This document shows, in pieces, positions 1-64,000 of a stretch of DNA of 64,000 nucleotides. The notes under the pieces are model-generated. The model was not told where the DNA came from. It saw only the letters and a program-made list of their open reading frames with translations, and ran no database searches. This stretch comes from Litoreibacter meonggei (lineage in GTDB: Bacteria; Pseudomonadota; Alphaproteobacteria; Rhodobacterales; Rhodobacteraceae), in assembly GCF_003663885.1 (NCBI RefSeq), contig NZ_RCCE01000003.1, positions 1 through 64,000 of the forward strand, given 5' to 3'. How positions within the stretch are numbered: position 1 is the first letter of the stretch; the number at the start of each line of letters is the position of its first letter. The position numbers were made by a program, and so were the translations under genes.

Positions 1-613
1 TCCAAACTCAGGTGAGGGTAACAGCTTCCCATTTGTCATTCTCCATGCAAGGTTCTGTTTTGATACAGAATTTGCACTTCGTTTGTGAATCCACCTCCAC
101 TTATCGGAAGTACATCATAATAAGTTGCCATCTGCTTAAACCTATAACGTCTGGATGCCGCCGACCAGTTTGTGTCGAACCTTTTTCCTCTCTGCCTCGA
201 TCTTATAGCTCTAACTTTCCTCCTAAAGTCATCACTCCTACTCGACTGCGGACCCTAGAGCAGATGCAGCAAAGGGCACTAAGTCCGCTCAGCCGTCACT
301 CGGCTTCGCTCTTGGCATCGTAAGGCGCTCGCCATCGCAGCGAAAGACTGCTTCGAGCCCATATTGACCGATGCTGCGCTCTGCGCGAACGGGCGCGAAG
401 CCGATAAAGCTGCCACTACTGTTAAAGAAAGCAGCTCAGGATTAGAAACTGGCCTTCTGATTAATCGCTGGAAGACTGCACTCTCGTGATCGGCATCCGT
501 TGACTTGTTAGATTTTCAAACCAGATATTGGTGCTGCGTTGAGCCATAATTCCTCGCGTCGATCCCTAGAAACCCGTTAGAAATTCCCTTCAAATGGGTC
601 GTTTAGTCGATGT
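1..613. repeat. Gene-free region with a decayed copy of the dispersed intergenic repeat
   Basis: I see no convincing gene here. The stretch at about 330-440 carries words shared with other gaps in this window: a GCTTCGAGCCCA core at about 350 followed by a GATGCTGCGCT word. The same order recurs near 18330, and the GCTTCGAGCCCA core alone recurs near 34622. The open frame at 12-323 has no recognisable motif, no good ribosome site and low-complexity, Ser-rich composition, so I treat it as non-coding. The region is read as decayed repeat DNA downstream of the leftward MarR gene. Confidence 0.5.
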
Positions 614-1108
614 TTATCTTGCGCCATTGTTAATCGTTTCGCCTAGATCTTTGAGTAATCGATTCAGTTCATCCCGTTGCGTGGACGACAACCCCTGCAA
701 CAGCCGACGCTGTGTCTCAACGTGATCGCTGACGGCCTTCTCAATCGTCGAAAATCCTGCTTGGGATAATTGGATCAAGAATCCGCGTTTGTCTTCAGGA
801 TTTGGTACCCGTTCGACGAGGCCGGCTTTGACGAGCCGGTCTATCCGATTGGTCATTGTCCCTGACGTCACCATGGTCAGTTCAAGCAATTCACCGGGAG
901 ACAAACCCTCGGGCTTTCCCGATCGTCTTAAGGTTGCCAATACATCGAAGCTGGCAGGATTGAGCCCGTAAACTTTCCAGGTCTTCTCCATCTCACCTCT
1001 GAGCCGAGCAGTAAGCCGCGAGAGACGCCCAATCGTTTCCATTGGTCCAACATCGAGGTCGGGGCGGGCCTTATTCCATTGAGTAATGATGCGGTCAACG
1101 TGGTCCAT
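614..1108 (-). CDS. MarR family transcriptional regulator
   Basis: A 164-residue protein with the MarR winged-helix layout. The N-terminal dimerisation helix is at about 22-45, the DNA-binding helices at about 52-100 with a recognition segment TSGTMTNRIDRLVKAGLV, and the wing at PNPEDKRGF (103-110), followed by C-terminal dimerisation helices. Such proteins usually repress their own gene and a divergent partner until a small ligand binds. I chose the start MDHVDRI at 1108 rather than the upstream Met at 1198, because the longer frame would read through the operator-like palindromes and the promoter of the divergent exporter. It faces the EamA exporter across 78 bp, so control of that exporter is likely; the ligand is unknown. 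Confidence 0.88.
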   Translation of the reverse strand: MDHVDRIITQWNKARPDLDVGPMETIGRLSRLTARLRGEMEKTWKVYGLNPASFDVLATLRRSGKPEGLSPGELLELTMVTSGTMTNRIDRLVKAGLVERVPNPEDKRGFLIQLSQAGFSTIEKAVSDHVETQRRLLQGLSSTQRDELNRLLKDLGETINNGAR

Positions 1109-1131
1109 AGATGGCACCTTATGAAATATTC

Positions 1132-1170
1132 TCTTGACGTCAAGATAAAAAACATATCTTGACATCAAGA
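1132..1170. promoter_or_regulatory. Twin palindromic operator between marR and the exporter gene
   Basis: TCTTGACGTCAAGA at 1132-1145 is a perfect 14-bp palindrome. TCTTGACATCAAGA at 1157-1170 is the same site with one change. Centres are 25 bp apart, between the two divergent start codons. MarR dimers typically bind such short palindromes overlapping promoters. Binding by the adjacent MarR protein is inference. Confidence 0.75.
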
Positions 1171-1186
1171 GAAATGGAGGCCCACT

Positions 1187-2083
1187 ATGAAACATCACTT
1201 GGACATTGCGCTCACAGCCGTTGCGCCGCTGGTCTGGGGCAGCACTTATTACGTGACAACAGAATTCCTTCCCGAAGGGTATCCCGTCACGATGGCTGCG
1301 CTGCGTGCGCTGCCTGCTGGTCTAATGTTGCTCATTCTGGCGCGGCAACTTCCACGAGGTATCTGGTGGATGCGCGCCTTCGTTCTTGGCGCGCTCAATT
1401 TCACGCTGTTCTGGGCATTGCTGTTTGTGGCTGCTTATCGGCTGCCCGGGGGTGTTGCCGCGACAGTCGGTGCGATTCAGCCGTTAATTGTCGTGTTTCT
1501 TGCGGCGCTGCTATTGGGTACAGCTATTAGGGCCACAGCGGTGATCGCGGCTCTGATCGGCCTCTTTGGCGTCGGGTTTCTTGTACTCGGCTCAGGGATA
1601 TCGCTTGATCCGATCGGGCTGCTCGCGGGGATCGGCGGCGCAGTCTCAATGGCGGCTGGCACGGTTTTGACCCGAAAATGGCAAGCCCCAGTGCCGCTTC
1701 TTACTTTTGCCGCTTGGCAATTGACTGCCGGTGGCCTGCTGTTGGTCCCGCTCGCGCTTCTTGTTGAACCACCGCTTCCTCCTTTGGATGCGCCAAACAT
1801 CGCAGGCATCCTCTATCTCACCCTGATCGGTGCGGCACTGACCTATATCTTATGGTTTCGAGGTATTTCCCGGATCGAACCGAGTGCCGTGTCAGCGCTA
1901 AGCTTTCTCAGCCCGCTTTCCGCTGTCCTGATCGGCTGGGTTCTGCTGGATCAGGCCCTGATGCCCACCCAAATCGCTGGAGCTGGAATTGTACTCGCCG
2001 CGATCTGGCTTGGTCAGCGCGGAGGGCGCGATAACCGTCCCATCCTTCCCAAACCATCCCAACCTAAAGGAGAATTTCCATGA
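1187..2083 (+). CDS. EamA/DMT superfamily transporter (drug/metabolite exporter)
   Basis: A 298-residue, very hydrophobic protein with about ten membrane helices in two EamA halves (roughly 8-140 and 150-275). Seen: the N-terminal signature with PLVWGSTYYVTTEFLP, the repeat-half hallmark with AALTYILWFRGISRIEPSAV, and a Pro-rich cytoplasmic tail. A GGAGG site lies 6 bp before the ATG. Family members export metabolites or drugs from the cytoplasm; the substrate cannot be read from sequence. It is divergent from the MarR regulator and overlaps the next reductase gene by 4 bp (ATGA), so exporter and reductase are one operon and probably respond to the same compound. Confidence 0.9.
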   Translation: MKHHLDIALTAVAPLVWGSTYYVTTEFLPEGYPVTMAALRALPAGLMLLILARQLPRGIWWMRAFVLGALNFTLFWALLFVAAYRLPGGVAATVGAIQPLIVVFLAALLLGTAIRATAVIAALIGLFGVGFLVLGSGISLDPIGLLAGIGGAVSMAAGTVLTRKWQAPVPLLTFAAWQLTAGGLLLVPLALLVEPPLPPLDAPNIAGILYLTLIGAALTYILWFRGISRIEPSAVSALSFLSPLSAVLIGWVLLDQALMPTQIAGAGIVLAAIWLGQRGGRDNRPILPKPSQPKGEFP

Positions 2084-2721
2084 AACTCATCGTATTTGGT
2101 GCTTCAGGCGACGTCGGCTCTCGTGTCGTGACCGAAGCTCTGGCGCGTGGCCATAACGTCGCCGCAGCCGTTCGAAACGACGCAGGGCTCGGAAAATTGC
2201 CCAAAGGCGTCACCCCGGTTGTTGCGGATATTGCGGACCCCGCAGCCGTTGCCGCTGCTATGGCTGGACAGGATCTGGCCATCAGCGCCGTGCGCTCACC
2301 TACCGGGCGAGAAGGTGAAATCGTTACGCTGACCCGATCCATTCTCGATGCCGCGTCGCTCACCAATCTTCGGGTGATTATCGTCGGTGGGGCAGCGCGT
2401 TTACGTCTACCAGATGGCAGCCCGCACACAGTCCTGTCTGATCCAAACTTTTTACCTGAAAGCATCGTCCCGACGGCTCGCGCATCGATGGCCCAGTGGG
2501 AACTCTGTGCATCTGAAGAGTCTGTAAACTGGACTTACGCCAGCCCCTCCGCTTTGTTACAGCCCGGCCAGCGCCGGGGTGTGTTCAGAACCGACACGGA
2601 CAAATTGCTTGTTGACGATGCTGGCAATTCCGAAATCTCGATGGAGGATTTCGCTGTTGCACTGGTGGATGAGGCTCAATCGGCCAAATTCCCGCGCGCC
2701 GCGTTTACCGTCGGCTACTGA
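2080..2721 (+). CDS. NAD(P)H-binding reductase of the atypical SDR/NmrA type
   Basis: A 213-residue single-domain protein. It starts with a Rossmann motif (FGASGDVGSRV, glycines at 8, 11 and 14) after a short beta strand, continues with VVADIADP and ISAVRSP strands, and has a VGGAARL segment at about 106. This matches the NAD(P)H-binding family that includes YwnB-like and flavin-reductase-like proteins. There is no classical YxxxK active site, which is usual for this group. AAAGGAG precedes the ATG, which overlaps the exporter stop codon. A detoxification or redox role under the divergent MarR is inference. Confidence 0.85.
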   Translation: MKLIVFGASGDVGSRVVTEALARGHNVAAAVRNDAGLGKLPKGVTPVVADIADPAAVAAAMAGQDLAISAVRSPTGREGEIVTLTRSILDAASLTNLRVIIVGGAARLRLPDGSPHTVLSDPNFLPESIVPTARASMAQWELCASEESVNWTYASPSALLQPGQRRGVFRTDTDKLLVDDAGNSEISMEDFAVALVDEAQSAKFPRAAFTVGY

Positions 2722-2749
2722 CAACTCAACGCCAAAGCGCAATGAATGA

Positions 2750-2781
2750 ACGTCCTGCCAGTCGGATCGCTGGCAGGACGT
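2750..2781 (+). terminator. Hairpin terminator after the exporter-reductase operon
   Basis: A perfect 12-bp stem (ACGTCCTGCCAG at 2750-2761 with its complement at 2770-2781) and an 8-nt loop lies 29 bp after the reductase stop. It is followed by a T-richer stretch (CTTGTATTTG), not a clean T-tract, so termination may be partial. Confidence 0.7.
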
Positions 2782-3193
2782 CTTGTATTTGCCGTTATTT
2801 TTGGTGACGCGAAGCGCGAAATCCGGACATTAGCGCAGGAGCAGCGAAAGCTCGCTAAGTCCCGCACAGCGGTCCTAGCTCTCAACAAAACCAACGGCAG
2901 CTCTGAGTCAGGAGGGAGGGTAGTCTTTTGAAAGGCTGGTAAGAATTTTACCACTTAATAAAATTCGCATAAGGTTCAATATGTTCAAGAATTTGAGTTG
3001 CGACACGGACCAGTCATTTTAGCAGGAATTCCGTCCAAAAAGGCAGTCTTGTCGGTAGCGATAATGGGGACCATTATTGGCCAAAGTCCGTTAGGAGACC
3101 TCAGACGGAATGAAGCGAAGGTCCGCAAAGAGTCCACCTTGCTCGATGCTGCGGCATGTCTGAATGGCAGCTTTGCATTCAAAAAGAATAACA

Positions 3194-3220
3194 TGGGTCA
3201 GCCCGCTCTGGACTGACCCA
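3194..3220 (-). terminator. Hairpin terminator for the homocysteine methyltransferase gene
   Basis: An 8-bp stem TGGGTCAG / CTGACCCA (3194-3201 and 3213-3220) lies about 30 bp beyond the stop of the leftward gene. On the minus strand it is followed by a T-rich run (TGTTATTCTTTTTG), as in a rho-independent terminator. Confidence 0.65.
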
Positions 3221-3249
3221 AATGTTTGCAGATGTGTTTCTTTGGTGGT

Positions 3250-4194
3250 TCATGCAGCCGCCAACAACGCCCGGCCAATTTTCTCGACATGCACATAGTC
3301 GGTGCCGCAACACCCACCAAAGACATTCATTTTCGGATGAGCAGCCCTGATGTCAACGTACTGGCCCGCTAATTCATCGGGGTTACCTTCTTCGAGATGA
3401 CCCAATTGGCACAAGGTACCATGATCTAAAGAAGATGCGTTGGCCCGCAATCCACGGATGCGTTGTGCCCATGGTTCGCTGGCTAATGCTGGGCCGAAAT
3501 CAACGGGGTGCGAGCAATTGATCATGTAATAGGCGGGCGCGTTTGCAGTTGCTGCATCAACCGTTTCAATCGCTTGTTTCAAGGTCTCACCACTGCGCAG
3601 TTTGCGATCCTTTTCAATTGTGAATGCGATGACCGACGGCAAGCCCACTTTGGCCGCGGCCCTGGCAATGCCAATCGCCTCGTCCGTTGTGTTCAGGGTC
3701 AGCGCCGTTACGATATCTGCACCCGCTTCTTTGAACGTCCCAATCTGCTCGGAGTGGTATGTTTCGGCACTTTCAGGAGTTAAGTCTTGATTAGTTTGGT
3801 AGGCGTCGCCCTTTGGTCCGATACATCCACTGATCACAGTGTTTTCCGCTGTCAGCCCGGCCGCAGCAGCGCATTTACGATAAAGCTCGAAACACTTGTG
3901 GTTCATCTCGGCGAGCCCTTCCGTGGAATACCCAAGCAAAGCACCCCAGTCACGACTGGCGCGGTAGGTCAGGCTGTCAAAGATGAAGGGCGTACCAAGC
4001 TTCACCGCGACTTCCGCAAAAGCGGAATAGTATTCCCGCAAGGCCACTGCGGACCGGCGGTCGTTCAGCAGATGAAAGGCGCTGAATTCCGGAAGATCGA
4101 AACCGCGCTTGTACATTAGCCAAGTTTCAGTGCCACCATCGGTTAGGAAAATATCACTGGTTTCGTGCGGTAATCGGGGGGATGTCGGGGTCAT
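3250..4194 (-). CDS. Homocysteine S-methyltransferase family protein
   Basis: A 314-residue TIM-barrel methyltransferase with the zinc-binding Cys residues of the family: C227 in INCSHP and the C295-C296 pair in FGGCCGTDY. The N-terminal motif LTDGGTETWL matches the family start. These enzymes move a methyl group from a small donor (S-methylmethionine, betaine or similar) to homocysteine to make methionine in the cytoplasm. The donor cannot be told from sequence. An AGGAGC site precedes the ATG. It is transcribed away from a LysR gene 100-113 bp upstream, which probably regulates it. Confidence 0.88.
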   Translation of the reverse strand: MTPTSPRLPHETSDIFLTDGGTETWLMYKRGFDLPEFSAFHLLNDRRSAVALREYYSAFAEVAVKLGTPFIFDSLTYRASRDWGALLGYSTEGLAEMNHKCFELYRKCAAAAGLTAENTVISGCIGPKGDAYQTNQDLTPESAETYHSEQIGTFKEAGADIVTALTLNTTDEAIGIARAAAKVGLPSVIAFTIEKDRKLRSGETLKQAIETVDAATANAPAYYMINCSHPVDFGPALASEPWAQRIRGLRANASSLDHGTLCQLGHLEEGNPDELAGQYVDIRAAHPKMNVFGGCCGTDYVHVEKIGRALLAAA

Positions 4195-4306
4195 ATTATG
4201 CTCCTGTCGCGAAAATTATTGTGTGTCCTCAGCGTAGGTTTTGTTCGTTACATCTGGCAAACGATCATAAATTGACTAATAGCTTAGATTTTCTATGGTA
4301 TGGTCG

Positions 4307-5194
4307 ATGACCAGACGTTTGCCTTCACTTAACCAACTACGTGCCTTTGAGGCAGCTGCCCGCCATGAAAGCATCAAGGTGGGGGCGGAGGAATTATGCG
4401 TGACCCCTGCAGCCGTCGGCCATCAAATCAAAGGATTAGAGCTTGATCTGAACACGACTTTATTTCGGCGCAAGACCCGTAAAATCGTCTTGACGGACGC
4501 GGGCCGCGCGCTGTCTGAACACTTGGGCAAAGCGTTGGACACAATCGACCAGGCCGTCGCCCAGGCTCGAACGAGTGAACTGACCGGAATGCTGAAAATC
4601 ACGATTGCGCCGTTCTTTGGCAACCGCTGGTTGCTGCCGCGTCTTTCGAGCTTTCACAATCAACACCCCAGTATCGAGATCAAACCATCGCTTTCATTCG
4701 ACTATGTCGACCTTGGGAAATCTGGCTTTGACGCCGCCGTGCGCTATGGTTCAGGCGATTGGGACGGGATGTCTTGTGTGCTCATCTGCAATGACGCTGT
4801 TAGTCCGGTTTGTGCGCCGCAATTGATAGCCGGACGTCAGTTGCCTTTGTCGGCCCAAGACATTCTAGACCTGCCGCTAGCCTGTGGCAGTCGGTGGCGT
4901 GAGGATTGGCTGGCTTGGGCAACCGCGTTGGGGGCGGCAATCGATGATCCTGAAAAAATCACCGAATACGAAAGCCGCGCCTTCATGTTTGACGCGGCCC
5001 TTTCGGGGCAAGCGGTGATCCTTGCAGACTCTAGGATGACAGCAGCGGATGAAGCCGCCGGTAGCCTTGTTCAGTTAAGCCCGGTCAAGGTTGAGCGCCC
5101 GCAGGGACTTTATGTGGTGTCTGAAACAACTCCAAACCCGGATCCGAAGCTCGACCTGTTTACAAACTGGATAAAACAACAGGCGGGCGGATGA
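4307..5194 (+). CDS. LysR family regulator, GcvA-like
   Basis: A 295-residue protein with an N-terminal LysR helix-turn-helix (PSLNQLRAFEAAARHESI to about residue 60, with the ELCVTPAAVGHQIKGLE recognition region). A substrate-binding domain follows from about 90, containing the GcvA-type stretch FFGNRWLLPRLSSF and a late PQGLYVVSE strand. I prefer the Met at 4307 (MTRRLPSL), which fits the family N-terminus; an in-frame ATG at 4295 would add four residues. It is divergent from the homocysteine methyltransferase, so control of that gene by an amino-acid or one-carbon metabolite is plausible. Confidence 0.88.
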   Translation: MTRRLPSLNQLRAFEAAARHESIKVGAEELCVTPAAVGHQIKGLELDLNTTLFRRKTRKIVLTDAGRALSEHLGKALDTIDQAVAQARTSELTGMLKITIAPFFGNRWLLPRLSSFHNQHPSIEIKPSLSFDYVDLGKSGFDAAVRYGSGDWDGMSCVLICNDAVSPVCAPQLIAGRQLPLSAQDILDLPLACGSRWREDWLAWATALGAAIDDPEKITEYESRAFMFDAALSGQAVILADSRMTAADEAAGSLVQLSPVKVERPQGLYVVSETTPNPDPKLDLFTNWIKQQAGG

Positions 5195-5864
5195 TTCAAT
5201 TGGAACTGGATCCGCCGCGCGAAAACACCCTGTCTGCAAGCTTTAGCAGCCATTGGTCCGCCCGCAGCGAACGGCAACAAAGTCACGCGACATGTGAGTT
5301 CGTGCACCGTGCAGCGAAAGGTCAGCTTGAGATCCGGCGCGGTTGACCCGTTTGAACGGCCGCTTCGGTTAAATATGCTGCGCCGCCAAACAACCATCGC
5401 CGCGGTTGCGAACAGATGCTGCGTCAGCAATAGCCGCGTGTGCACAAGTCCGGTTTGTCCCGCATAGCTACCATCGATTCGGGAGGTATTTAGAGGCAGC
5501 TTTGGACCCAAAATCCCGATGATAGTGGATATCGGAAACATCATCGGACAGCTAAAAGGATCACCTCCTTACGAAACCGATTACACTAGAAGGGGTTGCG
5601 CCGAGCCATAGAAGTCTCGCCCTTTGGTTGAGTCACAGTATCAGTCATGACAGATGACAACGTAACAAAACCCGCTGGAGCGTGAAAACTTGGAATGACC
5701 ACCAGTGCAAACTATAGGTCAAAATATCTACTTTAGTAAATTTATTAACTGCAAATTGACTTGCACACCTGCGCTATGCAAGGGTTTCTTAAGCCGTCTT
5801 TGCCGTTATGCGATACGTGGCATCGACGTTGGCGGATGTACGGGTTCAATATCGGGGAGGATAG
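5195..5864. repeat. Gap with decayed intergenic repeat and the upstream region of the phosphate-ester transport operon
   Basis: No gene seen. The stretch 5335-5480 contains repeat words GAACGGCCGCTT (also near 44087), GATGCTGCGTCAGC (also near 34685) and TTGTCCCGCATAGC. The right end (5720-5800) is AT-rich and promoter-like. It contains the inverted repeat CTTGCA / TGCAAG at 5760-5765 and 5777-5782, a possible site for the LacI protein encoded at 13294. That last assignment is weak. Confidence 0.4.
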
Positions 5865-5918
5865 ATGAAAACCCTTAGAGCGGCGGCTTCCAGCTTCAGC
5901 GTTTTGGTTCCCAACTGA
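5865..5918 (+). CDS. Short leader ORF (17 codons) coupled to the ABC permease
   Basis: A strong ribosome site (GGGGAGG at 5854-5860) precedes ATG 5865. The frame codes for 17 residues beginning MKTLRAAASSFSVL, which looks like the start of an export signal, and then stops. Its TGA overlaps the ATG at 5918 of the permease frame by one base (TGATG). It may be a leader peptide that couples translation, or the remnant of a deleted binding-protein gene. The downstream permease has no comparable ribosome site of its own. Confidence 0.4.
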   Translation: MKTLRAAASSFSVLVPN

Positions 5919-7750
5919 TGCGGGTCAAAACACCCCTTGCTTCGCCTGACGACAAGCCGTCGTGCACTCAAGCTATGCGTTACAAGATGAAGCTGACGAT
6001 GCGCGAGCCGACGACCGCAGTTGGTTTTGTCGTCGCGATTATCTTCGCTTATCTCATCCTGCTTCCCGTGCTGTCGATCCTTCTAGACGCCGTGAAAGTC
6101 CAACTTGGCGATGCCCGGCGCATTGGCGGGGAGGTTGGGGATGGAACGCTTTACTACCTGCATCGGACGTTCCTTAGCCCCGTTGCGCAGAATTTTTTCT
6201 GGGGGCCACTGAAGAACACACTGTCCGTCGCGCTCGGTGCGATCTTGCTATCTTTCCTCATAGGCACGCCGCTTGCATGGCTGCTAAGCCGCACCGACAT
6301 GTTCGCGCGCCGCTGGTTCGCGACCGCTTTGATCGTGCCATACATGCTGCCATCATGGACCTTTGCTCTGGCTTGGACGACCTTATTCAAGAATCGTACC
6401 GTTGGTGGCCAACAAGGATGGCTCGAGGCGATGGGCATGACGCCGCCTGACTGGATGTCTTACGGGCAATTCCCGATCACCATTATTTTGTCGCTGCACT
6501 ATGCGCCGTTCATCATTTTGCTGCTGGGCAACGGGTTGCGCCGTTTGGACAGTCAACTGGAGGATTCAGCACGGATCCTTGGTGCTACACGCGGACAGAT
6601 CGCGGTTCAGATCCTATTGCCGCTGATGCGCCCGGCGCTGTTTTCAGCGGCGTTGTTGATATTTGCCAAGTGCCTTGGCGATTTTGGCGTGACTTATGTA
6701 CTAGGACTGCCCGTGCAGTTCGACGTTCTAGCGACATCGCTCTACCGCTCCATTGGATCGCGTCAGACAGGCGTCGCAGGAGTTCTTGCAGGGTCGATCA
6801 TGGCTATGGGGATCGTCGCGCTGCTGATCGACGCATATGTTGTGCGCGAGGCGCGCCGGTTCGTGACCGTCGGGTCCAAAGGGTCGATGGACCGCAAGTC
6901 CCAGCTGAAGAAATGGCGCATCCCCGCGACCGGATTTGCCGCCGTCATCTTTATAATCAGTGTCGGCTTGCCGGTCCTGACACTGACGCTTTCAACCATC
7001 ATGTTCGTGCCGGCAAAGTTCACTTTGGATAATTTCACTCTGCAATACTGGATCGGCACAGACCTTGAAACCGTCGCGATGCGCACCGGTATTTTATTGG
7101 CGCCGGATATGTGGTCTGCGGCATGGAATACCTTGCGCATTGTCGGTACGGCAGCGGTTTCCGCCGGATTCCTCGGGCTGCTCGTAGGCTATGTCGTGGT
7201 GCGAACGCCTTTCCGGCCTTTGTCGACCTTCCTGAGGCATGTGACGTTCCTGCCGTATCTGGTGCCGGGCATCGCTTTTGCGGCCGCTTACCTATCGCTG
7301 TTTGCCGTATCGCACGGTCCGGTGCCGGCACTGTATGGCACCACTGCGATCCTGATCCTTGCGCTGACAGCAGATCAGATGCCCTATGCCTCACGCGCCG
7401 GGATTTCGGCGATGATGCAACTCGGCAAGGAGCCGGAAGAAGCGGCGCAGGTCGCTGGTGCCGGTTGGGTGCGTCGCATGAGGTCCATTGTGATCCCAAT
7501 CCAGAAGCGTTCGCTGGTGACCGGTGTCCTTCTGCCGTTCATTTCGGGCATCAAGGGGCTCAGTCTTTTCGTCATGCTGGCTGTCCCAAGTACTGACGTT
7601 CTGACGACCTACTCGCTCCGCCTGATTGACTACAACTACACGCAGGCCGCGAATGCCGTGGTCCTTATCATCGCGGCGGTGGCCTATTTTGGCACACTTC
7701 TGGCGCAGCGTCTGACGAATACAAATCTTGCTGAAGGTCTGGGGGGCTAA
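5918..7750 (+). CDS. ABC transporter permease, fused two-domain FbpB/AfuB type
   Basis: A 610-residue inner-membrane protein with about twelve helices and two permease halves. Each half has an EAA-type loop that contacts the ATPase: LEDSARILGATRGQIAVQIL near 210-230 and EEAAQVAGAGWVRRMRSI near 507-525. This fused layout is typical of importers called iron(III) transporters, a family that also carries hexose phosphates, phosphonates and other small anions. The first membrane helix begins near residue 33, so translation may start at Met20, Met24 or Met28 rather than at 5918. It is first in an operon with ATPase, binding protein and three phosphatases. Confidence 0.9.
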   Translation: MRVKTPLASPDDKPSCTQAMRYKMKLTMREPTTAVGFVVAIIFAYLILLPVLSILLDAVKVQLGDARRIGGEVGDGTLYYLHRTFLSPVAQNFFWGPLKNTLSVALGAILLSFLIGTPLAWLLSRTDMFARRWFATALIVPYMLPSWTFALAWTTLFKNRTVGGQQGWLEAMGMTPPDWMSYGQFPITIILSLHYAPFIILLLGNGLRRLDSQLEDSARILGATRGQIAVQILLPLMRPALFSAALLIFAKCLGDFGVTYVLGLPVQFDVLATSLYRSIGSRQTGVAGVLAGSIMAMGIVALLIDAYVVREARRFVTVGSKGSMDRKSQLKKWRIPATGFAAVIFIISVGLPVLTLTLSTIMFVPAKFTLDNFTLQYWIGTDLETVAMRTGILLAPDMWSAAWNTLRIVGTAAVSAGFLGLLVGYVVVRTPFRPLSTFLRHVTFLPYLVPGIAFAAAYLSLFAVSHGPVPALYGTTAILILALTADQMPYASRAGISAMMQLGKEPEEAAQVAGAGWVRRMRSIVIPIQKRSLVTGVLLPFISGIKGLSLFVMLAVPSTDVLTTYSLRLIDYNYTQAANAVVLIIAAVAYFGTLLAQRLTNTNLAEGLGG

Positions 7751-7751
7751 C

Positions 7752-8873
7752 ATGCCAACAATCGCACTTAGTCAGGTCAGGAAGACCTATCCCGGATCCT
7801 CTACCGATGCGGTACGGTCGCTGGACCTGGAAATCGCTGATGGTGAATTCATGTGTCTGTTAGGGCCATCGGGCTGTGGTAAGACGACAACACTCAGGAT
7901 GATTGCTGGGCTGGAAAACCTATCAGCCGGGGAGCTGAGGATCGGCGACAGGGTGGTCGACAGCGCAGTTGAGTCAACGTTTGTGCCGCCAGAAGACCGC
8001 AAACTTGGTCTTGTATTTCAAAGCTATGCGCTTTGGCCGCACCTGACCATCGAACGCAATACCGATTTCGGATTGCGTTTGCGTAAAGTGCCCAAAGCGG
8101 AGCGCATCAAGCGAACCGATGACGTGATGCGCGCGCTTGGGATCGAACAATACCGCGATCGCTATCCTTCGCAACTGTCAGGTGGGCAGCAACAGCGAGT
8201 AGCGTTGGCGCGCATGCTGGCGGTTAGTCCGGGCGTTTTGTTGCTGGACGAGCCATTGTCAAACCTTGATGCGCGGTTGCGGCTGGAAATGCGCGCCGAG
8301 CTGAAACGCATTCATGGCAAATTTGGAACCACGATCGTTTTCGTCACCCACGACCAATGGGAAGCAATGACGCTGGCCACTACGATTGCGGTGATGAACG
8401 ACGGCGTAATCCAGCAGATGGGCACGCCCGACGACATCTATGAACGCCCCGCCAACCGGTTTGTAGCGGAATTCGTCGGCTCGCCACCAATAAACCTGAT
8501 TGAACAGAACGCGAAGACGCCAATTGCTGCGGCGATTGACAGCTATCTGGACGGTCGGCTGCACGATGTCGGGGCCGTGGCGCTTACAGGTATCCGGCCG
8601 GAAGCGATTGTTTTGCACACCGATGCCAAAGATGTTCCGCAAGACAGTTTCAATCTCCGCGCAGAGATCGAAGGGGTTCTGCCAACCGGCGGCAGTTGGA
8701 TCGTCGAAGTTCGCGCGGGGGGGCAATTGCTTTTTATGACAACCCATGTAGCCCCAACCCTGTCGGCAGGGGACGATGTTACGATGGTCGTCGAGCCCGC
8801 CGCTTTTCATCTCTTCGATACGGATGGGCAACGGATGCTTAACGCCGACAAAGCGCTAGGACGCAGCGCCTGA
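7752..8873 (+). CDS. ABC transporter ATPase, FbpC/PotA type
   Basis: A 373-residue ATPase with Walker A GPSGCGKTT near residue 38, signature LSGGQQQRVALARM, Walker [13 protein letters not shown] and the switch His in VTHDQWEAMTL. The Trp after DQ replaces the Glu usual in this family. A C-terminal TOBE-like regulatory domain follows from about 240. The start MPTIALSQV directly follows the permease stop (TAACATG), so the genes are tightly coupled. It powers the importer formed with the neighbouring permease and binding protein. Confidence 0.92.
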   Translation: MPTIALSQVRKTYPGSSTDAVRSLDLEIADGEFMCLLGPSGCGKTTTLRMIAGLENLSAGELRIGDRVVDSAVESTFVPPEDRKLGLVFQSYALWPHLTIERNTDFGLRLRKVPKAERIKRTDDVMRALGIEQYRDRYPSQLSGGQQQRVALARMLAVSPGVLLLDEPLSNLDARLRLEMRAELKRIHGKFGTTIVFVTHDQWEAMTLATTIAVMNDGVIQQMGTPDDIYERPANRFVAEFVGSPPINLIEQNAKTPIAAAIDSYLDGRLHDVGAVALTGIRPEAIVLHTDAKDVPQDSFNLRAEIEGVLPTGGSWIVEVRAGGQLLFMTTHVAPTLSAGDDVTMVVEPAAFHLFDTDGQRMLNADKALGRSA

Positions 8874-8884
8874 TGAAAACCACC

Positions 8885-8910
8885 GCCAAAGACGTGGAAG
8901 CTTCTTTGGC
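8885..8910 (+). other. Intercistronic hairpin before the binding-protein gene
   Basis: A perfect 8-bp inverted repeat GCCAAAGA / TCTTTGGC (8885-8892, 8903-8910) lies between the ATPase stop and the binding-protein gene. No T-tract follows. It could act as an RNA processing or stabilising hairpin that lets the binding protein be made in excess. Confidence 0.45.
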
Positions 8911-8976
8911 ATTGTACTCTTGCATCACTGGGTCATCGACCCGGCGGCAAGGCCAACACGAAAGGGAGAAATAACA

Positions 8977-10104
8977 ATGAGAATTATCGACAGGACACGC
9001 ATCGCGACGACATCGGCAAGTTTCGCCGCCCTGCTAGCAGGCAGCCTTGGCATGGCGCATGCACAGGATTTCGACCTCGACGCGTTGATCGAAGCCGCGC
9101 GCGCCGAACCGCAGCTGACGGTTTTTGACAGCACCGGCAAAATCAAGACAATGGCCGAAGCTTTCTCGGCCAAATACGGTATCGACGCTGTCGGAACCAA
9201 GATGAAGGCCCCAGCCCAGATCGAGATGTTTGACCGCGAAGCGCGCGCCGGAAATGTTCAGGCGGACGTTGCAATCATTTCGGATGCCTCCGCTGTTATC
9301 GCCCAGTTAATCCCGACCGGCGCGGTCACTAGCTGGTCGCCACCCGACTTGGCCGACAAGATCGATCCAGACTATCAGAACCCGCTAGTTGTCGTCGCCT
9401 CGGCCAACCTATGGACCTACAACACTGAGCTCTATGACTCTTGCCCAGTCTCCAATATTTGGCAACTGACTGAATCCGAATGGAAAGGCAAGGTTGCGAT
9501 GCAGGATCCACTGCGAAATCCTGGACTGACCAACTGGTTCAACCAGCTTGAAATGCATCACGACGACAAGGTCGCGGCCGCCTATGAAGCGCAATACGGC
9601 AAGCCGCTGGACAGCGACGCAGGCAGCGCAACTAAGGCTTGGCTGAAGGCGCTCGGTCAGAACGCGCCATTGCTGGGATCCTCCGACAGCGCGGCTGCTG
9701 AATCCGTTGGAGCACCGGGCCAAAGCGAGGGCTTCATGGGGCTGATGGCGTCCGCCAAGTATCGCGACAACGCAGATAGCGATTACAAGCTGGGTCTGTG
9801 CGATGGCATCAAACCGTTCGTTGGCTTTACCAGCGTTAATGTCGGGGTAATTGCAACAGGGTCGGACAGCCCGAATGCGGCCAAGCTGTTCTTGCATTAT
9901 GCGATGACACCTGAAGGCATCGCACCGCAAAACAACGACGGCAAGATGTCTTCCAACTCTGACGTGGGGTTGCCCGCTGACGAGGCATCGGGCGTTGGAA
10001 ACGTCTTGGATCAAGTGCAAAACTACCGCATTTCCTCCGCGGCAGATGACTGGGAGACTCGCCAGGACTGGCAGGATTTCTGGCTGCTGAACTACAGCCG
10101 CTGA
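8977..10104 (+). CDS. Periplasmic solute-binding protein, FbpA/AfuA superfamily, substrate probably a phosphorylated organic
   Basis: A 375-residue protein with a signal peptide ending at AHAQ near residue 29, then a type-2 periplasmic fold. The first strand-loop LTVFDSTGKIKTM holds a Ser-Thr-Gly-Lys cluster suited to bind an anion. Iron-binding FbpA proteins have a pair of adjacent Tyr ligands; no Tyr-Tyr pair occurs anywhere here, which argues against iron. The closing segment DFWLLNYSR resembles DFWLIHSSQ in the second such protein at 32026-33279. GGGAG precedes the ATG. The genes that follow are phosphatases, so I infer import of a phosphate ester. Confidence 0.85.
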   Translation: MRIIDRTRIATTSASFAALLAGSLGMAHAQDFDLDALIEAARAEPQLTVFDSTGKIKTMAEAFSAKYGIDAVGTKMKAPAQIEMFDREARAGNVQADVAIISDASAVIAQLIPTGAVTSWSPPDLADKIDPDYQNPLVVVASANLWTYNTELYDSCPVSNIWQLTESEWKGKVAMQDPLRNPGLTNWFNQLEMHHDDKVAAAYEAQYGKPLDSDAGSATKAWLKALGQNAPLLGSSDSAAAESVGAPGQSEGFMGLMASAKYRDNADSDYKLGLCDGIKPFVGFTSVNVGVIATGSDSPNAAKLFLHYAMTPEGIAPQNNDGKMSSNSDVGLPADEASGVGNVLDQVQNYRISSAADDWETRQDWQDFWLLNYSR

Positions 10105-10236
10105 TCATTTCCCCACCTTTCGGGACGATACGAGTCAATCACTCTGTATTTAGGGTTCGCGTCCTTCGCGTCTCCGGGCTTATCTCAAGTTCGGGGAGGC
10201 GGGTTTCAAACTGTCGTCACACCTAGGAATACACTC

Positions 10237-11076
10237 ATGTCACAGCAACCAGAGCCTCTTGATCACGGCGCGTTGAAAGCGCGGGCTGAATTTTGTCGCG
10301 ACTTGATCGCGAGCGCATCAGCGCTTGCACTGGAAGGGTTCAACAACCGCAACACAGGTGCCAGTGAACGTAAGGGGCCGCAGGATTTTCTGACGGAAAC
10401 CGATGGTGCGGTCGAGCGGCACATTCGTGCACGCATAGCCGAAGCTTTCCCTGAAGACGGCTTTATGGGAGAAGAAACCGGTGGCGCGCCGACAGCACGC
10501 GTCTGGGTGGTTGATCCTATCGACGGAACCGCGAACTTCGCACGGGGAATACCACATTTCTGCGTCTCCATCGCGTTTGTCGCTGACGGGGAAATCAAGA
10601 TCGGGTCAATCTGCGCGCCCGCAACTGACGATCTGTATTTCGCGCAAGCGGGGCAAGGTGCCACCCGCAATGGTGCACCTATCCATGCAGCAAAGACGGA
10701 AGATTTTGATGCTGCCTGCGTTGAGCTTGGCTGGTCGGGGCGAGTTCCGCAGGACCGGTACTTGAAAATCCTGACCGGCATTCTCGATTTGGGGGCCAAT
10801 GTGCGGCGTGGTGCCTCGGGCGCGATGGGTTTGGCCTATGTCGCCGATGGGAGATCCGACGCCTATCTTGAGCTGCACATGAATGCTTGGGATTGCCTCG
10901 CGGGTCTGCTACTGGCGCAAGAAGCCGGTGCGCGAATCTGTGATTTCCTAGGAGACGGCCCGCTTGAGGGTGGCGGACCGGTCATTGCCAGCGTCTCGGC
11001 ACTTGCCGACCAGTTAAGCGATGTCAGTGGGCTTGCCTTAGCACCTGCCGCGCGCGATCTCGCGTACGCTACTTGA
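10237..11076 (+). CDS. Inositol monophosphatase family phosphatase
   Basis: A 279-residue cytoplasmic enzyme with the metal-binding signature of the IMPase superfamily: FMGEETGG (Glu79/80), VVDPIDGTANF (Asp93, Asp96) and NAWDCLAG (Asp219). Family members remove phosphate from inositol-1-P, histidinol-P, PAP or sugar phosphates with Mg2+. No signal peptide is present, so it acts inside the cell. It lies 132 bp behind the binding protein and just before two more phosphatases. The likely role is dephosphorylation of the compound brought in by the ABC importer; the exact substrate is open. Confidence 0.9.
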   Translation: MSQQPEPLDHGALKARAEFCRDLIASASALALEGFNNRNTGASERKGPQDFLTETDGAVERHIRARIAEAFPEDGFMGEETGGAPTARVWVVDPIDGTANFARGIPHFCVSIAFVADGEIKIGSICAPATDDLYFAQAGQGATRNGAPIHAAKTEDFDAACVELGWSGRVPQDRYLKILTGILDLGANVRRGASGAMGLAYVADGRSDAYLELHMNAWDCLAGLLLAQEAGARICDFLGDGPLEGGGPVIASVSALADQLSDVSGLALAPAARDLAYAT

Positions 11077-11129
11077 GTCAGACACGACTCGGCGTCGTCG
11101 ATTACACGCCGTTCCAGAAAGGATGCCAG

Positions 11130-11759
11130 ATGGGCACAGCACATTACGAACGACCTGCGATTAACCTAATCGAAGAAAACGTGACCCCGTTTGACGTCGC
11201 GCTTTACATTGGCGGGCGTGAAGGCACTGCCGATTTGCCGCTCCTGAAGAAGCACGGAATTTCCATCGTCGTGAACTGTGCGGTGAATCTGGATCTCAAC
11301 TATGTCCTGACGGAGGAACCATCCCACATTGATGCCCCGGTTCCTTATGGGCACGGCGCGTTGCGGTACTACAAGATCGGCTTGGTGGATGGGGCGGGAA
11401 GCCCGGCGTCGATGATGCTGGCCGGCTACTACATTCTGCGCGGTGCGCTGGTGCAGGAAATGCCGGATCGCCCCAGCTACCCCCATCGCGAACGAGGGAA
11501 TATTCTGGTCAATTGTCGTGGCGGACGCAGTCGATCGACGGCCTTGGTCAGCCTGTTCCTGCACAAATCCATGCCGAATACCTATCCGACCATGGAAGCG
11601 GCCCTTGCCCATGTCCGCGAACGGCGAGAGTTACGCCCGGACGAATGGCACGAAACACCGAAACAAGTTCTGGTCGATGCAATAAAGCAAGCGTCGGATT
11701 GGATTGACATGATCGGTCACGATGATGTGCCACGCTATGATGGAAAAGGCACGGAATGA
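11130..11759 (+). CDS. Dual-specificity / tyrosine-phosphatase-like Cys phosphatase
   Basis: A 209-residue protein with the CX5R signature of Cys-dependent phosphatases: VNC129RGGRSR135S. The His that normally precedes the Cys is Asn. A candidate general acid is Asp87 in GLVDGAG, at the usual distance before the P-loop. I chose ATG 11130, with an AGAAAGGA ribosome site, over a TTG at 11073 that overlaps the previous gene. Relatives act on phosphotyrosine or on non-protein substrates such as inositol phosphates. Its place among transport and phosphatase genes favours a small-molecule phosphate ester. Confidence 0.82.
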   Translation: MGTAHYERPAINLIEENVTPFDVALYIGGREGTADLPLLKKHGISIVVNCAVNLDLNYVLTEEPSHIDAPVPYGHGALRYYKIGLVDGAGSPASMMLAGYYILRGALVQEMPDRPSYPHRERGNILVNCRGGRSRSTALVSLFLHKSMPNTYPTMEAALAHVRERRELRPDEWHETPKQVLVDAIKQASDWIDMIGHDDVPRYDGKGTE

Positions 11760-13297
11760 CCTCGCAATGGACGGGACAGGTCGCCGTTCTGGCCGATCCG
11801 CATCTGCATGATGTAGCTGCCGGTCGTGCCTATGGGCTGGTTCACGAAGATTGTTTTCGCAGTTTGGCGGACACGGCCTCATCGACCCGAGTGTTCAATG
11901 AGGGCGGTGTAGCGTTGGTTCGTGCATTGGACATACTGGTGGAACATGGCGTGCGACTGGTGATGATCGCAGGTGATCTGACCGATGATGGCCAACCAGC
12001 AAACTGGAATGCCGCTGCCAGTCTATTGCATAAATATACGCAAAAATACGGGATGAGGTTCTTCCTGACGCCGGGCAATCACGATCAATGGTATGGTGAC
12101 GGCAAGGCGCTGAAAAAAGGGATGGTAACGCGAGACGGAGTTATCTTTGCTGTTGCTGGCGACCCATCCGAACCAAGCGCTGTCCACGCCCCCGCGATGC
12201 GGCAAGTCGGACAGGCGGAGATGCTGGACTATGCGCGTTCATTTGGATTTTGCCGTCACGACGACGATCTGCATTGGGAAACGCCCTTCGGAGCGTCCAA
12301 CGCTTTGGTGGATAGGATTGGAGCCCTAACGGGTTCGGATGGTAATCCGGTGCTGGTCCCTGATTTGTCCTATCTAGTAGAACCGGTGGCTGGGCTGTGG
12401 ATTCTGTCGGTGGACGCCAATGTCTACCTGCCCGGCACCGATGGATGGGTCGATTGTGGGCAACAGGGCTGGAACGCTGTTCTGCGCCACAAGGCATGGT
12501 TGTTGGACTGGATGCGCGACGTCGCCGCACGGGCCAAAGTGCAGGGCAAGCAGCTTTTGACCATGTCACATTTCCCAGCGATCGATCTGCTGAACGACGT
12601 GTCCGGCGGGCTGGCTGAACGGGTGATGCCCACGCACTTAACCGCAGATGCCACCACAGCAACGGGCGTGGGCCTGCATTTCAGCGGGCATTGGCATATC
12701 AACCGCACGGGCGCACGGCACTGTGACAAGGACTGGTTGGTGAATGTGGCGGTTCCGTCGACCGCAAGCTTTCCTGCCGCCTTTAAGTTGGTCAATCTGG
12801 AGCTGACCTCTGCCTGCATTGACACCGTTCAGCTGGGACAGGTTCCGGGCTTCGATGCGGGCTTTGCGCATTACCTTGCCGAGCAGCCCAATGCGACGCT
12901 TCCGCTAAGTGAAAGCTATGCCGATTTTTTGCGGGAACATCTGGATGAGCTCACCGGTCGGCGGTATCTGGCGCGTGATTGGCCCACCGAATTCGGGGCG
13001 CGGCTAGAGAGGGAAACGCTGGCAGATATCCTAACGCAAACAGGGCGCAACGCAGATAGTGCCACGACAAACATTCCCGCACGGCTGGCAATTGACGACT
13101 ATTACTTCTTGGAGCGTGGTGGGCAGCTTGCCGAAATTCCGGCTGAACGTTTGTGCCTCTACATGGCACTTGATCCGGCCGAGCCAATCAAAGGCGGTGA
13201 CAGCCAAAGACGCCTGATCATGGGATTGGCACGCTATAGTCAGGCACTTCCGGATGACAAATTTTCAGTAGATTTGGCCAATGGCTCGGTCACTTAA
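11756..13297 (+). CDS. Calcineurin-like metallophosphoesterase
   Basis: A 513-residue enzyme with all metallophosphoesterase motifs: VLADPHLHD (Asp14, His16), IAGDLTDDG (Asp74), TPGNHDQWY (Asn108, His109), a later MSHFP and FSGHWHIN. It uses two metal ions to split phosphomonoesters or diesters, including cyclic ones. The C-terminal 200 residues are less conserved and may shape the substrate pocket. No signal peptide. Its ATG overlaps the previous stop (ATGA). A diesterase here together with two monoesterases would suit stepwise breakdown of an imported phosphodiester. Confidence 0.9.
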   Translation: MTSQWTGQVAVLADPHLHDVAAGRAYGLVHEDCFRSLADTASSTRVFNEGGVALVRALDILVEHGVRLVMIAGDLTDDGQPANWNAAASLLHKYTQKYGMRFFLTPGNHDQWYGDGKALKKGMVTRDGVIFAVAGDPSEPSAVHAPAMRQVGQAEMLDYARSFGFCRHDDDLHWETPFGASNALVDRIGALTGSDGNPVLVPDLSYLVEPVAGLWILSVDANVYLPGTDGWVDCGQQGWNAVLRHKAWLLDWMRDVAARAKVQGKQLLTMSHFPAIDLLNDVSGGLAERVMPTHLTADATTATGVGLHFSGHWHINRTGARHCDKDWLVNVAVPSTASFPAAFKLVNLELTSACIDTVQLGQVPGFDAGFAHYLAEQPNATLPLSESYADFLREHLDELTGRRYLARDWPTEFGARLERETLADILTQTGRNADSATTNIPARLAIDDYYFLERGGQLAEIPAERLCLYMALDPAEPIKGGDSQRRLIMGLARYSQALPDDKFSVDLANGSVT

Positions 13298-14316
13298 CGC
13301 GGACGCACCGTGTTGCGCCAAATCGGCATGGTCTTTAACGCGATTTCACGCCCAACGCCGCCCAACGGCGGATCGCCCAATAGGCGCCCGATCTGTTCCG
13401 CAATCTCGGTAACTGGCTGCCGAAATGTTGTCAGTCGGTAGGAAGTCCATTGCGCTTGCTCAATATCGTCAAATCCGATCACGCAAAGATCGTTGGGTAT
13501 GTTCAGTTGAAATTCCTGCCTCGCAGTGTCCATGAAGCCAAGTGCCAGTATATCCGTAACGCAAAACGCCGCATCCGGTGTCGATGCGCGTCCAAAAACT
13601 CTGCGCGCGGCTTCTGCCCCCGTGGCATAGCTGGTAGGGCCGACGGCTACGATCTCCACCTCGTCACCAATCGCCTTCGCTTTGGCGACATAGGCCAGTT
13701 CACGAGCCGCGAGGCTTGGTGTCAGACTGGTCGAGGAAACAACGACATGGCGACGACAGCCGGCCCGCTTGTTAAGTCGAACTGCCTCGGTTGCTGCTCC
13801 TTCGTTGTCGATTGAAATTCGGTCGGCACCGTCGCGTCGCTCGCCGCGGTTCAGAAGGATGACGTGCTGACCATTTGCCAGACAAGTATCAACTAGGTCG
13901 TATGAAGGTTGGCCGGACAATACGATCGTGGCCTCGGCCCTAAAATTCAGACTTTGCGTTAGGGCTTGTGCCGCACCGTCGTCAACACCGTCGGCGTTGA
14001 TAACCAGTGCTACGCGGCCTGAGGCCTGGAGAACCCTAATTATCTCGTCCATCATACGCGACTGATAGGGATTGCTGACGGATCGAATGACCAGCGACAC
14101 GATGTTAGTGCGGTCCGCCAAAAGCCCGCGAGCAAGGTGGTTGACATGATAGCCTAGCTCTTTTGCCGCCGCGATGACCTTTTGTCGGGTTTCGGGTGAA
14201 ACACTGCCGCCATCGGAGAATGTTCGTGACACGGCAGATCGGGAAACGCCTGCCAATTCCGCAACCTTCAGGGCGCTTACAAAACCCTTATTATGCACCT
14301 TCGTGGGATTCTTCAT
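13294..14316 (-). CDS. LacI family transcriptional regulator
   Basis: A 340-residue protein. The N-terminal LacI helix-turn-helix is KVAELAGVSRSAVSRTFSDGGSVSPETR, followed by the hinge and a periplasmic-binding-protein-like sensor domain. Motifs such as NIPNDLCVIGFDDIEQAQW and TTFRQPVTEIAEQ are typical of the family. Effectors are normally sugars, cyclitols or nucleosides. It meets the metallophosphoesterase tail to tail with a 4-bp overlap, and most likely represses the transport-phosphatase operon. That supports a phosphorylated sugar or cyclitol as the substrate. An imperfect inverted repeat CGCTGGTGA / TCGCCAGCG (14336-14344, 14372-14380) upstream could be an autoregulatory site. Confidence 0.9.
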   Translation of the reverse strand: MKNPTKVHNKGFVSALKVAELAGVSRSAVSRTFSDGGSVSPETRQKVIAAAKELGYHVNHLARGLLADRTNIVSLVIRSVSNPYQSRMMDEIIRVLQASGRVALVINADGVDDGAAQALTQSLNFRAEATIVLSGQPSYDLVDTCLANGQHVILLNRGERRDGADRISIDNEGAATEAVRLNKRAGCRRHVVVSSTSLTPSLAARELAYVAKAKAIGDEVEIVAVGPTSYATGAEAARRVFGRASTPDAAFCVTDILALGFMDTARQEFQLNIPNDLCVIGFDDIEQAQWTSYRLTTFRQPVTEIAEQIGRLLGDPPLGGVGREIALKTMPIWRNTVRPR

Positions 14317-14906
14317 ATTCGGCTTTCGGTTGTAGCGCTGGTGACTGAACTATAAATTTTTAATACGTTTATCGCCAGCGGAAGAAATACTCAGCAGCGA
14401 GGTATTGGGATTGTCTTCGGTCATGATGTATCCCTGCCCAAGGAGTCTTGGGGCAGAACGAAGCCTGACGTTGACCTTAGTCAATAGGGGCGATCAGTGC
14501 GGAAGTCGCCCATATCGCCGGAACGCTTGAACGGACATTCGTTCGGCTGAGTTAAATGTTGACTAGGTCCCGATTGTGTTGAAAAACTCCGAAATTCGGA
14601 TGTCCTAATTTTCCGGCAAAAGCCCGTTATACTAGGAAGTCAAATGAGAACGTTCCTGAGGCGAAGAGAGTTGGCAATTGAGCGGCCAGAGGTCAATTTG
14701 GCCGAGCCTCTCGCCACCAAAAACTCATCGGCCTGTACAGCGAAAAAGCCCGGCAGTAAGTACCAAAAGCGGTGTTTTACAACACAATCTCCGCATCGCA
14801 GTAGCCCAATAAACGTAAGTCCAACGTCAGCTTCAACGAGAAATCGGTCAAATCCCAACGTTTGTCCACCGCGCTATGAACCGTTTCGGAATGCTTCAAC
14901 ACCAAA
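14317..14906. other. Gene-free gap
   Basis: The first 65 bases are the promoter region of the leftward LacI gene. Beyond that, short frames on both strands (for example about 14640-14980) show no domain, no ribosome site and no family I recognise. The composition recalls the decayed repeat DNA of other gaps, but I could not align it with confidence. Confidence 0.4.
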
Positions 14907-15455
14907 TCAATGTCGAGCGAGCCGAACCTCAGCCCCCGTGATCTGGCTAATAACTCCCCCTGTGTTGACTGCGCTGTAGATTGATCTCGGCGGACGGGCG
15001 GTATTGGTAACGCTCCTATGCACCCAGCTTCGCTCTTCCATAGATTTCAGAGTCTGCGACAAAGCACGATCCGTAATCGTTAACAGGTTTCGCCTGATCT
15101 CGTTAAAATGGCGCGGCGTTTGAAGCGTTGTCAAAACTGGCAATGTCCATGAACGACGCAGCAAGTCCTGATCTTCGTCTCCAGAAACACTTTGAACTTT
15201 ATAAGCGATTGCGGCGGCCGTTACGCCACTTGGCGTCAGACGAAACTCTGGCCGCAGCGGATGGCCGTGGCCGGGGTTCCGTTCCAGAAGCCCACTCTCA
15301 ATAAGGTGTTCCATGCTTTGGCCGAAGGCTGATCTGCTGGCACCTGTTGCAGTCAGCAGCGCCGCCTGTCGCCCAGCAACACCTTCATGCAGGTTCGATA
15401 GAATGGAAAGTGCCCAAGCGCGAGAAGTGATGTTGACAAGAAAATCAATGTCCAT
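14907..15455 (-). CDS. HxlR-like regulator with two winged-helix domains
   Basis: A 182-residue protein holding two HxlR-type halves in tandem. Residues about 10-75 (RAWALSILSNL ... SAFGQSMEHLIESGLLERNPG) and about 100-165 (RSWTLPVLTTL ... DRALSQTLKSMEERSWVHRS) each give the helix-turn-helix and wing of the family. HxlR proteins usually have one domain and act as dimers, so this looks like a covalent dimer. It is divergent from a VOC protein gene with a 13-bp palindrome between them, so repression of that operon in response to a reactive small molecule is likely. Confidence 0.8.
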   Translation of the reverse strand: MDIDFLVNITSRAWALSILSNLHEGVAGRQAALLTATGASRSAFGQSMEHLIESGLLERNPGHGHPLRPEFRLTPSGVTAAAIAYKVQSVSGDEDQDLLRRSWTLPVLTTLQTPRHFNEIRRNLLTITDRALSQTLKSMEERSWVHRSVTNTARPPRSIYSAVNTGGVISQITGAEVRLARH

Positions 15456-15459
15456 AAAG

Positions 15460-15472
15460 TATAGTTACTATA
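15460..15472. promoter_or_regulatory. Palindromic operator candidate for the HxlR-like regulator
   Basis: TATAGTTACTATA is a perfect palindrome around a central T. It sits 5 bp from the regulator start and 23 bp from the VOC gene start, so a protein bound here would cover both promoters. Confidence 0.6.
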
Positions 15473-15494
15473 TTTTTTAACCAAAAGGAAGCCC

Positions 15495-15872
15495 ATGCCA
15501 CTCGTTTCAATAGAAAACACCATTACTATCGCTTTGTCAGTGACGGATCGATACAAAAGCGCCAAGTGGTATGAAAACATGCTGGGGTTTCAGACAAATT
15601 TTCATTCGGATGAGGCAGGCTGGTCTGAACTCCAGACCAAAACAACTGGGGTCACTATCGGTCTTGGTGAGCATACCAAACCTGCCCCCGGCAACTGCGT
15701 GCCAGTTTTCGGAATTGCTGACTTAGATACCGCGCGTCAAAAACTGGAGCATGCCAAAGTTAAGTTTGATGGTGAAACAGATGTCGTAGAGGGCATGGTA
15801 AAGACCGCGACCTTCTATGATCCTGATGGCAACGCGCTCATGCTTGCAGAAGATCTGACGGGTGGTATCTAA
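15495..15872 (+). CDS. VOC superfamily (glyoxalase/bleomycin-resistance-like) protein
   Basis: A 125-residue protein with two beta-alpha-beta-beta-beta units of the vicinal-oxygen-chelate fold: ITIALSVTDRYKSAKWYENMLGF at the start and TATFYDPDGNALMLAEDL at the end, where the final metal-ligand Glu of the fold is expected. AAAGGAAG precedes the ATG. VOC proteins are dioxygenases, glyoxalases, isomerases or binding proteins for reactive compounds; which applies cannot be said. It is followed after 2 bp by a second VOC gene. Confidence 0.85.
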   Translation: MPLVSIENTITIALSVTDRYKSAKWYENMLGFQTNFHSDEAGWSELQTKTTGVTIGLGEHTKPAPGNCVPVFGIADLDTARQKLEHAKVKFDGETDVVEGMVKTATFYDPDGNALMLAEDLTGGI

Positions 15873-15874
15873 CG

Positions 15875-16282
15875 ATGAGATGGCTAACAAAAACCTCAAT
15901 GGCACTTCTTGCGTCCACTAGTTTTGCCTCGGCAGAGCCGTTCGGCGAAGTCACAGTCGGTGTCCCCGTCTCATCGATCGCAGAAGCGGAGACATGGTAT
16001 CTCAACTTTCTAGGTGCAGAAACCGAAATAATGCGGCCCTTTCCCGGCGTTGTTGAATTCAAAGTTGCGCCCGACACCTGGGTTCAACTCTTTGAAGTCG
16101 AAAACCAACAACCGTCCGGGGCCATCATCAGATTCTTGGTGGAAGATATGGCAGATGCGCAGCGCGAGCGTGCTGAACTTGGCATCAATACCGGGGACGC
16201 AATCGATATTCCCGGTGTTGTGACATACTCCGAATTCGCCGACCCCTTTGGCAATGCACTCGGACTATATGACCTGCCATAG
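15875..16282 (+). CDS. Exported VOC superfamily protein
   Basis: A 135-residue protein with a likely signal peptide (MRWLTKTSMALLASTSFASA, cut near residue 20), then one VOC domain: EVTVGVPVSSIAEAETWYLNFLGA ... YSEFADPFGNALGLYDLP. The closing DPFGN motif is the family hallmark. Export is uncommon for this fold, so the protein may bind or modify a compound in the periplasm while its neighbour acts inside. No strong ribosome site is visible, and translation is probably coupled to the gene 2 bp upstream. Confidence 0.75.
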   Translation: MRWLTKTSMALLASTSFASAEPFGEVTVGVPVSSIAEAETWYLNFLGAETEIMRPFPGVVEFKVAPDTWVQLFEVENQQPSGAIIRFLVEDMADAQRERAELGINTGDAIDIPGVVTYSEFADPFGNALGLYDLP

Positions 16283-16474
16283 ATAGTGCCGAAAACGACC
16301 TATACTGGTGAGCAGCTCGACCTACCAAGTGTTGGATTTGGTCAGGAGGCATCACAATGTGGAAGCAAATCAAGGAAATATGGGTGGATGTCATCCTGAT
16401 GTTGGCCCTTCAAGAACCAAGCTGAAAGCGTGTACCGAACAGGCTGGATAAGAAACGAAAGGAGCTAAACACGT

Positions 16475-17104
16475 ATGTCAAATGACTTGATCACGATCGC
16501 GACGGTCGCGGTTCTCTATGCAGCGGTTGTGGTGAGCCCCGGTCCGAATTTCACGCTCATATCGAGGCTCGCGATTTCAGGCGCACCTCGAACTGCGCAT
16601 GGAGCGACACTGGGGCTTGCTTTGGCGGCAACGCTATACGCTGTTCTCAGCATGACGGGTCTTGCGGTGGTCTTGTCACATATTGGTTGGCTTGGCAGCT
16701 TTGTTCAAGTCGCGGGTGGGTTGTTTTTGATTTATCTCGGACTTCAGAGCTGGCTTCGGCCCAACGCGTCCAAATCGAAAAGCCCGACGGTGTTGTCAGA
16801 CGACGCTTTCGAACGTGGTCTCAGATTAGGACTTCTGATCAATCTTTCCAACCCTAAGGCGATAACCTTCTTTGTCAGCCTCTATGCGGTCGCGATACCA
16901 TCCGAGACAGGACTTGGCGCCAAGTCCGCCATTCTCTTTATAGGATTCGGGATGGAGGTCTTATGGTACACGATCGTTGTCGCGATACTGTCTACTGGTC
17001 CTGCCCGTGCGATTTACAACCGATTTGGCGTTTGGTTCGAACGCACGCTTGGAACAATTTTGGTAGTATTTGGCATTCGAATGATTATGGAGCGCCAGCC
17101 ATGA
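16475..17104 (+). CDS. LysE/RhtB family amino-acid exporter
   Basis: A 209-residue membrane protein with about six helices. It has the LysE family signature near the N-terminus (VVVSPGPNFTLISRLAISG, residues about 17-35), a central loop LQSWLRPNASKSK, and LRLGLLINLSNPKAITFF in the second half. Members export amino acids or homoserine lactone-like molecules; the substrate is unknown. AAAGGAG lies before the start. It overlaps the following broken acetyltransferase by 4 bp (ATGA), so the two were once an operon. Confidence 0.9.
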   Translation: MSNDLITIATVAVLYAAVVVSPGPNFTLISRLAISGAPRTAHGATLGLALAATLYAVLSMTGLAVVLSHIGWLGSFVQVAGGLFLIYLGLQSWLRPNASKSKSPTVLSDDAFERGLRLGLLINLSNPKAITFFVSLYAVAIPSETGLGAKSAILFIGFGMEVLWYTIVVAILSTGPARAIYNRFGVWFERTLGTILVVFGIRMIMERQP

Positions 17105-17622
17105 CCATTCGCAACGCGACCCCATCAGACGCGTCAAGCATGGCAGCAATCTCAATGGAAGTTTGGATCGGGACCTATCTCAAAAGAGGCGTGAGCGCGC
17201 TCTTTGCCGAGTATGCGTTAAAGACTTTCACCTTTGAAAGACGAGCGTCCTGATATCCGACCCATACCAGTTCATTTTGGTTTCTGAAAACGCAGAAGGA
17301 ATTGATGGCTTTTTACGTGTAACGCCGAGAAGCCCCGCCCCCCGTTGAAGGCTGTTCAGACACGGAAATTGCAACTTTCTATGTCCAACCGTGCCACCAC
17401 GGACAAGGAATAGGCAAACGACTTCTGAACACTACGCTTAAACACTGTCACAAGTAGGGCGTTAGTTCTGTCTGGCTGGCGACAAATGCCGAAAACTCTC
17501 CAGCAATAGCCTTTTACATATCTCAAGGCCTCAAGCATGTCGGGGAAACAGAATTTCGAATTCAAGATCAAGGATACCTCAACAATGTCTATTCTTACGG
17601 ATTGTCCGCCTCTGGTCGATAA
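17101..17622 (+). pseudogene. GNAT acetyltransferase pseudogene
   Basis: The intact frame ends at 17253 after 50 residues (MTIRNATPSDASSMAAIS...). Acetyltransferase sequence continues in other frames: QFILVSENAEGIDGFL near 17269-17316, TEIATFYVQPCHHGQGIGKRLL near 17360-17427 (the acetyl-CoA-binding loop), and SVWLATNAENSPAIAFYISQGL near 17470-17535, ending at a stop at 17622. There is an in-frame TAG at about 17455 and at least one frameshift. The whole domain is present but not translatable, so this is a recent pseudogene. Confidence 0.85.
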
Positions 17623-17690
17623 CATCTTTCAGATATCTGCGGCAGATAAGAACTCTCGGTACGCGGACGATACCAGGACTGGGGTTACAA

Positions 17691-18179
17691 GTGTCTGACA
17701 TTGAAAATACGTTAAGCAGCTCGCAAGCGGGAACGGCAACTGCAAGCAAGGAAGTCCCCCAGATTTCCATACGCGGGGCCGACATCAGCGACGCCACGAC
17801 AGTTGCCCCATTTGTCCATGCTCTCGTGGACGAATTGTCTGGTGGTGAGACAGCTACAATGGAGGAAGTCTTTGAGATAACATCGCGCGTCGTTTCAGAC
17901 GCTGGTGTTATCGCGTTGATCGCCTTTGCGGATCACCAACCTGTCGGAGCGATGACCCTCAACGAATGCACAGCAATCTATGCAGGCGGCAAACTCGGGG
18001 AAATTTCAGAGCTATATGTCGACCCAAACCACCGATCGCACGGAATTGCCAAGCAACTGTTGGGCAGCGCTCAATCGGAGGCCAAACCGCATTCGTCAAA
18101 TGTTATTTGCTTTGGATCTTCAGGCTTTGTCGGATCCAGCAGTAGACAAGTTTCGGTGTCGCAGTCACGACTATCCTAG
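17691..18179 (+). pseudogene. C-terminally truncated GNAT acetyltransferase
   Basis: From a GTG start the frame gives about 135 residues of a GNAT protein: ISIRGADISDATTVAPFVHAL, then VGAMTLNECTAIYAGGKLGEISELYVDPNHRSHGIAKQLL, the acetyl-CoA-binding motif. After about residue 138 the family C-terminus (the W/F-Y-x-x-x-G-F end) is replaced by unrelated Ser-rich sequence running into repeat-like DNA. The active-site half is therefore incomplete and the gene is probably dead. It is the second broken acetyltransferase in a row behind the LysE exporter. Confidence 0.65.
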
Positions 18180-18513
18180 GTTGCTCGCGCACAATCTGGG
18201 GCCAAAGGAAAGAAATCCCATTTTCCGCGAGTTACTCCTTCTCCGTCCTTATGCGGTGAGTTGGGGTAGCCTAAAAACTAATGTCGGCTTCGCCGCGGGC
18301 GCGTCATCAAGTGTTTCTGCGAAAGAAAAGGCGGCTTCGAGCCCACTTCGACCAATACTGCGCTGAACACAAAAGTCGGCTTAGGGTGACAAAGAGGCCG
18401 TTGCGTGTCGTAGTCGAATTCGTTTTCCAGCTTGCTCTACAATCGTAAGTCGTTTTGACCAATTCTTTCCCGCATTGGCTCACACCCTAGCAACTGCGAA
18501 TCCGCAAGCTATT
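18180..18513. repeat. Gap with decayed intergenic repeat
   Basis: No gene seen. The stretch 18280-18390 matches the copy near 340-400: both carry GCGAAAGA, then GCTTCGAGCCCA, then GACC-AT-CTGCGCT in the same order (about 25 of 30 bases over the core by eye). The repeat directly follows the truncated acetyltransferase, so insertion or deletion at a repeat may have removed its end. Confidence 0.55.
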
Positions 18514-19674
18514 TCAAATTGCGTGCAAAGTATCCATCGCGCGAAGAGCATTCGGATTTGAGAATCCGTTGTCAAAGTATAACACTGATCGAGATGAACC
18601 ACTTAGACATCCCATGTCGTTACCCTCGCGGAGCAGGTTGGCAGGTGTTGATGTCGCGCGGGCGACTGCCTTCGACACGTCGTCCCCCGCATTGTTAATC
18701 ATGATCGAGAGTGCGCGTGGTATTTCCAAATCGGCTCCTGCGAGCGTGCCATCGGCCAAGGTCAAGCGATGATCCTTCCTGAATGCCTCGCGACCATTGA
18801 TCAAAAAACTATTGATCTGGGAACCGGCCGTAGCCATAGCGTCCGTGACGAGGAAAATCCTGTCGGACTGTGGTTTTGAAGCTAAGGCAATGCGGATGGC
18901 AGCTGGGTGGACGTGAATGCCGTCTGCGATAAGCCCCGCGTAGATGTCGCCACGTTCAAGTGTCGCGCCGACCAAGCCGGGCTCGCGGTTTCCCAATTGG
19001 CTCATGGCGTTGAATAAATGCGTCACGCACCGAGCGCCTGCATCAAATGCGGCGTGGCATGTGTCGCGGTCTGCGTCCGTATGGCCCAGCGAAACGATGA
19101 TGCCCGCCTCAGCCATTGATCTGATCTGTGCCAGCGTCGTGTTCTCTGGCGCAACGGTTACCATGACATTTGGCAAGCGCTCTGCTGCATACAATATCAG
19201 CGATAAGTCCTCGTCAGCCATGGCGCGGATCAACTTTGGATCGTGCGCCCCTTTGCGCGCGACAGACAGGTGCGGACCTTCCAGGTGGATGCCCACGATG
19301 CCGCTGATCCTCTCCGCAATTGCCTGCTCGACCGCATCAATCGCGGCTCGTGTGCGGTCAGGCGTGTCAGTGATCAATGTGGGTAGCAAAGCTTGTGTCC
19401 CGGTCGTCGCATGGGCGCCGGCAATGGTGCGCAGGGCGTCCACAGATTGATCGTCGTTGAACATGACGCCACCACCGCCATTGACCTGCAAATCGACAAA
19501 TCCGGGGGTGATCACGCCCCCGTTCAGTTTTTGCGTCGGGCAGCCTGACGGAAGACTGTCAATCGCCTGAACGCTAAAGCGGCCGTCACCGTCGACCACA
19601 AGCGCATGATTTTCATGGAGCACTTGCCCGTCATGAATCTGCGCTCCGACATAGGCTTTGGTCATGTCGCTCAT
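18514..19674 (-). CDS. nagA: N-acetylglucosamine-6-phosphate deacetylase
   Basis: A 386-residue amidohydrolase with the NagA motif order: PGFVDLQVNGGGG near 56-68, GIHLEGPHLS near 127, SLGHTDAD near 194, THLFNAMSQL near 216, ADGIHVHP near 249 and LVTDAMATAG near 274 (catalytic Asp). It removes the acetyl group from GlcNAc-6-P to give GlcN-6-P in the cytoplasm. Its ATG overlaps the stop of the SIS deaminase gene (ATGA), and it is the last gene of the leftward four-gene operon of the amino-sugar locus. Confidence 0.95.
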   Translation of the reverse strand: MSDMTKAYVGAQIHDGQVLHENHALVVDGDGRFSVQAIDSLPSGCPTQKLNGGVITPGFVDLQVNGGGGVMFNDDQSVDALRTIAGAHATTGTQALLPTLITDTPDRTRAAIDAVEQAIAERISGIVGIHLEGPHLSVARKGAHDPKLIRAMADEDLSLILYAAERLPNVMVTVAPENTTLAQIRSMAEAGIIVSLGHTDADRDTCHAAFDAGARCVTHLFNAMSQLGNREPGLVGATLERGDIYAGLIADGIHVHPAAIRIALASKPQSDRIFLVTDAMATAGSQINSFLINGREAFRKDHRLTLADGTLAGADLEIPRALSIMINNAGDDVSKAVARATSTPANLLREGNDMGCLSGSSRSVLYFDNGFSNPNALRAMDTLHAI

Positions 19675-20702
19675 ACCGTTTCGGTCACTTTCTTGAGATG
19701 CCGAGGCGCGTCCGGGTTAATGCCGCGCGATGCGGCTGTGCGCTCGACCATGGCGTAGAAGCTTGCGATGAGCGAGATCGGATCGGTCAGCGCATGACCC
19801 GTCCGCGTCACGGGCAACGCATTAGCTTGCCGCACTTTGTCGCTCGTCGCAAAAACCGTAGCCCCTTTTGCGGCGATCTCGTCTGCAACACTGGCCAATG
19901 CATCTTCAGCCTCATCACCTGACGCAAGGGCGATGACAGGAAAGCCGCTGTCCACAATGGAGACAGGGCCGTGCAGCACTTCTGCGGAAGAGTAGGATTC
20001 AGCGTGGATTTGACAGGTCTCTTTGAATTTCAGCGCGGCTTCATTCGATATGGCATAGGCTGGACCTCGGCCCAGACAGAAAATCGAATTGCGCGACCCG
20101 AGTGCGGCGCGGGCGTCCGGCCAGTCAATATTGACCGCCTCTTCCAGCTTGCTGGGCAGATCATGGATGGCGGCCCGCAATGCCTCGTCTTCCGCCCATT
20201 CCGCCAGAAGCCAAATGCCGGATACTGTTGAGTTCACGAATGTTTTTGTCGCGGCGACACTGAGTTCTTCGCCAGCGTGCAAATTCAGCGTGTGATCCGC
20301 CACCTGCGCCAAGGGGCTATCTGGGTGGTTTGTCATCGCAATCGACAATGCGCCGCCATTTCGCGCCATCCGTGCCATTTCAACGATGTCGGGGCTTTTG
20401 CCGGATTGAGACACCGACAGGCAGACGCTGCCATCCAGATTGAGTTTGCGGCCATAGATCGACGCAATAGATGGCCCGATTGACGCAATAGGTGTCCCGG
20501 TCAGCAGCTCGGACGCGTATTTAAGATAGGTGGCGACATGATCCGACGAGCCGCGCGCGACGGTCACCATGTAGCTGGGAGTACGGGCGCGCATTGCATC
20601 GGCGGCACGGCGGATGTCGTCGCCACCTTTGTGCAGCAGGCGGTCCACAGCAACGGGTATTTCAAGCACCTCGCGGCGCATCTGTGTTTGAGATGTGATC
20701 AT
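19671..20702 (-). CDS. SIS-domain glucosamine-6-phosphate deaminase (NagB-II type)
   Basis: A 343-residue protein with two SIS domains, equivalent to the isomerase half of GlmS without the glutaminase half. Seen: VTVARGSSDHVATYLKY near 44-60, CLSVSQSGKSPDIVEM near 92, KFKETCQIHAESYSSAEVLHGP near 220 and the C-terminal PRHLKKVTETV. Proteins of this layout next to nagA deaminate GlcN-6-P to fructose-6-P (NagB-II), replacing classical NagB. I chose ATG 20702, which has an AGGAC site and does not overlap the upstream gene, over a Met at 20726. Confidence 0.88.
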   Translation of the reverse strand: MITSQTQMRREVLEIPVAVDRLLHKGGDDIRRAADAMRARTPSYMVTVARGSSDHVATYLKYASELLTGTPIASIGPSIASIYGRKLNLDGSVCLSVSQSGKSPDIVEMARMARNGGALSIAMTNHPDSPLAQVADHTLNLHAGEELSVAATKTFVNSTVSGIWLLAEWAEDEALRAAIHDLPSKLEEAVNIDWPDARAALGSRNSIFCLGRGPAYAISNEAALKFKETCQIHAESYSSAEVLHGPVSIVDSGFPVIALASGDEAEDALASVADEIAAKGATVFATSDKVRQANALPVTRTGHALTDPISLIASFYAMVERTAASRGINPDAPRHLKKVTETV

Positions 20703-20712
20703 TTTGGCAGTC

Positions 20713-21471
20713 CTATTCTTTGGCAAGGCGCAGCTCGGCTACGAAGTTGTAGGCGTCTCCGCGATATATGGATTGTGTGAACTCGACCGTGCGTCCGTCG
20801 GCCAGATACGAGGTGCGTTCGATCCGCAGCCCGGCTTTTCCCGGCGCGACATCCAGCAATGCCGCATTGTCTTCTTCGAGATTGATTGCAGAGATTTTTT
20901 GCAAAGCCCGAACCGGTCTGAACCCAGCCTGTCCAAGGACTTCATACAACGACGTCTCAACCAGAAGCGGATTGGGCAGCATTTCGGTTGAAAGTGACGC
21001 GCGCTCGATGGCCATGGGCTTGCCATCCGCTGTTCTGAGCCGTGCGATGCGCGATACGGAATCGTCAGGTGACAGGGCAAGGGCAAGAACCTCGTCCGGC
21101 GACGGCATGTAAACACCGCGCTCAAGCCAGACACTTGTTGAGGACATACCCCGCCTGGACATGTCTTCGCTGAAAGATGTCAGGCGCGACAACGATTGTT
21201 CAATCTGTGGTGCGTGTGAGGCCACAAATGACCCAGACCCCTGCTTTTGGATGATGATCCCGTCCCTAGCGAGGGCCTGTATGGCCTTGCGTACAGTGAC
21301 GCGGGACAACTCAGTTATTGACGCTATCTCACGCTCAGGCGGCAACGGGCTCCCCGCTTTCAGAAGCCCTTGATCAACGCCCTCTGTTAGCCTTTCGCGC
21401 AATTGGACATAACGCGGCCCACCATCAGATTGCAGCCACTTATCTGGCGTCAAGAAGGCGGCTATTGTCAT
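20713..21471 (-). CDS. GntR/HutC family regulator of amino-sugar use (NagR-like)
   Basis: A 252-residue protein with an N-terminal GntR winged helix (YVQLRERLTEGVDQGLLKAGSPLPPEREIASI ... TVRKAIQALARDGIIIQKQGSGSFV). A UTRA ligand domain runs from about 95, with the family stretch SRIARLRTADGKPMAIERASL and the late VEFTQSIYRGDAYNFVAEL. HutC-type regulators in such loci sense GlcNAc-6-P or GlcN-6-P. Its ATG overlaps the kinase stop by one base (TGATG). It is expected to act on the divergent promoter at 22365-22516. Confidence 0.9.
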   Translation of the reverse strand: MTIAAFLTPDKWLQSDGGPRYVQLRERLTEGVDQGLLKAGSPLPPEREIASITELSRVTVRKAIQALARDGIIIQKQGSGSFVASHAPQIEQSLSRLTSFSEDMSRRGMSSTSVWLERGVYMPSPDEVLALALSPDDSVSRIARLRTADGKPMAIERASLSTEMLPNPLLVETSLYEVLGQAGFRPVRALQKISAINLEEDNAALLDVAPGKAGLRIERTSYLADGRTVEFTQSIYRGDAYNFVAELRLAKE

Positions 21472-22364
21472 CAGTTGCTCTCCAGCTGGTTGACCAAATT
21501 TGATCTGGCAAGTTGAAACGCGCCGTCGAGCGCGCTGCCGCGTGACTCAATGCGACCTGACAGAAACTCTGCTGCTAGATAGTCCGCGTAATGTGGCCCA
21601 ACGCCGCCAGACAGACAGAGCGTATCACCGGGCAGAAATCCAAGTCTTGTGAGGCAGCGCATCAGATGATCCGCGCCCTTTTTCATTATGGATTGCCCCC
21701 ACGGGTCCAACGCCTGCGCACCTGCAATAATTTCGGGCGCTAGAGTGCCGAAGTCGCCGGGCTTGGCCGCCATGCTGAAGGCGACAATGGCGTTGGGATC
21801 ATCGTCAAATTTCGAAAGTAGCGCGCGTGTAAGACGGGTATGATCAGTAAGGCCGTCATGGCACAGCATGACCTGCTCTAAGGCCGCGCGACCGAGCCAT
21901 GCGCCTGACGCCTGATCCGCCACGGCGAACCCCCATCCGCCAACATAAGTGAAAGTGCCGGACGTGCTGGCGGCTGCTATTGTTCCGGTTCCAACAGATA
22001 GCAGGTAGCCATCTTGGCCGCCCAATGCGCCGGTTACCGCGGTAGGTCGGTCATCGGTCACAGTCATCGACCCGTAGGGCAAGCCAGACACGACTTGCGC
22101 GTTTTCTATTGGTCCCAACACTCCTGCAACACCGATATGCGCCGCGGCTTTGCTCAATTCAGCCCGCGGAATGCCGGCGCGCTCTGCGGCAGCCTCAACT
22201 GTGGACGTGATGTTTTTGATCGAAAGCGCAAAATCAGAAGCCACGTTGGCGCGCCCGCCTTCAGCCCGCGCAAGCACACCGTCATTAGGCGTTCCAATGG
22301 CTGCGCGGCATCCTGTGCCGCCGCCATCCACGCCGATAATGAGTGTGCGCCCTGAATCAGTCAT
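21471..22364 (-). CDS. BadF/BadG-type amino-sugar kinase (GlcNAc/MurNAc kinase)
   Basis: A 297-residue kinase of the ASKHA fold. The phosphate-1 loop is IIGVDGGGTGCRAAI at 9-23, the phosphate-2 region LLSVGTGTIAAA near 120, the GGWGFAVADQASGAWLGRAAL stretch typical of BadF-type GlcNAc kinases, and the adenosine loop LCLSGGVGPHYADYL near 249. It would phosphorylate an imported amino sugar at O-6. Clostridial MurK, a member of this family, accepts both MurNAc and GlcNAc. With murQ divergent from it, dual specificity is a reasonable inference. First gene of the leftward operon. Confidence 0.85.
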   Translation of the reverse strand: MTDSGRTLIIGVDGGGTGCRAAIGTPNDGVLARAEGGRANVASDFALSIKNITSTVEAAAERAGIPRAELSKAAAHIGVAGVLGPIENAQVVSGLPYGSMTVTDDRPTAVTGALGGQDGYLLSVGTGTIAAASTSGTFTYVGGWGFAVADQASGAWLGRAALEQVMLCHDGLTDHTRLTRALLSKFDDDPNAIVAFSMAAKPGDFGTLAPEIIAGAQALDPWGQSIMKKGADHLMRCLTRLGFLPGDTLCLSGGVGPHYADYLAAEFLSGRIESRGSALDGAFQLARSNLVNQLESN

Positions 22365-22367
22365 ACG

Positions 22368-22494
22368 ATACCTTTATAATACCTATTTTATGAAAGATAG
22401 ACCAAATAGCACTATTAGTGGTTATTGGCATTATTTTTTCGGCCAAATTATGGCGATTAAAGAAAATGGTAGACAATAGGTATTTAAAAGGTAT
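22368..22494. promoter_or_regulatory. Divergent kinase/murQ promoter with paired inverted 20-bp repeats
   Basis: ATACCTTTATAATACCTATT at 22368-22387 recurs as its reverse complement at 22475-22494 with two mismatches, so each copy faces its own gene. Each contains TACCT twice, 11 bp apart. The left copy covers the ribosome-site region of the kinase gene. They are good candidates for binding of the GntR protein, though the half-site order is not the classical HutC palindrome. Confidence 0.6.
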
Positions 22495-22516
22495 TAGTTT
22501 AGACAGGGAGAATCTG

Positions 22517-23410
22517 ATGCTGCTGCCAACGACAGAAAAAATATCAGCAAGACAGCCTATCGATGAGCTTTCATCGGTCGATGCGGTGTTTGCGTTGCTG
22601 GAAGGCCAGCAGGCTGCGATCAGTTCGATTCACGCGGCGGCGGCGGATATTGATCGGGGTGCAGAAGTTATGGCGTCGGCGATACGCTCCGGGTGCTGCC
22701 TGACATATGCAGCGGCTGGCAGTTCGGGGTTGATGGCATTGGCGGACGCCTGCGAGCTGTCAGGAACATTTGGTATTCCAGCCCGCGCGGTGCGCATCCA
22801 TATGGCAGGCGGGGTGCCTGCCGACGGGTACATGCCGGGCGACACAGAAGACGACGCTGGGTCGGCAGAAATCGCAGTCCGCGACGTGAAGTCTGGCGAC
22901 GCCGTTATCGTGCTGAGCGCAAGCGGGACGACACCTTATGCTTTAGCCGTCGCAAAATTGGCAAAGGCCAAGGGCGGCACCGTCGTCGCTATCGCGAACA
23001 ATCCCGCAACCCCGCTTCTAGAGACCGCAGACGTGTCCATCTGCCTTGAAACACCACCCGAAGTGATCGCAGGATCAACCCGGCTGGGCGCGGGAACAGC
23101 GCAAAAAGCCGCGCTCAACTTGATGTCATCGTTGATGGGTGTGAAGCTGGGTCATGTCTATCAGGGCATGATGGTCAATGTAGTGGCCGACAATGCCAAG
23201 TTGGTGAAGCGGGCGACGGGTATCGTGTCTCATATCTCGGAAGTTTCGATGCAAGCCGCCGAAACGGCCTTGAATGCCGCAAGCGGCAATCCAAAAGTCG
23301 CCGTTTTGCTCGCCAAAGGCTGCTCTGCGTCGCAGGCGCAAGACTTGCTGGCTGCACATGACGGGCATCTTGGCCCTTGTTTGCAGTCACTTAAAACAAA
23401 CCAAAACTAG
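22517..23410 (+). CDS. murQ: N-acetylmuramic acid 6-phosphate etherase
   Basis: A 297-residue SIS-domain lyase with the MurQ landmarks: LPTTEKISARQPIDELS at the start, LTYAAAGSSGLMALADACELSGTFG near 62-86, AGGVPADGYMPGDTEDDA near 97, VIVLSASGTTPYALAVAKLAK near 133 and STRLGAGTAQKAALNLMSSLMG near 181. It cleaves the lactyl ether of MurNAc-6-P to give GlcNAc-6-P and D-lactate. I start it at ATG 22517 (GGGAG 6 bp upstream); an earlier Met at 22418 would run through the operator repeats. It leads the rightward operon with a sugar ABC importer. Confidence 0.93.
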   Translation: MLLPTTEKISARQPIDELSSVDAVFALLEGQQAAISSIHAAAADIDRGAEVMASAIRSGCCLTYAAAGSSGLMALADACELSGTFGIPARAVRIHMAGGVPADGYMPGDTEDDAGSAEIAVRDVKSGDAVIVLSASGTTPYALAVAKLAKAKGGTVVAIANNPATPLLETADVSICLETPPEVIAGSTRLGAGTAQKAALNLMSSLMGVKLGHVYQGMMVNVVADNAKLVKRATGIVSHISEVSMQAAETALNAASGNPKVAVLLAKGCSASQAQDLLAAHDGHLGPCLQSLKTNQN

Positions 23411-23432
23411 ATCGTTAAATAGGGAGAAGACC

Positions 23433-24686
23433 ATGAAGAAGACCACACTAATCGGAGCCATGCTGGCCACGACGATGATCGCAGGCACAGCCTCGGCGCA
23501 GGACGTAACGCTGACCATTGAGAGCTGGCGCAACGACGACCTGGCAATCTGGCAGGATAAAATTATTCCTGCCTTTGAGGCCGCGCATGACGGCATCAAG
23601 CTGAAATTCACACCGTCCGCACCTGCGGAATACAACGCGGTGTTGAACTCGAAACTGGATGCGGGCTCTGCTGGTGACATCATCACGTGCCGCCCGTTTG
23701 ACGCCTCGCAGGCCTTGTTTGAAGCGGGCCATTTGGCCGATATAAGCGACATCGAAGGCATGGCGAATTTCTCGCCCGTCTCGAAGTCTGGCTGGAGCAC
23801 CGATGACGCGGCCACTCAGTACTGCGTGCCAATGGCCAGCGTGATCCACGGCTTCATCTACAACAAAGATGCGTTCGCCGAAGTCGGCGTCGAAGTTCCA
23901 AAGACCGAAGCCGAGTTCTTTGCGGTCTTGGACAAGATCAAAGAAGACGGCAATTACACCCCGATGGCGATGGGCACCAACGACCAGTGGGAAGCCGCCA
24001 CAATGGGCTACAACAACATCGGTCCAAACTACTGGAAGGGTGAAGAGGGCCGTTTGGCGCTGATCGCAGGCGACCAGAAGCTGACCGATGAAGCATGGGT
24101 TGCCCCATATCGCCAGCTTGCCAAATGGGCGCCATATCTGGGCGATGGGTATGAGGCGCAAACTTACCCTGATAGCCAAAACATCTTCACCTTGGGCCGC
24201 GCGGCGATCTATCCGGCTGGTTCTTGGGAAGTCTCCGGCTTCAACGGGTTGGCCGATTTCGAGATGGGCGCGTTTTACCCACCTGTGCAAAACGCTGGCG
24301 ACACTTGCTATATCTCGGACCACACCGACATCGGTATTGGCATGAACGCCGCCACGCCGAATGCAGAAGCCGCGAAAACCTTCCTGAACTGGGTTGGCTC
24401 GTCCGAATTCGCTACGATCTTTGCGAACGCGCTGCCGGGCTTCTTCCCGCTATCCTCCGCGCCAGTCACGCTTGAAGACCCGCTTGCGCAAGAGTTCATC
24501 TCTTGGCGGGGTGAATGCGAAAGCTCGATCCGGTCAACCTACCAGATCCTGTCGCGCGGCACACCGAACCTTGAGAACGACACATGGAACGCATCCGTGG
24601 CCGTGATCAAAGGCGAGGAAAGCCCGGAAGATGCAGGCAAGCGTCTGCAAGAAGGTCTTGCCAGCTGGTACGAACCACAGAAGTAA
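23433..24686 (+). CDS. Carbohydrate ABC transporter solute-binding protein (amino-sugar locus)
   Basis: A 417-residue protein with a signal peptide ending at TASAQ near residue 23, then a cluster-B, MalE-like sugar-binding fold: VTLTIESWRNDDLAIWQDKIIPAFE, a YNAVLNSKLDAGSAGDIITC segment, and a late AAIYPAGSWEVSGF strand. It captures the sugar in the periplasm for the two permeases downstream. AGGGAG precedes the ATG 22 bp after murQ. Location between murQ and an amino-sugar catabolic set implies MurNAc, GlcNAc or a peptidoglycan disaccharide as ligand; sequence alone does not settle which. Confidence 0.9.
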   Translation: MKKTTLIGAMLATTMIAGTASAQDVTLTIESWRNDDLAIWQDKIIPAFEAAHDGIKLKFTPSAPAEYNAVLNSKLDAGSAGDIITCRPFDASQALFEAGHLADISDIEGMANFSPVSKSGWSTDDAATQYCVPMASVIHGFIYNKDAFAEVGVEVPKTEAEFFAVLDKIKEDGNYTPMAMGTNDQWEAATMGYNNIGPNYWKGEEGRLALIAGDQKLTDEAWVAPYRQLAKWAPYLGDGYEAQTYPDSQNIFTLGRAAIYPAGSWEVSGFNGLADFEMGAFYPPVQNAGDTCYISDHTDIGIGMNAATPNAEAAKTFLNWVGSSEFATIFANALPGFFPLSSAPVTLEDPLAQEFISWRGECESSIRSTYQILSRGTPNLENDTWNASVAVIKGEESPEDAGKRLQEGLASWYEPQK

Positions 24687-24705
24687 CCAAACCTCCCAAA
24701 AACTC

Positions 24706-24732
24706 GAGTGGCGCCCTCTTAGGGCGACACTC
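24706..24732 (+). terminator. Intercistronic hairpin after the amino-sugar binding protein
   Basis: A 12-bp stem with one mismatch (GAGTGGCGCCCT at 24706-24717 and AGGGCGACACTC at 24721-24732) lies between binding-protein and permease genes. No long T-tract follows. Such hairpins commonly cause partial termination or protect the upstream mRNA, so that the binding protein exceeds the permeases. Confidence 0.6.
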
Positions 24733-24768
24733 CCCCTCATTCACCCCGTTTAGCGGTAGGATTTCCTG

Positions 24769-25695
24769 ATGCCCGATCTCCAGACAAAACCAAAGTTCAG
24801 ATGGTACATTGTCGTTTTTCTTGCACCTGCGGTGCTCGTTTACACAGCGGTAATGATTTACCCCTTGTTCAACACCTTGCGCCTGTCGTTGTTCACTGAG
24901 ATCGGTCAAGAGCGTGTTTTCGTAGGCCTGCAAAACTTCCGCACCCTATTCGGGGACACCGTGTGGTCCACCCAGTTCTGGAACGCATTGGGCAACAATT
25001 TCTGGTTCTTTATCGTGCACATGCTGGTGCAAAACCCCATCGGCGTCGCGCTGGCCGCGATCCTGAGCCATCCAAAGCTGCGCTTTGCCAGCTTCTATCG
25101 GTCTGCAATTTTCATCCCGACGATCCTGAGCTTCGTCATCGTGGGTTTCGCGTGGAAACTGATCCTGTCGCCGATCTGGGGCATTGCGCCCGGGATGTTG
25201 GACGCGGTCGGCTTGAAATCCCTTTACGCGCCGTGGCTGGGCAAGGAAGCATACGCGCTGACCGCCCTCTCACTGGTATCAGTCTGGCAATTTGTCGGCA
25301 TCCCGATGATGCTGATTTACGCCGCGCTTTTGTCTATCCCGGACGAAATTCTTGAGGCTGCCGAGGTTGAAGGCATCACTGGTTTCGCGGCGTTTTGGAA
25401 GATCAAACTGCCGCTGATCCTGCCATCTATTGGCATCATCTCGATCCTGACTTTCGTGGCGAACTTCAACGCGTTCGACCTGATCTATGCCGCGCAAGGG
25501 GCGCTGGCGGGCCCGGACTTCTCGACCGATATTCTGGGGACGTTCATGTACCGGACCTTCTTCGGCTTCCAATTGCAACTTGGCGATCCGCATATGGGCT
25601 CCACCATCGCGTCGGCCATGTTCGCCATCATCCTCGTCGGTGTGTGTCTGTACCTCTTTGGTATCCAGTCACGCATGCGCCGCTATCAGTTCTGA
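24769..25695 (+). CDS. Sugar ABC transporter permease, MalF/UgpA type
   Basis: A 308-residue membrane protein with about six helices. Helix 1 (IVVFLAPAVLVYTAVMIYPLF) is near 12-33, and the EAA loop that docks the ATPase is EAAEVEGITGFAAFWKIKLPLILPS near 198-222. Near the end lies the typical RTFFGFQLQLGDPHMGSTIASAMF. It forms one half of the membrane channel with the next gene. Confidence 0.92.
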   Translation: MPDLQTKPKFRWYIVVFLAPAVLVYTAVMIYPLFNTLRLSLFTEIGQERVFVGLQNFRTLFGDTVWSTQFWNALGNNFWFFIVHMLVQNPIGVALAAILSHPKLRFASFYRSAIFIPTILSFVIVGFAWKLILSPIWGIAPGMLDAVGLKSLYAPWLGKEAYALTALSLVSVWQFVGIPMMLIYAALLSIPDEILEAAEVEGITGFAAFWKIKLPLILPSIGIISILTFVANFNAFDLIYAAQGALAGPDFSTDILGTFMYRTFFGFQLQLGDPHMGSTIASAMFAIILVGVCLYLFGIQSRMRRYQF

Positions 25696-25705
25696 GGAGA
25701 AGGAC

Positions 25706-26545
25706 ATGAACTCTGCACGTCAAAACCCTTTCAGCACATACGCTGCCCACGGCGCGCTGATCCTCTACACCCTGATCGCGTTGTTTCCGGTTTTCGTGAT
25801 CGTAATCAACAGCTTCAAGACCCGCAAAGCCATTTTCCGCGAGCCCTTGGCGATGCCCAATTCTGACAGCTTTTCGTTGATCGGATACGAGACTGTGCTC
25901 AAGCAGGGGGACTTCTTCCTCTACTTCCAGAACTCGATGATCGTCACCGTGGGGTCATTGTTTTTCATCTTGTTGTTCGGAGCAATGGCGGCCTTCGCGC
26001 TGGCTGAATACCGCTTCAAAGGCAACATGATCATGGGGCTGTATCTGGCCCTCGGCATCATGATCCCGATCCGGATCGGCACCGTCGCCATTCTGGAAAT
26101 GATGGTGCAGACGGGTTTGGTGAACACCCTCTGGGCGCTGATCCTCGTCTATACGGCGCAGGGCCTGCCTCTGGCGGTGTTCATCCTGAGCGAGTTCATG
26201 CGGCAGGTCAGTGATGACCTGAAAAACGCGGGCCGCATTGACGGCTTGTCCGAGTACCGCATCTTCTTCCGTCTCGTCCTGCCACTTGTGCGGCCTGCAA
26301 TGGCGACGGTTGCGGTGTTCAATATGATCCCAATCTGGAACGACCTTTGGTTCCCGCTGATCCTTGCCCCCGCCGAAGAGGTCAAAACCCTGACCCTTGG
26401 CAGCCAAGTGTTCATCGGTCAGTTCGTCACCGATTGGAACGCAGTCCTGTCTGCATTGTCGCTGGCGATCTTGCCGGTAATGGCGCTCTACGTCATCTTC
26501 TCGCGCCAACTGATCCGCGGCATCACCTCTGGTGCAGTCAAATGA
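25706..26545 (+). CDS. Sugar ABC transporter permease, MalG/UgpE type
   Basis: A 279-residue permease with six predicted helices. The EAA-type loop is DDLKNAGRIDGLSEYRIFFRLVLPLVRPA near 170-198, and the closing motif [15 protein letters not shown] is the usual MalG-family C-terminus. GAGGAGAAGGAC precedes ATG 25706, 10 bp after the previous stop. Its last codons overlap the oxidoreductase start (ATGA), so that enzyme is co-translated with the transporter. Confidence 0.92.
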   Translation: MNSARQNPFSTYAAHGALILYTLIALFPVFVIVINSFKTRKAIFREPLAMPNSDSFSLIGYETVLKQGDFFLYFQNSMIVTVGSLFFILLFGAMAAFALAEYRFKGNMIMGLYLALGIMIPIRIGTVAILEMMVQTGLVNTLWALILVYTAQGLPLAVFILSEFMRQVSDDLKNAGRIDGLSEYRIFFRLVLPLVRPAMATVAVFNMIPIWNDLWFPLILAPAEEVKTLTLGSQVFIGQFVTDWNAVLSALSLAILPVMALYVIFSRQLIRGITSGAVK

Positions 26546-27567
26546 GAGTTGTCATTGCAGGTCTTGGCAATATGGGGCGCAGCCATGCGCTTGCCTATCA
26601 TGCCCATCCTGAGGCAGAGATCGTGGGGCTGGTAAACCGCTCCGACGTCGCTTTGCCCGCAGAGCTAGAAGGGTATCCGCGATTTGCGACCTTCGACGAA
26701 GGTTTGGCGCTCAAGCCCGACTTGGTTTGCATCGCGACTTATTCCGACAGCCACGCCGATTACGCCATTTCAGCGATGCAGGCAGGCGCGGATGTGTTCA
26801 TTGAAAAGCCACTGGCAACCACCGTGGCAGACGCAGAACGCGTTGTTGCCACCGCCAAACGGCTGAACCGCAAGCTTGTCGTGGGCTACATCCTGCGCCA
26901 CCACCCTAGCTGGCAACGCCTGATCTCTGAAGCGCGCGATTTGGGCGGGCCATATGTCTTCCGCATGAATCTCAACCAGCAATCGGATGGTCCGACTTGG
27001 GAGACCCATAAATCGCTGATGCAAACGACCAGCCCTATCGTCGATTGTGGCGTGCATTACGTGGATGTGATGTGCCAGATCACCGACGCCAAGCCTGTAC
27101 GCGTCAGCGGCATGGGACTGCGCCTGTCAGACGAGATTGCACCGGAGATGTATAACTACGGCCAGCTACAGGTGTGGTTCGCGGATGGCTCGATCGGATG
27201 GTACGAAGCCGGATGGGGACCGATGATGTCCGAGACCGCGTTCTTCGTGAAAGACGTGGTGTCGCCCAACGGGGCCGTGTCTATCACCGACGGCAACAAG
27301 GGCGCATCTGACAACGTGGATGGCCATACCAAGGTTGGCGGCCTGCTTGTTCACCGCACCACCGGTGACGAACTGATCGAGCTGCCTGACGAGCCCGGTC
27401 ACCAAGAGCTTTGCAATTCCGAGCAAGCGTTCATGATCGACGCGATTTCTCAAGACATAGACCTAACCCGGCACATGACCGATGCCGTGCAATCCTTGGG
27501 CATTTGCCTCGCCGCTGATGAAAGCATCCGCACTGGCCGCCCCGTTGAACTAGGAGTTACCCAATGA
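26542..27567 (+). CDS. Gfo/Idh/MocA family oxidoreductase
   Basis: A 341-residue NAD(P)-dependent sugar oxidoreductase. The N-terminal Rossmann motif is [14 protein letters not shown] (glycines at 7, 9 and 12). The family motif EKPLATT near residue 91 carries the catalytic-region Lys, and [13 protein letters not shown] near 168 supplies the active-site His. It lies inside the ABC operon, overlapping both neighbours by 4 bp, so it acts on the imported sugar or a derivative. The step is unknown: nothing in the standard MurNAc-to-Fru-6-P route needs it, so it may handle a modified or 1,6-anhydro sugar. Confidence 0.87.
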
Positions 27568-28571
27568 CCGCCCTGAGCCTCACAAATGTCTGCAAATCCT
27601 TTGGGTCTGTAGAAGTCCTGAAAGACATCAATCTGACCGTAGAGGAAGGCGAATTCGTTGTATTTGTCGGGCCTTCGGGTTGTGGCAAATCCACCTTGCT
27701 GCGTGTGATCGCCGGGCTAGAGGACGCAACGGCGGGCACGGTGAACATCGGCGGGAATGTCGTCAACAATATCCCGCCCGCCAAACGCGGCATTGCGATG
27801 GTGTTTCAATCCTACGCGCTCTATCCGCACCTAAGCGTTCACGACAACATGGCGCTTGGCCTCAAGCAAGAGAAACAGCCGAAATCTGTGATCGAAGAGC
27901 GGGTTGGCAAGGCCGTCGAGATGCTCGATCTGAGCGCATATGTCGATCGTCGCCCGTCCGACCTGTCCGGCGGGCAACGCCAGCGAGTGGCCATTGGGCG
28001 CGCCATTGTGCGCGAGCCACAACTATTCCTGTTCGACGAGCCGTTGTCCAACCTCGACGCGGCGCTGCGGATGAACACCCGCATCGAAATCGCCGAGCTT
28101 CACCGCACGCTAAGTGCCTCGATGATCTACGTGACCCACGACCAGACAGAAGCCATGACACTTGCTGATAAGATCGTCGTTTTACGGGACGGGCGGGTGG
28201 AACAGGTTGGATCCCCGATGGAGCTGTACAACAACCCCGCCAACCAGTTTGTCGCAGGTTTCCTTGGGTCTCCCGCAATGAACTTCCTGAAGAAAGCCCC
28301 GCTTGCGATACCCGAAAATGGGGCGTTGGGTATTCGTCCAGAACATCTGCGACCAACAAAAGGTGGGCGGATCAAGGGGACGGTGACGCATGTTGAGCGC
28401 TTAGGTGGCGATACCAACCTGTTGGTGTCGACTGATGAGCAGGAAGCGCTGACAGTGCGCATATTCGGCCAGGATGGGACGCTTGTTGGAGAGAAAATCG
28501 AATTGGATTTCGATGACCATGCTGCCTTTGCCTTTGACGCAGAGCAGCATCGGGTGACCTTTGCCGCCTGA
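27564..28571 (+). CDS. Sugar ABC transporter ATPase, MalK/UgpC type
   Basis: A 335-residue ATPase with Walker [14 protein letters not shown] near 34-46, Q-loop [13 protein letters not shown], signature [15 protein letters not shown], Walker [14 protein letters not shown] and switch [12 protein letters not shown] MalK-like C-terminal domain contains [11 protein letters not shown]. It energises the importer of the amino-sugar locus and closes the rightward operon. No clear terminator follows. Confidence 0.93.
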
Positions 28572-29078
28572 AGGACTCTGATGGCAACCCAATGGAGATC
28601 TCAAACGTTACCAGTATAGGCGCAAGATCTTGAGACCCTCGGTAGCTCAGCCATTTGAGCCGAAACACATAAGGCGGTGACATTTTGCCAGTAAACGATT
28701 GCACGACATTAGGTGGGCAAGTCGTTGTCAGGAATAGATACGCAAATAGATCGCAATTAATAATCGGACCGAGGTCTAGTTCGGGCTGGAAGCAGATTTT
28801 GTGAAAGCTATTCTGGGCGACAGCATTGTCCAGCAGATCCGACTTCGACACCACCCATTACCGAACCTGTCTGACGGAAAGGGGTAGATGACTGCTTAGA
28901 GTCCATACCATAAAATTTCTGCATTGCGGCGAATGGCGACTACTAAATACCATTGGCAAAGTTGGGGTGTGACTGGTCAACTAATGCGACCTATTCAATC
29001 TAAATGAAAAAGCACAAGCTCCACCATGACCTAGCCACGCGCCGCTACGGTATTTATTACCATATGATGATAACAAGT
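28572..29078. other. Gap, possible IS remnant
   Basis: I see no gene. On the minus strand around 28800-28852 a frame reads SDLLDNAVAQNSFHK, which resembles the DNAxAESF region near the end of IS3-type transposase cores. It is too short and degenerate to be sure. The rest is AT-richer spacer before the convergent permease gene end. Confidence 0.3.
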
Positions 29079-30914
29079 TTAAGTTGTGTTTAGTCGCCCT
29101 ACGCCGGCGCTGCGTGACATCACACGAACAATGACGCTGATTATGATGATGATCAGTACCAGCATCAAAGTCACAGCGCTGGAATGCTGTGCCATGTCTT
29201 GTTCTTGGTAGCCAAATATTAGGCCTGTCAGAACCATGTTGCCCGGTGAAATCAGCAAAATAATCAACGATAGCTCCCGCATAGCCGTAATGAACGTCAA
29301 CAACATCCCCGCAACAACCCCGCTCATGGATAAAGGAATGATGATGCGGAACATGCGCCTGAACCAACCAATTCCTTGAACCCGCGCGGCCTCTTCTAGC
29401 GATTGGTGAATCTGCAAAATTGCTGCAATTCCGGTGCGTGAGGTGAAGGGCAAGTTCTTGATCACCGTTATCAGGATCAAAATAGTGAATGTGCCATAAA
29501 GCGCCGGAACAGGGCCGATACTTGTGGAGAACATGCCGATATATATCGCGCCGAGTGCGATGGACGGGAAGATATACGGGGCGAATGCGATTGCTTCCAG
29601 CCATTGTGATAAGCGTTTTCCGCGCCCGCGAACCACTGCATAGCCAACCAATAGGCCCAACACACCGTTGAATAATGCTGCCGCAAACCCAAGCTTTATA
29701 GAATTGATCAAAGCGCCCATGATGCCTTTGTTGTGGATTACGCCGGGCTCGCCGTAGGCTAAATTCACATTGCCTTGCCCGACCCAAAAGTAGGTCGTCA
29801 GATTGGAAAGGCTGTAATCTCCGGGTATGAGTGTGAGCGATTCCCAAAGCAGCAAAATTAGCGGCAAGGCGACGGTCATGCACAGGAACAGAATCACAAA
29901 TACGGTCGCAGGCCAGCGCAGTTTTCCAAGGTCGCTTTCGTGCTTGCGAAAGCCTTTGCCCGTCATGGTCACATAACTTTTGCGCACGCCTATAATGCGG
30001 CTATTGATCCAGATGAACGAGATTGCGAGAACGATCAATACCAGTGCCAACACAAACGCATCACCTTGGTTGCGCGCGTTGATGGAGGCATAGATTTGCG
30101 TCGAGAATGTAAAGAAGCGAACCGGAAGGCCTAGCAATGCAGGCGTTCCGAATGTCCCCAAAATGCGAATGAATGTCAGCACGATGGCCGATCCGATGGC
30201 CGGCATCAACAGTGGCATGGTGATCACGCGGATGCGCTTCCATTTGCCCATGCCGCTTGTCGCACCCGCTTCCTCAAGCTCGCTGTCGACCGTTGCCAAG
30301 GCTCCAGAGATCAGCAGATAGGCGTAGGCATAATAATGCAACGCCAGCGTGATCACGATCGGAAATAACCCGTAGGCCACCCAGTCAGGTGCTTGCGTTC
30401 CGGTCCAATAGGTCAGCAGCCCCTCGGACCCGCCAACACGGTCATTTTTGAACAGGCTTAGCCATGCAATTGCCATCACCCATGACGGCATCATATAGGG
30501 AAACACCAACATAGCACCGAAGACGCCTTTGAAATGGACATTGGTTCTGACCATCAACCACGCAAGGGAAAACCCAACTGTCAGCGCAATCACAGTGACG
30601 AAAAATCCCATCTTAAGACTGTTGACCAGCGGCTTGTAAAACAGCGCCGCAGAAATGGGCTGGTTAAAAACGCGATCCAGATGGAATAGCGTGAACTCGC
30701 CTACAACCCCGTCTGGATTGTAGGCAAGATCATAGCTCTGGAACGTAAAAGCATCTTTGATGATTTGCAGCAACGGCACCAATACGACGAAGCTTAGGAA
30801 TCCAAGCGCCAGAAGCCCGATGATCAATTCCGGTCGGTTTTTCAGCCGGTAAGCTTGATACGAGATGTTTTGCAAAGACCAAAACGCCGGTTTACCGCTG
30901 TCTGCCATTGCCAT
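29079..30914 (-). CDS. ABC transporter permease, fused two-domain FbpB/AfuB type (second system)
   Basis: A 611-residue inner-membrane protein with about twelve helices and two permease halves. The EAA loops are ELEEAGATSGMGKWKRIRVI and SLEEAARVQGIGWFRRMFRI. It is the same architecture as the permease at 5918-7750, but clearly diverged. I place the start at ATG 30914 (MAMADSGKP), just after the ATPase stop, rather than at 30962, which overlaps that gene by 44 bp. It completes the second iron-type importer of the window. Confidence 0.9.
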   Translation of the reverse strand: MAMADSGKPAFWSLQNISYQAYRLKNRPELIIGLLALGFLSFVVLVPLLQIIKDAFTFQSYDLAYNPDGVVGEFTLFHLDRVFNQPISAALFYKPLVNSLKMGFFVTVIALTVGFSLAWLMVRTNVHFKGVFGAMLVFPYMMPSWVMAIAWLSLFKNDRVGGSEGLLTYWTGTQAPDWVAYGLFPIVITLALHYYAYAYLLISGALATVDSELEEAGATSGMGKWKRIRVITMPLLMPAIGSAIVLTFIRILGTFGTPALLGLPVRFFTFSTQIYASINARNQGDAFVLALVLIVLAISFIWINSRIIGVRKSYVTMTGKGFRKHESDLGKLRWPATVFVILFLCMTVALPLILLLWESLTLIPGDYSLSNLTTYFWVGQGNVNLAYGEPGVIHNKGIMGALINSIKLGFAAALFNGVLGLLVGYAVVRGRGKRLSQWLEAIAFAPYIFPSIALGAIYIGMFSTSIGPVPALYGTFTILILITVIKNLPFTSRTGIAAILQIHQSLEEAARVQGIGWFRRMFRIIIPLSMSGVVAGMLLTFITAMRELSLIILLISPGNMVLTGLIFGYQEQDMAQHSSAVTLMLVLIIIIISVIVRVMSRSAGVGRLNTT

Positions 30915-30918
30915 GGAG

Positions 30919-32010
30919 TTAACCCACCTTGTTGCGCAGATTTTCCTGCGTGTCGGTGTCAAAGAAGCTTAAGGACTCGGGATCAAATTGCAGCCATAGC
31001 TCGGTGCCTGCAGGCAACGTCATGAACCCAGGCTGCATCAATGTGATTGGCGTATCGCCTACCTTGACCTCAACGATTGTATTGGCTCCCGTTGGTTGCA
31101 AAATCTCGGTCCGCGCTTTGAGCCAGCCGTCTTTTGCAGTCTCAGACACGTGCATCTTCTCAGGCCGAATGCCTGCGATCAAATCGCCGCCGTGCCGGGC
31201 AATGGCGTCAGGCAGAGGAATTGAGACGGCCCCGCAATCAAGCACCCCGTTGGCAATCGTACCATTGAACAGATTGATCCCCGGGTCACCAATGAACTCG
31301 GCGACAAAAATATTCGCGGGATGATGGTAGATGTCATAGGGCGAGCCCTCTTGCATAATTCGCCCGTCGTTCATGATGATCACGCGGTCCGACAGGGTTA
31401 ACGCTTCGATCTGGTCATGGGTCACATAAACCGTTGTCGCCTCAAGATCACGGTGCAGCCGCTTGAGGCTTGCACGCATCTCTGTGCGCAATTTGGCATC
31501 AAGATTGGACAGCGGCTCGTCCATCAACAAAATCGACGGTCGCAAAGCAATCAATCGTGCCACCGCGACCCTTTGCTGCTGCCCGCCGGACAATTCAGAA
31601 GGGTAGCGTCCGGCGTAGCCCGTTAGCTGCACCATCTCCAACGCATTTTCCAACCGCCTTGCGATATCAGCTTTGGAGATATTTTGTTCCTTCAAAGCCA
31701 ATGTAATATTCTTGGCCACAGTCATATGCGGCCACAATGCATAGCTTTGAAAAATCAACCCGAGGCGCCGCGCTTCGGGCGGGATAACCACGCCGTCTGC
31801 GCGCGAGAAAACCACGCGCTCCCCGAGTTGAATATTCCCTTGGTCCGGCTCCTCCAACCCTGCAATCATGCGCAGGGTTGTGGTTTTGCCGCAGCCGGAT
31901 GGCCCAAGTATGGTCAGGAATTCACCCGGCTGAACTGTGAGGTCGAGGTTCTTGACCACGACCTCTTTGCCATAGGACTTTACGATCCCATCAAGACGTA
32001 TTTGTCCCAT
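30919..32010 (-). CDS. ABC transporter ATPase, FbpC/PotA type (second system)
   Basis: A 363-residue ATPase with Walker A GPSGCGKTTTLRM near 34-46, signature ELSGGQQQRVAVARL, Walker [14 protein letters not shown] and switch VTHDQIEALTL. A C-terminal TOBE region contains LIAGIRPEKMHV. It lies 15 bp after the binding-protein gene and directly before the permease, one operon in the order binding protein, ATPase, permease. The first system in this window has the order permease, ATPase, binding protein, so the two were not made by simple local duplication. Confidence 0.92.
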   Translation of the reverse strand: MGQIRLDGIVKSYGKEVVVKNLDLTVQPGEFLTILGPSGCGKTTTLRMIAGLEEPDQGNIQLGERVVFSRADGVVIPPEARRLGLIFQSYALWPHMTVAKNITLALKEQNISKADIARRLENALEMVQLTGYAGRYPSELSGGQQQRVAVARLIALRPSILLMDEPLSNLDAKLRTEMRASLKRLHRDLEATTVYVTHDQIEALTLSDRVIIMNDGRIMQEGSPYDIYHHPANIFVAEFIGDPGINLFNGTIANGVLDCGAVSIPLPDAIARHGGDLIAGIRPEKMHVSETAKDGWLKARTEILQPTGANTIVEVKVGDTPITLMQPGFMTLPAGTELWLQFDPESLSFFDTDTQENLRNKVG

Positions 32011-32025
32011 CCATGCGCCTCAATT

Positions 32026-33279
32026 CTACTGGCTGGAGTGTATTAACCAGAAGTCACGCAAACGTGGGCCTTGTTCCCACATAAAGTCAGCAGACACGTT
32101 CCAGCCAACCATCTCGTCCCAAATCTCACCGCCCAGAGGCAGCGGTACATCATTCCGCGGGCTAACCGACCCGGCATCATGATACGGGGCCAAACCTTGG
32201 AGCAAATCGAAGCTTGCGCCCTCAATATAGGGCTTCTCCAGCTTGGTCTCTAGCGTGATGTCGGGGCTGCCCAACAGATAGGCGATCAACACTTTGGCCG
32301 CATTGGGGTTTGGTGCATTGGCTCCGATAGACATGAAATTCGGATAGACCATGCGCGATGCCGGATCGAGGTCAGAGATAATCGCGTTCACATTTCCTTT
32401 GTCATCATTGCGCGAAATATAGGTCATGCTCGTCATTGCTATCATCGCATCGTCTTGACCCTTTGCACCAGCGGCATCTGCCAATTTGGAGCCCGATTTG
32501 AAGATCACAACATCATTGGCCAACAAACGGCGCACGAATTCATATCCCGCATCTGGCACTCCGTCGCCCAACACAATGTCCTCGCCTGTCAGACGTTTGT
32601 AGGCTGCCGCCATCTCATCTGGGAACTGCACCAAAACGGCCAAACCCATAAGCGATGATCCTGATCCCATCGGGTCTTTGATCCCAACACGGCCTCGGAA
32701 TTCTTCTTGGGTTAGCTCCCAAACATTGCTGATCGGTGCGCCTTCGGGATAGGTTTCTGTATTGTAGAAAAATACCATCGCCTCGTTCACGCGGATAAGC
32801 AGCGGGTCACGGTTTTCTTCGGGAATCTTGTCTTTAAAATGTGCCGGCACGTAGTTGAATATACGGTTATTGGCCAAAAGTTCATGGATAACTTGTCCGG
32901 AGTTTCCGGTGGTAACGACATCAGCAGTAAAGATACCCGCGTCTTGTTCGCGCACGGTTTTCTCGATGGTCTTAACTGAGCCCAGATCATACACTGTCAG
33001 CGTGATACCTGGGTAAAGTGCCTGAAAATGGTCCACGACTTTGGCGATCCGACCAGACGCGGTGTAGACGGAAACCTCTCCTTCTTCCTTCGCTGCCGCA
33101 ACGATCTCGTCCCAGTTTTCTTCGCCCATCGCATGGGCCCCGAGAGCGTTCTCTTTGAGCCAGGCGTCAAGCTCTGCGGAAACCTCCTGAGCCGACGAAA
33201 TAGAAGCCGTTGATGAAAGCAATGCCACCGTTGCCAAGCGTGTTAGCATTTGCAGGAAATATCGTTTCGTCAATTTCAT
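32026..33279 (-). CDS. Periplasmic solute-binding protein, FbpA/AfuA superfamily (second system)
   Basis: A 417-residue protein with an N-terminal signal segment (about 1-30, ending SISSAQ), then a type-2 binding fold. The first strand-loop EVSVYTASGRIAKVVDHF has the same Thr/Ser-Gly-basic arrangement as the first system. There is no adjacent Tyr pair, so iron binding is unlikely. It ends DFWLIHSSQ, like the protein at 8977. I start it at 33279: GGAGG is then 6 bp away, whereas the ATG at 33285 abuts it. A HAD phosphatase is divergent from it, again pointing to a phosphorylated substrate. Confidence 0.85.
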   Translation of the reverse strand: MKLTKRYFLQMLTRLATVALLSSTASISSAQEVSAELDAWLKENALGAHAMGEENWDEIVAAAKEEGEVSVYTASGRIAKVVDHFQALYPGITLTVYDLGSVKTIEKTVREQDAGIFTADVVTTGNSGQVIHELLANNRIFNYVPAHFKDKIPEENRDPLLIRVNEAMVFFYNTETYPEGAPISNVWELTQEEFRGRVGIKDPMGSGSSLMGLAVLVQFPDEMAAAYKRLTGEDIVLGDGVPDAGYEFVRRLLANDVVIFKSGSKLADAAGAKGQDDAMIAMTSMTYISRNDDKGNVNAIISDLDPASRMVYPNFMSIGANAPNPNAAKVLIAYLLGSPDITLETKLEKPYIEGASFDLLQGLAPYHDAGSVSPRNDVPLPLGGEIWDEMVGWNVSADFMWEQGPRLRDFWLIHSSQ

Positions 33280-33363
33280 CGTCATCCTCCCAGATGTATT
33301 TGTATCGCTCTAGTCTTAAATACTTCTTATTTTACAGGTCTATGAGGCTAAAGAGCCGAATGC

Positions 33364-33377
33364 GTTGTTGCAACAAC
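33364..33377. promoter_or_regulatory. Palindrome in the divergent binding-protein/HAD promoter
   Basis: GTTGTTGCAACAAC is a perfect 14-bp palindrome, 85 bp upstream of the binding-protein start. A second inverted repeat ACTTAC / GTAAGT lies at 33430-33435 and 33446-33451, nearer the HAD gene. Either could be an operator; no regulator gene lies next to this locus. Confidence 0.45.
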
Positions 33378-33536
33378 AATTGCCTGTAGGCTATTGCGCC
33401 ATAGTGTTTAAACTGTGCAATTGAACCAGACTTACCGTACGAAAAGTAAGTTTGACGCACGAGACGTCTATCGCGCAAGTTCCACTTGATGGGCAATGCT
33501 TAGGCCTTAAACGCAACAGCCGAGGTCTGACATCCC

Positions 33537-34376
33537 GTGACCCAATATCTAGATAAAATCTCAACGATTGCTTCAAACTACGATGCAATCGTTTTCGACC
33601 AATGGGGCGTTTTGCACGATGGTAGCGCGCCCTATGCGGGTGCGGTCGACTGTCTTGAACAGCTCGCGAACCGCAGCGTCCGTATGGCAGTGCTGTCCAA
33701 TTCAGGCAAACGGAGTGCCCCCAATGCGGCTCGGATCGCAAACAAGGGGTTCGCCACCTCCTTATTTGAATTCGTAATGACCAGCGGCGAGGCGCTGTGG
33801 CGCGACATCGCAAACGCGTCAATTACCGAAGCTCGGTTCTTTCCCGTTGAGCGCGTCGCAGGCGACGCCGCGACGTGGGCTGATGGTTTAGATATCGAAA
33901 TCGAAACTTCGGTGGAAACCGCTCAGGCTATTTTGCTAATGGGGTTGCCCGATGGTGATAGCGCAGATCAGTGGCAAGGCATTTTAGACCAAGCCTACGC
34001 AGCCGCGTTGCCAGTCTATTGCTCAAACCCTGATCTCAAAAGCCCGCGCGCAAACAGCCAGTTGGTGACCTCAGCCGGCACTTTGGCACATCAATATCAC
34101 AAGCGTGGCGGCAAAGTTGTCTTTTATGGCAAGCCTCATCGCCGTATTTTTGACGAGTTAAGAGCAAAGCTTAATGCAGACCGGTTGTTGATGGTTGGGG
34201 ACAGCTTGGAACATGACATCGCAGGCGGGCAAGCTGCTGGCTGGGATACGTTGCTCATCCAAGGCGGGCTTCATGCCGCTGAATTCAGTCACGGATCCCA
34301 TGATGCTGTACTGGCCCGACTGGTTACGGAAAAAAACTGTGAGACACCCACTTACTCTATCGAGAAGTTGAAGTGA
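33537..34376 (+). CDS. HAD superfamily class IIA phosphatase-like hydrolase
   Basis: A 279-residue protein with a GTG start. HAD motif I is VFDQWGVLHDG near 19-29: the nucleophile Asp is present, but the usual second Asp is Trp, as I recall for one alphaproteobacterial class IIA subgroup. Motif II is VLSNSGKRS near 59, and motif III/IV GKPHRRIFDEL ... MVGDSLEHDIAGG near 221-231, where the C2-type cap lies between. Relatives of NagD remove phosphate from small molecules. It faces the operon of the second iron-type importer, whose substrate it may dephosphorylate in the cytoplasm. Confidence 0.83.
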   Translation: MTQYLDKISTIASNYDAIVFDQWGVLHDGSAPYAGAVDCLEQLANRSVRMAVLSNSGKRSAPNAARIANKGFATSLFEFVMTSGEALWRDIANASITEARFFPVERVAGDAATWADGLDIEIETSVETAQAILLMGLPDGDSADQWQGILDQAYAAALPVYCSNPDLKSPRANSQLVTSAGTLAHQYHKRGGKVVFYGKPHRRIFDELRAKLNADRLLMVGDSLEHDIAGGQAAGWDTLLIQGGLHAAEFSHGSHDAVLARLVTEKNCETPTYSIEKLK

Positions 34377-34851
34377 GAAAGGTCATTTCTACGTGATGCC
34401 AACCCGAATTCTCCCAGATTTGGACTGCCTGTATCAGAAGCTCGAAGGAAGTCAGTCGCAGTCTTCTAGGGCTGATCCTGACCCCTTTGAAGCGCTCATA
34501 AATTCTTTGATGCGTACTCGATAGTAGACGTTGATGCAGTTGCAGCGAAGTGACGCTTTGTCCCGCTTAGCCGCCACTCAAACATCCAATTTAGGGCGTA
34601 AATCGCTACTGCGGCGATGGTCTGCTTCGAGCCCAATGTGGGAATTTGCTTTTCTCGCTGCATGCGCTCGCAGCGAGGGAAATGCTGCGTCAGCGAAAGA
34701 TTCGGTACTGCCGCGCAGCGGAAAAACCAGCCATTCGCGCAGAGTGGAGCGAGGATCAAAGGTTGAGCTGACAGACGGCTGGACTAAGCCGACTTAGGCC
34801 CACAGATCCAATATGCGCTAGATACTCTTGCGAAGCCAGGTAGCTTAACCC
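34377..34851. repeat. Gap with the longest copy of the intergenic repeat
   Basis: No gene seen. About 34530-34760 carries the fullest set of repeat words: TGCAGCGAAGTGACGC, TTTGTCCCGCTTAGCCGCC, GTCTGCTTCGAGCCCA and AATGCTGCGTCAGCGAAAG. The first and last of these recall the copies near 340 and 5335. The short frames crossing it on both strands show no domain. Confidence 0.55.
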
Positions 34852-35847
34852 CTAGCGATGCATTTGCCGTTTACGATTTCGGGTGCGCTGCGTCGCCTCT
34901 TCCGAACCATCGTGATAGGTACCGAACCACTTATCCCAGGGCATTTCGGCATTGCCATAGTTGCACTCGTAATATCGGTGATGCAGTTGGTGAAAGAACG
35001 CACCAAGCAGCAGGGCTTGACGATCCCGCGTCCAGATCGCCTCGTATCCTGAATGCGACGAGGCAGCACCCAGCATCAGCCAATAACCCAGAAACAGCAT
35101 ATGTACCGGATGGCTTGGCAGGACGAAAACAATCAGGATCGCGCTGAGATATGCCAAGGCTTCGACGGGGTGCATCGACATGCCAGACCACGGGCCAGTA
35201 TTGACGTTACGGTGATGCACTGAATGCACATGTTTGTAGATAGACGGCTGATGCAAGATGAGGTGCACACCATAAAAGTGAAAGCTCTGCCACAACGCAA
35301 GCAGAGGAAACAGCAGAACGAACCAGACGGGATGCGCGCTAAACGACAAGGTTCCGATCAATCCGCTGGCGTAGGACCAGCGCAGGAAACACTCCAAAAC
35401 TGAAAGACTGGTGGCACCAAACGCCATTGAGTAATAGATGTTGTCCCAAGTCTGGTAGCCAAATGCGAACAATGCGTTCTTGCGTTTGAAATAGGGGCGT
35501 GGGTCGTATTTTAGTAATTTTCCCTGCCCGTCGATCCCGTAGAACCAGTGGTGTAGACCTCCGGCAACGATGCCCAGAAATAGCCAGTTTCGCAAAAATA
35601 CCCATGCCACCCAGCCAAAACCGAGGCTTGCTTGCTCTTGCCCGACAGGTTGCAGCCAGAAGGCGACCAGAAACGCGAGCACCAGAAAGATCGAGCGATC
35701 CGAGAACTGCAGCCAATTCTGCCAAACCCATTTTGCCAAGGCGGCAGGTTTGGGCGGCCACAGCCAATAGGGTGCGTGCTTGACTGGCAGTTCTGGATGC
35801 CAGTGCCATTCACGGCTCATTGGTTCGGTGTCGGTCTTCTTCGTCAT
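34852..35847 (-). CDS. Sterol desaturase / fatty acid hydroxylase superfamily membrane protein
   Basis: A 331-residue membrane protein with several hydrophobic helices and the His-box set that holds a di-iron centre: HLILH, HSVHHRN and HQLHHRYYE, with a further VHLILHQPSIYKHVH stretch between helices. Members hydroxylate or desaturate lipids with O2 at the inner membrane. The bacterial substrate is usually unknown and may be a carotenoid, hopanoid or lipid A-like lipid. The gene stands alone. Its ribosome site (AAGGTGAAG) lies inside an inverted repeat listed below. Confidence 0.88.
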   Translation of the reverse strand: MTKKTDTEPMSREWHWHPELPVKHAPYWLWPPKPAALAKWVWQNWLQFSDRSIFLVLAFLVAFWLQPVGQEQASLGFGWVAWVFLRNWLFLGIVAGGLHHWFYGIDGQGKLLKYDPRPYFKRKNALFAFGYQTWDNIYYSMAFGATSLSVLECFLRWSYASGLIGTLSFSAHPVWFVLLFPLLALWQSFHFYGVHLILHQPSIYKHVHSVHHRNVNTGPWSGMSMHPVEALAYLSAILIVFVLPSHPVHMLFLGYWLMLGAASSHSGYEAIWTRDRQALLLGAFFHQLHHRYYECNYGNAEMPWDKWFGTYHDGSEEATQRTRNRKRQMHR

Positions 35848-35848
35848 C

Positions 35849-35880
35849 TAGTCTTCACCTTGTTGGCATAGTGAAGACTA
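35849..35880 (-). promoter_or_regulatory. Perfect 10-bp inverted repeat covering the desaturase ribosome site
   Basis: TAGTCTTCAC (35849-35858) and its complement GTGAAGACTA (35871-35880), with a 12-bp spacer, end 1 bp before the start codon. In the transcript the stem would bury the AAGGTGAAG ribosome site. As DNA it has the size of a TetR-type operator. Either control mode is possible. Confidence 0.55.
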
Positions 35881-36214
35881 TCCTGTCTGAATGTCAGTGC
35901 GTCTTATCCAAAAGCGACGTCCAGCACCCTGCAAACTGCCTTTCTCCTTGTTGGTGGGTAGGCGTCGAAGTCGAAGATGCCCTAAGCATTGCCGAGAAGA
36001 TCGAGATCTGAATATTTGGCTAACGGCACTCTCAGCCGTTCGCCTTCCATAAGCAATCATGCGTCATCAGATGCCTGCGAGACGGCCCTTTGATTGCATT
36101 CAATTTTACGCAGCTTCTAAAAAACCAACACTTTGCGCAACGAACTCGTAAGCCTAGGATTACTGTCTGTCTTGCGAACTGCGATGTGGCTTGTGTTAAA
36201 AGCTGCAATCAAGC
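35881..36214. other. Gap without recognisable features
   Basis: This stretch separates two leftward genes. It holds the promoter side of the desaturase gene and the downstream side of glk. I see no gene, no strong hairpin and no repeat words here. Confidence 0.4.
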
Positions 36215-37138
36215 TCACTGTCTATGGTCAAGGGCGGCACACCCATAAAGGGCCGCGAAATCGTCTTCGATTGTGAAAAGACTTGGGGTTCGGGCGCCAA
36301 GGATGTCGCAAGGTTGCGCAAAGACTTCGATAAGTCGAGCCGTTGATATGCCTACAACAGCTCGGGCGACGCTGCCTGCTAGGTAGACGCCACAGGACGG
36401 TATGTAAGCCAGCGACAAATCACGCAACAGCTGTCCAATCAGGGCCGCGTAGTGATCAATGGCGTTGGAAATGGCAGGGTTGCTTGACGTCTTGTAGGAC
36501 TGGATCGCAGTGGTACCGAGCAGGGTATTGTCGCCGGTAAACTGTTGGCAAAACAACGTAAAGCCGCGCCCTGAAAACAGTGTTTCGATCGTTGGAAACA
36601 GGTCTGGTGAAAGGTCGATTGCCTTAAGCATGTCCGACACGTTTTTCGGCATAGAAATATGCCCTGCTTCGACGGCGAGGCAATGAACGCCATTGAGTGT
36701 ACTCAAAACGGGGCTAACGTTAAATCCCGTCCCAATCCCGACGACCAAAGATTGCCCAGTCTTGGACGGCAACGCAGGGCCGTTATAGATGCGCCGTAAC
36801 TGGGTTGGGAGCAGTGAAGGGACCGCATACCCAAGTGCCGACAAATCATTGACCTGAACCACGTCCTTACAGCCGAACCGTTGGAGCAATTCGGTCGTTA
36901 GAATTGTCCACTTCCGGTTGGTCAGCACCGCTTTGTCGCCGTGAACTGGCCCCGCGACGGCGATGACCATGTCATCTAGCGGCGCGGGCGCGTGGTCTTT
37001 GAGATAGGCCGCTACGATATCGTAGAGGTGCGGCCAGTCGTCATTGCTGAAATTGCGAACGGATTGCGGGACGATTGCACCGTCTTTGCACAAAGCCAAT
37101 CGTGCATTCGTCCCGCCAATATCTGCCACCAAACGCAT
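36215..37138 (-). CDS. glk: Glucokinase
   Basis: A 307-residue kinase of the bacterial Glk family (non-ROK). The phosphate loop is LVADIGGTNARLAL at 3-16, the glucose-binding region VVQVNDLSALGYA near 95-107 (with the catalytic Asp), a VVGIGTGFNVSPVL loop near 135, and AVEAGHISMP near 155. It phosphorylates glucose to glucose-6-P in the cytoplasm. Its start lies 4 bp after the stop of the ABC ATPase gene, so it is the last gene of the glucose-import operon. Confidence 0.93.
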   Translation of the reverse strand: MRLVADIGGTNARLALCKDGAIVPQSVRNFSNDDWPHLYDIVAAYLKDHAPAPLDDMVIAVAGPVHGDKAVLTNRKWTILTTELLQRFGCKDVVQVNDLSALGYAVPSLLPTQLRRIYNGPALPSKTGQSLVVGIGTGFNVSPVLSTLNGVHCLAVEAGHISMPKNVSDMLKAIDLSPDLFPTIETLFSGRGFTLFCQQFTGDNTLLGTTAIQSYKTSSNPAISNAIDHYAALIGQLLRDLSLAYIPSCGVYLAGSVARAVVGISTARLIEVFAQPCDILGARTPSLFTIEDDFAALYGCAALDHRQ

Positions 37139-37142
37139 GCGG

Positions 37143-38240
37143 TTAATTCAGCCGTAAACCGGTCTCGGGTTCAAAATAGGAGACTTTTCCAAGATCAAAC
37201 GCCAGACGTTGTGCAGTGCCTGCGGCAGCTGTTGTTTCAGCATGCAAGCGCGCGGTCACGTGTTTACCGCCAAGCTGCATCACAGCAAACGTATCGGCGC
37301 CTGCGGGCTCAACAATATCGATCAGACAATCCGCTTGTTGCGTGTCGTCAGTGCGGGCAAGGGCGGCATCTACGATATCTTCAGGACGCACTCCAATAAT
37401 GACATTCTCTGGCAAGTCGGTATTGCGCGTGTCTGTCAAAACAATCGGATCGGCGTCTTTGCGTGCGATTTCGATCTGCATGCCTTTGCCGTTCGCTTTT
37501 GTCTTAGCTGGGATCAGGTTCATCGCAGGGCTGCCCATGAAATCGGCCACAAACAGATTGGCAGGACGGTTGTAAATCTCAGCAGGGGTGCCGATCTGCT
37601 GGATCACACCGCCTTTCATCACCACGATCTTGGTCGCCAATGTCATGGCTTCGATCTGATCGTGTGTGACGTAAACCATGGACGCGCCGAGCCGTTGATG
37701 CAGCGCTTTAATCTCGGTGCGCATTTCGACGCGCAGTTTAGCGTCAAGGTTGGACAATGGTTCATCAAATAAGAACAACTTTGGATCCCGCACCAAGGCA
37801 CGGCCCATCGCGACACGTTGGCGCTGACCACCGGACAATTGGCCCGGCTTGCGGTGCAACAGCGGTTCGATCTGTAACTGTGTGGACACGTGCTTAAGTT
37901 TGGCGTCCTGTGTAGCCTGATCGATGCCGCGAACTTTCATCCCGAAGGTGATGTTCTTGGCCACGGTCATGGTCGGATACAAAGCGTAGGATTGAAACAC
38001 CATCGCGATGTCGCGGTCCTTGGGGCTGACGTTTGTCATGTTTTGCCCGCCAATAAACAAATCCCCCCCTGAGATCGGCTCAAGCCCAGCGATACAGTTT
38101 AACAGCGTTGACTTACCGCAACCGGAGGGCCCGACGAGGACCAGAAAGTCCCCTTTTTCGATCGACACATTGATGTCTTTCAGAACCTCGGTTGCCCCGT
38201 AGTTCTTGTAGAGGTTTTTAACTTCGAGAATAGGTGACAT
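37143..38240 (-). CDS. Sugar ABC transporter ATPase, UgpC/MalK type (glucose system)
   Basis: A 365-residue ATPase with Walker [14 protein letters not shown] near 35-47, Q-loop [13 protein letters not shown], signature [16 protein letters not shown], Walker [14 protein letters not shown] and switch VTHDQIEAMTL. A MalK-like regulatory domain contains VIIGVRPEDIVD. It energises the importer encoded by the next three upstream genes and is followed by glk, which marks the cargo as a hexose. Confidence 0.93.
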   Translation of the reverse strand: MSPILEVKNLYKNYGATEVLKDINVSIEKGDFLVLVGPSGCGKSTLLNCIAGLEPISGGDLFIGGQNMTNVSPKDRDIAMVFQSYALYPTMTVAKNITFGMKVRGIDQATQDAKLKHVSTQLQIEPLLHRKPGQLSGGQRQRVAMGRALVRDPKLFLFDEPLSNLDAKLRVEMRTEIKALHQRLGASMVYVTHDQIEAMTLATKIVVMKGGVIQQIGTPAEIYNRPANLFVADFMGSPAMNLIPAKTKANGKGMQIEIARKDADPIVLTDTRNTDLPENVIIGVRPEDIVDAALARTDDTQQADCLIDIVEPAGADTFAVMQLGGKHVTARLHAETTAAAGTAQRLAFDLGKVSYFEPETGLRLN

Positions 38241-38245
38241 CTGAT

Positions 38246-39139
38246 TTATCCCTTTACAGAACCAGCGGTCAGACCGCGGATGAAATATTTGCCAGCAACG
38301 ACATAGACAAGCAGTGTCGGCAGGGCAGCGATGATCGCTGCGGCCATATCGACATTGTATTCTTTGACGCCAGTGGTTGAGTTTACGATGTTGTTAAGAG
38401 CAACCGTCACAGGCTGAGTGCCAGCTTGGCTAAAGCTTACCCCGAACAGGAAGTCGTTCCATATCTGGGTGAACTGCCAGATGACGGACACAACGATGAT
38501 CGGCAGGCTCAGCGGCAGGAAGATCGACCAGAAGATACGAAAGAAGCCTGCGCCATCGACTTTTGCCGCCTTTGTCAGCTCGGACGGGATGCTAACGTAG
38601 TAGTTGCGGAAAAACAGCGTGGTAAAACCAAGGCCATAGATCACGTGGACGAAAATCAAACCCGGAATGGTGCCAGATATCCCCAATTTGCCCAGCACGA
38701 TCGCCATAGGCAAAAGCACGACCTGAAACGGGATGAAGCACCCAAACAACAACAATGCAAAAAAGATGTTCGCACCTTTGAATTTCCATTGCGCCACAAC
38801 GTAGCCATTCAACGCGCCGATGATCGTGGAGATAAGAACGGCAGGAATGGCGATCAGAAGTGAATTCAGGAAATAGGGGCGCACGCCTTCGCATTGGATA
38901 CCCGTACAGGCACCAGACCATGCCGTGCGCCAAGCATCAAAAGTGACTTCGCGTGGCAGCGATACAAGATCGCCCGTGCGGATTTCATCCAAAGACTTCA
39001 GCGACGTTGTAATCATCACAAACAGCGGCATGAGATAAAACAGCGCAAAGACGCCAAGCAGGATGTAGAGGATAAAGCGCAGAACCAGTTTGGTCGTCGG
39101 GCTTTGGGTGCGGGTCGGGGCGTAAGACATATCAGTCAT
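38246..39139 (-). CDS. Sugar ABC transporter permease, MalG type (glucose system)
   Basis: A 297-residue permease with six helices. The EAA loop is ELTKAAKVDGAGFFRIFWSIFLPLSLP near 184-210, and the C-terminus GKYFIRGLTAGSVKG has the MalG-family ending. The periplasmic loop GACTGIQCEGVRPYFLNSLLIA is characteristic of glucose/mannose-type importers. It starts inside the end of the upstream permease gene (8-bp overlap). Confidence 0.92.
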   Translation of the reverse strand: MTDMSYAPTRTQSPTTKLVLRFILYILLGVFALFYLMPLFVMITTSLKSLDEIRTGDLVSLPREVTFDAWRTAWSGACTGIQCEGVRPYFLNSLLIAIPAVLISTIIGALNGYVVAQWKFKGANIFFALLLFGCFIPFQVVLLPMAIVLGKLGISGTIPGLIFVHVIYGLGFTTLFFRNYYVSIPSELTKAAKVDGAGFFRIFWSIFLPLSLPIIVVSVIWQFTQIWNDFLFGVSFSQAGTQPVTVALNNIVNSTTGVKEYNVDMAAAIIAALPTLLVYVVAGKYFIRGLTAGSVKG

Positions 39140-40004
39140 TTTTGGTCCTCAATTCTGAATAGAGGTAAGGGACAACAATCGTGAACACGACAAGCATCAT
39201 GACCATGGCCGAACTTGCCGCCTGCCCGATGTCACCGCGCGAGAACGCCATGGCATACATGTAGGTGGCCGGAAGATCGGTCGCGTAACCCGGGCCACCG
39301 CCAGTAAGCGCGATGACGAGGTCAAAAGCTTTGATCGCGAGGTGGGCCAGCACGATGAACGCGCTGAGGAAAATTGGGGCCATCGACGGAATAATGATCG
39401 CGGAATAAACGCGCCAAGTGGGGATGCCATCAACCTGCGCGGCCTTGATGATTTCTTCATCCACAGAGCGAAGCCCGGCAAGGAATAGCGCCATAACGAA
39501 GCCGGAACTTTGCCAGACCGCGGCAAGCACAACGGTGTAGATCGCCATGTCCTGATCAACCAGCCAGTTGAATTCAAAATTGGCGAACCCCCAGCCCTTG
39601 ACGGTGGCTTCGATTCCAAGTTCAGGGTTCAGGATCCATTTCCATGCGGTGCCTGTGACGATCATCGACAGGGCCATGGGATAAAGATAAATCGTGCGGA
39701 TCGCGCCTTCGGTGCGGATTTTCTGGTCCAGCAGGATCGCCAGAAGCAGACCCAGAACCATAGCGATCACGATAAATAATGTGCCAAATATGGCGAGGTT
39801 CACCATCGCGGTCTCAAACCTTGGCGAGTCGGCGAGGCGTTCATACTGGATAAAGCTGTCCAGCTCGTAGCGCGGCATGAGACGCGAACGTGTCAGTGAC
39901 ACCCAAGCCGTCCAGCCGATAAAGCCGTATACAAACACCATGACGGCGATGAATGACGGCGCCAAAACGATTTTTGGCATGTTGTCTTGCAACCATCTTG
40001 TCAT
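39132..40004 (-). CDS. Sugar ABC transporter permease, MalF type (glucose system)
   Basis: A 290-residue permease with six helices. Helix 1 is near 12-34, and the EAA loop DEEIIKAAQVDGIPTWRVYSAIIIPSMAP is near 185-213. I start it at ATG 40004 (MTRWLQDNMPKIV), which has an AAAGGGGGA ribosome site; the longer frame up to 40187 would run through an intercistronic hairpin and into the binding-protein gene. Confidence 0.92.
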   Translation of the reverse strand: MTRWLQDNMPKIVLAPSFIAVMVFVYGFIGWTAWVSLTRSRLMPRYELDSFIQYERLADSPRFETAMVNLAIFGTLFIVIAMVLGLLLAILLDQKIRTEGAIRTIYLYPMALSMIVTGTAWKWILNPELGIEATVKGWGFANFEFNWLVDQDMAIYTVVLAAVWQSSGFVMALFLAGLRSVDEEIIKAAQVDGIPTWRVYSAIIIPSMAPIFLSAFIVLAHLAIKAFDLVIALTGGGPGYATDLPATYMYAMAFSRGDIGQAASSAMVMMLVVFTIVVPYLYSELRTKND

Positions 40005-40026
40005 GTGAAGTCCCCCTTTGGTTGGT

Positions 40027-40053
40027 GGCCCTGCCCCAGATCGGGGCAAGGCC
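40027..40053 (-). terminator. Intercistronic hairpin between glucose binding protein and permease genes
   Basis: An 11-bp stem with one mismatch: GGCC..GCCCC at 40027-40037 pairs with GGGGC..GGCC at 40043-40053, with a 5-nt loop. It lies 21 bp after the binding-protein stop and has no T-tract on the downstream side, so partial termination or mRNA protection is more likely than full termination. The amino-sugar operon has a hairpin at the same place. Confidence 0.6.
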
Positions 40054-40074
40054 GTTTTCGTAATCTTTAAAAGA

Positions 40075-41325
40075 TTACTGGGAGTTGGCGACAGCCTGAG
40101 ACAACATCTGAACCGCTTCTTCAGAAGACATGTCAGAGTTGAAGTGCGCTGTAACAACGTCTGTGATCGCGCCGGACTGCGCACCAAACAGTGCCATCCC
40201 GTGTGCGTAAGATGGCATCAATGTGCCGCCCTCGTTCGTAGACGCCATGTCAGCAGCAGAAATCTGCGCGCACTCATCAAAGCCGGACAGATCAACGTCT
40301 GTACGGGCTGGGATGGAGCCTTTGTTCATGTTGAACACTTCTTGGAACGTTGGCCCCATGATGAGTTCAGCCAGCAGTTCCTGACCAGCGGCTTTGCCGT
40401 CACCTTCAACAGAGAACATCGCAAAGCTGTCTACGTTATAGAGGTAGCCGTCACCCGGAGTGGACGCACATGTGAAATCAACGCCTGGAACTTTTCCAGC
40501 AGCGAGGAATTCACCCTTTGCCCAGTCACCCATGATCTGGAAAGCGGCTTCGCCGTTCATGACCATTGCTGTGGCGAGGTTCCAGTCACGACCAGAGAAG
40601 TTTGGATCAACATAGCCGCGCATGGTGCGCATCTGATCAAACGCTGCAATCATCGTGTCAGATGTCAGCGCCTCTGGGTCGAGGTCTACGAGAGCTGCCT
40701 GATAGAACTCAGCGCCGCCGAGACCCAAAACAACAGTTTCGAACACAGTGGCGTCCTGCCAAGCCTGACCACCGTGGGCCAGTGGAATGATCCCAGCGGC
40801 TTGCAGTTTTTCGGCTGCGGCGTTGAACTCGTCCCAAGTTGTTGGCATCTCGATGCCGTTAGCAGCCAAGATTTCTGTGTTGGCCCAGATCCAGTCAACG
40901 CGGTGCACGTTTACTGGCGCCGCACACCAAGTGCCATCGCACTGCATGTGTGCTGCGATGGACGCTGGCAGCAGGTTTGCCCAGTCGTTGGCTTCTGCAA
41001 CGCTGGAAATGTCAGCCAGAACGCCTTCCGCAAACCATTCCTGAATGGCTGGGCCTTTGATCTGTGCTGCTGTTGGCGCGTTGCCGGACAGAACGCGTGC
41101 ACGAAGTGCCGTTCCAGCCGCGTCACCGCCGCCGCCAGCAACTGGCATGTCAGTCCATGTGCCGCCGTTTGCAGCGAACTCTTCTTGCAGAACTGCGACT
41201 GATTTCGCTTCGCCACCGGATGTCCAGTAGTGCAGAACTTCTGCTTCAGCGTGACCCTCAGCAAAAGCTGCGCCAGCGGCACAAACTGCAATCGCGGATG
41301 CGGTGCTCAATACGTAAGATTTCAT
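40075..41325 (-). CDS. Glucose/mannose-type ABC solute-binding protein
   Basis: A 416-residue protein with a signal peptide (cut near AAFAEG, residue 22). A sugar-binding fold of the glucose/mannose type follows: AEVLHYWTSGGEAKSVAVLQEEF near 28-50, DMPVAGGGGDAAGTALRARV, VNVHRVDWIWANTEIL and a late MFSVEGDG stretch. Relatives in Pseudomonas and thermophiles bind glucose. It heads an operon with two permeases, an ATPase and glk, which fits glucose uptake and phosphorylation. It is divergent from a two-component system. Confidence 0.9.
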   Translation of the reverse strand: MKSYVLSTASAIAVCAAGAAFAEGHAEAEVLHYWTSGGEAKSVAVLQEEFAANGGTWTDMPVAGGGGDAAGTALRARVLSGNAPTAAQIKGPAIQEWFAEGVLADISSVAEANDWANLLPASIAAHMQCDGTWCAAPVNVHRVDWIWANTEILAANGIEMPTTWDEFNAAAEKLQAAGIIPLAHGGQAWQDATVFETVVLGLGGAEFYQAALVDLDPEALTSDTMIAAFDQMRTMRGYVDPNFSGRDWNLATAMVMNGEAAFQIMGDWAKGEFLAAGKVPGVDFTCASTPGDGYLYNVDSFAMFSVEGDGKAAGQELLAELIMGPTFQEVFNMNKGSIPARTDVDLSGFDECAQISAADMASTNEGGTLMPSYAHGMALFGAQSGAITDVVTAHFNSDMSSEEAVQMLSQAVANSQ

Positions 41326-41360
41326 TTTGGTTTCCTCCCAAAGAATTGCCCATCACGGGC

Positions 41361-41388
41361 TTGGTGCGGCGACATTGGTGCGGCGACA
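41361..41388. repeat. 14-bp tandem duplication in the glucose promoter region
   Basis: TTGGTGCGGCGACA occurs twice without spacer at 41361-41374 and 41375-41388, 36-63 bp upstream of the binding-protein start. It looks like a recent slippage duplication within the leader or promoter. Confidence 0.8.
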
Positions 41389-41450
41389 TAAGCCATGCAA
41401 CGGCTGACTAACGGCCTTTCGCCCTCATCATGCATTAATCTGGGCAAGCC

Positions 41451-41500
41451 GTTACAACTTGTTACGCAAGGCTCGATTTTGTTGCACAATGTTACGTAAG
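41451..41500. promoter_or_regulatory. Phased GTTRC direct repeats, likely response-regulator operator
   Basis: GTTACAACTT (41451), GTTACGCAAG (41461), GTTGCACAAT (41481) and GTTACGTAAG (41491) fall exactly on a 10-bp phase, with the 41471 position empty. This gives two tandem pairs 30 bp apart. Pairs of 10-bp direct repeats are the usual binding mode of OmpR-family regulators, one of which starts at 41547. The glucose operon starts on the other side. Confidence 0.75.
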
Positions 41501-41546
41501 GATAGGGTCATCGCTGCTCGGGCGGCTGGCAAAGGGGGAAACAGAC

Positions 41547-42284
41547 ATGGCGATTCCACGCATCTTGGTTGTCGATGACGATGTAGAAATGCGCGCAATG
41601 ATGACGCAGTTCTTGCAACAGAACGGGTCTATTGCCCTGCCTGCGGCAAACGAAGCGGAGGTGCGCCGCCACATCGACGGTGGCCGTGTCGATCTGGTGT
41701 TACTGGACGTCATGTTAGGCGACGAGAACGGTTTAGAGATTTGCAAGCATCTGCGCCGCGAGCAGGACGTGCCGATCATTATGGTGTCTGCCTTGTCTGC
41801 CGATCACCAACGTATGGAGGGGTATGCGGTTGGCGCGGACGACTACATTGCCAAACCGTTTAATCCTGAATTGTTGTTGGCGCGGGTCAAAGCGGTGCTA
41901 TCGCGCACGCGACGGTCGGCGTCCTTAGTGCACCGTCGGAACACAAAAACCTTTCAGTTTCACGGCTGGACCTATGACGCAAAAACCAGCGAGGTCTTGT
42001 CGCCTACAAAGGTGCAAGTCGCCCTGTCGCACCGTGAAACCGCATTATTGCAAGTGTTGCTCGCCAACCCGCACATCCCTCTCACCCGCGAGGAAATTGC
42101 GGCCAACCTAGACGTCACAGGCGAAGGCCAGCCTCCGAGTGAGGCGACAGGTCGCGCGATTGATGTTTTGGTGGGGCGTTTGCGCAATAAGATCGAAACG
42201 AACCCGAAGGAGCCCAAAATTCTAAAAACGGAACGCGGGGTTGGGTATGTTTTCGCTGCGGATGTTGCGGTATCAGATACGTGA
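41547..42284 (+). CDS. OmpR family response regulator
   Basis: A 245-residue regulator. The receiver domain (1-120) has acidic residues DDD at 10-12, phospho-acceptor Asp54 in VLLDVMLGDENG, Ser81 and Lys103 in YIAKPFNPE. The C-terminal winged-helix DNA-binding domain (about 140-240) includes LSHRETALLQVLLANPHIPLTREEI and AIDVLVGRLRNKIE. It acts in the cytoplasm as the phosphorylated output of the adjacent kinase. Position next to a glucose importer and glk recalls the Pseudomonas GltR/GtrS arrangement; control of glucose uptake is inferred. Confidence 0.93.
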   Translation: MAIPRILVVDDDVEMRAMMTQFLQQNGSIALPAANEAEVRRHIDGGRVDLVLLDVMLGDENGLEICKHLRREQDVPIIMVSALSADHQRMEGYAVGADDYIAKPFNPELLLARVKAVLSRTRRSASLVHRRNTKTFQFHGWTYDAKTSEVLSPTKVQVALSHRETALLQVLLANPHIPLTREEIAANLDVTGEGQPPSEATGRAIDVLVGRLRNKIETNPKEPKILKTERGVGYVFAADVAVSDT

Positions 42285-43732
42285 GAAACCCGCTAAACAG
42301 CCTGCGCATGATTGGGGCCATATTGGTTCTTGCGGCGCTTTTTATGGGTGGTGGCACGGTTTGGATGTGGGAAAAATCCACGTCCGATTGGCGCGCATAT
42401 GGCACGGCGTCCTACGATGCTGGCGTGACTTTGTATTACGCACTGCAAAACGGAACCGCCCCGCCTGCTGGCATAAAGCTCACCCCCCTTCCCACCGACG
42501 ATCAGGTCCATGCAACAAACGGATCATTCCGCCAAATTGCCGGGGCTCCGGCTGCCTCGCGGATCACGATTGTCCCAATCTTGCCCGATGTTGCCAATCA
42601 GATCACGGGTGCCTCTGTCACGATGGCGATCCTTTCCCCTGATCTCACCTATGGTCTTGCGGATCTGCCGCACCGTGACGGACAAACGGCGGCAGAAACC
42701 ATGGGCGCGATCACCCGAAAACTGGCCACGTTCTGTAACGATCCGTTTGTCGTGGCCCGCATGGGTGATGCCGACTGGGTTGAAATAGACGGCAACGCCG
42801 TTTGGGGCTGCGCGGCTGCCCCCCCTGATCGCCGCATACTCGCAGCACTTTTGGCGGTGGTCGCAACAGGCATTCTCATGACCGTCGCGTTGAATTTGCC
42901 CGTTTCATTCTCGTCCTTCGCGGAACAGCTGAGCAATCGTAGACGCGTCGGTGGCCCCACCCGTTATGATCCGACTGGCCCGCAAGAACTGCAAGAAATC
43001 ATAACAGCCGTTAACAGCTATCTGGAAGTTGAACGCGAACAATTGGCTGGCCGTGCCGCTGTCTTATCGGGTGTAAGCCACGACCTTGGCACACCTGCCA
43101 CACGGCTGCGCTTGCGCGCTGCGTTGATCCAAGACACCGACTTGCGCCAAAAATTTGAAACCGACATCGACAGCATGACAGGTATCATCGAAAGCGTGCT
43201 GACCTATACCCATGTGGAAATGGGCGCCGAAGAACCGCGGAACCTGTCGTTGACGTCACTGTTGGACGCCATTGTCGCCAATTACCAGGATGTGGGCCGC
43301 CCGGTGACATTGCGCAAAGCCAAAGACGTCGTTTTACAGGGTGGGAAATCCATCTTCATGTCGCGCCAAGGCTACGGCGTGGTGTCCAATGATCGTGACA
43401 CTGTGGTTTATGGCCGCCCCGTTTCGCTTGAACGGGCCATCACAAACCTGATCGAAAACGCGCTGAAATACGGCCGCCGCGCTACCGTTTCGCTGGAAGC
43501 AAACGCGCAGTCCGCGACGATCCTCATCGAAGATGAAGGCTCAGAAAGTTCAGCCGCCGAGATTGAAAAGCTTTTGGCTCCGTTTCAACGTGGTGAGAAC
43601 ACGGCAACGATAGATGGCCACGGACTTGGCCTGACAATTGTAGCGACCATTGCAAAATTGCATGGTGGCCAGCTGACGTTCGAAGATTCCGCAACGGGCG
43701 TGACAGCGCGGCTGGCTATTCAGAGATCTTAA
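42281..43732 (+). CDS. Sensor histidine kinase
   Basis: A 483-residue membrane kinase with a GTG start overlapping the regulator stop (GTGA). Helix 1 is near 8-28, the periplasmic sensor domain 29-185 (two Cys, at 152 and 177), and helix 2 near 186-206. Next come a linker and the phospho-acceptor His267 in SGVSHDLGTPATR. The ATPase domain follows, with N-box LIENALKYGRR, G1 LIEDEGSES and G2 GHGLGLTIVATI. The G1 box has EDEGS in place of the usual DDGPG, a mild departure. It should sense a periplasmic signal, perhaps via the sugar-loaded binding protein. Confidence 0.92.
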   Translation: MRNPLNSLRMIGAILVLAALFMGGGTVWMWEKSTSDWRAYGTASYDAGVTLYYALQNGTAPPAGIKLTPLPTDDQVHATNGSFRQIAGAPAASRITIVPILPDVANQITGASVTMAILSPDLTYGLADLPHRDGQTAAETMGAITRKLATFCNDPFVVARMGDADWVEIDGNAVWGCAAAPPDRRILAALLAVVATGILMTVALNLPVSFSSFAEQLSNRRRVGGPTRYDPTGPQELQEIITAVNSYLEVEREQLAGRAAVLSGVSHDLGTPATRLRLRAALIQDTDLRQKFETDIDSMTGIIESVLTYTHVEMGAEEPRNLSLTSLLDAIVANYQDVGRPVTLRKAKDVVLQGGKSIFMSRQGYGVVSNDRDTVVYGRPVSLERAITNLIENALKYGRRATVSLEANAQSATILIEDEGSESSAAEIEKLLAPFQRGENTATIDGHGLGLTIVATIAKLHGGQLTFEDSATGVTARLAIQRS

Positions 43733-44442
43733 GACACGGACCAAACAATAGACAGACACATCGTTTAGATCTGCAAAGCCTCAGCTGGCCAGAAGCGAGT
43801 TTTTCATTCCCGACAGCCGCCGGAATGGTCGGAGTTTATCATAAGGTTGTTACAACTCTCAAAAGGATGGTTCGTGCGGGCAGTAGATCATCGAGCCATC
43901 CGAAGCAGCGCAACCCTACAATGTTCGGTTTGGCAAAGTCGCAATTGGATTCTATTTTTATTATCAAAAGCCGCTGAAAGCCGAGAGCCGATATTGCATC
44001 CGTTGGCATGATCAGCGTCTCGTTGGTTCCAGCATTGCGCAACTGAAGTAAAATTTGGATTTGGCCTATAAGATCTAGATTGAACGGCCGCTTTGGAGAC
44101 CCGTGCCGCTTGGCGGTGACAAGTATACCGCACGCGCGAGTAAATGCTGCGTCTGCGAAGTGGGAAAAACGAATGTCGGGAAAGTCCCGCATTGCAGACC
44201 TTGGCAGCTAAAATTCTGCGCGATTGACCAACGTGCGCGTTCTTTAAGCTGCGCCGCAGCTTCGCGAAGCTCTTCCAGTGTCCGCCATGGTGCAAAGGGA
44301 GACGAGGCACTGAACGGTTTCAAGTGCGTATCGCAATCCTAAATGGTTGCACCACCCTCGGCATCCCCGTCACGAAAACCATAGGATGAATCCGCCTGGG
44401 AAAGGGAGCCATGTCCGACAAATGAATTGTGCTACAGAGTCG
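43733..44442. repeat. Gene-free gap with repeat DNA at the edge of the integrated element
   Basis: The stretch about 44080-44210 shares GAACGGCCGCTT, AAATGCTGCGTCTGCGAA and AGTCCCGCATTGC with the copies at 5350-5480 and 34690, so it belongs to the dispersed repeat. Around 44245-44320 the minus strand reads LKPFSASSPFAPWRTLEELREAA, possibly the remnant of a mobile-element protein; I do not recognise it. No intact gene. Confidence 0.5.
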
Positions 44443-46008
44443 CTACGCATTGTCACCCATCGCCTCGAGTATGCCGTCGAAGATCTTCGCTTTTTCAGAT
44501 TCTGACAAATTTCGGGGATCGATCGTTTTCTTGATGCCAATGCTCTCCAGTACCTCAAAACGCCGACCATCTGACATCGTACCGTAGTGGCGTTCTGTGG
44601 TCCTCTCGCTTTCGTGTCCCATGTTGAGCGACCACGCTTTGCGTTCTTCGTGCGTGAGCGAGCGTATATCGCGTTCCGCACCGATGGTGTGCTTGGCAGC
44701 ATGCGGCGTGTATTTAGTATCGCTATTATGGCAGGCGATGGCGAACGCTTCGGTTACGGCTTGCGTCGTGGACATGACCGGAACGGTTGCAGCTTTGCCA
44801 TCATTCACGTCAATGCGATGCTTCAAATATTTGGAGTCGGGGAAAAGAGCATCGTCTTCTGAAAAGCCCAAGCCTTGAAGTACATCAACCCATCCGACAA
44901 CGACATCCTCAAAAACTTTGGGGATCTGGAACCAAATAATGGCAAGGCTCTTGCCTGCTTTAGCGCGCACGACCCTGGCATCTTGCAAGATCCGCCTCCG
45001 TTGTATGTCAAAGTGCTTAATCTGAAGCGATACCAACGTGTCTGCTCTCAACGCGCCCAGAAAGGCCAAAGCAAAAAGCGCGCGAGCGCGTAAGTCGACC
45101 AGAGACTTGGATGGCATAGCGTTCAGGAGCTTTTCGGCCTCAAGAAGACTGGGAAATTTTCTCTGCTTAACTTGCGCAGATCGCGCCACGACTGCCTTTG
45201 GCAGTTTGAGATAACCTGCAAAATCTCTTGGCAAGCGTCTGTAGCCATCCTGCTTCAACAGCCAATCGAAAAATGTGCCGAGATGCGAGACAGTATGCTT
45301 GATCGTCGACGCCGACATACTGTCTGTCGCCTTTACCGCTGCACGCCTTTTCAACTCGTCGCGCACCGCCGAAAAATCATTTATCATGAGCTTGGCAAAG
45401 GGCTTTCCCTCTAGATAATCCTCAAAAAACCGTATTGCCGCGAGGTGCTTATCAATCGTCTTCTCGCTGTAGCTGCCGGCGTAGGTTTGCCATTGATGGA
45501 TGATCCTATCGTTCTTGGCGTGAAAAACTGGGACATCTTTTTCCTCGGACATCCAAATACCCCCACGAACTAAGGTATTTCCTTCGTGTAGGCAGTCCGT
45601 GGGAGTATTTGGATTGCGACAATCCTCGACCAAGTCTCGATCAGTCTCAGCTGATATCTTTTTAAGCTTAGAAAGGCATTTTGGACACTCGGCAGAGTAC
45701 ATATGCTTACCGTTTTTTGCGACGCAATCTACGACCGTTTCGGTCCGAGGAAACACGGCGGTCTGGCATATGCGGCACTGAAACTCTCCAGGGCGAAAAT
45801 TGCTTTGTACCCGTTTACGTTTTTCTCTGTGGAACTCTTGAACTGCCTCACCTCGAAACAGATACGGCCTTTGGTGATCCGACGTCCTCAAGCCTTCTCC
45901 AACCCAGTTTGATACCGTATTTGCGGTGACTGAATATGCTGCGATCAACTGCTGGACAGAATACACTCTGTGCTTTTTGAGGGTAACGCCTTTGTAGGAT
46001 CTGCTCAT
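44443..46008 (-). CDS. Tyrosine recombinase with N-terminal HTH and four-Cys zinc-ribbon-like domain
   Basis: A 521-residue recombinase. Residues 15-40 (VYSVQQLIAAYSVTANTVSNW) form a MerR/AlpA-like helix-turn-helix. C78, C81, C108 and C111 make a zinc-ribbon-like pair of CxxC knuckles. A SAM-like core-binding domain spans about 165-260. The catalytic domain has Arg321 (GALRADTLV), H436-AAK-H440 (the usual HxxR Arg is Lys), His465 and nucleophile Tyr475 in MGHESERTTERHYG. The extra N-terminal DNA-binding parts are unusual for integrases and may guide target choice. Its ATG overlaps the AlpA-like gene stop by one base. Confidence 0.85.
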   Translation of the reverse strand: MSRSYKGVTLKKHRVYSVQQLIAAYSVTANTVSNWVGEGLRTSDHQRPYLFRGEAVQEFHREKRKRVQSNFRPGEFQCRICQTAVFPRTETVVDCVAKNGKHMYSAECPKCLSKLKKISAETDRDLVEDCRNPNTPTDCLHEGNTLVRGGIWMSEEKDVPVFHAKNDRIIHQWQTYAGSYSEKTIDKHLAAIRFFEDYLEGKPFAKLMINDFSAVRDELKRRAAVKATDSMSASTIKHTVSHLGTFFDWLLKQDGYRRLPRDFAGYLKLPKAVVARSAQVKQRKFPSLLEAEKLLNAMPSKSLVDLRARALFALAFLGALRADTLVSLQIKHFDIQRRRILQDARVVRAKAGKSLAIIWFQIPKVFEDVVVGWVDVLQGLGFSEDDALFPDSKYLKHRIDVNDGKAATVPVMSTTQAVTEAFAIACHNSDTKYTPHAAKHTIGAERDIRSLTHEERKAWSLNMGHESERTTERHYGTMSDGRRFEVLESIGIKKTIDPRNLSESEKAKIFDGILEAMGDNA

Positions 46009-46307
46009 CAGGCACCATCCAGGGCTTGCATTTTCACCTCGAACCTAACCAGCTCGCTTAACTTCCAGCGCGATGTTCCAGGGCTCAATTTGATCCGCCG
46101 GGGAAAATCTGGATTGTTTGTGTGCCAACGCCACACAGTGGCTTTCGAGATATCAAAGCGCGCGGCGACCTGATGGTCTGACAAATATTGCTCGGCACAA
46201 TGAGAACAGGGCGTAGGAGGCTGGATTCGAGAACATTGTCTCGGTTCAGAGCTCGTTGCGACAGCTTCGAACAGACTCAACTGCTCGACTTTTTGCCTGA
46301 TAGACAT
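46008..46307 (-). CDS. AlpA/excisionase-like DNA-binding protein
   Basis: A 99-residue protein. The C-terminal 60 residues (YLSDHQVAARFDISKATVWRWHTNN then FPRRIKLSPGTSRWKLSELVRFE) match the AlpA helix-turn-helix with the typical F-P-x-P/R-x-K-L strand and W-x-x-S-E-L end. Such small proteins control integrase genes or act as excision factors. The N-terminal 35 residues include two Cys pairs' worth of Cys/His (PPTPCSHCAEQ) and are not recognised. It precedes the zinc-finger recombinase in the same operon. Confidence 0.82.
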   Translation of the reverse strand: MSIRQKVEQLSLFEAVATSSEPRQCSRIQPPTPCSHCAEQYLSDHQVAARFDISKATVWRWHTNNPDFPRRIKLSPGTSRWKLSELVRFEVKMQALDGA

Positions 46308-46410
46308 GATTAGCCCAAGCCACAGTCAAGTGATGGGCGATGGTTCGAGACTACGGACAGGGCACCATTCAAGTCCTGCAGGTGTATCGGGATTGGAAAA
46401 CGCGTGGACA

Positions 46411-46656
46411 TTAAATTACGTCGTTCGCGTTCGGGTCAACCCGGCAAGCCTCGGCCCACGCGTTCAAATCCACCCCACGGTAGATGACCTTCCGCCCGAG
46501 TTTGTAGAAGGCAGGGCCCATGTTTTTGTGACGCCACTGTGCGAGCTTGTCGCGGTCACCGATCAGATCAAGCTCGGGGTCGCCGAGGACGTAGTTTCGG
46601 TTGTTTTCAAAAAGACCGGGCACTCTGGGTGTTCCTTTCGCTGCCTTCAATTGCAA
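46411..46656 (-). CDS. Small AlpA-like helix-turn-helix protein
   Basis: An 81-residue protein with a MerR/AlpA-type reading: DLIGDRDKLAQWRHKNMGPAFYKLGRKVIYRGVDLNAWAEACR, where the PAFYKLGRKVIYR strand-turn and the DLNAW helix are the hallmarks. It is likely a regulator or excision factor for the tRNA-Ser element. It lies 13 bp after the unknown gene upstream. Confidence 0.72.
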   Translation of the reverse strand: MQLKAAKGTPRVPGLFENNRNYVLGDPELDLIGDRDKLAQWRHKNMGPAFYKLGRKVIYRGVDLNAWAEACRVDPNANDVI

Positions 46657-46669
46657 CGAGTGAGTGCCG

Positions 46670-47365
46670 TTAGCTTACTCCGAAGGGCAGTCCCCGATTT
46701 CGAAATCGGGGACCCGAAAGTGTTGATATATATACTAAAGAAATCTGATTATTCGGATCAACATAGGGTTTTGAGATACCCTTGGGACAGTTTTGGCTAA
46801 GACTGCGACGAACTTGCTCAGCAATTTTCAGAATGTCTTTTTTCCGAGTGGGATTGCTCTCACAGAAATCAATGGCCATCCCAATGTGAGCTACGCCTCG
46901 GTAGGTACTCCAATTCTTCCGAATGACGTCCTTATCTTTCGCGCCCCTGATATTTCCTTCTCTCCCTGCATCCTGGACCTGCTGCAATATCCCATTAGGT
47001 GTTTGCACACCCTCAAATTTTCCATCTTGTATGGAATGCCAGATCAGTTTGCCGGTGTGTTCAGCGACGTTGAGTTTCTTCTCATGCTTTGCCTCATATC
47101 GCGTCTTCACCTCGGAGAACTCGTGAACCGCTTCGTGTCGCTCAGCAGCGCTATCCGCGATCCACCTTACGAGATCTGCGTTTCCTGGCTCAAGTGTCCA
47201 GTCAGGACCATACCTATCATTGAGCAGTGCCAGCCGCATCGCCACGATGTCATGTTTAACTGCTTTGACGGCTTTTAACCTCGCGCCTTGGGTCTCTTCG
47301 CTTAGCGCCACTCGAATGAGGTCAATTGAGAGCAGCTCTGGCTGATTAATAGGGATTGTTAACAT
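46670..47365 (-). CDS. Hypothetical protein of the integrated element
   Basis: A 231-residue, charged, soluble-looking protein without a family I recognise. It is rich in alpha-helical, polar segments (DIVAMRLALLNDRYGPDWTLEPG; AAERHEAVHEFSEVKTRYEAKHEKK) and has no signal peptide or membrane helix. Its start overlaps the end of the P4-type integrase gene by 7 bp, so it is co-expressed. The last 15 residues are encoded across a perfect 24-bp palindrome, so the original C-terminus may have been shorter. Confidence 0.65.
   Translation of the reverse strand: MLTIPINQPELLSIDLIRVALSEETQGARLKAVKAVKHDIVAMRLALLNDRYGPDWTLEPGNADLVRWIADSAAERHEAVHEFSEVKTRYEAKHEKKLNVAEHTGKLIWHSIQDGKFEGVQTPNGILQQVQDAGREGNIRGAKDKDVIRKNWSTYRGVAHIGMAIDFCESNPTRKKDILKIAEQVRRSLSQNCPKGISKPYVDPNNQISLVYISTLSGPRFRNRGLPFGVS
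46690..46713. repeat. Perfect 24-bp palindrome
   Basis: GTCCCCGATTTC followed directly by its own reverse complement, centred between 46701 and 46702. It lies within the 3' end of the unknown gene of the element, with a looser inverted repeat TGTTGAT / ATCAACA just beside it (46721-46727, 46757-46763). It could be a terminator stem, a recombinase or resolution site, or a replication-related site. Confidence 0.8.
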
Positions 47366-48555
47366 GGTTGTTTGCCCGCATTCTGGTCACTGGTGATAAA
47401 TTCGGACCACCTCTCCATAAGCGCTCGCCGTTTATCCAATAGATCAGACCGCGCGTATGCCCTCTCGACGTCCGATCCGACCCTGTGCGCCAAGCACATC
47501 TCTGCCACCTCTCGCGGCGCGTTGGCGACTTCGGACGCCCAGTCGCGAAACGTTGAGCGCAGCCCGTGCACCGTCGCGTCCCCTTTCGTTACTCGGCGCA
47601 GCAACATCAGCATCGACATATTCGATAACGGCCTATTCCGCTTCTGCCCTTCAAACACGAACTCGGAGTTCATCGCGCGCAAGTCTTCGACAATGGAGTG
47701 CATTGGGGATGTCAGAGGAACGCGATGCTCGACCCCCGTCTTCATGCGCTCCGCAGGACAGGTCCACAGACGCGCTTCAACATCCAACTCGTCCCAACGC
47801 ATCTCAAGCACCTCAGTGGTGCGAGCTGCAGACAGCGCAGTAAACATCAGCGCCTTTGCAGCCATGCCGTCGCGCGTGCTCAGCACCTCAAACAGCCCTG
47901 GCATGTTTTGCCAACGAACCGCTTTGTGATGTTTTGGCTTCGCGGATACCCTCGGTAAAACCTGCGCGTCCTTGATTGCCGTCACTGGGTTCTCACCTGA
48001 ACGAAACCCTTTCGATCTAGCCACGTCCAATACGATCTTGATACGCTGAGACAACCGACGCGCAGTTTCGTGCTTCTCGGTCCAGATCGGCGACAAGCAC
48101 ATCAGAACCTCCGGCTGGCCGATACTATCGATTGGCATGCGCCCGATCTTGGGAAAGGCATAGTCACGCAAGGTGTTGATCCATTGCTGCCCATGCTTGG
48201 GGTTCTTCCAAGTCGGCATACGTTCGATATGAACCTGCTGCGCGACCTCCTCGAAAGTCGGGATCTCGCGGGTGGCGGTGAATCTCGGGTTCAGACCTTG
48301 CTTCGCCATGCGCCGGTATTCTAGAGCGCGGTCTCGGGCTTGATTGATTGTGACGATATCTGCCCCGCCCAACCCAAAGTCGGTCCGCAAGGGAGCACCC
48401 TTCTTGTTCTTTTGACCTTTGACAACCACGCGAACAATCCAGCGCCGCGCACCGGATGGATCAACGACCAGATACAACCCGTTCCCGTCGCCATGCCGAC
48501 CCGGTCCAAGGTTCTCTACCAACTTCTTCGTAAGCTTGCCGCCCAGCGCCGCCAT
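47359..48555 (-). CDS. P4-type tyrosine integrase
   Basis: A 398-residue integrase. The N-terminal arm-binding domain of the P4/DUF4102 type is about 5-95 (LTKKLVENLGPGRHGDGNGLYLVVDPSGARRWIVR). The core-binding domain is about 100-195. In the catalytic domain: Arg246 (ALSAARTTEVLEMRW), H330-GLR333, His357 (CLAHRVGSDVERAYAR) and nucleophile Tyr367. It directly flanks the 3' end of tRNA-Ser, the usual target of this family. Two ATACCAC boxes upstream (48561, 48573) could be arm-type binding sites. Confidence 0.92.
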   Translation of the reverse strand: MAALGGKLTKKLVENLGPGRHGDGNGLYLVVDPSGARRWIVRVVVKGQKNKKGAPLRTDFGLGGADIVTINQARDRALEYRRMAKQGLNPRFTATREIPTFEEVAQQVHIERMPTWKNPKHGQQWINTLRDYAFPKIGRMPIDSIGQPEVLMCLSPIWTEKHETARRLSQRIKIVLDVARSKGFRSGENPVTAIKDAQVLPRVSAKPKHHKAVRWQNMPGLFEVLSTRDGMAAKALMFTALSAARTTEVLEMRWDELDVEARLWTCPAERMKTGVEHRVPLTSPMHSIVEDLRAMNSEFVFEGQKRNRPLSNMSMLMLLRRVTKGDATVHGLRSTFRDWASEVANAPREVAEMCLAHRVGSDVERAYARSDLLDKRRALMERWSEFITSDQNAGKQPC

Positions 48556-48660
48556 CTAAAATACCACATTCCATACCACTCCAGAAAAGCATACGAGCAC
48601 TATCGAAAGAAATCGAGGAAAACCGTAAAGTCACAAAAAATCCAATAAAACAAAGCAAAA

Positions 48661-48679
48661 GGGCCGCCCAAGGCGACCC
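48661..48679 (-). terminator. Terminator of the tRNA-Ser gene
   Basis: On the minus strand GGGTCGCC-TTG-GGCGGCCC forms an 8-bp stem with one G-U pair and a 3-nt loop. It is followed by TTTTGCTTTGTTTT, 26 bp past the tRNA 3' end. Confidence 0.75.
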
Positions 48680-48704
48680 AATCAAAGCGACCAAAAATGT
48701 ATGG

Positions 48705-48794
48705 TGGCGGAGACGAAGGGATTCGAACCCTCGAGACCCTTCCGGGCCTACTCCCTTAGCAGGGGAGCGCCTTCGACCACTCGGCCACGTCTCC
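48705..48794 (-). tRNA. tRNA-Ser (anticodon GCT)
   Basis: A 90-nt minus-strand gene. The 7-bp acceptor stem GGAGACG / CGTCTCC is followed by G and an encoded CCA. The D-arm is GCCGAGTGG, and the anticodon stem-loop CTCCC-CTGCTAA-GGGAG has anticodon GCT. A long variable arm typical of Ser follows, then the T-arm GAGGGTTCGAATCCCTT. It reads AGC/AGT codons. It is the likely attachment site of the element to its left. Confidence 0.95.
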
Positions 48795-48953
48795 GCCGAC
48801 CCGTTTAGCGATAGCTCGACAGGGCGGCAACCGAAAATGTGAGAAGTTGCGCAATCGGTTCAGGTCACTCGGTTTATCAACGATTATTCAATGCTCCACG
48901 GGCAAACGCCCGATCAGAACACGCCACCCGCTGCACCCACAACCAACACCCTT

Positions 48954-49283
48954 TCAGGCCGCTATCAGGTTCGCAGGGATGCCGCGACCGGAGATCATCC
49001 CAAGCTCGGCCGTTCGGGCAAGGATAGACCAATAGACCTCTGACGGAGCGCCACTGCGCAGGGCCATCACCTCGTCTGCCTCAACCGTGACGTCAGAGCT
49101 GCCAACCATCAGGGTGCCGCGCAAATAGACTAGCGACGGCAACATCTGCAGACGCTCCACAATCGGTGCCAACACATCAAGGTCTCCGGTCACCAACAGC
49201 GTCGGCCCGGACCGCGCCCCTGTGAGCTGCCACAGCAAATCACAGGGGCGGTCAGCAGACTCAAGCATTTGCACGTCAGACAT
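48954..49283 (-). CDS. Small hypothetical protein
   Basis: A 109-residue protein with an excellent ribosome site (AAGGAGATCTGCC before the ATG), so it is a real gene. It has no signal peptide or membrane helix. Alternating strands and helices are suggested (TLLVTGDLDVLAPIVERLQML, LVYLRGTLMVGSSDVTVEADEV), ending in a Gly/Ile-rich segment. I do not recognise the family. It is transcribed towards the tRNA-Ser gene from a promoter shared with the divergent TPR gene. Confidence 0.7.
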   Translation of the reverse strand: MSDVQMLESADRPCDLLWQLTGARSGPTLLVTGDLDVLAPIVERLQMLPSLVYLRGTLMVGSSDVTVEADEVMALRSGAPSEVYWSILARTAELGMISGRGIPANLIAA

Positions 49284-49483
49284 GGCAGATCTCCTTTGCT
49301 CCGAACGTAAGGACGCAGCAGGAAACGCATCATGGGAAACCGCCGGAAATTTTCCCTCCCGACGACGACTGCACCGGTTGAATCTTCCAAGTCATCGGAT
49401 ACTCTTTTGCAACTATAGCTAACCCGCCTTGGGTTAAGATATTGCCAACGCGAGTGAATCTAGAGACCTCAGAGGCTAATCAA

Positions 49484-51247
49484 ATGTTTGAGAAAACGCT
49501 CCACGGCGCGAACATTGCGACCTGCTGCGCGGCCTTGGCAACCGCCGCTGACCTGACCCTGACCGGGGGCGCGGCGGGCGCAATCGCGGCGGCGTTATCC
49601 GGTGTGGCTCTGTTCAAGAAGGCGGACACAACGACCCGTAACATGGCGAAGGACATGGCGGACGCGTTTGACGCGGCACTCGCACAGAACAACCTGCAAG
49701 GGGATCGGCGCAAGATCGCGGTACAGATGTTTGCGCACTTCCCGCCGTCCGAAGAGGAATTGGCCACGGGCAGCATGAGTCCCACAGTGATTGCAGCAAA
49801 CATGCGCGCGCTCGTCGAAGCCACCGCTACCGACCCTGCGCATAAATCGGACACCGCCTTGAACGACTACACCGCAATTATCACCGCCGTCGCGACCCCT
49901 CTATGCGTCCCCTCCGATCAGAAAGAGGCGATGCTTGCGGAACTCCTGAAGCGCTCGGATCAATCGGGGCGGGCCGGTTCGTTGCGCGACGAAGGCATCA
50001 CCGAAAAGGCCATCATCCGCCTCGCCCAGCGCATCGCTGCGGACACGGACGACATTGGCCAAGCATGGCTGGAATTGCAAAACGCCATGGACATCGCCGT
50101 GCGCGTGCAGGCAGAGGGGCAGGTGCAATCCAACCACGGCAATTTCGTCGACACCGTGCTGGCCCGCGTGGCGGAGCTAGCGAAGGACGGTGACTATACC
50201 GCCGCAGGGGCCGCGATTGATGAGGCCTTGGAGCAAGCCGAGGCGCAGGTTATCCGTCTTCTGGAAAGCGGCGTAGAGGTCGCTCTGCTGGATCGTGACA
50301 CTGCCAAAGCCGCAGCCCTGTTGGTGCGCAAGGCGGATATGGAGGCAGGCGGGGTGGCGGAATTTGAAACGCTCAGTGCCCTGCAAGACCACTATTACGA
50401 GATCGGGCGCGACAAGGGCAGCAACCTCGACAGCATGCTTGCCATCGACCTCGCCAATTTGGTCCTCGCTCGCGCCACAACCCCAAATGAACGCGGGAAT
50501 GCATGGAATGATCTTGGCTTGGCTTTGGGTAGGCTTGGAGAGCGCGAAAGCGGCAAGAACCGCCTTGAACAAGCCTTCACCGCCTTCATCCAAGCCTTCA
50601 AGGAAATCTCGCGAGACCGCACCCCGATGGACTGGGCCAAAATACAAGGAAACCTCGGAAACACGCTGGCAAGGCTGGGAGAACGCGACATTGGCTCCGA
50701 CCGCCTAGAGCAAGCCGTCACTGCCTACACAGAAATACTGAAGGAACACTCCAGAGACCGCACGCCACTGGACTGGGCCATGACGCAAATGAACCTCGGC
50801 AATGCGCTGACAAAACTTGGAGAGCGCGAGAACGGTACAGCCCGCCTTTTGCAGGCCGTCACGGCGTATAGTCAGGCGCTCAAGGAATTCACCCGCAACG
50901 GCGTGCCGATGCAATGGGCAATGACACACTTGAACCTCGGAACCGTATTCTTAGCCCTCGGGGAGCGCGAGAACGCCACAGCACGTCTTGACCAAGCCGT
51001 CACCGCCTATACCGAAGCCCTCAAGGAATACACCCGCGACCGCACCCCGCTGGACTGGGCCATCACGCAGCTCAACCTTGCAGCTGTTGAAGGGGCCTAC
51101 TTCGGCAAAACCAACGATCCGGCCCATCTTGATCGCGCGGCAAGTTTCGCTGACGTCGCTCGGGAGATTTTCGTGGAGGCGCAAGCCAGCCGATACATCA
51201 TGATGACCGACCAAATCCTCGACGCCATCCAATCCCGCCGCTCTTAA
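49484..51247 (+). CDS. TPR protein with a hydrophobic N-terminus and 47-residue repeats
   Basis: A 587-residue protein. Residues about 11-45 (IATCCAALATAADLTLTGGAAGAIAAALSGVALF) form one or two hydrophobic helices, perhaps membrane-inserted. Residues 50-330 are a helical domain I do not recognise. From about 344 there are four TPR-like repeats of exactly 47 residues, marked by LGxxLxxLGER at 344, 391, 438 and 485, each with RLxQAxTAYxxALKE. This repeat style is common in CHAT-type and STAND-like signalling proteins, but no effector domain is present. I start at ATG 49484 instead of a TTG at 49442. Confidence 0.82.
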   Translation: MFEKTLHGANIATCCAALATAADLTLTGGAAGAIAAALSGVALFKKADTTTRNMAKDMADAFDAALAQNNLQGDRRKIAVQMFAHFPPSEEELATGSMSPTVIAANMRALVEATATDPAHKSDTALNDYTAIITAVATPLCVPSDQKEAMLAELLKRSDQSGRAGSLRDEGITEKAIIRLAQRIAADTDDIGQAWLELQNAMDIAVRVQAEGQVQSNHGNFVDTVLARVAELAKDGDYTAAGAAIDEALEQAEAQVIRLLESGVEVALLDRDTAKAAALLVRKADMEAGGVAEFETLSALQDHYYEIGRDKGSNLDSMLAIDLANLVLARATTPNERGNAWNDLGLALGRLGERESGKNRLEQAFTAFIQAFKEISRDRTPMDWAKIQGNLGNTLARLGERDIGSDRLEQAVTAYTEILKEHSRDRTPLDWAMTQMNLGNALTKLGERENGTARLLQAVTAYSQALKEFTRNGVPMQWAMTHLNLGTVFLALGERENATARLDQAVTAYTEALKEYTRDRTPLDWAITQLNLAAVEGAYFGKTNDPAHLDRAASFADVAREIFVEAQASRYIMMTDQILDAIQSRRS

Positions 51248-51409
51248 CCACTCCTTAGCGTGCGCCGCGTTAACCCCCGCGGAACCGCAGACCGGTGCCA
51301 TACGCTTTGCCGACACGTTGCCGACGCATTGCAGACATCCGATTTGGCCTCGAAGCCCTTGTTAACCTGACGCCCAGCCCCCGACTCGCAAGCGCCGAAA
51401 AAATGCGCC

Positions 51410-52507
51410 CTACTTGTTAAACAAGAAGTGCAAAACGTCGCCGTCTTTGACCGTGTAGGCCTTGCCCTCGGCCCGCATCTTGCCAGCTTCTTTGGCAGGC
51501 TGTTCCCCGCCCAAACTGACGAAATCGTCATAGGCAATCGTTTCGGCGCGGATGAAGCCCTTCTCGAAATCGCCGTGGATAACCCCCGCCGCCTGAGGCG
51601 CCAGCGTGCCGTGCTTGATCGTCCAGGCCCGTGCTTCCTTGGGGCCAACGGTAAAATATGTCTCCAGATGCAGCAGCTCGTAACCCGCTCTAATCAAACG
51701 ATCCAGACCCGCTTCTTCCAGGCCCATTTCAGTCAGGAACATCTCCGCCTCATCGGCCTCCAGCTGCGAAATCTCTTCCTCGATCTGGGCCGAGATCACC
51801 ACATGCGCAGCCCCCTGCTCCGCCGCCATCACAGCGACTTTCTCGGAGAATTCATTGCCCGACGCAGACGACCCTTCGTCCACGTTGCACACATATAAAA
51901 TAGGCTTAGACGTCAGTAATTGCAGCATTTTCCACTGCTTTACATCGTCGGCATCAACCTCAACAGTCCGCGCAGGCTTGCCGTTTTCCAACGCCTCCAT
52001 GGCGGCTTTCATCAGGCGTTCCTGCTGGACCGCCTCCTTGTCGCCACCCCGGACTTTGCGCACGATATTGACCAGACGTTTCTCGATGCTTTCCATGTCG
52101 GCCAGCATCAACTCGGTCTCGATAACTTCGGCATCCGCGACCGGATCCACGCGGCCTTCCACATGGGTCACGTCGCCATCTTCAAAGCAGCGCAGCACAT
52201 GAGCGATTGCGTCGGTCTCGCGGATGTTCGCCAAAAACTGGTTGCCCAACCCCTCCCCCTTGGACGCGCCCTTCACCAGACCGGCGATATCGACAAAGGT
52301 CATGCGGGTCGGGATGATCGCCTTGGAGCCTGCAATCTCGGCCAAAGTATCCAGCCGGGCATCCGGCACAGCGACCTCGCCCACATTGGGCTCGATGGTG
52401 CAAAACGGAAAGTTCGCCGCTTGCGCCGCCGCCGTGCGGGTCAGCGCGTTGAACAGCGTGGACTTACCTACGTTCGGCAGCCCGACAATACCCATCTTGA
52501 AACCCAT
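51410..52507 (-). CDS. ychF: YchF/OLA1 family ATPase/GTPase
   Basis: A 365-residue TRAFAC P-loop NTPase: G1 GLPNVGKSTLFNALT at 8-22, G2/G3 around TRMTFVDIAGLVKGASKGEGLGNQFLANIRETDA near 67-100, a coiled-coil insert, and a C-terminal TGS domain (LQ..HLETYFTVGPKEARAWTIKHGT near 275). YchF binds ribosomes and prefers ATP over GTP through a changed G4 motif. It is a housekeeping gene. Confidence 0.96.
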   Translation of the reverse strand: MGFKMGIVGLPNVGKSTLFNALTRTAAAQAANFPFCTIEPNVGEVAVPDARLDTLAEIAGSKAIIPTRMTFVDIAGLVKGASKGEGLGNQFLANIRETDAIAHVLRCFEDGDVTHVEGRVDPVADAEVIETELMLADMESIEKRLVNIVRKVRGGDKEAVQQERLMKAAMEALENGKPARTVEVDADDVKQWKMLQLLTSKPILYVCNVDEGSSASGNEFSEKVAVMAAEQGAAHVVISAQIEEEISQLEADEAEMFLTEMGLEEAGLDRLIRAGYELLHLETYFTVGPKEARAWTIKHGTLAPQAAGVIHGDFEKGFIRAETIAYDDFVSLGGEQPAKEAGKMRAEGKAYTVKDGDVLHFLFNK

Positions 52508-52577
52508 GACACTCTCCTAGCTCCGGTTCGGGCGCATGTAGGGGCCGGGCGCGGGGCGGGTCAAGCATATATGGCTG

Positions 52578-53402
52578 TTAGCCGGTGATCGGTCGCGTCC
52601 TGCCCGCCACGCGGATCGGTGCCCCCGTCTCCGATTGTGCCGCCACATGCAGGCGGCTTGGCACGCCCATGTCGACGCCTTGCAGCACCTCGTAAGGCTG
52701 GGTCACCCCATAGGCATCCCGCAGATACCCCGCGACTGCCGAAGCCGAGGCACCGGTCGCCGGATCCTCATAGACCCCGTGGCCTGCGAACGGGTTGCGG
52801 GCGTGCATCAGGTCTGCACGCTCGAACCAAAACAATGGCAATGTGATAAATCCGTTGGCCCGCATGAACGCCGCCCCTTCGGCTTGGTCATAGGCCATGC
52901 TGCGCAGGTCTTCGTGCCGCGCCAAAGGAAGCGCTAGGAACTTGGCCTCGCCGGCAAAGGTAATGGCCGGGCGATAGGTGTCGCTGAGCACGCTTCGGTT
53001 CCAGCCGAACAATGCAAGCGCCTCTTGGACCATCTCGTCGGTCGCGTTCTCATACGATGTCGGTGGCGACACCAAGGCGATTTCACCAGTTGCGGAGGCC
53101 GTCACCGAAATGTCCCCGTCGTTCAGAATAAGCCGGTACTCCCCCGCCCCATGCGCCTTCATCAAGGCCGCGCCCAGTGCAATCGTCGCATGGCCGCAAA
53201 ACGGCACTTCGGCTTCGGGGGCAAAGTAGCGCGTCCGCCATGCGTCGCCATCAGGGGCGGAAAACACCGTTTCGGAATAGCCGACTTCGGCGGCGACACG
53301 CTGCATGTCTGCCTCTGGTGGAAGCGTATCCAGCAGCACTACTCCGGCGGGATTGCCACCTGCGCCAGCTTCGGAAAAGGCGGCCAGTCTTTGCACGTTC
53401 AT
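52578..53402 (-). CDS. PhzF family isomerase-like protein
   Basis: A 274-residue protein of the diaminopimelate-epimerase fold. The start MNVQRLAAFSEAGAGGNPAGVV and the catalytic Glu in VGYSETVF near 42 are typical. RYFAPEAEVPFCGHATIA near 60-77 and GVYEDPATGASASAVAGYL near 213 complete the PhzF pattern. Function beyond isomerase-like chemistry is unknown for most members. GGAGG lies 7 bp before ATG 53402, which I prefer to an upstream Met at 53531. Confidence 0.9.
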   Translation of the reverse strand: MNVQRLAAFSEAGAGGNPAGVVLLDTLPPEADMQRVAAEVGYSETVFSAPDGDAWRTRYFAPEAEVPFCGHATIALGAALMKAHGAGEYRLILNDGDISVTASATGEIALVSPPTSYENATDEMVQEALALFGWNRSVLSDTYRPAITFAGEAKFLALPLARHEDLRSMAYDQAEGAAFMRANGFITLPLFWFERADLMHARNPFAGHGVYEDPATGASASAVAGYLRDAYGVTQPYEVLQGVDMGVPSRLHVAAQSETGAPIRVAGRTRPITG

Positions 53403-53570
53403 CACGAGTCCTCCGGTTGGGGTAGCCTCAAGCAAGCATCTTCTCCCCACCTTATACAAACGCCGATTTGTGATTGGCCCCATTCCTATGCAGAATAAAT
53501 GCCCAAGCCCGTTGATTTCCCCCTGCATCATGGTGCAAACCGCTGTGAGCTATAAGTCAGGGGACGGCAC

Positions 53571-54362
53571 ATGACACGCATCGACGACACATTCGCGCGG
53601 CTGAAGGCCGAGGGCAAAAAGGCATTTGTCACCTATGTGATGGCTGGCGACCCTGACGCGACCCGCGCGCTGGAGATCGTCAAGGGCCTGCCCGCCGCAG
53701 GTGTCGACATCATCGAGCTGGGCCTGCCCTTCACCGATCCCATGGCTGACGGCGAGACCATCCAGCTGGCAGGCCAACGTGCCCTTGAAGCTGGCATGAC
53801 GCTGGAGAAATTCCTGCAATTCGTCCGCGACTTCCGAGCCACCGATGACACCACGCCAATCGTCATGATGGGCTACTACAACCCGATCTATTCGCGCGGC
53901 GTCGAGCGGTTTCTGAAAGACGCCAAGGACGTCGGCATCGACGGCCTGATCATCGTGGACCTGCCCCCCGAGGAGGACGAGGAGCTGTGCATTCCCGCCC
54001 AAGCGGCAGGTCTGAACTTCATCCGTCTGGCAACCCCCACGACAGACGCCAAGCGCCTGCCCAAGGTCCTGCAAAACACTTCCGGCTTCGTCTATTACGT
54101 CTCGATCACCGGTATCACAGGTGCGGCCGAGGCCAGCGCCACCGACGTGGCCCCCGAGGTCGCGCGGATCAAGGAAAGCACCAACCTGCCCGTGATCGTA
54201 GGCTTCGGCGTCAAGACGCCCGAGACCGCGCAGGCCGTCGCGAGCGTCGCCGACGGCACAGTCGTAGGCTCCGCCATCGTGCAGAAAATCGCCAATGGCG
54301 ACAGCGCGCGGGACGTGCTGACCTTCGTCAAGTCACTGGCCGACGGGGCGCATCGGGCCTGA
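53571..54362 (+). CDS. trpA: Tryptophan synthase alpha subunit
   Basis: A 263-residue TIM-barrel enzyme with catalytic Glu50 and Asp61 in [16 protein letters not shown], the conserved [11 protein letters not shown] near 100-110, [11 protein letters not shown] near 127, [12 protein letters not shown] near 172 and the phosphate loop [11 protein letters not shown] near 211. It cleaves indole-3-glycerol phosphate to indole for TrpB. Unlike many bacteria, trpB is not adjacent: its 3' part lies at the right end of the window on the other strand. Confidence 0.96.
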
Positions 54363-54364
54363 CG

Positions 54365-54811
54365 TCAGTTCCGCGCGTTGTCCAGGAAGACGCGGAGCTT
54401 GGTGAGGATTGGCAGAACCTGCTCCACCTCCCCAAGGCTGACGGCGGTTGCAATACCTTCGAACTCCGGGCCAAGTGCTGCTATCGTGGCGTCTCTCATT
54501 TTTCGCCCTTCAGGTTTCAACCAAACTTTCTTTGATCGCCCGTCCGCCGGGTTGGGCCGCATTTCCACCAATCCGTGCTTTTCCAAACCTGCCAAGGTAT
54601 GCGTCATGGACGTCTTGGGCACTTGAAATGTCCGCGCCAGTTCCACCGGCGTGGACCCGTCGCCCACTGAAATCAAATGGTTGAGCACGCCGAAATGCGG
54701 TGCAATCAGCCCGTCCGGCAGCCGCGCCTCCAAAAAGGCGCGGCTGAGTTGCTCAAGGATGCCGATCTCTTTGAACAGCTGGAAGTAAACAGAATTGGCG
54801 GTATCAGGCAT
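54365..54811 (-). CDS. MarR family transcriptional regulator
   Basis: A 148-residue winged-helix protein. The DNA-binding part is about 35-100: LIAPHFGVLNHLISVGDGSTPVELARTFQVPKTSMTHTLAGLEKHGLVEMRPNPADGRSKKVWL, where the last segment is the wing. Flanking helices dimerise. The start at 54811 lies in the last codons of the nitroreductase gene (8-bp overlap), so the two are co-translated. It probably controls its own operon at the inverted repeat 55928-55961. Confidence 0.88.
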   Translation of the reverse strand: MPDTANSVYFQLFKEIGILEQLSRAFLEARLPDGLIAPHFGVLNHLISVGDGSTPVELARTFQVPKTSMTHTLAGLEKHGLVEMRPNPADGRSKKVWLKPEGRKMRDATIAALGPEFEGIATAVSLGEVEQVLPILTKLRVFLDNARN

Positions 54812-55910
54812 TGCGCAGGCGGGTCTCCAACGGCCAACGCGGGGTGCGTGGCGTTTTCGCACCGTATCCTAGTAGTCCGAGCATTTGAACCGTTTCGCCC
54901 GGTTGCGAAAATTCGCTTTGGATCGCCTCGAAAGGCCCCGCCATCTCTGGATATTCCTGCAAGGCCTGACTGACGGGCCGCAACGCCAGCCCCGCACCCG
55001 TGGCCGCCAGATTGAGGCGTAGCCATCGCGCCCCTGTCTCGATCTGGTCGATCCGGCTGTTGCCTGTGCTGGTCTGTACCACAAATGCCGGTGCCCCAAG
55101 GATTGCCGTGCGGGTGTCCTCAATCGCTCCTTGTGTGCCGGGGTTCTCCAGATCTGCTGCCGCCTCGCGAGAGAACAACCCCGCCAGCGCCAGACCTTCG
55201 AGGAACGGCCCGCCTGCATCAATTCCGTCTGGTTGCGCGTTGATCTCCACCTTTCCAATGCGCAACAGATCAATGCTTTCCTGCCACGCCGCAGGTGTGC
55301 TGGCTTCGATCATCCACGCCTCCACTGCAATCTCGCGGAGACGATCCGCCTCCGTGCCGCCAAGATATACTTGCCCAAAAGGTGCCAACGGCATGCTCGC
55401 CGCCTTGGTCACCTGTGTCGGCTCGAACGCGTCTTTGTGGCTGCGTCGCTCAAGCACATGCGCAAACAGGGGGTCACTTTGGCCTCCCCCGGTCAGTGTG
55501 CAATTCGCGACCGGCCCCTCATCGCCCTCGGGAAACAGATTCATTTCCAACGCTAGCCCCAGTTCACTTGCGGCCATACGGGTCAGTTCCAGAAAGCACC
55601 CCATCCCGATGGTCAATTGTCGCGCAAACGGGTCGGTCACCGGCAAATCGCGTTCGGGGTCCCGCCAAACGGTGAATTTGTCCTCCCCCTGAAGGTCGAT
55701 CACCCACGGCTGGCGGTTATGCGGGTTCGGGGCAAGCAACCCATAGGACAGCGCCCAAAGTCGTGGGTCCGAAGGTTGTCCGGCTTGGTCCCATGGGGCC
55801 AGCGCCTTATGCGGCGTGCGTGTCACCACGAAGCCTGCTGATGCAGCAGTGGCAGCAAGAAGCGTGCCGCCACCGAGAAGTGCGAGGGTCTTGCGTCGGG
55901 TCAAGGTCAT
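54804..55910 (-). CDS. Exported nitroreductase-like (Acg family) FMN protein
   Basis: A 368-residue protein. The N-terminus MTLTRRKTLALLGGGTLLAATA is a likely twin-arginine or Sec signal with an Arg-Arg pair. The mature part resembles the Acg/nitroreductase group: LSYGLLAPNPHNRQPWVI near 50-67 (FMN-binding), RRSHKDAF near 155, and ETGARWLRLNLAATGAGLALRPVSQALQEYPEM near 300. It probably binds FMN in the periplasm; the substrate is unknown. GGAG precedes ATG 55910. Co-transcribed with the MarR gene downstream. Confidence 0.82.
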   Translation of the reverse strand: MTLTRRKTLALLGGGTLLAATAASAGFVVTRTPHKALAPWDQAGQPSDPRLWALSYGLLAPNPHNRQPWVIDLQGEDKFTVWRDPERDLPVTDPFARQLTIGMGCFLELTRMAASELGLALEMNLFPEGDEGPVANCTLTGGGQSDPLFAHVLERRSHKDAFEPTQVTKAASMPLAPFGQVYLGGTEADRLREIAVEAWMIEASTPAAWQESIDLLRIGKVEINAQPDGIDAGGPFLEGLALAGLFSREAAADLENPGTQGAIEDTRTAILGAPAFVVQTSTGNSRIDQIETGARWLRLNLAATGAGLALRPVSQALQEYPEMAGPFEAIQSEFSQPGETVQMLGLLGYGAKTPRTPRWPLETRLRNA

Positions 55911-55927
55911 GTCAAATCTCCATCTAG

Positions 55928-55961
55928 TACGATATCGCATCATATATAGTTCGACATCGTA
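55928..55961. promoter_or_regulatory. Operator candidate upstream of the nitroreductase-MarR operon
   Basis: TACGATATCG (55928-55937) and CGACATCGTA (55952-55961) form an inverted repeat with 9 of 10 pairs and a 14-bp spacer. It starts 17 bp upstream of the nitroreductase ATG, inside the promoter region. The encoded MarR is the obvious candidate ligand. Confidence 0.6.
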
Positions 55962-56047
55962 TCAATCAAGTTGGAAACGTCGCATTGACTCGAAACACCC
56001 CGAATTGGTAACAAGACTTAACCAATTTGGACGGTAAGGGCTGGGAA

Positions 56048-57211
56048 ATGGCTAAGATCACTGAAATCGAAGACCTGAAACGCATGTATAAGCGGCGCAC
56101 GCCGAAAATGTTCTACGATTATTGCGAAAGCGGCAGTTGGACCGAGCAGACCTTCCGCGAGAACTCCTCGGACTTCGATCTAATCAAACTGCGCCAGCGG
56201 GTGGCGGTTGATATGACGGGCCGCAGCACTGCCAGCAAGATGATCGGGCAGGACGTGGCAATGCCTGTGGCGCTCGCCCCTGTCGGCTCCACCGGCATGC
56301 AGCATGCGGACGGTGAAATCCTCGCCGCCAAGGCCGCCGAGAAATTCGGCGTGCCGTTCACGCTTTCCACCATGTCCGTCTGCTCGCTTGAAGACGTGGC
56401 GGAGAACACGACCAAGCCGTTCTGGTTCCAACTCTACGTGATGCGCGACCGCGAGTTCACAAAACGTGCCATCCAGCGGGCCAAAGACGCCGGATGCTCT
56501 GCCTTGGTGCTGACGCTGGACCTGCAAATTCTGGGGCAGCGCCACAAAGACATCAAAAACGGCCTGACGGTGCCGATCAAACTGTCGCCACATACGTTGC
56601 TGGACCTTGCCACAAAATGGCGGTGGGGTTTGCAGATGCTGCAAACCAAACGGCGCAGCTTCGGTAACATCATCGGCCATATCGACGGGATCAGCGACAT
56701 GAGTTCCCTGTCCGTCTGGGCGGCGGAAAGCTTCGATCCACAGTTGGACTGGGACTATGTCAAAGAGATCAAGGATCTGTGGGGCGGCCCGCTGATCCTC
56801 AAAGGTATTCTGGACGCTGACGACGCCAAAATGGCGTTGAACGTCGGCGCCGACGCAATCGTGGTCTCGAACCACGGCGGGCGGCAGTTGGACGGCGCGA
56901 TGTCGTCGATCAAGGCGTTGCCGTCGATCATGGACGCCGTGGGCGACAAGATCGAGGTGCATCTGGACAGCGGTATCCGCTCCGGCCAAGACGTGCTGAA
57001 GGCTTTGGCCATGGGCGCGACAGGCACCTATATCGGGCGTGCGTTCGTTTATGGTTTGGGTGCGATGGGTCAGCACGGGGTCGAGGAAGCCTTGCGCGTC
57101 ATCCACAAGGAACTCGACGTCACGATGGCTCTGTGCGGCGAGAAAAAGGTGCAGGACCTTGGCAAGCACAACCTGCTGGTGCCGCGCGACTTCTACGGCG
57201 ACTGGGCTTAA
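56048..57211 (+). CDS. lldD: FMN-dependent L-lactate dehydrogenase / alpha-hydroxy-acid oxidase family
   Basis: A 387-residue FMN enzyme: YDYCESGSWTEQTFRENSSDFD near 22-43, MPVALAPVGSTGMQHADGE near 74-92, FQLYVMRDREF near 124, VVSNHGGRQLDGA near 273 with the catalytic His and the substrate-binding Arg, and HLDSGIRSGQDVLKALAMGATGTYIGRAF near 302. It oxidises L-lactate or a similar 2-hydroxy acid to the keto acid, feeding electrons to the respiratory chain. I start it at ATG 56048 (MAKITEIED). It meets the MFS gene tail to tail with a 4-bp overlap. Confidence 0.9.
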   Translation: MAKITEIEDLKRMYKRRTPKMFYDYCESGSWTEQTFRENSSDFDLIKLRQRVAVDMTGRSTASKMIGQDVAMPVALAPVGSTGMQHADGEILAAKAAEKFGVPFTLSTMSVCSLEDVAENTTKPFWFQLYVMRDREFTKRAIQRAKDAGCSALVLTLDLQILGQRHKDIKNGLTVPIKLSPHTLLDLATKWRWGLQMLQTKRRSFGNIIGHIDGISDMSSLSVWAAESFDPQLDWDYVKEIKDLWGGPLILKGILDADDAKMALNVGADAIVVSNHGGRQLDGAMSSIKALPSIMDAVGDKIEVHLDSGIRSGQDVLKALAMGATGTYIGRAFVYGLGAMGQHGVEEALRVIHKELDVTMALCGEKKVQDLGKHNLLVPRDFYGDWA

Positions 57212-58341
57212 GCGCCGCGTTTACGCAGCGCAAAAACCAGCGGCAAAAGCAACAACAGCAACAGCGCGACCGCCGCAAAGGCGGCGCGCAACCCGTAGCC
57301 CTCGGACACGAAACCCATGATGGTGGGGGCAGCAAAGAAGCCCAAGAACCCCAGCACCGCCGTGCGCGAGATTGCGACCGTGCGCAGCGAGGCCGGAACC
57401 AAGCGGCCCACCAATGCGAGGCCAAGCGGGCCGATCACAGATATGCCCAAGCCCATTGTGCCGAAGCCCAGATAGGCGACCAATGGCACGGGGGCGATCA
57501 CCACCAGAACCGTGCCTGCCACCGCCAGCATCGTGGCCCATAAAATCACGCTGGTGTCGCTCAACCGTTCGCTGACGGCCTGCCCGCCAAAGCGACCAAC
57601 GGCCATGGTCAGCCCCAGCATCGTTGGCCCCAACGCGCCTTCTGCCGCGCCTCCGCCCAAAGTGCGTTCGACATGCAAGGCGGACCATGTCTCGACAGCG
57701 GCCTCCGACATGAAGGCGATCAGCACCACCGCGCCGCATAGGATCACGATGCCCCAAGGCAGGGATGCCGGTGCGGAGTCGTCAGACGTTGCTGCGGGCT
57801 CCATCCGAAGCCTGCGCACGAGCAGCAAAACACCAAGCGCCAAAACCGCAAACAATACGCCGGGCTGCACTGCCGCCTCTCGGGCTAATCCTGTGGCGAA
57901 CGCCCCGACGGCATAGGCCAGCGAGAACGATCCGTGGTTGGCGTTCATCAAGGATCGCCCCGATTGCGCCTCCAGATCGGACACGCGGGCGTTCATGATC
58001 ACGTCGGTCAGGCCGGAGGCAAGCCCGCAGGCAAACATCGCCACAAAGAAGCCCGTCGGGCTGGTCACGACCCCCGGCAACAAGAAGGCTGCCGATAGCG
58101 ACAGGGTGCTTAGCCCCATGGACCAGCGCCCCAGCCATCGGTCCACCATCGGGGCGAACCACATGGTCGTGGCCAGCCCGCACGCGGTGCCCAATAGCAG
58201 CAAGCCGAACAGGGCATCCCCCGCACCGACACGCTCTTTCAAGAGCGGCACGAAGGCGGCAAAGCTGCCCCAGTAGAGGCCAAGAATGGCAAAGGCCAAG
58301 GCGGGTATGTGTGACAGGCGAAGGGCGTTCAATACGGACAT
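57208..58341 (-). CDS. MFS transporter
   Basis: A 377-residue membrane protein with about twelve helices in two six-helix halves. The first half has [22 protein letters not shown] and the MFS-like loop [17 protein letters not shown] near 68-84; the second half begins near 205. It resembles the FucP/bacilysin-type group of sugar or metabolite transporters, but the substrate is unknown. The start at 58341 lies 5 bp from a perfect 14-bp palindrome, so its promoter is probably repressed by a LacI-type protein not encoded nearby. Confidence 0.87.
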
Positions 58342-58346
58342 GTGCC

Positions 58347-58360
58347 TAGCGCTAGCGCTA
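58347..58360. promoter_or_regulatory. Perfect LacI-type palindrome at the MFS gene start
   Basis: TAGCGCTAGCGCTA is a perfect palindrome 5 bp upstream of the MFS start codon. LacI-family operators usually are CG-centred palindromes of this size; this one has TA in its centre but the same length. Confidence 0.55.
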
Positions 58361-58491
58361 CGTCTGCGGACTGGCAATCCAAAAGCACGCAAAACCCCTT
58401 TCCAAGCAGGCGATTCCCTCCTATACGGCACTCTTCACGCGGCCCGACACCCTTGGAGGCAGCCGCACTAACTTTGAAAAGGAATATAGTC

Positions 58492-59151
58492 ATGGCTGGT
58501 AAGATCCCTGATCTTGAAGTCGAGGCACGCGCGGGGACGGGCAAGGGGGCCGCTCGCGCAGCACGCCGTAACGGCATGGTGCCAGGTATCGTGTATGGTG
58601 GTGGTGAAGATCCGCAACCCATCCAGATCCCGTTCAACTCGCTGTTGAAGCAACTGCGCGCAGGCCGTTACATGTCGACGCTGCAGAACATGAAAATCGA
58701 AGGCCAAGACGACGTCCGCGTCATCTGCCGGAATGTGCAGCGCGATCTGGTCAAAGACCTGCCGACGCATATCGACTTCATGCGCTTGCGTCGCACCACC
58801 AAAATCAACCTGTTCATTCACGTTGATGTTGTGGGCGAAGACGTCTCTCCTGGCCTGAAAAAAGGCGGCACACTGACGCTCGTGCGTCCGGAAGTTGAGC
58901 TGATGGTCACCGCGGGCGATATCCCCGAGAGCATCACCATCGACGTCTCCGAGGCCGAAGTCGGCGATAGCATCACCATCTCCTCGGTGACGCTGCCAGA
59001 AGGCGCAAAAGCTACTATCGACCGTGACTTCGTGATCGCAACGCTGTCCGCTCCGTCCAGCCTGAAATCCGCAGGTGATGACGAGGACGAAGAAGAAGCG
59101 ACAGAAGAAGGCGCAGAAGTACCAACAATTGACGAGACTGAAGAAGAGTAA
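58492..59151 (+). CDS. rplY: 50S ribosomal protein L25/general stress protein Ctc
   Basis: A 219-residue protein. The start [34 protein letters not shown] is the L25 N-terminus that binds 5S rRNA. From about 100 follows the beta-rich Ctc/TL5 C-terminal domain ([28 protein letters not shown]). The last 25 residues are almost all acidic (Asp/Glu), as is common in alphaproteobacteria. AAGGA precedes ATG 58492. Confidence 0.96.
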
Positions 59152-59181
59152 TCTTCTCCCGCTTCGAGCAACGATCCCAGA

Positions 59182-59211
59182 ACGCGCGGCCTTCACGGGC
59201 CGCGCGTTTTT
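59182..59211 (+). terminator. Rho-independent terminator of rplY
   Basis: A perfect 10-bp GC-rich stem (ACGCGCGGCC at 59182-59191, complement at 59198-59207) with a 6-nt loop, followed by TTTTTCGTTTTT. Confidence 0.92.
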
Positions 59212-59370
59212 CGTTTTTGTTCAAGCTTGTAGGCAGCCCACCTTTAACGGAGCATAGTTCCTAACTCCCCAAGCATATACTGGCGCCAATTTAGGGAATT
59301 TCCGCTTCGAGCACCTCTTAGACGTTCAAATAGAGTTGATGTCGACTCTGCGCGGGTTTTCTGATGTTGT

Positions 59371-59901
59371 TTGGAAACAAGCCTTTACGTTTGGGAACGG
59401 CTAAACTCACGTAGATGGAAAACCCACTTGAAGCACGAGATTACATTCACCCGATTGCCGAAGATTGATCCGACCAAAATCATGGCTCATATGTCCGACC
59501 CTCGTGTTGCGGAGCATATGCCTCTTCTGACTTTCGAATGGGATGAAGCCGCCGTGGCTAAGTTTGTCGCCACCAAAGAGGAGCGCTGGAGCCGCGACGG
59601 ACTTGGCCATTGGGCCATATTGCTAAACAGTAAATATGTCGGGTGGGGTGGTTTTCAAAAGGAGGGAAACGAGTGGGACTTCGGCTTAGTTCTCAAGCCA
59701 AACTCTTTTGGACTAGGCACACGCATCTCAAGAAAAGCAATTGAATTCGCCATTGCTGATGAACGCATCCCCTTCATAACTTTCCTGCTACCCCTGTCAC
59801 GAAAAAACTTTGGTGCACTTGAGAGACTTGGGGCAACGCTTGTCGGCGAGATAGAATATGATGGATCAGCCTTCCTAAAATACCGGCTGGAAACCGAATG
59901 A
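59371..59901 (+). CDS. GNAT (RimJ/RimL-type) acetyltransferase
   Basis: A protein of up to 176 residues. It has the RimJ/RimL-style order: ITFTRLPKIDPTKIMAHMSDPRVAEHMP, a GHWAILLNSKYVGWGGF strand pair, the acetyl-CoA-binding region VLKPNSFGLGTRISRKAIEFAI, and LPLSRKNFGALERLGATLVGE near the end. It transfers an acetyl group from acetyl-CoA to an amine; target unknown. The start is uncertain: no ATG fits well, and TTG at 59371 or TTG at 59428 (with a GGA 8 bp upstream) are the options. The shorter form begins with the conserved domain. Confidence 0.8.
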   Translation: METSLYVWERLNSRRWKTHLKHEITFTRLPKIDPTKIMAHMSDPRVAEHMPLLTFEWDEAAVAKFVATKEERWSRDGLGHWAILLNSKYVGWGGFQKEGNEWDFGLVLKPNSFGLGTRISRKAIEFAIADERIPFITFLLPLSRKNFGALERLGATLVGEIEYDGSAFLKYRLETE

Positions 59902-60067
59902 TTGCCAAATCCGCAAAGCGGACACTTGACTGCCCAAAAATTCCAACCGCCGATTGTAACCAGAACGCCTTTATCAAGAGCAACCAATGATCTGTCCAAT
60001 CAAATTGCTACGCCCCAAAATTCTGCCCCCTCTGGCCCCCCGCACACGGACGGGATAAAACACCCAG

Positions 60068-60742
60068 ATGAAACTCTTCGTAGGTCTCGGCAATCCGGGC
60101 GCAAAATATAGCCAGAACCGGCACAACATCGGCTTCATGGCCGTGGACCGCATTGCGCAGGACCACGGCTTTGCGCCGTGGAAATCCAAGTTCCAAGGCC
60201 AGATCACCGAAGGCCGTCTTGGCCACGAGAAGGTGATGATGCTCAAGCCCGCCACCTTCATGAACCTGTCCGGCCAGTCGGTGGGCGAGGCGATGCGATT
60301 CTACAAGCTCGACAGCACCGACATCACCGTCTTCCATGACGAGATCGACCTTGCCCCCGCCAAGACCAAGTGCAAATCGGGTGGCGGCCATGCGGGGCAT
60401 AACGGGCTGCGTTCCATCCACCAGCATATCGGGCCGCATTACGACCGCGTGCGCCTTGGCGTGGGCCATCCCGGCCATAAGGACAAGGTGCCGTCCTACG
60501 TGCTGAACGACTTCGCCAAGGCGGAACAAGACTGGCTTGATGACGTGCTGCGCGGTGTCTCGGACGGTGCGCCCTATCTGGCGGAAGGGGACACTGCAAA
60601 ATTTCTCAACGCGGTTGGGCTGCGGGTCGCCCCTGCCCGCTCCTCGACCACCAAACCGAAACCGACGGCCAAAGCAGACCCGACGCCAGAACCCGAAGAC
60701 ATCCGCAATCCGCTGCAAAAATTGATGGATCGCTTCAGCTAA
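60068..60742 (+). CDS. pth: Peptidyl-tRNA hydrolase
   Basis: A 224-residue enzyme. FVGLGNPGAKYSQNRHNIGF holds the key Asn9 and catalytic His19; MLKPATFMNLSG is near 60, and FHDEIDLAP near 91 contains the catalytic Asp. GGGHAGHNGLRSIHQHIG near 108 is the substrate loop. The core ends near 190, and a Pro/Lys/Thr-rich tail ending NPLQKLMDRFS follows, longer than in E. coli. It frees tRNA from stalled peptidyl-tRNAs. Confidence 0.96.
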   Translation: MKLFVGLGNPGAKYSQNRHNIGFMAVDRIAQDHGFAPWKSKFQGQITEGRLGHEKVMMLKPATFMNLSGQSVGEAMRFYKLDSTDITVFHDEIDLAPAKTKCKSGGGHAGHNGLRSIHQHIGPHYDRVRLGVGHPGHKDKVPSYVLNDFAKAEQDWLDDVLRGVSDGAPYLAEGDTAKFLNAVGLRVAPARSSTTKPKPTAKADPTPEPEDIRNPLQKLMDRFS

Positions 60743-60766
60743 CCTGAGACCAACGGAGACCGCCCC

Positions 60767-61930
60767 ATGCGACTGATCATGAAATGGGCCCTGCGCCTTG
60801 TCGCGCTGTTAGTGGTGGTTGCGGTTCTCGCGGGCCTCTGGAAGCGCGAAGAACTGACGCGCCTCATGGCGGTCAACTCCCTCTTCGCGCCCGAGAAGAT
60901 CGTCGACAACTTCTCAAACATGAACAAGGCGTTCCTCTGGACGGAACTCACCTTGCCCGACGCCGCTCCAACTCCGTTGCCCAAAGGCCCTGATGCCACT
61001 CTGCCCGCGCGGACCCAAGACTGGGTCGAGGCACGCGACGTGACCGCACTAGTCGTCGTCAAGGACAGCCAGATCGTCCATGAGAGCTACTATAAAGGCA
61101 CCGAAGCAAGCGACCGCCGCATCTCGTGGTCCGTCGCCAAAAGCTATCTGTCGGCGCTGATGGGCGTGCTGCTGGACGACGGCTCCATCGCCTCTATTGA
61201 CGATCCCGTGACCAAATACGCTCCCACCCTCGTCGGCACCGCCTATGATGACGCCACAATCCGCAACGTGCTGAACATGTCATCGGGCGTGACCTTCAAC
61301 GAAGACTATCTCGACAAGTCGTCCGACATAAACCGCATGGGCCGCGTGCTGGCGCTTGGGGGTACGATGGACGGGTTTACCGAGGGATTGGCGGAAACCT
61401 TCGCGGCGCCGGGACAGACATGGAAATACGTCTCCATCGACACCCATGTGCTGTCGATGGTCATTCGCGGGGCCACGCGCCGCTCCATCCCTGACCTCAT
61501 GAGCGAAAAAATCATCGGCCCGATGGGTTTGGAAGTGCCGCCCTACTATCTGACCGACGGCGTCGGTGTGGCCTTCGTGCTAGGCGGGCTGAACATGATC
61601 ACCCGCGACTATGCCCGCATGGGGCAGATGTTCTTGCAACGCGGACAACTCAACGGACAGCAGATCGTGCCTGCGACTTGGGTGGATGCCTCGACGCAAG
61701 CGACCGCCCCCACTGCGCAGGATGCCATCGGCTATGGCTTCCAATGGTGGGTGCCAAAAGGGGCGGATGAAGGCGAGTTCATGGCCCGCGGGGTCTATGG
61801 TCAATACATCTATATCAATCGCCCGCGGGGCGTGGTCATCGCCACCAATGCCGCGGATCGCCAATTTCGAGAGGACGGTGTAAACGACGAGAATGTCGCC
61901 ATGTTCCGTGCTATTGCGGCAGCGATATGA
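60767..61930 (+). CDS. Membrane-anchored serine hydrolase, beta-lactamase class C fold
   Basis: A 387-residue protein with one N-terminal membrane helix (about 8-24). The penicillin-binding-like domain follows, with the SxxK motif S122-VAK125 in RRISWSVAKSYLSALMG, DDPVTKYAP near 146, a YVSIDTHVL stretch as the second motif, and a C-terminal GVYGQYIYINRP in place of the classical K-T-G. Members are esterases, amidases or peptidases rather than true beta-lactamases. It probably faces the periplasm. Substrate unknown. It overlaps the DUF2332 gene by 4 bp. Confidence 0.88.
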   Translation: MRLIMKWALRLVALLVVVAVLAGLWKREELTRLMAVNSLFAPEKIVDNFSNMNKAFLWTELTLPDAAPTPLPKGPDATLPARTQDWVEARDVTALVVVKDSQIVHESYYKGTEASDRRISWSVAKSYLSALMGVLLDDGSIASIDDPVTKYAPTLVGTAYDDATIRNVLNMSSGVTFNEDYLDKSSDINRMGRVLALGGTMDGFTEGLAETFAAPGQTWKYVSIDTHVLSMVIRGATRRSIPDLMSEKIIGPMGLEVPPYYLTDGVGVAFVLGGLNMITRDYARMGQMFLQRGQLNGQQIVPATWVDASTQATAPTAQDAIGYGFQWWVPKGADEGEFMARGVYGQYIYINRPRGVVIATNAADRQFREDGVNDENVAMFRAIAAAI

Positions 61931-62949
61931 GCTTGCCCGATGCCCTTCGCGATCAAGCAAGCCATTGCAAGGCGCTTGGATCGCCCTTTATGGCGCGCCT
62001 TCTCTTGCTGTTGGCGGATCGGCTGAACCCAGATGCGCCACTCACTCAACGCCTGTTTAGCTGGCGTGGTGACCTCAGCCCGCACGGTGATTCCGTGCCG
62101 CTTCGCCTCGCGGGTGCTTTACACGCTCATGTCCTGCGCGCGCCCGATAGCGAGCTTGCCCGCGCCTATCCGCCCCATGAGGTGAGCAACGAGAAACTTT
62201 GGGGCGCAATCAACCAAACTCTAAGTGCGGAGGCAGAATTCCTCGACGCCTTTCTCAACAGCCCGCCGCAGACCAACGAGGTCCGCCGCAGCGCTGCCGC
62301 CCTGCCCGCGGCCTTGGTTGTGGCTGACCATTTCGGCCTGCCCCTGACCTTGTCGGAGCTAGGGGCGAGCGCAGGGTTGAACCTGACGTTTGATCGCTAT
62401 GCCGTGCAGATAGGTGGTCAAAGCTACGGCGCGCTTGACCCCGCACTAACCCTCACGCCCGATTGGACTGGCCCGCCACCCCCTGCGGTCCCGCTGACTG
62501 TCATAGATCGGCGCGGCGTCGACCTGAACCCTCTGACCGCGCCAGAAGATGCACAGCGTTTGCGCGCTTACCTATGGGCGGACCAGCCCGAGCGACGCGT
62601 ACTGACCAACGCAGCACTCGCCTTGCCACGCCCTCAGATAGACCGTGCCGACGCGGCGGATTGGTTGGAGGAACGCCTCTCACAAATCCATACCGGCAGC
62701 ACGCATTTTCTGTTCCACACCATCGCGTGGCAGTATTTTCCCGACGCGGTTCAAGCCCGCTGCGAAACCGCTATTCAAGCCGCCGCAGATCATGCCACGC
62801 CTGATGCCCCGCTAGCTTGGTTCTCGATGGAATCCGACAATGGCGCAGGCGGCGAGGGGGCCAAGCTGACCTTGCGGCTTTGGCCCGGAGCGTTAGTCTT
62901 GGACTTAGGACGTGCGGATTTTCACGGGCGCTGGATCAACTGGAGCTAG
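61927..62949 (+). CDS. DUF2332 family protein
   Basis: A 340-residue protein with the DUF2332 pattern: LRDQASHCKALGSPFMARLLLLLADRL at the start, LSELGASAGLNLTFDRYAV near 140 (a Gly-rich loop reminiscent of an SAM-binding motif), HFLFHTIAWQYFPDAVQA near 258, and AWFSMESD near 296. Function unknown. Its ATG overlaps the hydrolase stop (ATGA). Confidence 0.85.
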   Translation: MSLPDALRDQASHCKALGSPFMARLLLLLADRLNPDAPLTQRLFSWRGDLSPHGDSVPLRLAGALHAHVLRAPDSELARAYPPHEVSNEKLWGAINQTLSAEAEFLDAFLNSPPQTNEVRRSAAALPAALVVADHFGLPLTLSELGASAGLNLTFDRYAVQIGGQSYGALDPALTLTPDWTGPPPPAVPLTVIDRRGVDLNPLTAPEDAQRLRAYLWADQPERRVLTNAALALPRPQIDRADAADWLEERLSQIHTGSTHFLFHTIAWQYFPDAVQARCETAIQAAADHATPDAPLAWFSMESDNGAGGEGAKLTLRLWPGALVLDLGRADFHGRWINWS

Positions 62950-62952
62950 ATC

Positions 62953-63330
62953 ATGGAACGCGAGCCATCTCTCAACGTGCTAGGCGACGAGCTGCAAAGC
63001 TGCTCCCACGATCCCGTCACCGGGTTCTTCCGCAACGGGTGCTGCGACACGGGGCCGATGGATCAAGGCAGCCATACGGTCTGCGCGATCATGACGGCTG
63101 AGTTCCTCGCCTTCTCCAAATACTTAGGTAACGACCTGTCCACCCCGCGCCCGGAACACGGCTTCGCCGGATTGAACCCCGGTGACCAATGGTGCCTATG
63201 CGCTGCTCGGTTCTTGCAAGCCGATGACGAAGGTGCCGCGCCAAAGGTGCGGCTTGCGTCCACACACCAGCGTGCGCTTGATGTTGTGCCACTTAAGGCG
63301 CTCATTAAAAATGCGCTGGACGCGAACTGA
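62953..63330 (+). CDS. DUF2237 family protein
   Basis: A 125-residue protein with the DUF2237 hallmarks: LNVLGDELQSCS near the start, DPVTGFFRNGCCDTGP near 20, and GLNPGDQWCLCAARF near 74, including several conserved Cys. Function unknown; the Cys suggest metal or disulfide use. It starts 3 bp after the DUF2332 stop, so it belongs to the same operon. Confidence 0.88.
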   Translation: MEREPSLNVLGDELQSCSHDPVTGFFRNGCCDTGPMDQGSHTVCAIMTAEFLAFSKYLGNDLSTPRPEHGFAGLNPGDQWCLCAARFLQADDEGAAPKVRLASTHQRALDVVPLKALIKNALDAN

Positions 63331-63341
63331 GAGCACCACAC

Positions 63342-63366
63342 AAAAAAGGCGCCTCAACGTGCGCCT
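63342..63366 (-). terminator. Terminator of trpB
   Basis: AGGCGC (63347-63352) and GCGCCT (63361-63366) form a stem; on the minus strand it is followed directly by TTTTTT. It lies 25 bp after the trpB stop. Confidence 0.8.
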
Positions 63367-63390
63367 CTTTCCTGACAATATGAAAGCCTG

Positions 63391-64000
63391 CTAGGCGAAT
63401 TCGCCCATCTCGAAGTCCAACGCACGGGCGACGGTGAAGATGTCTTTGTCGCCGCGTCCGCACATGTTCATGCAGATGATATGATCCTTTGGCAGATCAG
63501 GCGCGATTTTCATCACATGGGCCAGCGCGTGGGATGGCTCAAGTGCGGGTATGATCCCTTCCAATGAACAGCACAGCTGGAACGCTTCGAGCGCTTCCTT
63601 GTCGGTGATTGCCACATATTGCGCGCGGCCAATCTCGTGCAACCACGAATGCTCCGGCCCGATGCCCGGATAGTCCAGACCGGCGGAAATCGAGAACCCT
63701 TCAAGGATTTGCCCGTCATCGTCTTGCAGCAGATAGGTGCGGTTGCCATGCAACACGCCGGGGCGGCCACCCGTGAGCGACGCGCAATGCTCCATCTTGG
63801 CGTTCACGCCCTTACCGCCAGCTTCGACACCAATGATCTCGACGTCCTTGTCATCAAGAAACGGAAAGAACAGGCCCATCGCGTTGGAGCCACCACCGAT
63901 TGCAGCAACCAACGTATCGGGCAGACGTCCTTCGGCCTCCATCAACTGCACTTTGGCTTCGTTGCCGATGATGGCTTGGAAGTCGCGGACCATGGCAGGG
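63391..64000 (-). CDS. trpB: Tryptophan synthase beta subunit, C-terminal part (runs off the window)
   Basis: About 200 C-terminal residues are visible, and the frame stays open to the window edge. The PLP phosphate-binding loop [13 protein letters not shown] is intact, as are the conserved [36 protein letters not shown] and [15 protein letters not shown] segments, ending in [12 protein letters not shown]. TrpB condenses indole with serine to give tryptophan. The catalytic Lys lies outside the window. Confidence 0.96.

Follow-up and report, generated by a model that had tools for sequence, protein, structure and literature searches.

A predicted Fbp/AfuA-type ABC importer of inositol phosphates linked to three phosphatase genes in Litoreibacter meonggei and its relatives

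The seven-gene locus and its products

A seven-gene locus of the marine bacterium Litoreibacter meonggei lies in the window, the 64,000-nucleotide stretch of contig NZ_RCCE01000003.1 that was analysed. Six genes on the (+) strand (5918-13297) encode a permease, an ATPase, a solute-binding protein (SBP), an inositol-monophosphatase-family enzyme (IMPase), a Cys phosphatase and a metallophosphoesterase; a LacI-family gene lies on the (-) strand (13294-14316). All genes named in an earlier note on this DNA are open frames where it had placed them. The features are:

5761..5776, no strand: putative degenerate LacI-type operator, TTGCACACCTGCGCTA (match to TTGCACANNTGTGCAA; PWM)
5865..5918, (+): upstream 17-codon reading frame, its stop overlapping the permease ATG (TGATG), as read from the sequence
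5918..7750, (+): permease (Pfam BPD_transp_1, two stretches)
7752..8873, (+): ATP-binding subunit (Pfam ABC_tran and TOBE_2)
8977..10104, (+): solute-binding protein of Fbp/AfuA/MctA fold with a DSTGK loop (Pfam SBP_bac_11; AlphaFold2 model; fold matches)
10237..11076, (+): inositol-monophosphatase-family phosphatase (Pfam Inositol_P, 191.5 bits; motifs)
11130..11759, (+): dual-specificity-type Cys phosphatase (Pfam DSPc, 32.1 bits; P-loop CRGGRSRS; VHR-like)
11756..13297, (+): calcineurin-like metallophosphoesterase (Pfam Metallophos, 44.7 bits; metal-ligand motifs)
13294..14316, (-): LacI-family regulator (Pfam LacI and Peripla_BP_3; recognition segment GVSRSAVSRTF)

The importer is followed by three phosphatases in one run of genes, as the earlier note had it, with open frames, Pfam domains and catalytic motifs throughout. 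The LacI gene, previously counted as part of the operon, falls outside it: it is read from the other strand, runs towards the metallophosphoesterase gene and overlaps this last phosphatase gene by 4 bases. Nor are importer and phosphatases "fused": all genes in the window are separate, and an IMPase/Cys-phosphatase fusion is found on Klebsiella plasmids. In comparison with Litoreibacter halocynthiae, dN/dS is 0.02 to 0.22 for all seven genes.

All three enzymes have their catalytic motifs: the IMPase contains the metal and substrate motifs GEE, DPIDGTANF and WDCLAG, the Cys phosphatase the C-X5-R loop CRGGRSRS, and the metallophosphoesterase the metal-ligand motifs DPHLHD, GDLTDDG, GNHD, SHFP and GHWH. 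DSPc was the sole domain in the Pfam scan of the Cys phosphatase, matching with E 0.001 and a score slightly below the 33.5-bit cut-off. The enzyme is VHR-like by both sequence profile and fold; the model is moderate (pLDDT 77), and no PTP-like phytase was among the matches listed, which does not count against such a function. The best solved relative of the metallophosphoesterase is Lmo2642 (2xmo), and its profile also matches Rv0805, a cyclic-nucleotide diesterase.

Such permease genes are annotated "iron ABC transporter permease" in several records. The best NCBIfam match of the window permease is PhnU2, and a 2-aminoethylphosphonate importer, PhnS2T2U2, was rejected on equivalog scores of 141.9 bits against a cut-off of 593.25 for the permease and 330 against 457.7 for the ATPase. 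The SBP was modelled with AlphaFold2 at a mean pLDDT of 96.1. Its fold is nearest to MctA, HitA and FbpA and is shared with AfuA; by fold score, binders of iron, of citrate and of sugar phosphates cannot be told apart. In FbpA-type ferric binding proteins, adjacent Tyr-Tyr residues are the iron ligands. The earlier note was right that this pair is missing: it is absent from the mature SBP in the sequence alignment, whereas the fold is that of the FbpA ferric importers. Iron import was rejected on the missing Tyr-Tyr and on gene context. That the system carries ferric iron or citrate beside unrelated phosphatases is highly improbable, given the missing Tyr-Tyr and the constant company of phosphatases and importer in many genera; the fold neighbours are what speaks for it.

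A single-sequence search of the SBP against solved structures gave no match up to E 1. The two best solved profile matches were VcA0625 and AfuA, both titled or published as sugar-phosphate binders. These hexose-phosphate importers of the Fbp superfamily resemble the present system in fold, transporter class and phosphorylated ligand, the last being a prediction here (PMC4546632). They differ in having no three-phosphatase operon, and their permease and binding protein are only distant in sequence. The phosphate- and sugar-binding residues of AfuA are not kept in the window SBP where the alignment reaches: in a low-scoring alignment with an inferred numbering offset, Glu229 corresponds to Thr256, Ser37 to Ala and Thr150 to Gly, and His205 and Asp206 fall outside the aligned stretches. 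In AfuA, His205, Asp206 and Glu229 contact the sugar (PMC4546632). A D-S-T-G-K loop lies behind the first strand of the SBP, in agreement with the Ser-Thr-Gly-Lys loop noted before, and its Lys is identical in 62/62 aligned rows. Another loop, a putative ligand loop, aligns with an AfuA phosphate contact; in the window it has the unique form QDPLRNPGLTNWF, with Asn152 where the other 61 of the 62 rows have Lys.

Conservation of the gene set and its neighbours

With the binding protein as sole query, 63 loci were collected; 62 were counted, one locus 34% identical (L064) and two loci of the window's own genome being set aside. The earlier note had proposed a survey of gene neighbourhoods for conserved co-occurrence, and it was found: all seven genes occur together in 42 of the 62 loci, counting a match anywhere in the locus sequence and with some loci ending at contig ends. 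The SBP is present in 62, the permease, ATPase and Cys phosphatase in 61 each, the IMPase in 56, LacI in 55 and the metallophosphoesterase in 43; six loci lack IMPase, metallophosphoesterase and LacI together. Alignments took in 50 of the 61 available Cys-phosphatase rows and 24 of the 43 metallophosphoesterase rows. When the Cys phosphatase alone was used to find further loci, Fbp-type permease and ATPase genes were present in 13/13 of those retrieved. The phosphatases accompany the importer across many genera, and the system also occurs on Sinorhizobium meliloti pSymB. Import of a phosphate ester with subsequent internal dephosphorylation is, as a prediction from this conserved context, well supported.

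These counts bear on the reading that the system takes up a diester, for example glycerophosphoinositol, which the metallophosphoesterase would cleave first. The only diesterase-like gene is that of the metallophosphoesterase, whose superfamily includes diesterases and whose profile also matches Rv0805; it occurs in only 43 loci against 61 for the Cys phosphatase, and phytases yield monoesters. A diester substrate is very unlikely. Both inositol phosphates and glycerophosphoinositol had been put forward in the earlier note; the latter, like other diesters, found no specific support, and the former are favoured because relatives of the importer are linked to phytases of two folds, to inositol-catabolism (iol) genes and, through a common LacI operator, to phytase genes.

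In some relatives the importer genes are neighbours of a phytase, and these phytases belong to two unrelated folds. A beta-propeller phytase lies beside it in two Devosia loci (L029 and L038), and a shortened frame of this family, lacking the middle of the domain, in L009. A histidine-acid phytase lies beside it on the three Klebsiella plasmids viewed, closest to the Klebsiella 3-phytase 2wnh (E 8.5e-82). Most loci have no phytase nearby. Genome searches drew on 50 of the 62 loci, corresponding to 49 importer genomes: the beta-propeller phytase occurs in 5/49 against 14/372 class genomes (p 0.057, not clearly enriched) and had no match in the window's genome; the histidine-acid phytase occurs in none of the 49, own genome included. 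The importer was found in 0/15 other alphaproteobacterial phytase regions.

Inositol-catabolism genes adjoin the importer in two loci, L029 (iolC-D-E, with iolB-iolG further along) and L053 (iolB-E-D-C); L038 has an iolG-like gene, and in L009 the importer and an iol cluster are separated by about 20 kb. The window's genome has an iolGCDEB cluster and IolE. IolE positions were taken from TIGR04379 for L029/L074 and L077, and the other iol names in L029, L053, L074 and L077 were assigned by reading the sequences; of the two iolD queries, that from L077 was imperfect, with X at stops, and the other was clean. IolE is above cut-off in 44/49 importer genomes (own included) against 49/372 class genomes, a comparison confounded by kinship. 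Within the class sample, 4/4 Cys-phosphatase-positive genomes have IolE (Fisher p 0.00027). Na/Pi transporter genes, recognised by Pfam, were found in 29/62 loci, two of them as partial matches. Several branches of the permease tree show the phytase and iol links; the tree is a quick one with long branches, and the positions of its Klebsiella and window rows are uncertain.

A putative LacI-type operator shared with phytase genes

The palindrome TTGCACAnnTGTGCAA was found de novo upstream of the permease and LacI genes, with 72/95 regions scoring >8; 11 loci, mostly near-duplicates, were set aside, the shuffled control keeps base composition only, and some of these loci had also served to train the motif. 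The window site, TTGCACACCTGCGCTA, has 2 mismatches to TTGCACANNTGTGCAA, lies 142 bases upstream of the permease start and has a PWM score of 10.4; the window as a whole contains two matches with up to 2 mismatches, where 0.49 would be expected. With at most 1 mismatch, the sole site in the own genome (C3:699790) is inside a frame resembling shikimate dehydrogenase and is probably a chance match.

Phytase genes elsewhere have the same palindrome. In Devosia limi, two sites lie directly upstream of an unlinked beta-propeller phytase gene; another unlinked phytase region (L094, from the genome of L037) has no operator. The palindrome also occurs in paralogous clusters of LacI and importer genes, some of which encode other hydrolases. 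On the Klebsiella chromosome, a phytase operon with the order LacI-IMPase-MFS-phytase (L070) has a further site before its IMPase gene, and its phytase is the 3-phytase of known crystal structure (2wnh, E 2.2e-263). The LacI of this operon contains the segment GVSRSAVSRTF, identical to that of the window LacI in a comparison that leaves out the paralogous frames L095, L106 and L100. This operon shares its logic, LacI recognition segment, palindrome and IMPase with the window family and differs in that an MFS carrier (GlpT/UhpC/PgtP group) replaces the ABC importer and in that the annotated stretch has neither Cys phosphatase nor metallophosphoesterase. One consensus form of the Pho box gave 4 matches in the window against 4.48 expected, none upstream of 5918. 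As the palindrome indicates, the importer family would be controlled by a LacI-type regulator rather than Fur.

Alternatively, the importer might resemble AfuABC in carrying another phosphomonoester, such as a hexose or pentose phosphate, with broad phosphatases, and with phytases and iol genes recruited beside it in some lineages only. VcA0625 and AfuA are its nearest solved sequence relatives, most loci have no nearby phytase, and sugar systems are typically under the control of a LacI protein. We regard it as rather unlikely, given the Thr, Ala and Gly in the place of AfuA Glu229, Ser37 and Thr150 (in the low-scoring alignment) and the phytase and iol links in several permease-tree branches and in operators. 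It is somewhat less likely again that inositol phosphates are the ligands of the family at large and that the member from Litoreibacter has shifted to a different phosphorylated ligand. The unique loop with Lys152 changed to Asn, the weak operator, a comparatively long permease branch and a genome with no match to the beta-propeller and histidine-acid phytase families would fit such drift; the low dN/dS in all seven genes, the conserved DSTGK loop, and the iolGCDEB cluster and IolE of the same genome argue against it.

Proposed route and its significance

The operon probably encodes an Fbp/AfuA-type ABC importer of inositol phosphates coupled to cytoplasmic dephosphorylation, a reading based on gene context and sequence relatives. 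The ligands would be the lower inositol phosphates that phytases, of the same organism or of others, produce from phytate. The binding protein would capture them in the periplasm and the permease and ATPase carry them inward, where the Cys phosphatase, metallophosphoesterase and IMPase, presumably in this order, would strip the phosphates in the cytoplasm; the freed inositol would enter the iol pathway. LacI may repress the operon through the TTGCACAnnTGTGCAA-type operator until an inducer arrives, perhaps inositol or an inositol phosphate. Many relatives have a Na/Pi transporter gene in the cluster, and its product may export surplus phosphate. The window member presumably keeps the family ligand.

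A broader proposal, to which we give slightly less than an even chance, is a dedicated route by which phytate would supply both carbon and phosphorus. It would consist of phytases acting outside the cell, an SBP-dependent importer for inositol (poly)phosphates, the Cys phosphatase as an internal phytase-like enzyme acting with IMPase and metallophosphoesterase, and disposal of surplus phosphate by Na/Pi transport, all joined by a single LacI operator under which phytase genes at other places in the genome would stand too. The Cys phosphatase would then mark a wider class of phosphate-ester importers.

Titles and abstract openings in the CC-licensed PMC literature yielded no fitting description of a bacterial inositol-phosphate importer or phytate operon, and one may be in print elsewhere. 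Caulobacter IbpA-IatA-IatP likewise feeds inositol catabolism but is described as importing free myo-inositol, and its mutants fail to grow on myo-inositol (PMC2597717). Corynebacterial IpsA is also of the LacI family and leaves DNA upon myo-inositol; it differs in controlling inositol-lipid formation (PMC3899939).

Phytate is the main phosphorus store of plants and a major organic phosphorus store in soils and sediments, and for its partly dephosphorylated products in bacteria external hydrolysis is usually assumed. If import proceeds as predicted, such genes should no longer be annotated "iron ABC transporter permease", and inositol phosphates would be taken up whole and serve as both carbon and phosphorus, which might open up a large reservoir of organic phosphorus and carbon to these bacteria.

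The importer locus and its relatives

The genes of the studied locus, those from the permease to LacI being assigned from reading frames and Pfam, are:

5865-5918, 17-codon frame 5' of the permease gene; it has a ribosome-site-like GGGAGG of its own, and its stop codon overlaps the start of the permease
5918-7750, + strand, permease
7752-8873, + strand, ATPase
8977-10104, + strand, binding protein
10237-11076, + strand, IMPase
11130-11759, + strand, Cys phosphatase
11756-13297, + strand, metallophosphoesterase
13294-14316, - strand, LacI, convergent with the metallophosphoesterase side of the + strand genes

Translational coupling of the 17-codon frame to the permease is possible. Catalytic motifs are present in the three phosphatases, and dN/dS against the near relative Litoreibacter halocynthiae, whose binding protein is 99% identical, is 0.02 to 0.22 across all seven genes.

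Bacterial genomes scanned with the binding protein as sole query yielded 63 loci, 62 after a 34% hit (L064) was left out. The binding protein is present in 62, the permease, ATPase and Cys phosphatase each in 61, IMPase in 56, LacI in 55 and the metallophosphoesterase in 43. The conserved co-occurrence that the earlier note proposed to look for in gene neighbourhoods was found: all seven genes occur together in 42 of the 62 loci, another 12 have everything except the metallophosphoesterase, and 6 have the importer and Cys phosphatase only. Further genes are frequent in the relatives: 31 loci have additional copies of the binding-protein gene, 26 have a second IMPase, and 29, two of these partial matches, have a Na/Pi cotransporter carrying a PhoU domain. 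On S. meliloti pSymB the system is doubled: binding protein, IMPase and Cys phosphatase each occur twice, next to one another and to the genes for the Na/Pi transporter, metallophosphoesterase and LacI.

In the reverse search, a Cys-phosphatase profile matched in 4 of 385 genomes of the alphaproteobacterial class sample and in 12 of 297 from the order of a Devosia relative. All 13 new loci fetched in this way have Fbp-type permease and ATPase genes, belonging to at least three subfamilies; in one (L131, L134) the hydrolase other than the Cys phosphatase has a metallo-beta-lactamase fold. Loci L131, L134 and L135 form a second module of ATPase, permease, this hydrolase, Cys phosphatase and LacI, with an operator palindrome identical to that of the studied family; L136 and L137 have a similar set, as read apart from the hydrolase.

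The window also contains a paralogous Fbp-type importer (29079-33285, - strand; binding protein 28% identical to the studied one), divergent from a HAD-IIA hydrolase gene (33537-34376, + strand; TIGR01459 over cut-off). Because importers of its subfamily adjoin a Cys phosphatase in two other loci (L114, L115), the paralogue may take up another phosphate ester. In 48001-64000, which includes a tRNA-Ser gene (48705-48794), G+C climbs to roughly 0.58-0.62 and the GC skew becomes negative.

Phytase and inositol genes beside the importer

Beta-propeller phytase was found in 5 of 49 importer genomes searched, and in three of the five it lies inside the importer locus, for which the chance is ~1e-6, or 2e-4 without the shortened Wenxinia frame. 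The phytase and permease genes are divergently oriented in Devosia sp. Root635 and D. naphthalenivorans, and the shortened frame of Wenxinia lies 3' of the Na/Pi gene. Four Klebsiella plasmid records carry a histidine-acid phosphatase gene nearest to Klebsiella 3-phytase; in the three examined, this gene and a KdgM-type porin gene precede the importer genes.

Inositol catabolism genes are also close by. In Devosia sp. Root635, iolC-D-E adjoin the phytase and importer, and the extended region adds iolB and iolG; in Cucumibacter the Na/Pi gene is followed by iolB-E-D-C; D. naphthalenivorans has an iolG-like gene at the locus end, and the Wenxinia iol cluster is ~20 kb from the importer. Of 49 importer genomes, 44 (the window's own among them) have an IolE match above cut-off, versus 49 of 372 class genomes, a comparison confounded by kinship; all four Cys-phosphatase-positive genomes of the class sample have one too. 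The window's genome also contains an iolGCDEB cluster that looks complete, at another place on the contig that carries the importer.

Some observations count against uptake of inositol phosphates: none of a further 15 phytase regions from the class sample contains the importer, although one has iol genes, and no operator was seen in the phytase region of the genome of another importer locus, L037.

A shared operator

Motif search of 95 regions 5' of permease or LacI genes gave the palindrome TTGCACAnnTGTGCAA, scoring >8 in 72. Of five sites in the Devosia limi genome with no more than one mismatch, three are on the contig of the importer, and the other two lie directly 5' of its unlinked beta-propeller phytase gene. 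The Klebsiella chromosomal phytase operon is at:

L070, 4535-9179
L073, 4618-9149

It comprises LacI, IMPase, an MFS carrier of the GlpT/UhpC/PgtP group and phytase, the latter being the crystallised 3-phytase. The palindrome lies 5' of IMPase, and the LacI recognition segment is identical to that of the window LacI; the cluster suggests inositol phosphate uptake by an antiporter-type carrier. In Primorskyibacter an iol cluster begins with iolG, and the palindrome separates this gene from that of a paralogous LacI. Phytase, importer and iol genes are thus joined by a related regulator and site, even in cases where another transporter is present. The palindrome also occurs in two other importer clusters (L107, L095), each with LacI and a homologue of IMPase; L095 has iol-like genes too.

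The window member and the proposed pathway

In a quick permease tree with long branches, the phytase- or iol-linked rows (Cucumibacter, Wenxinia, the two Devosia, Klebsiella) fall in separate branches around that of the window, so that a shared function of the window member can fairly be inferred. A search of its genome for beta-propeller and histidine-acid phytases gave no match, its operator has two mismatches to the palindrome, and residue 152 of its binding protein, in a loop aligning with Thr150 of the hexose-phosphate-binding AfuA, is Asn in this member alone among 62 (Lys elsewhere). For these reasons the inositol-phosphate reading is held more firmly for the family than for this one member.

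A literature search of partial coverage, at listing level, found no description of such an importer; the component families are known, and their combination and likely ligand appear new. Probably, an external phytase, from the cell itself or other organisms, would release lower inositol phosphates, which would enter through the binding protein and ABC importer; the Cys phosphatase, metallophosphoesterase and IMPase would then strip the phosphates, and the freed inositol would pass to IolG and onward. In many relatives the Na/Pi transporter may carry off the surplus phosphate, and the OPA-like Klebsiella carrier would answer the same need if it exchanges ester for Pi like GlpT.
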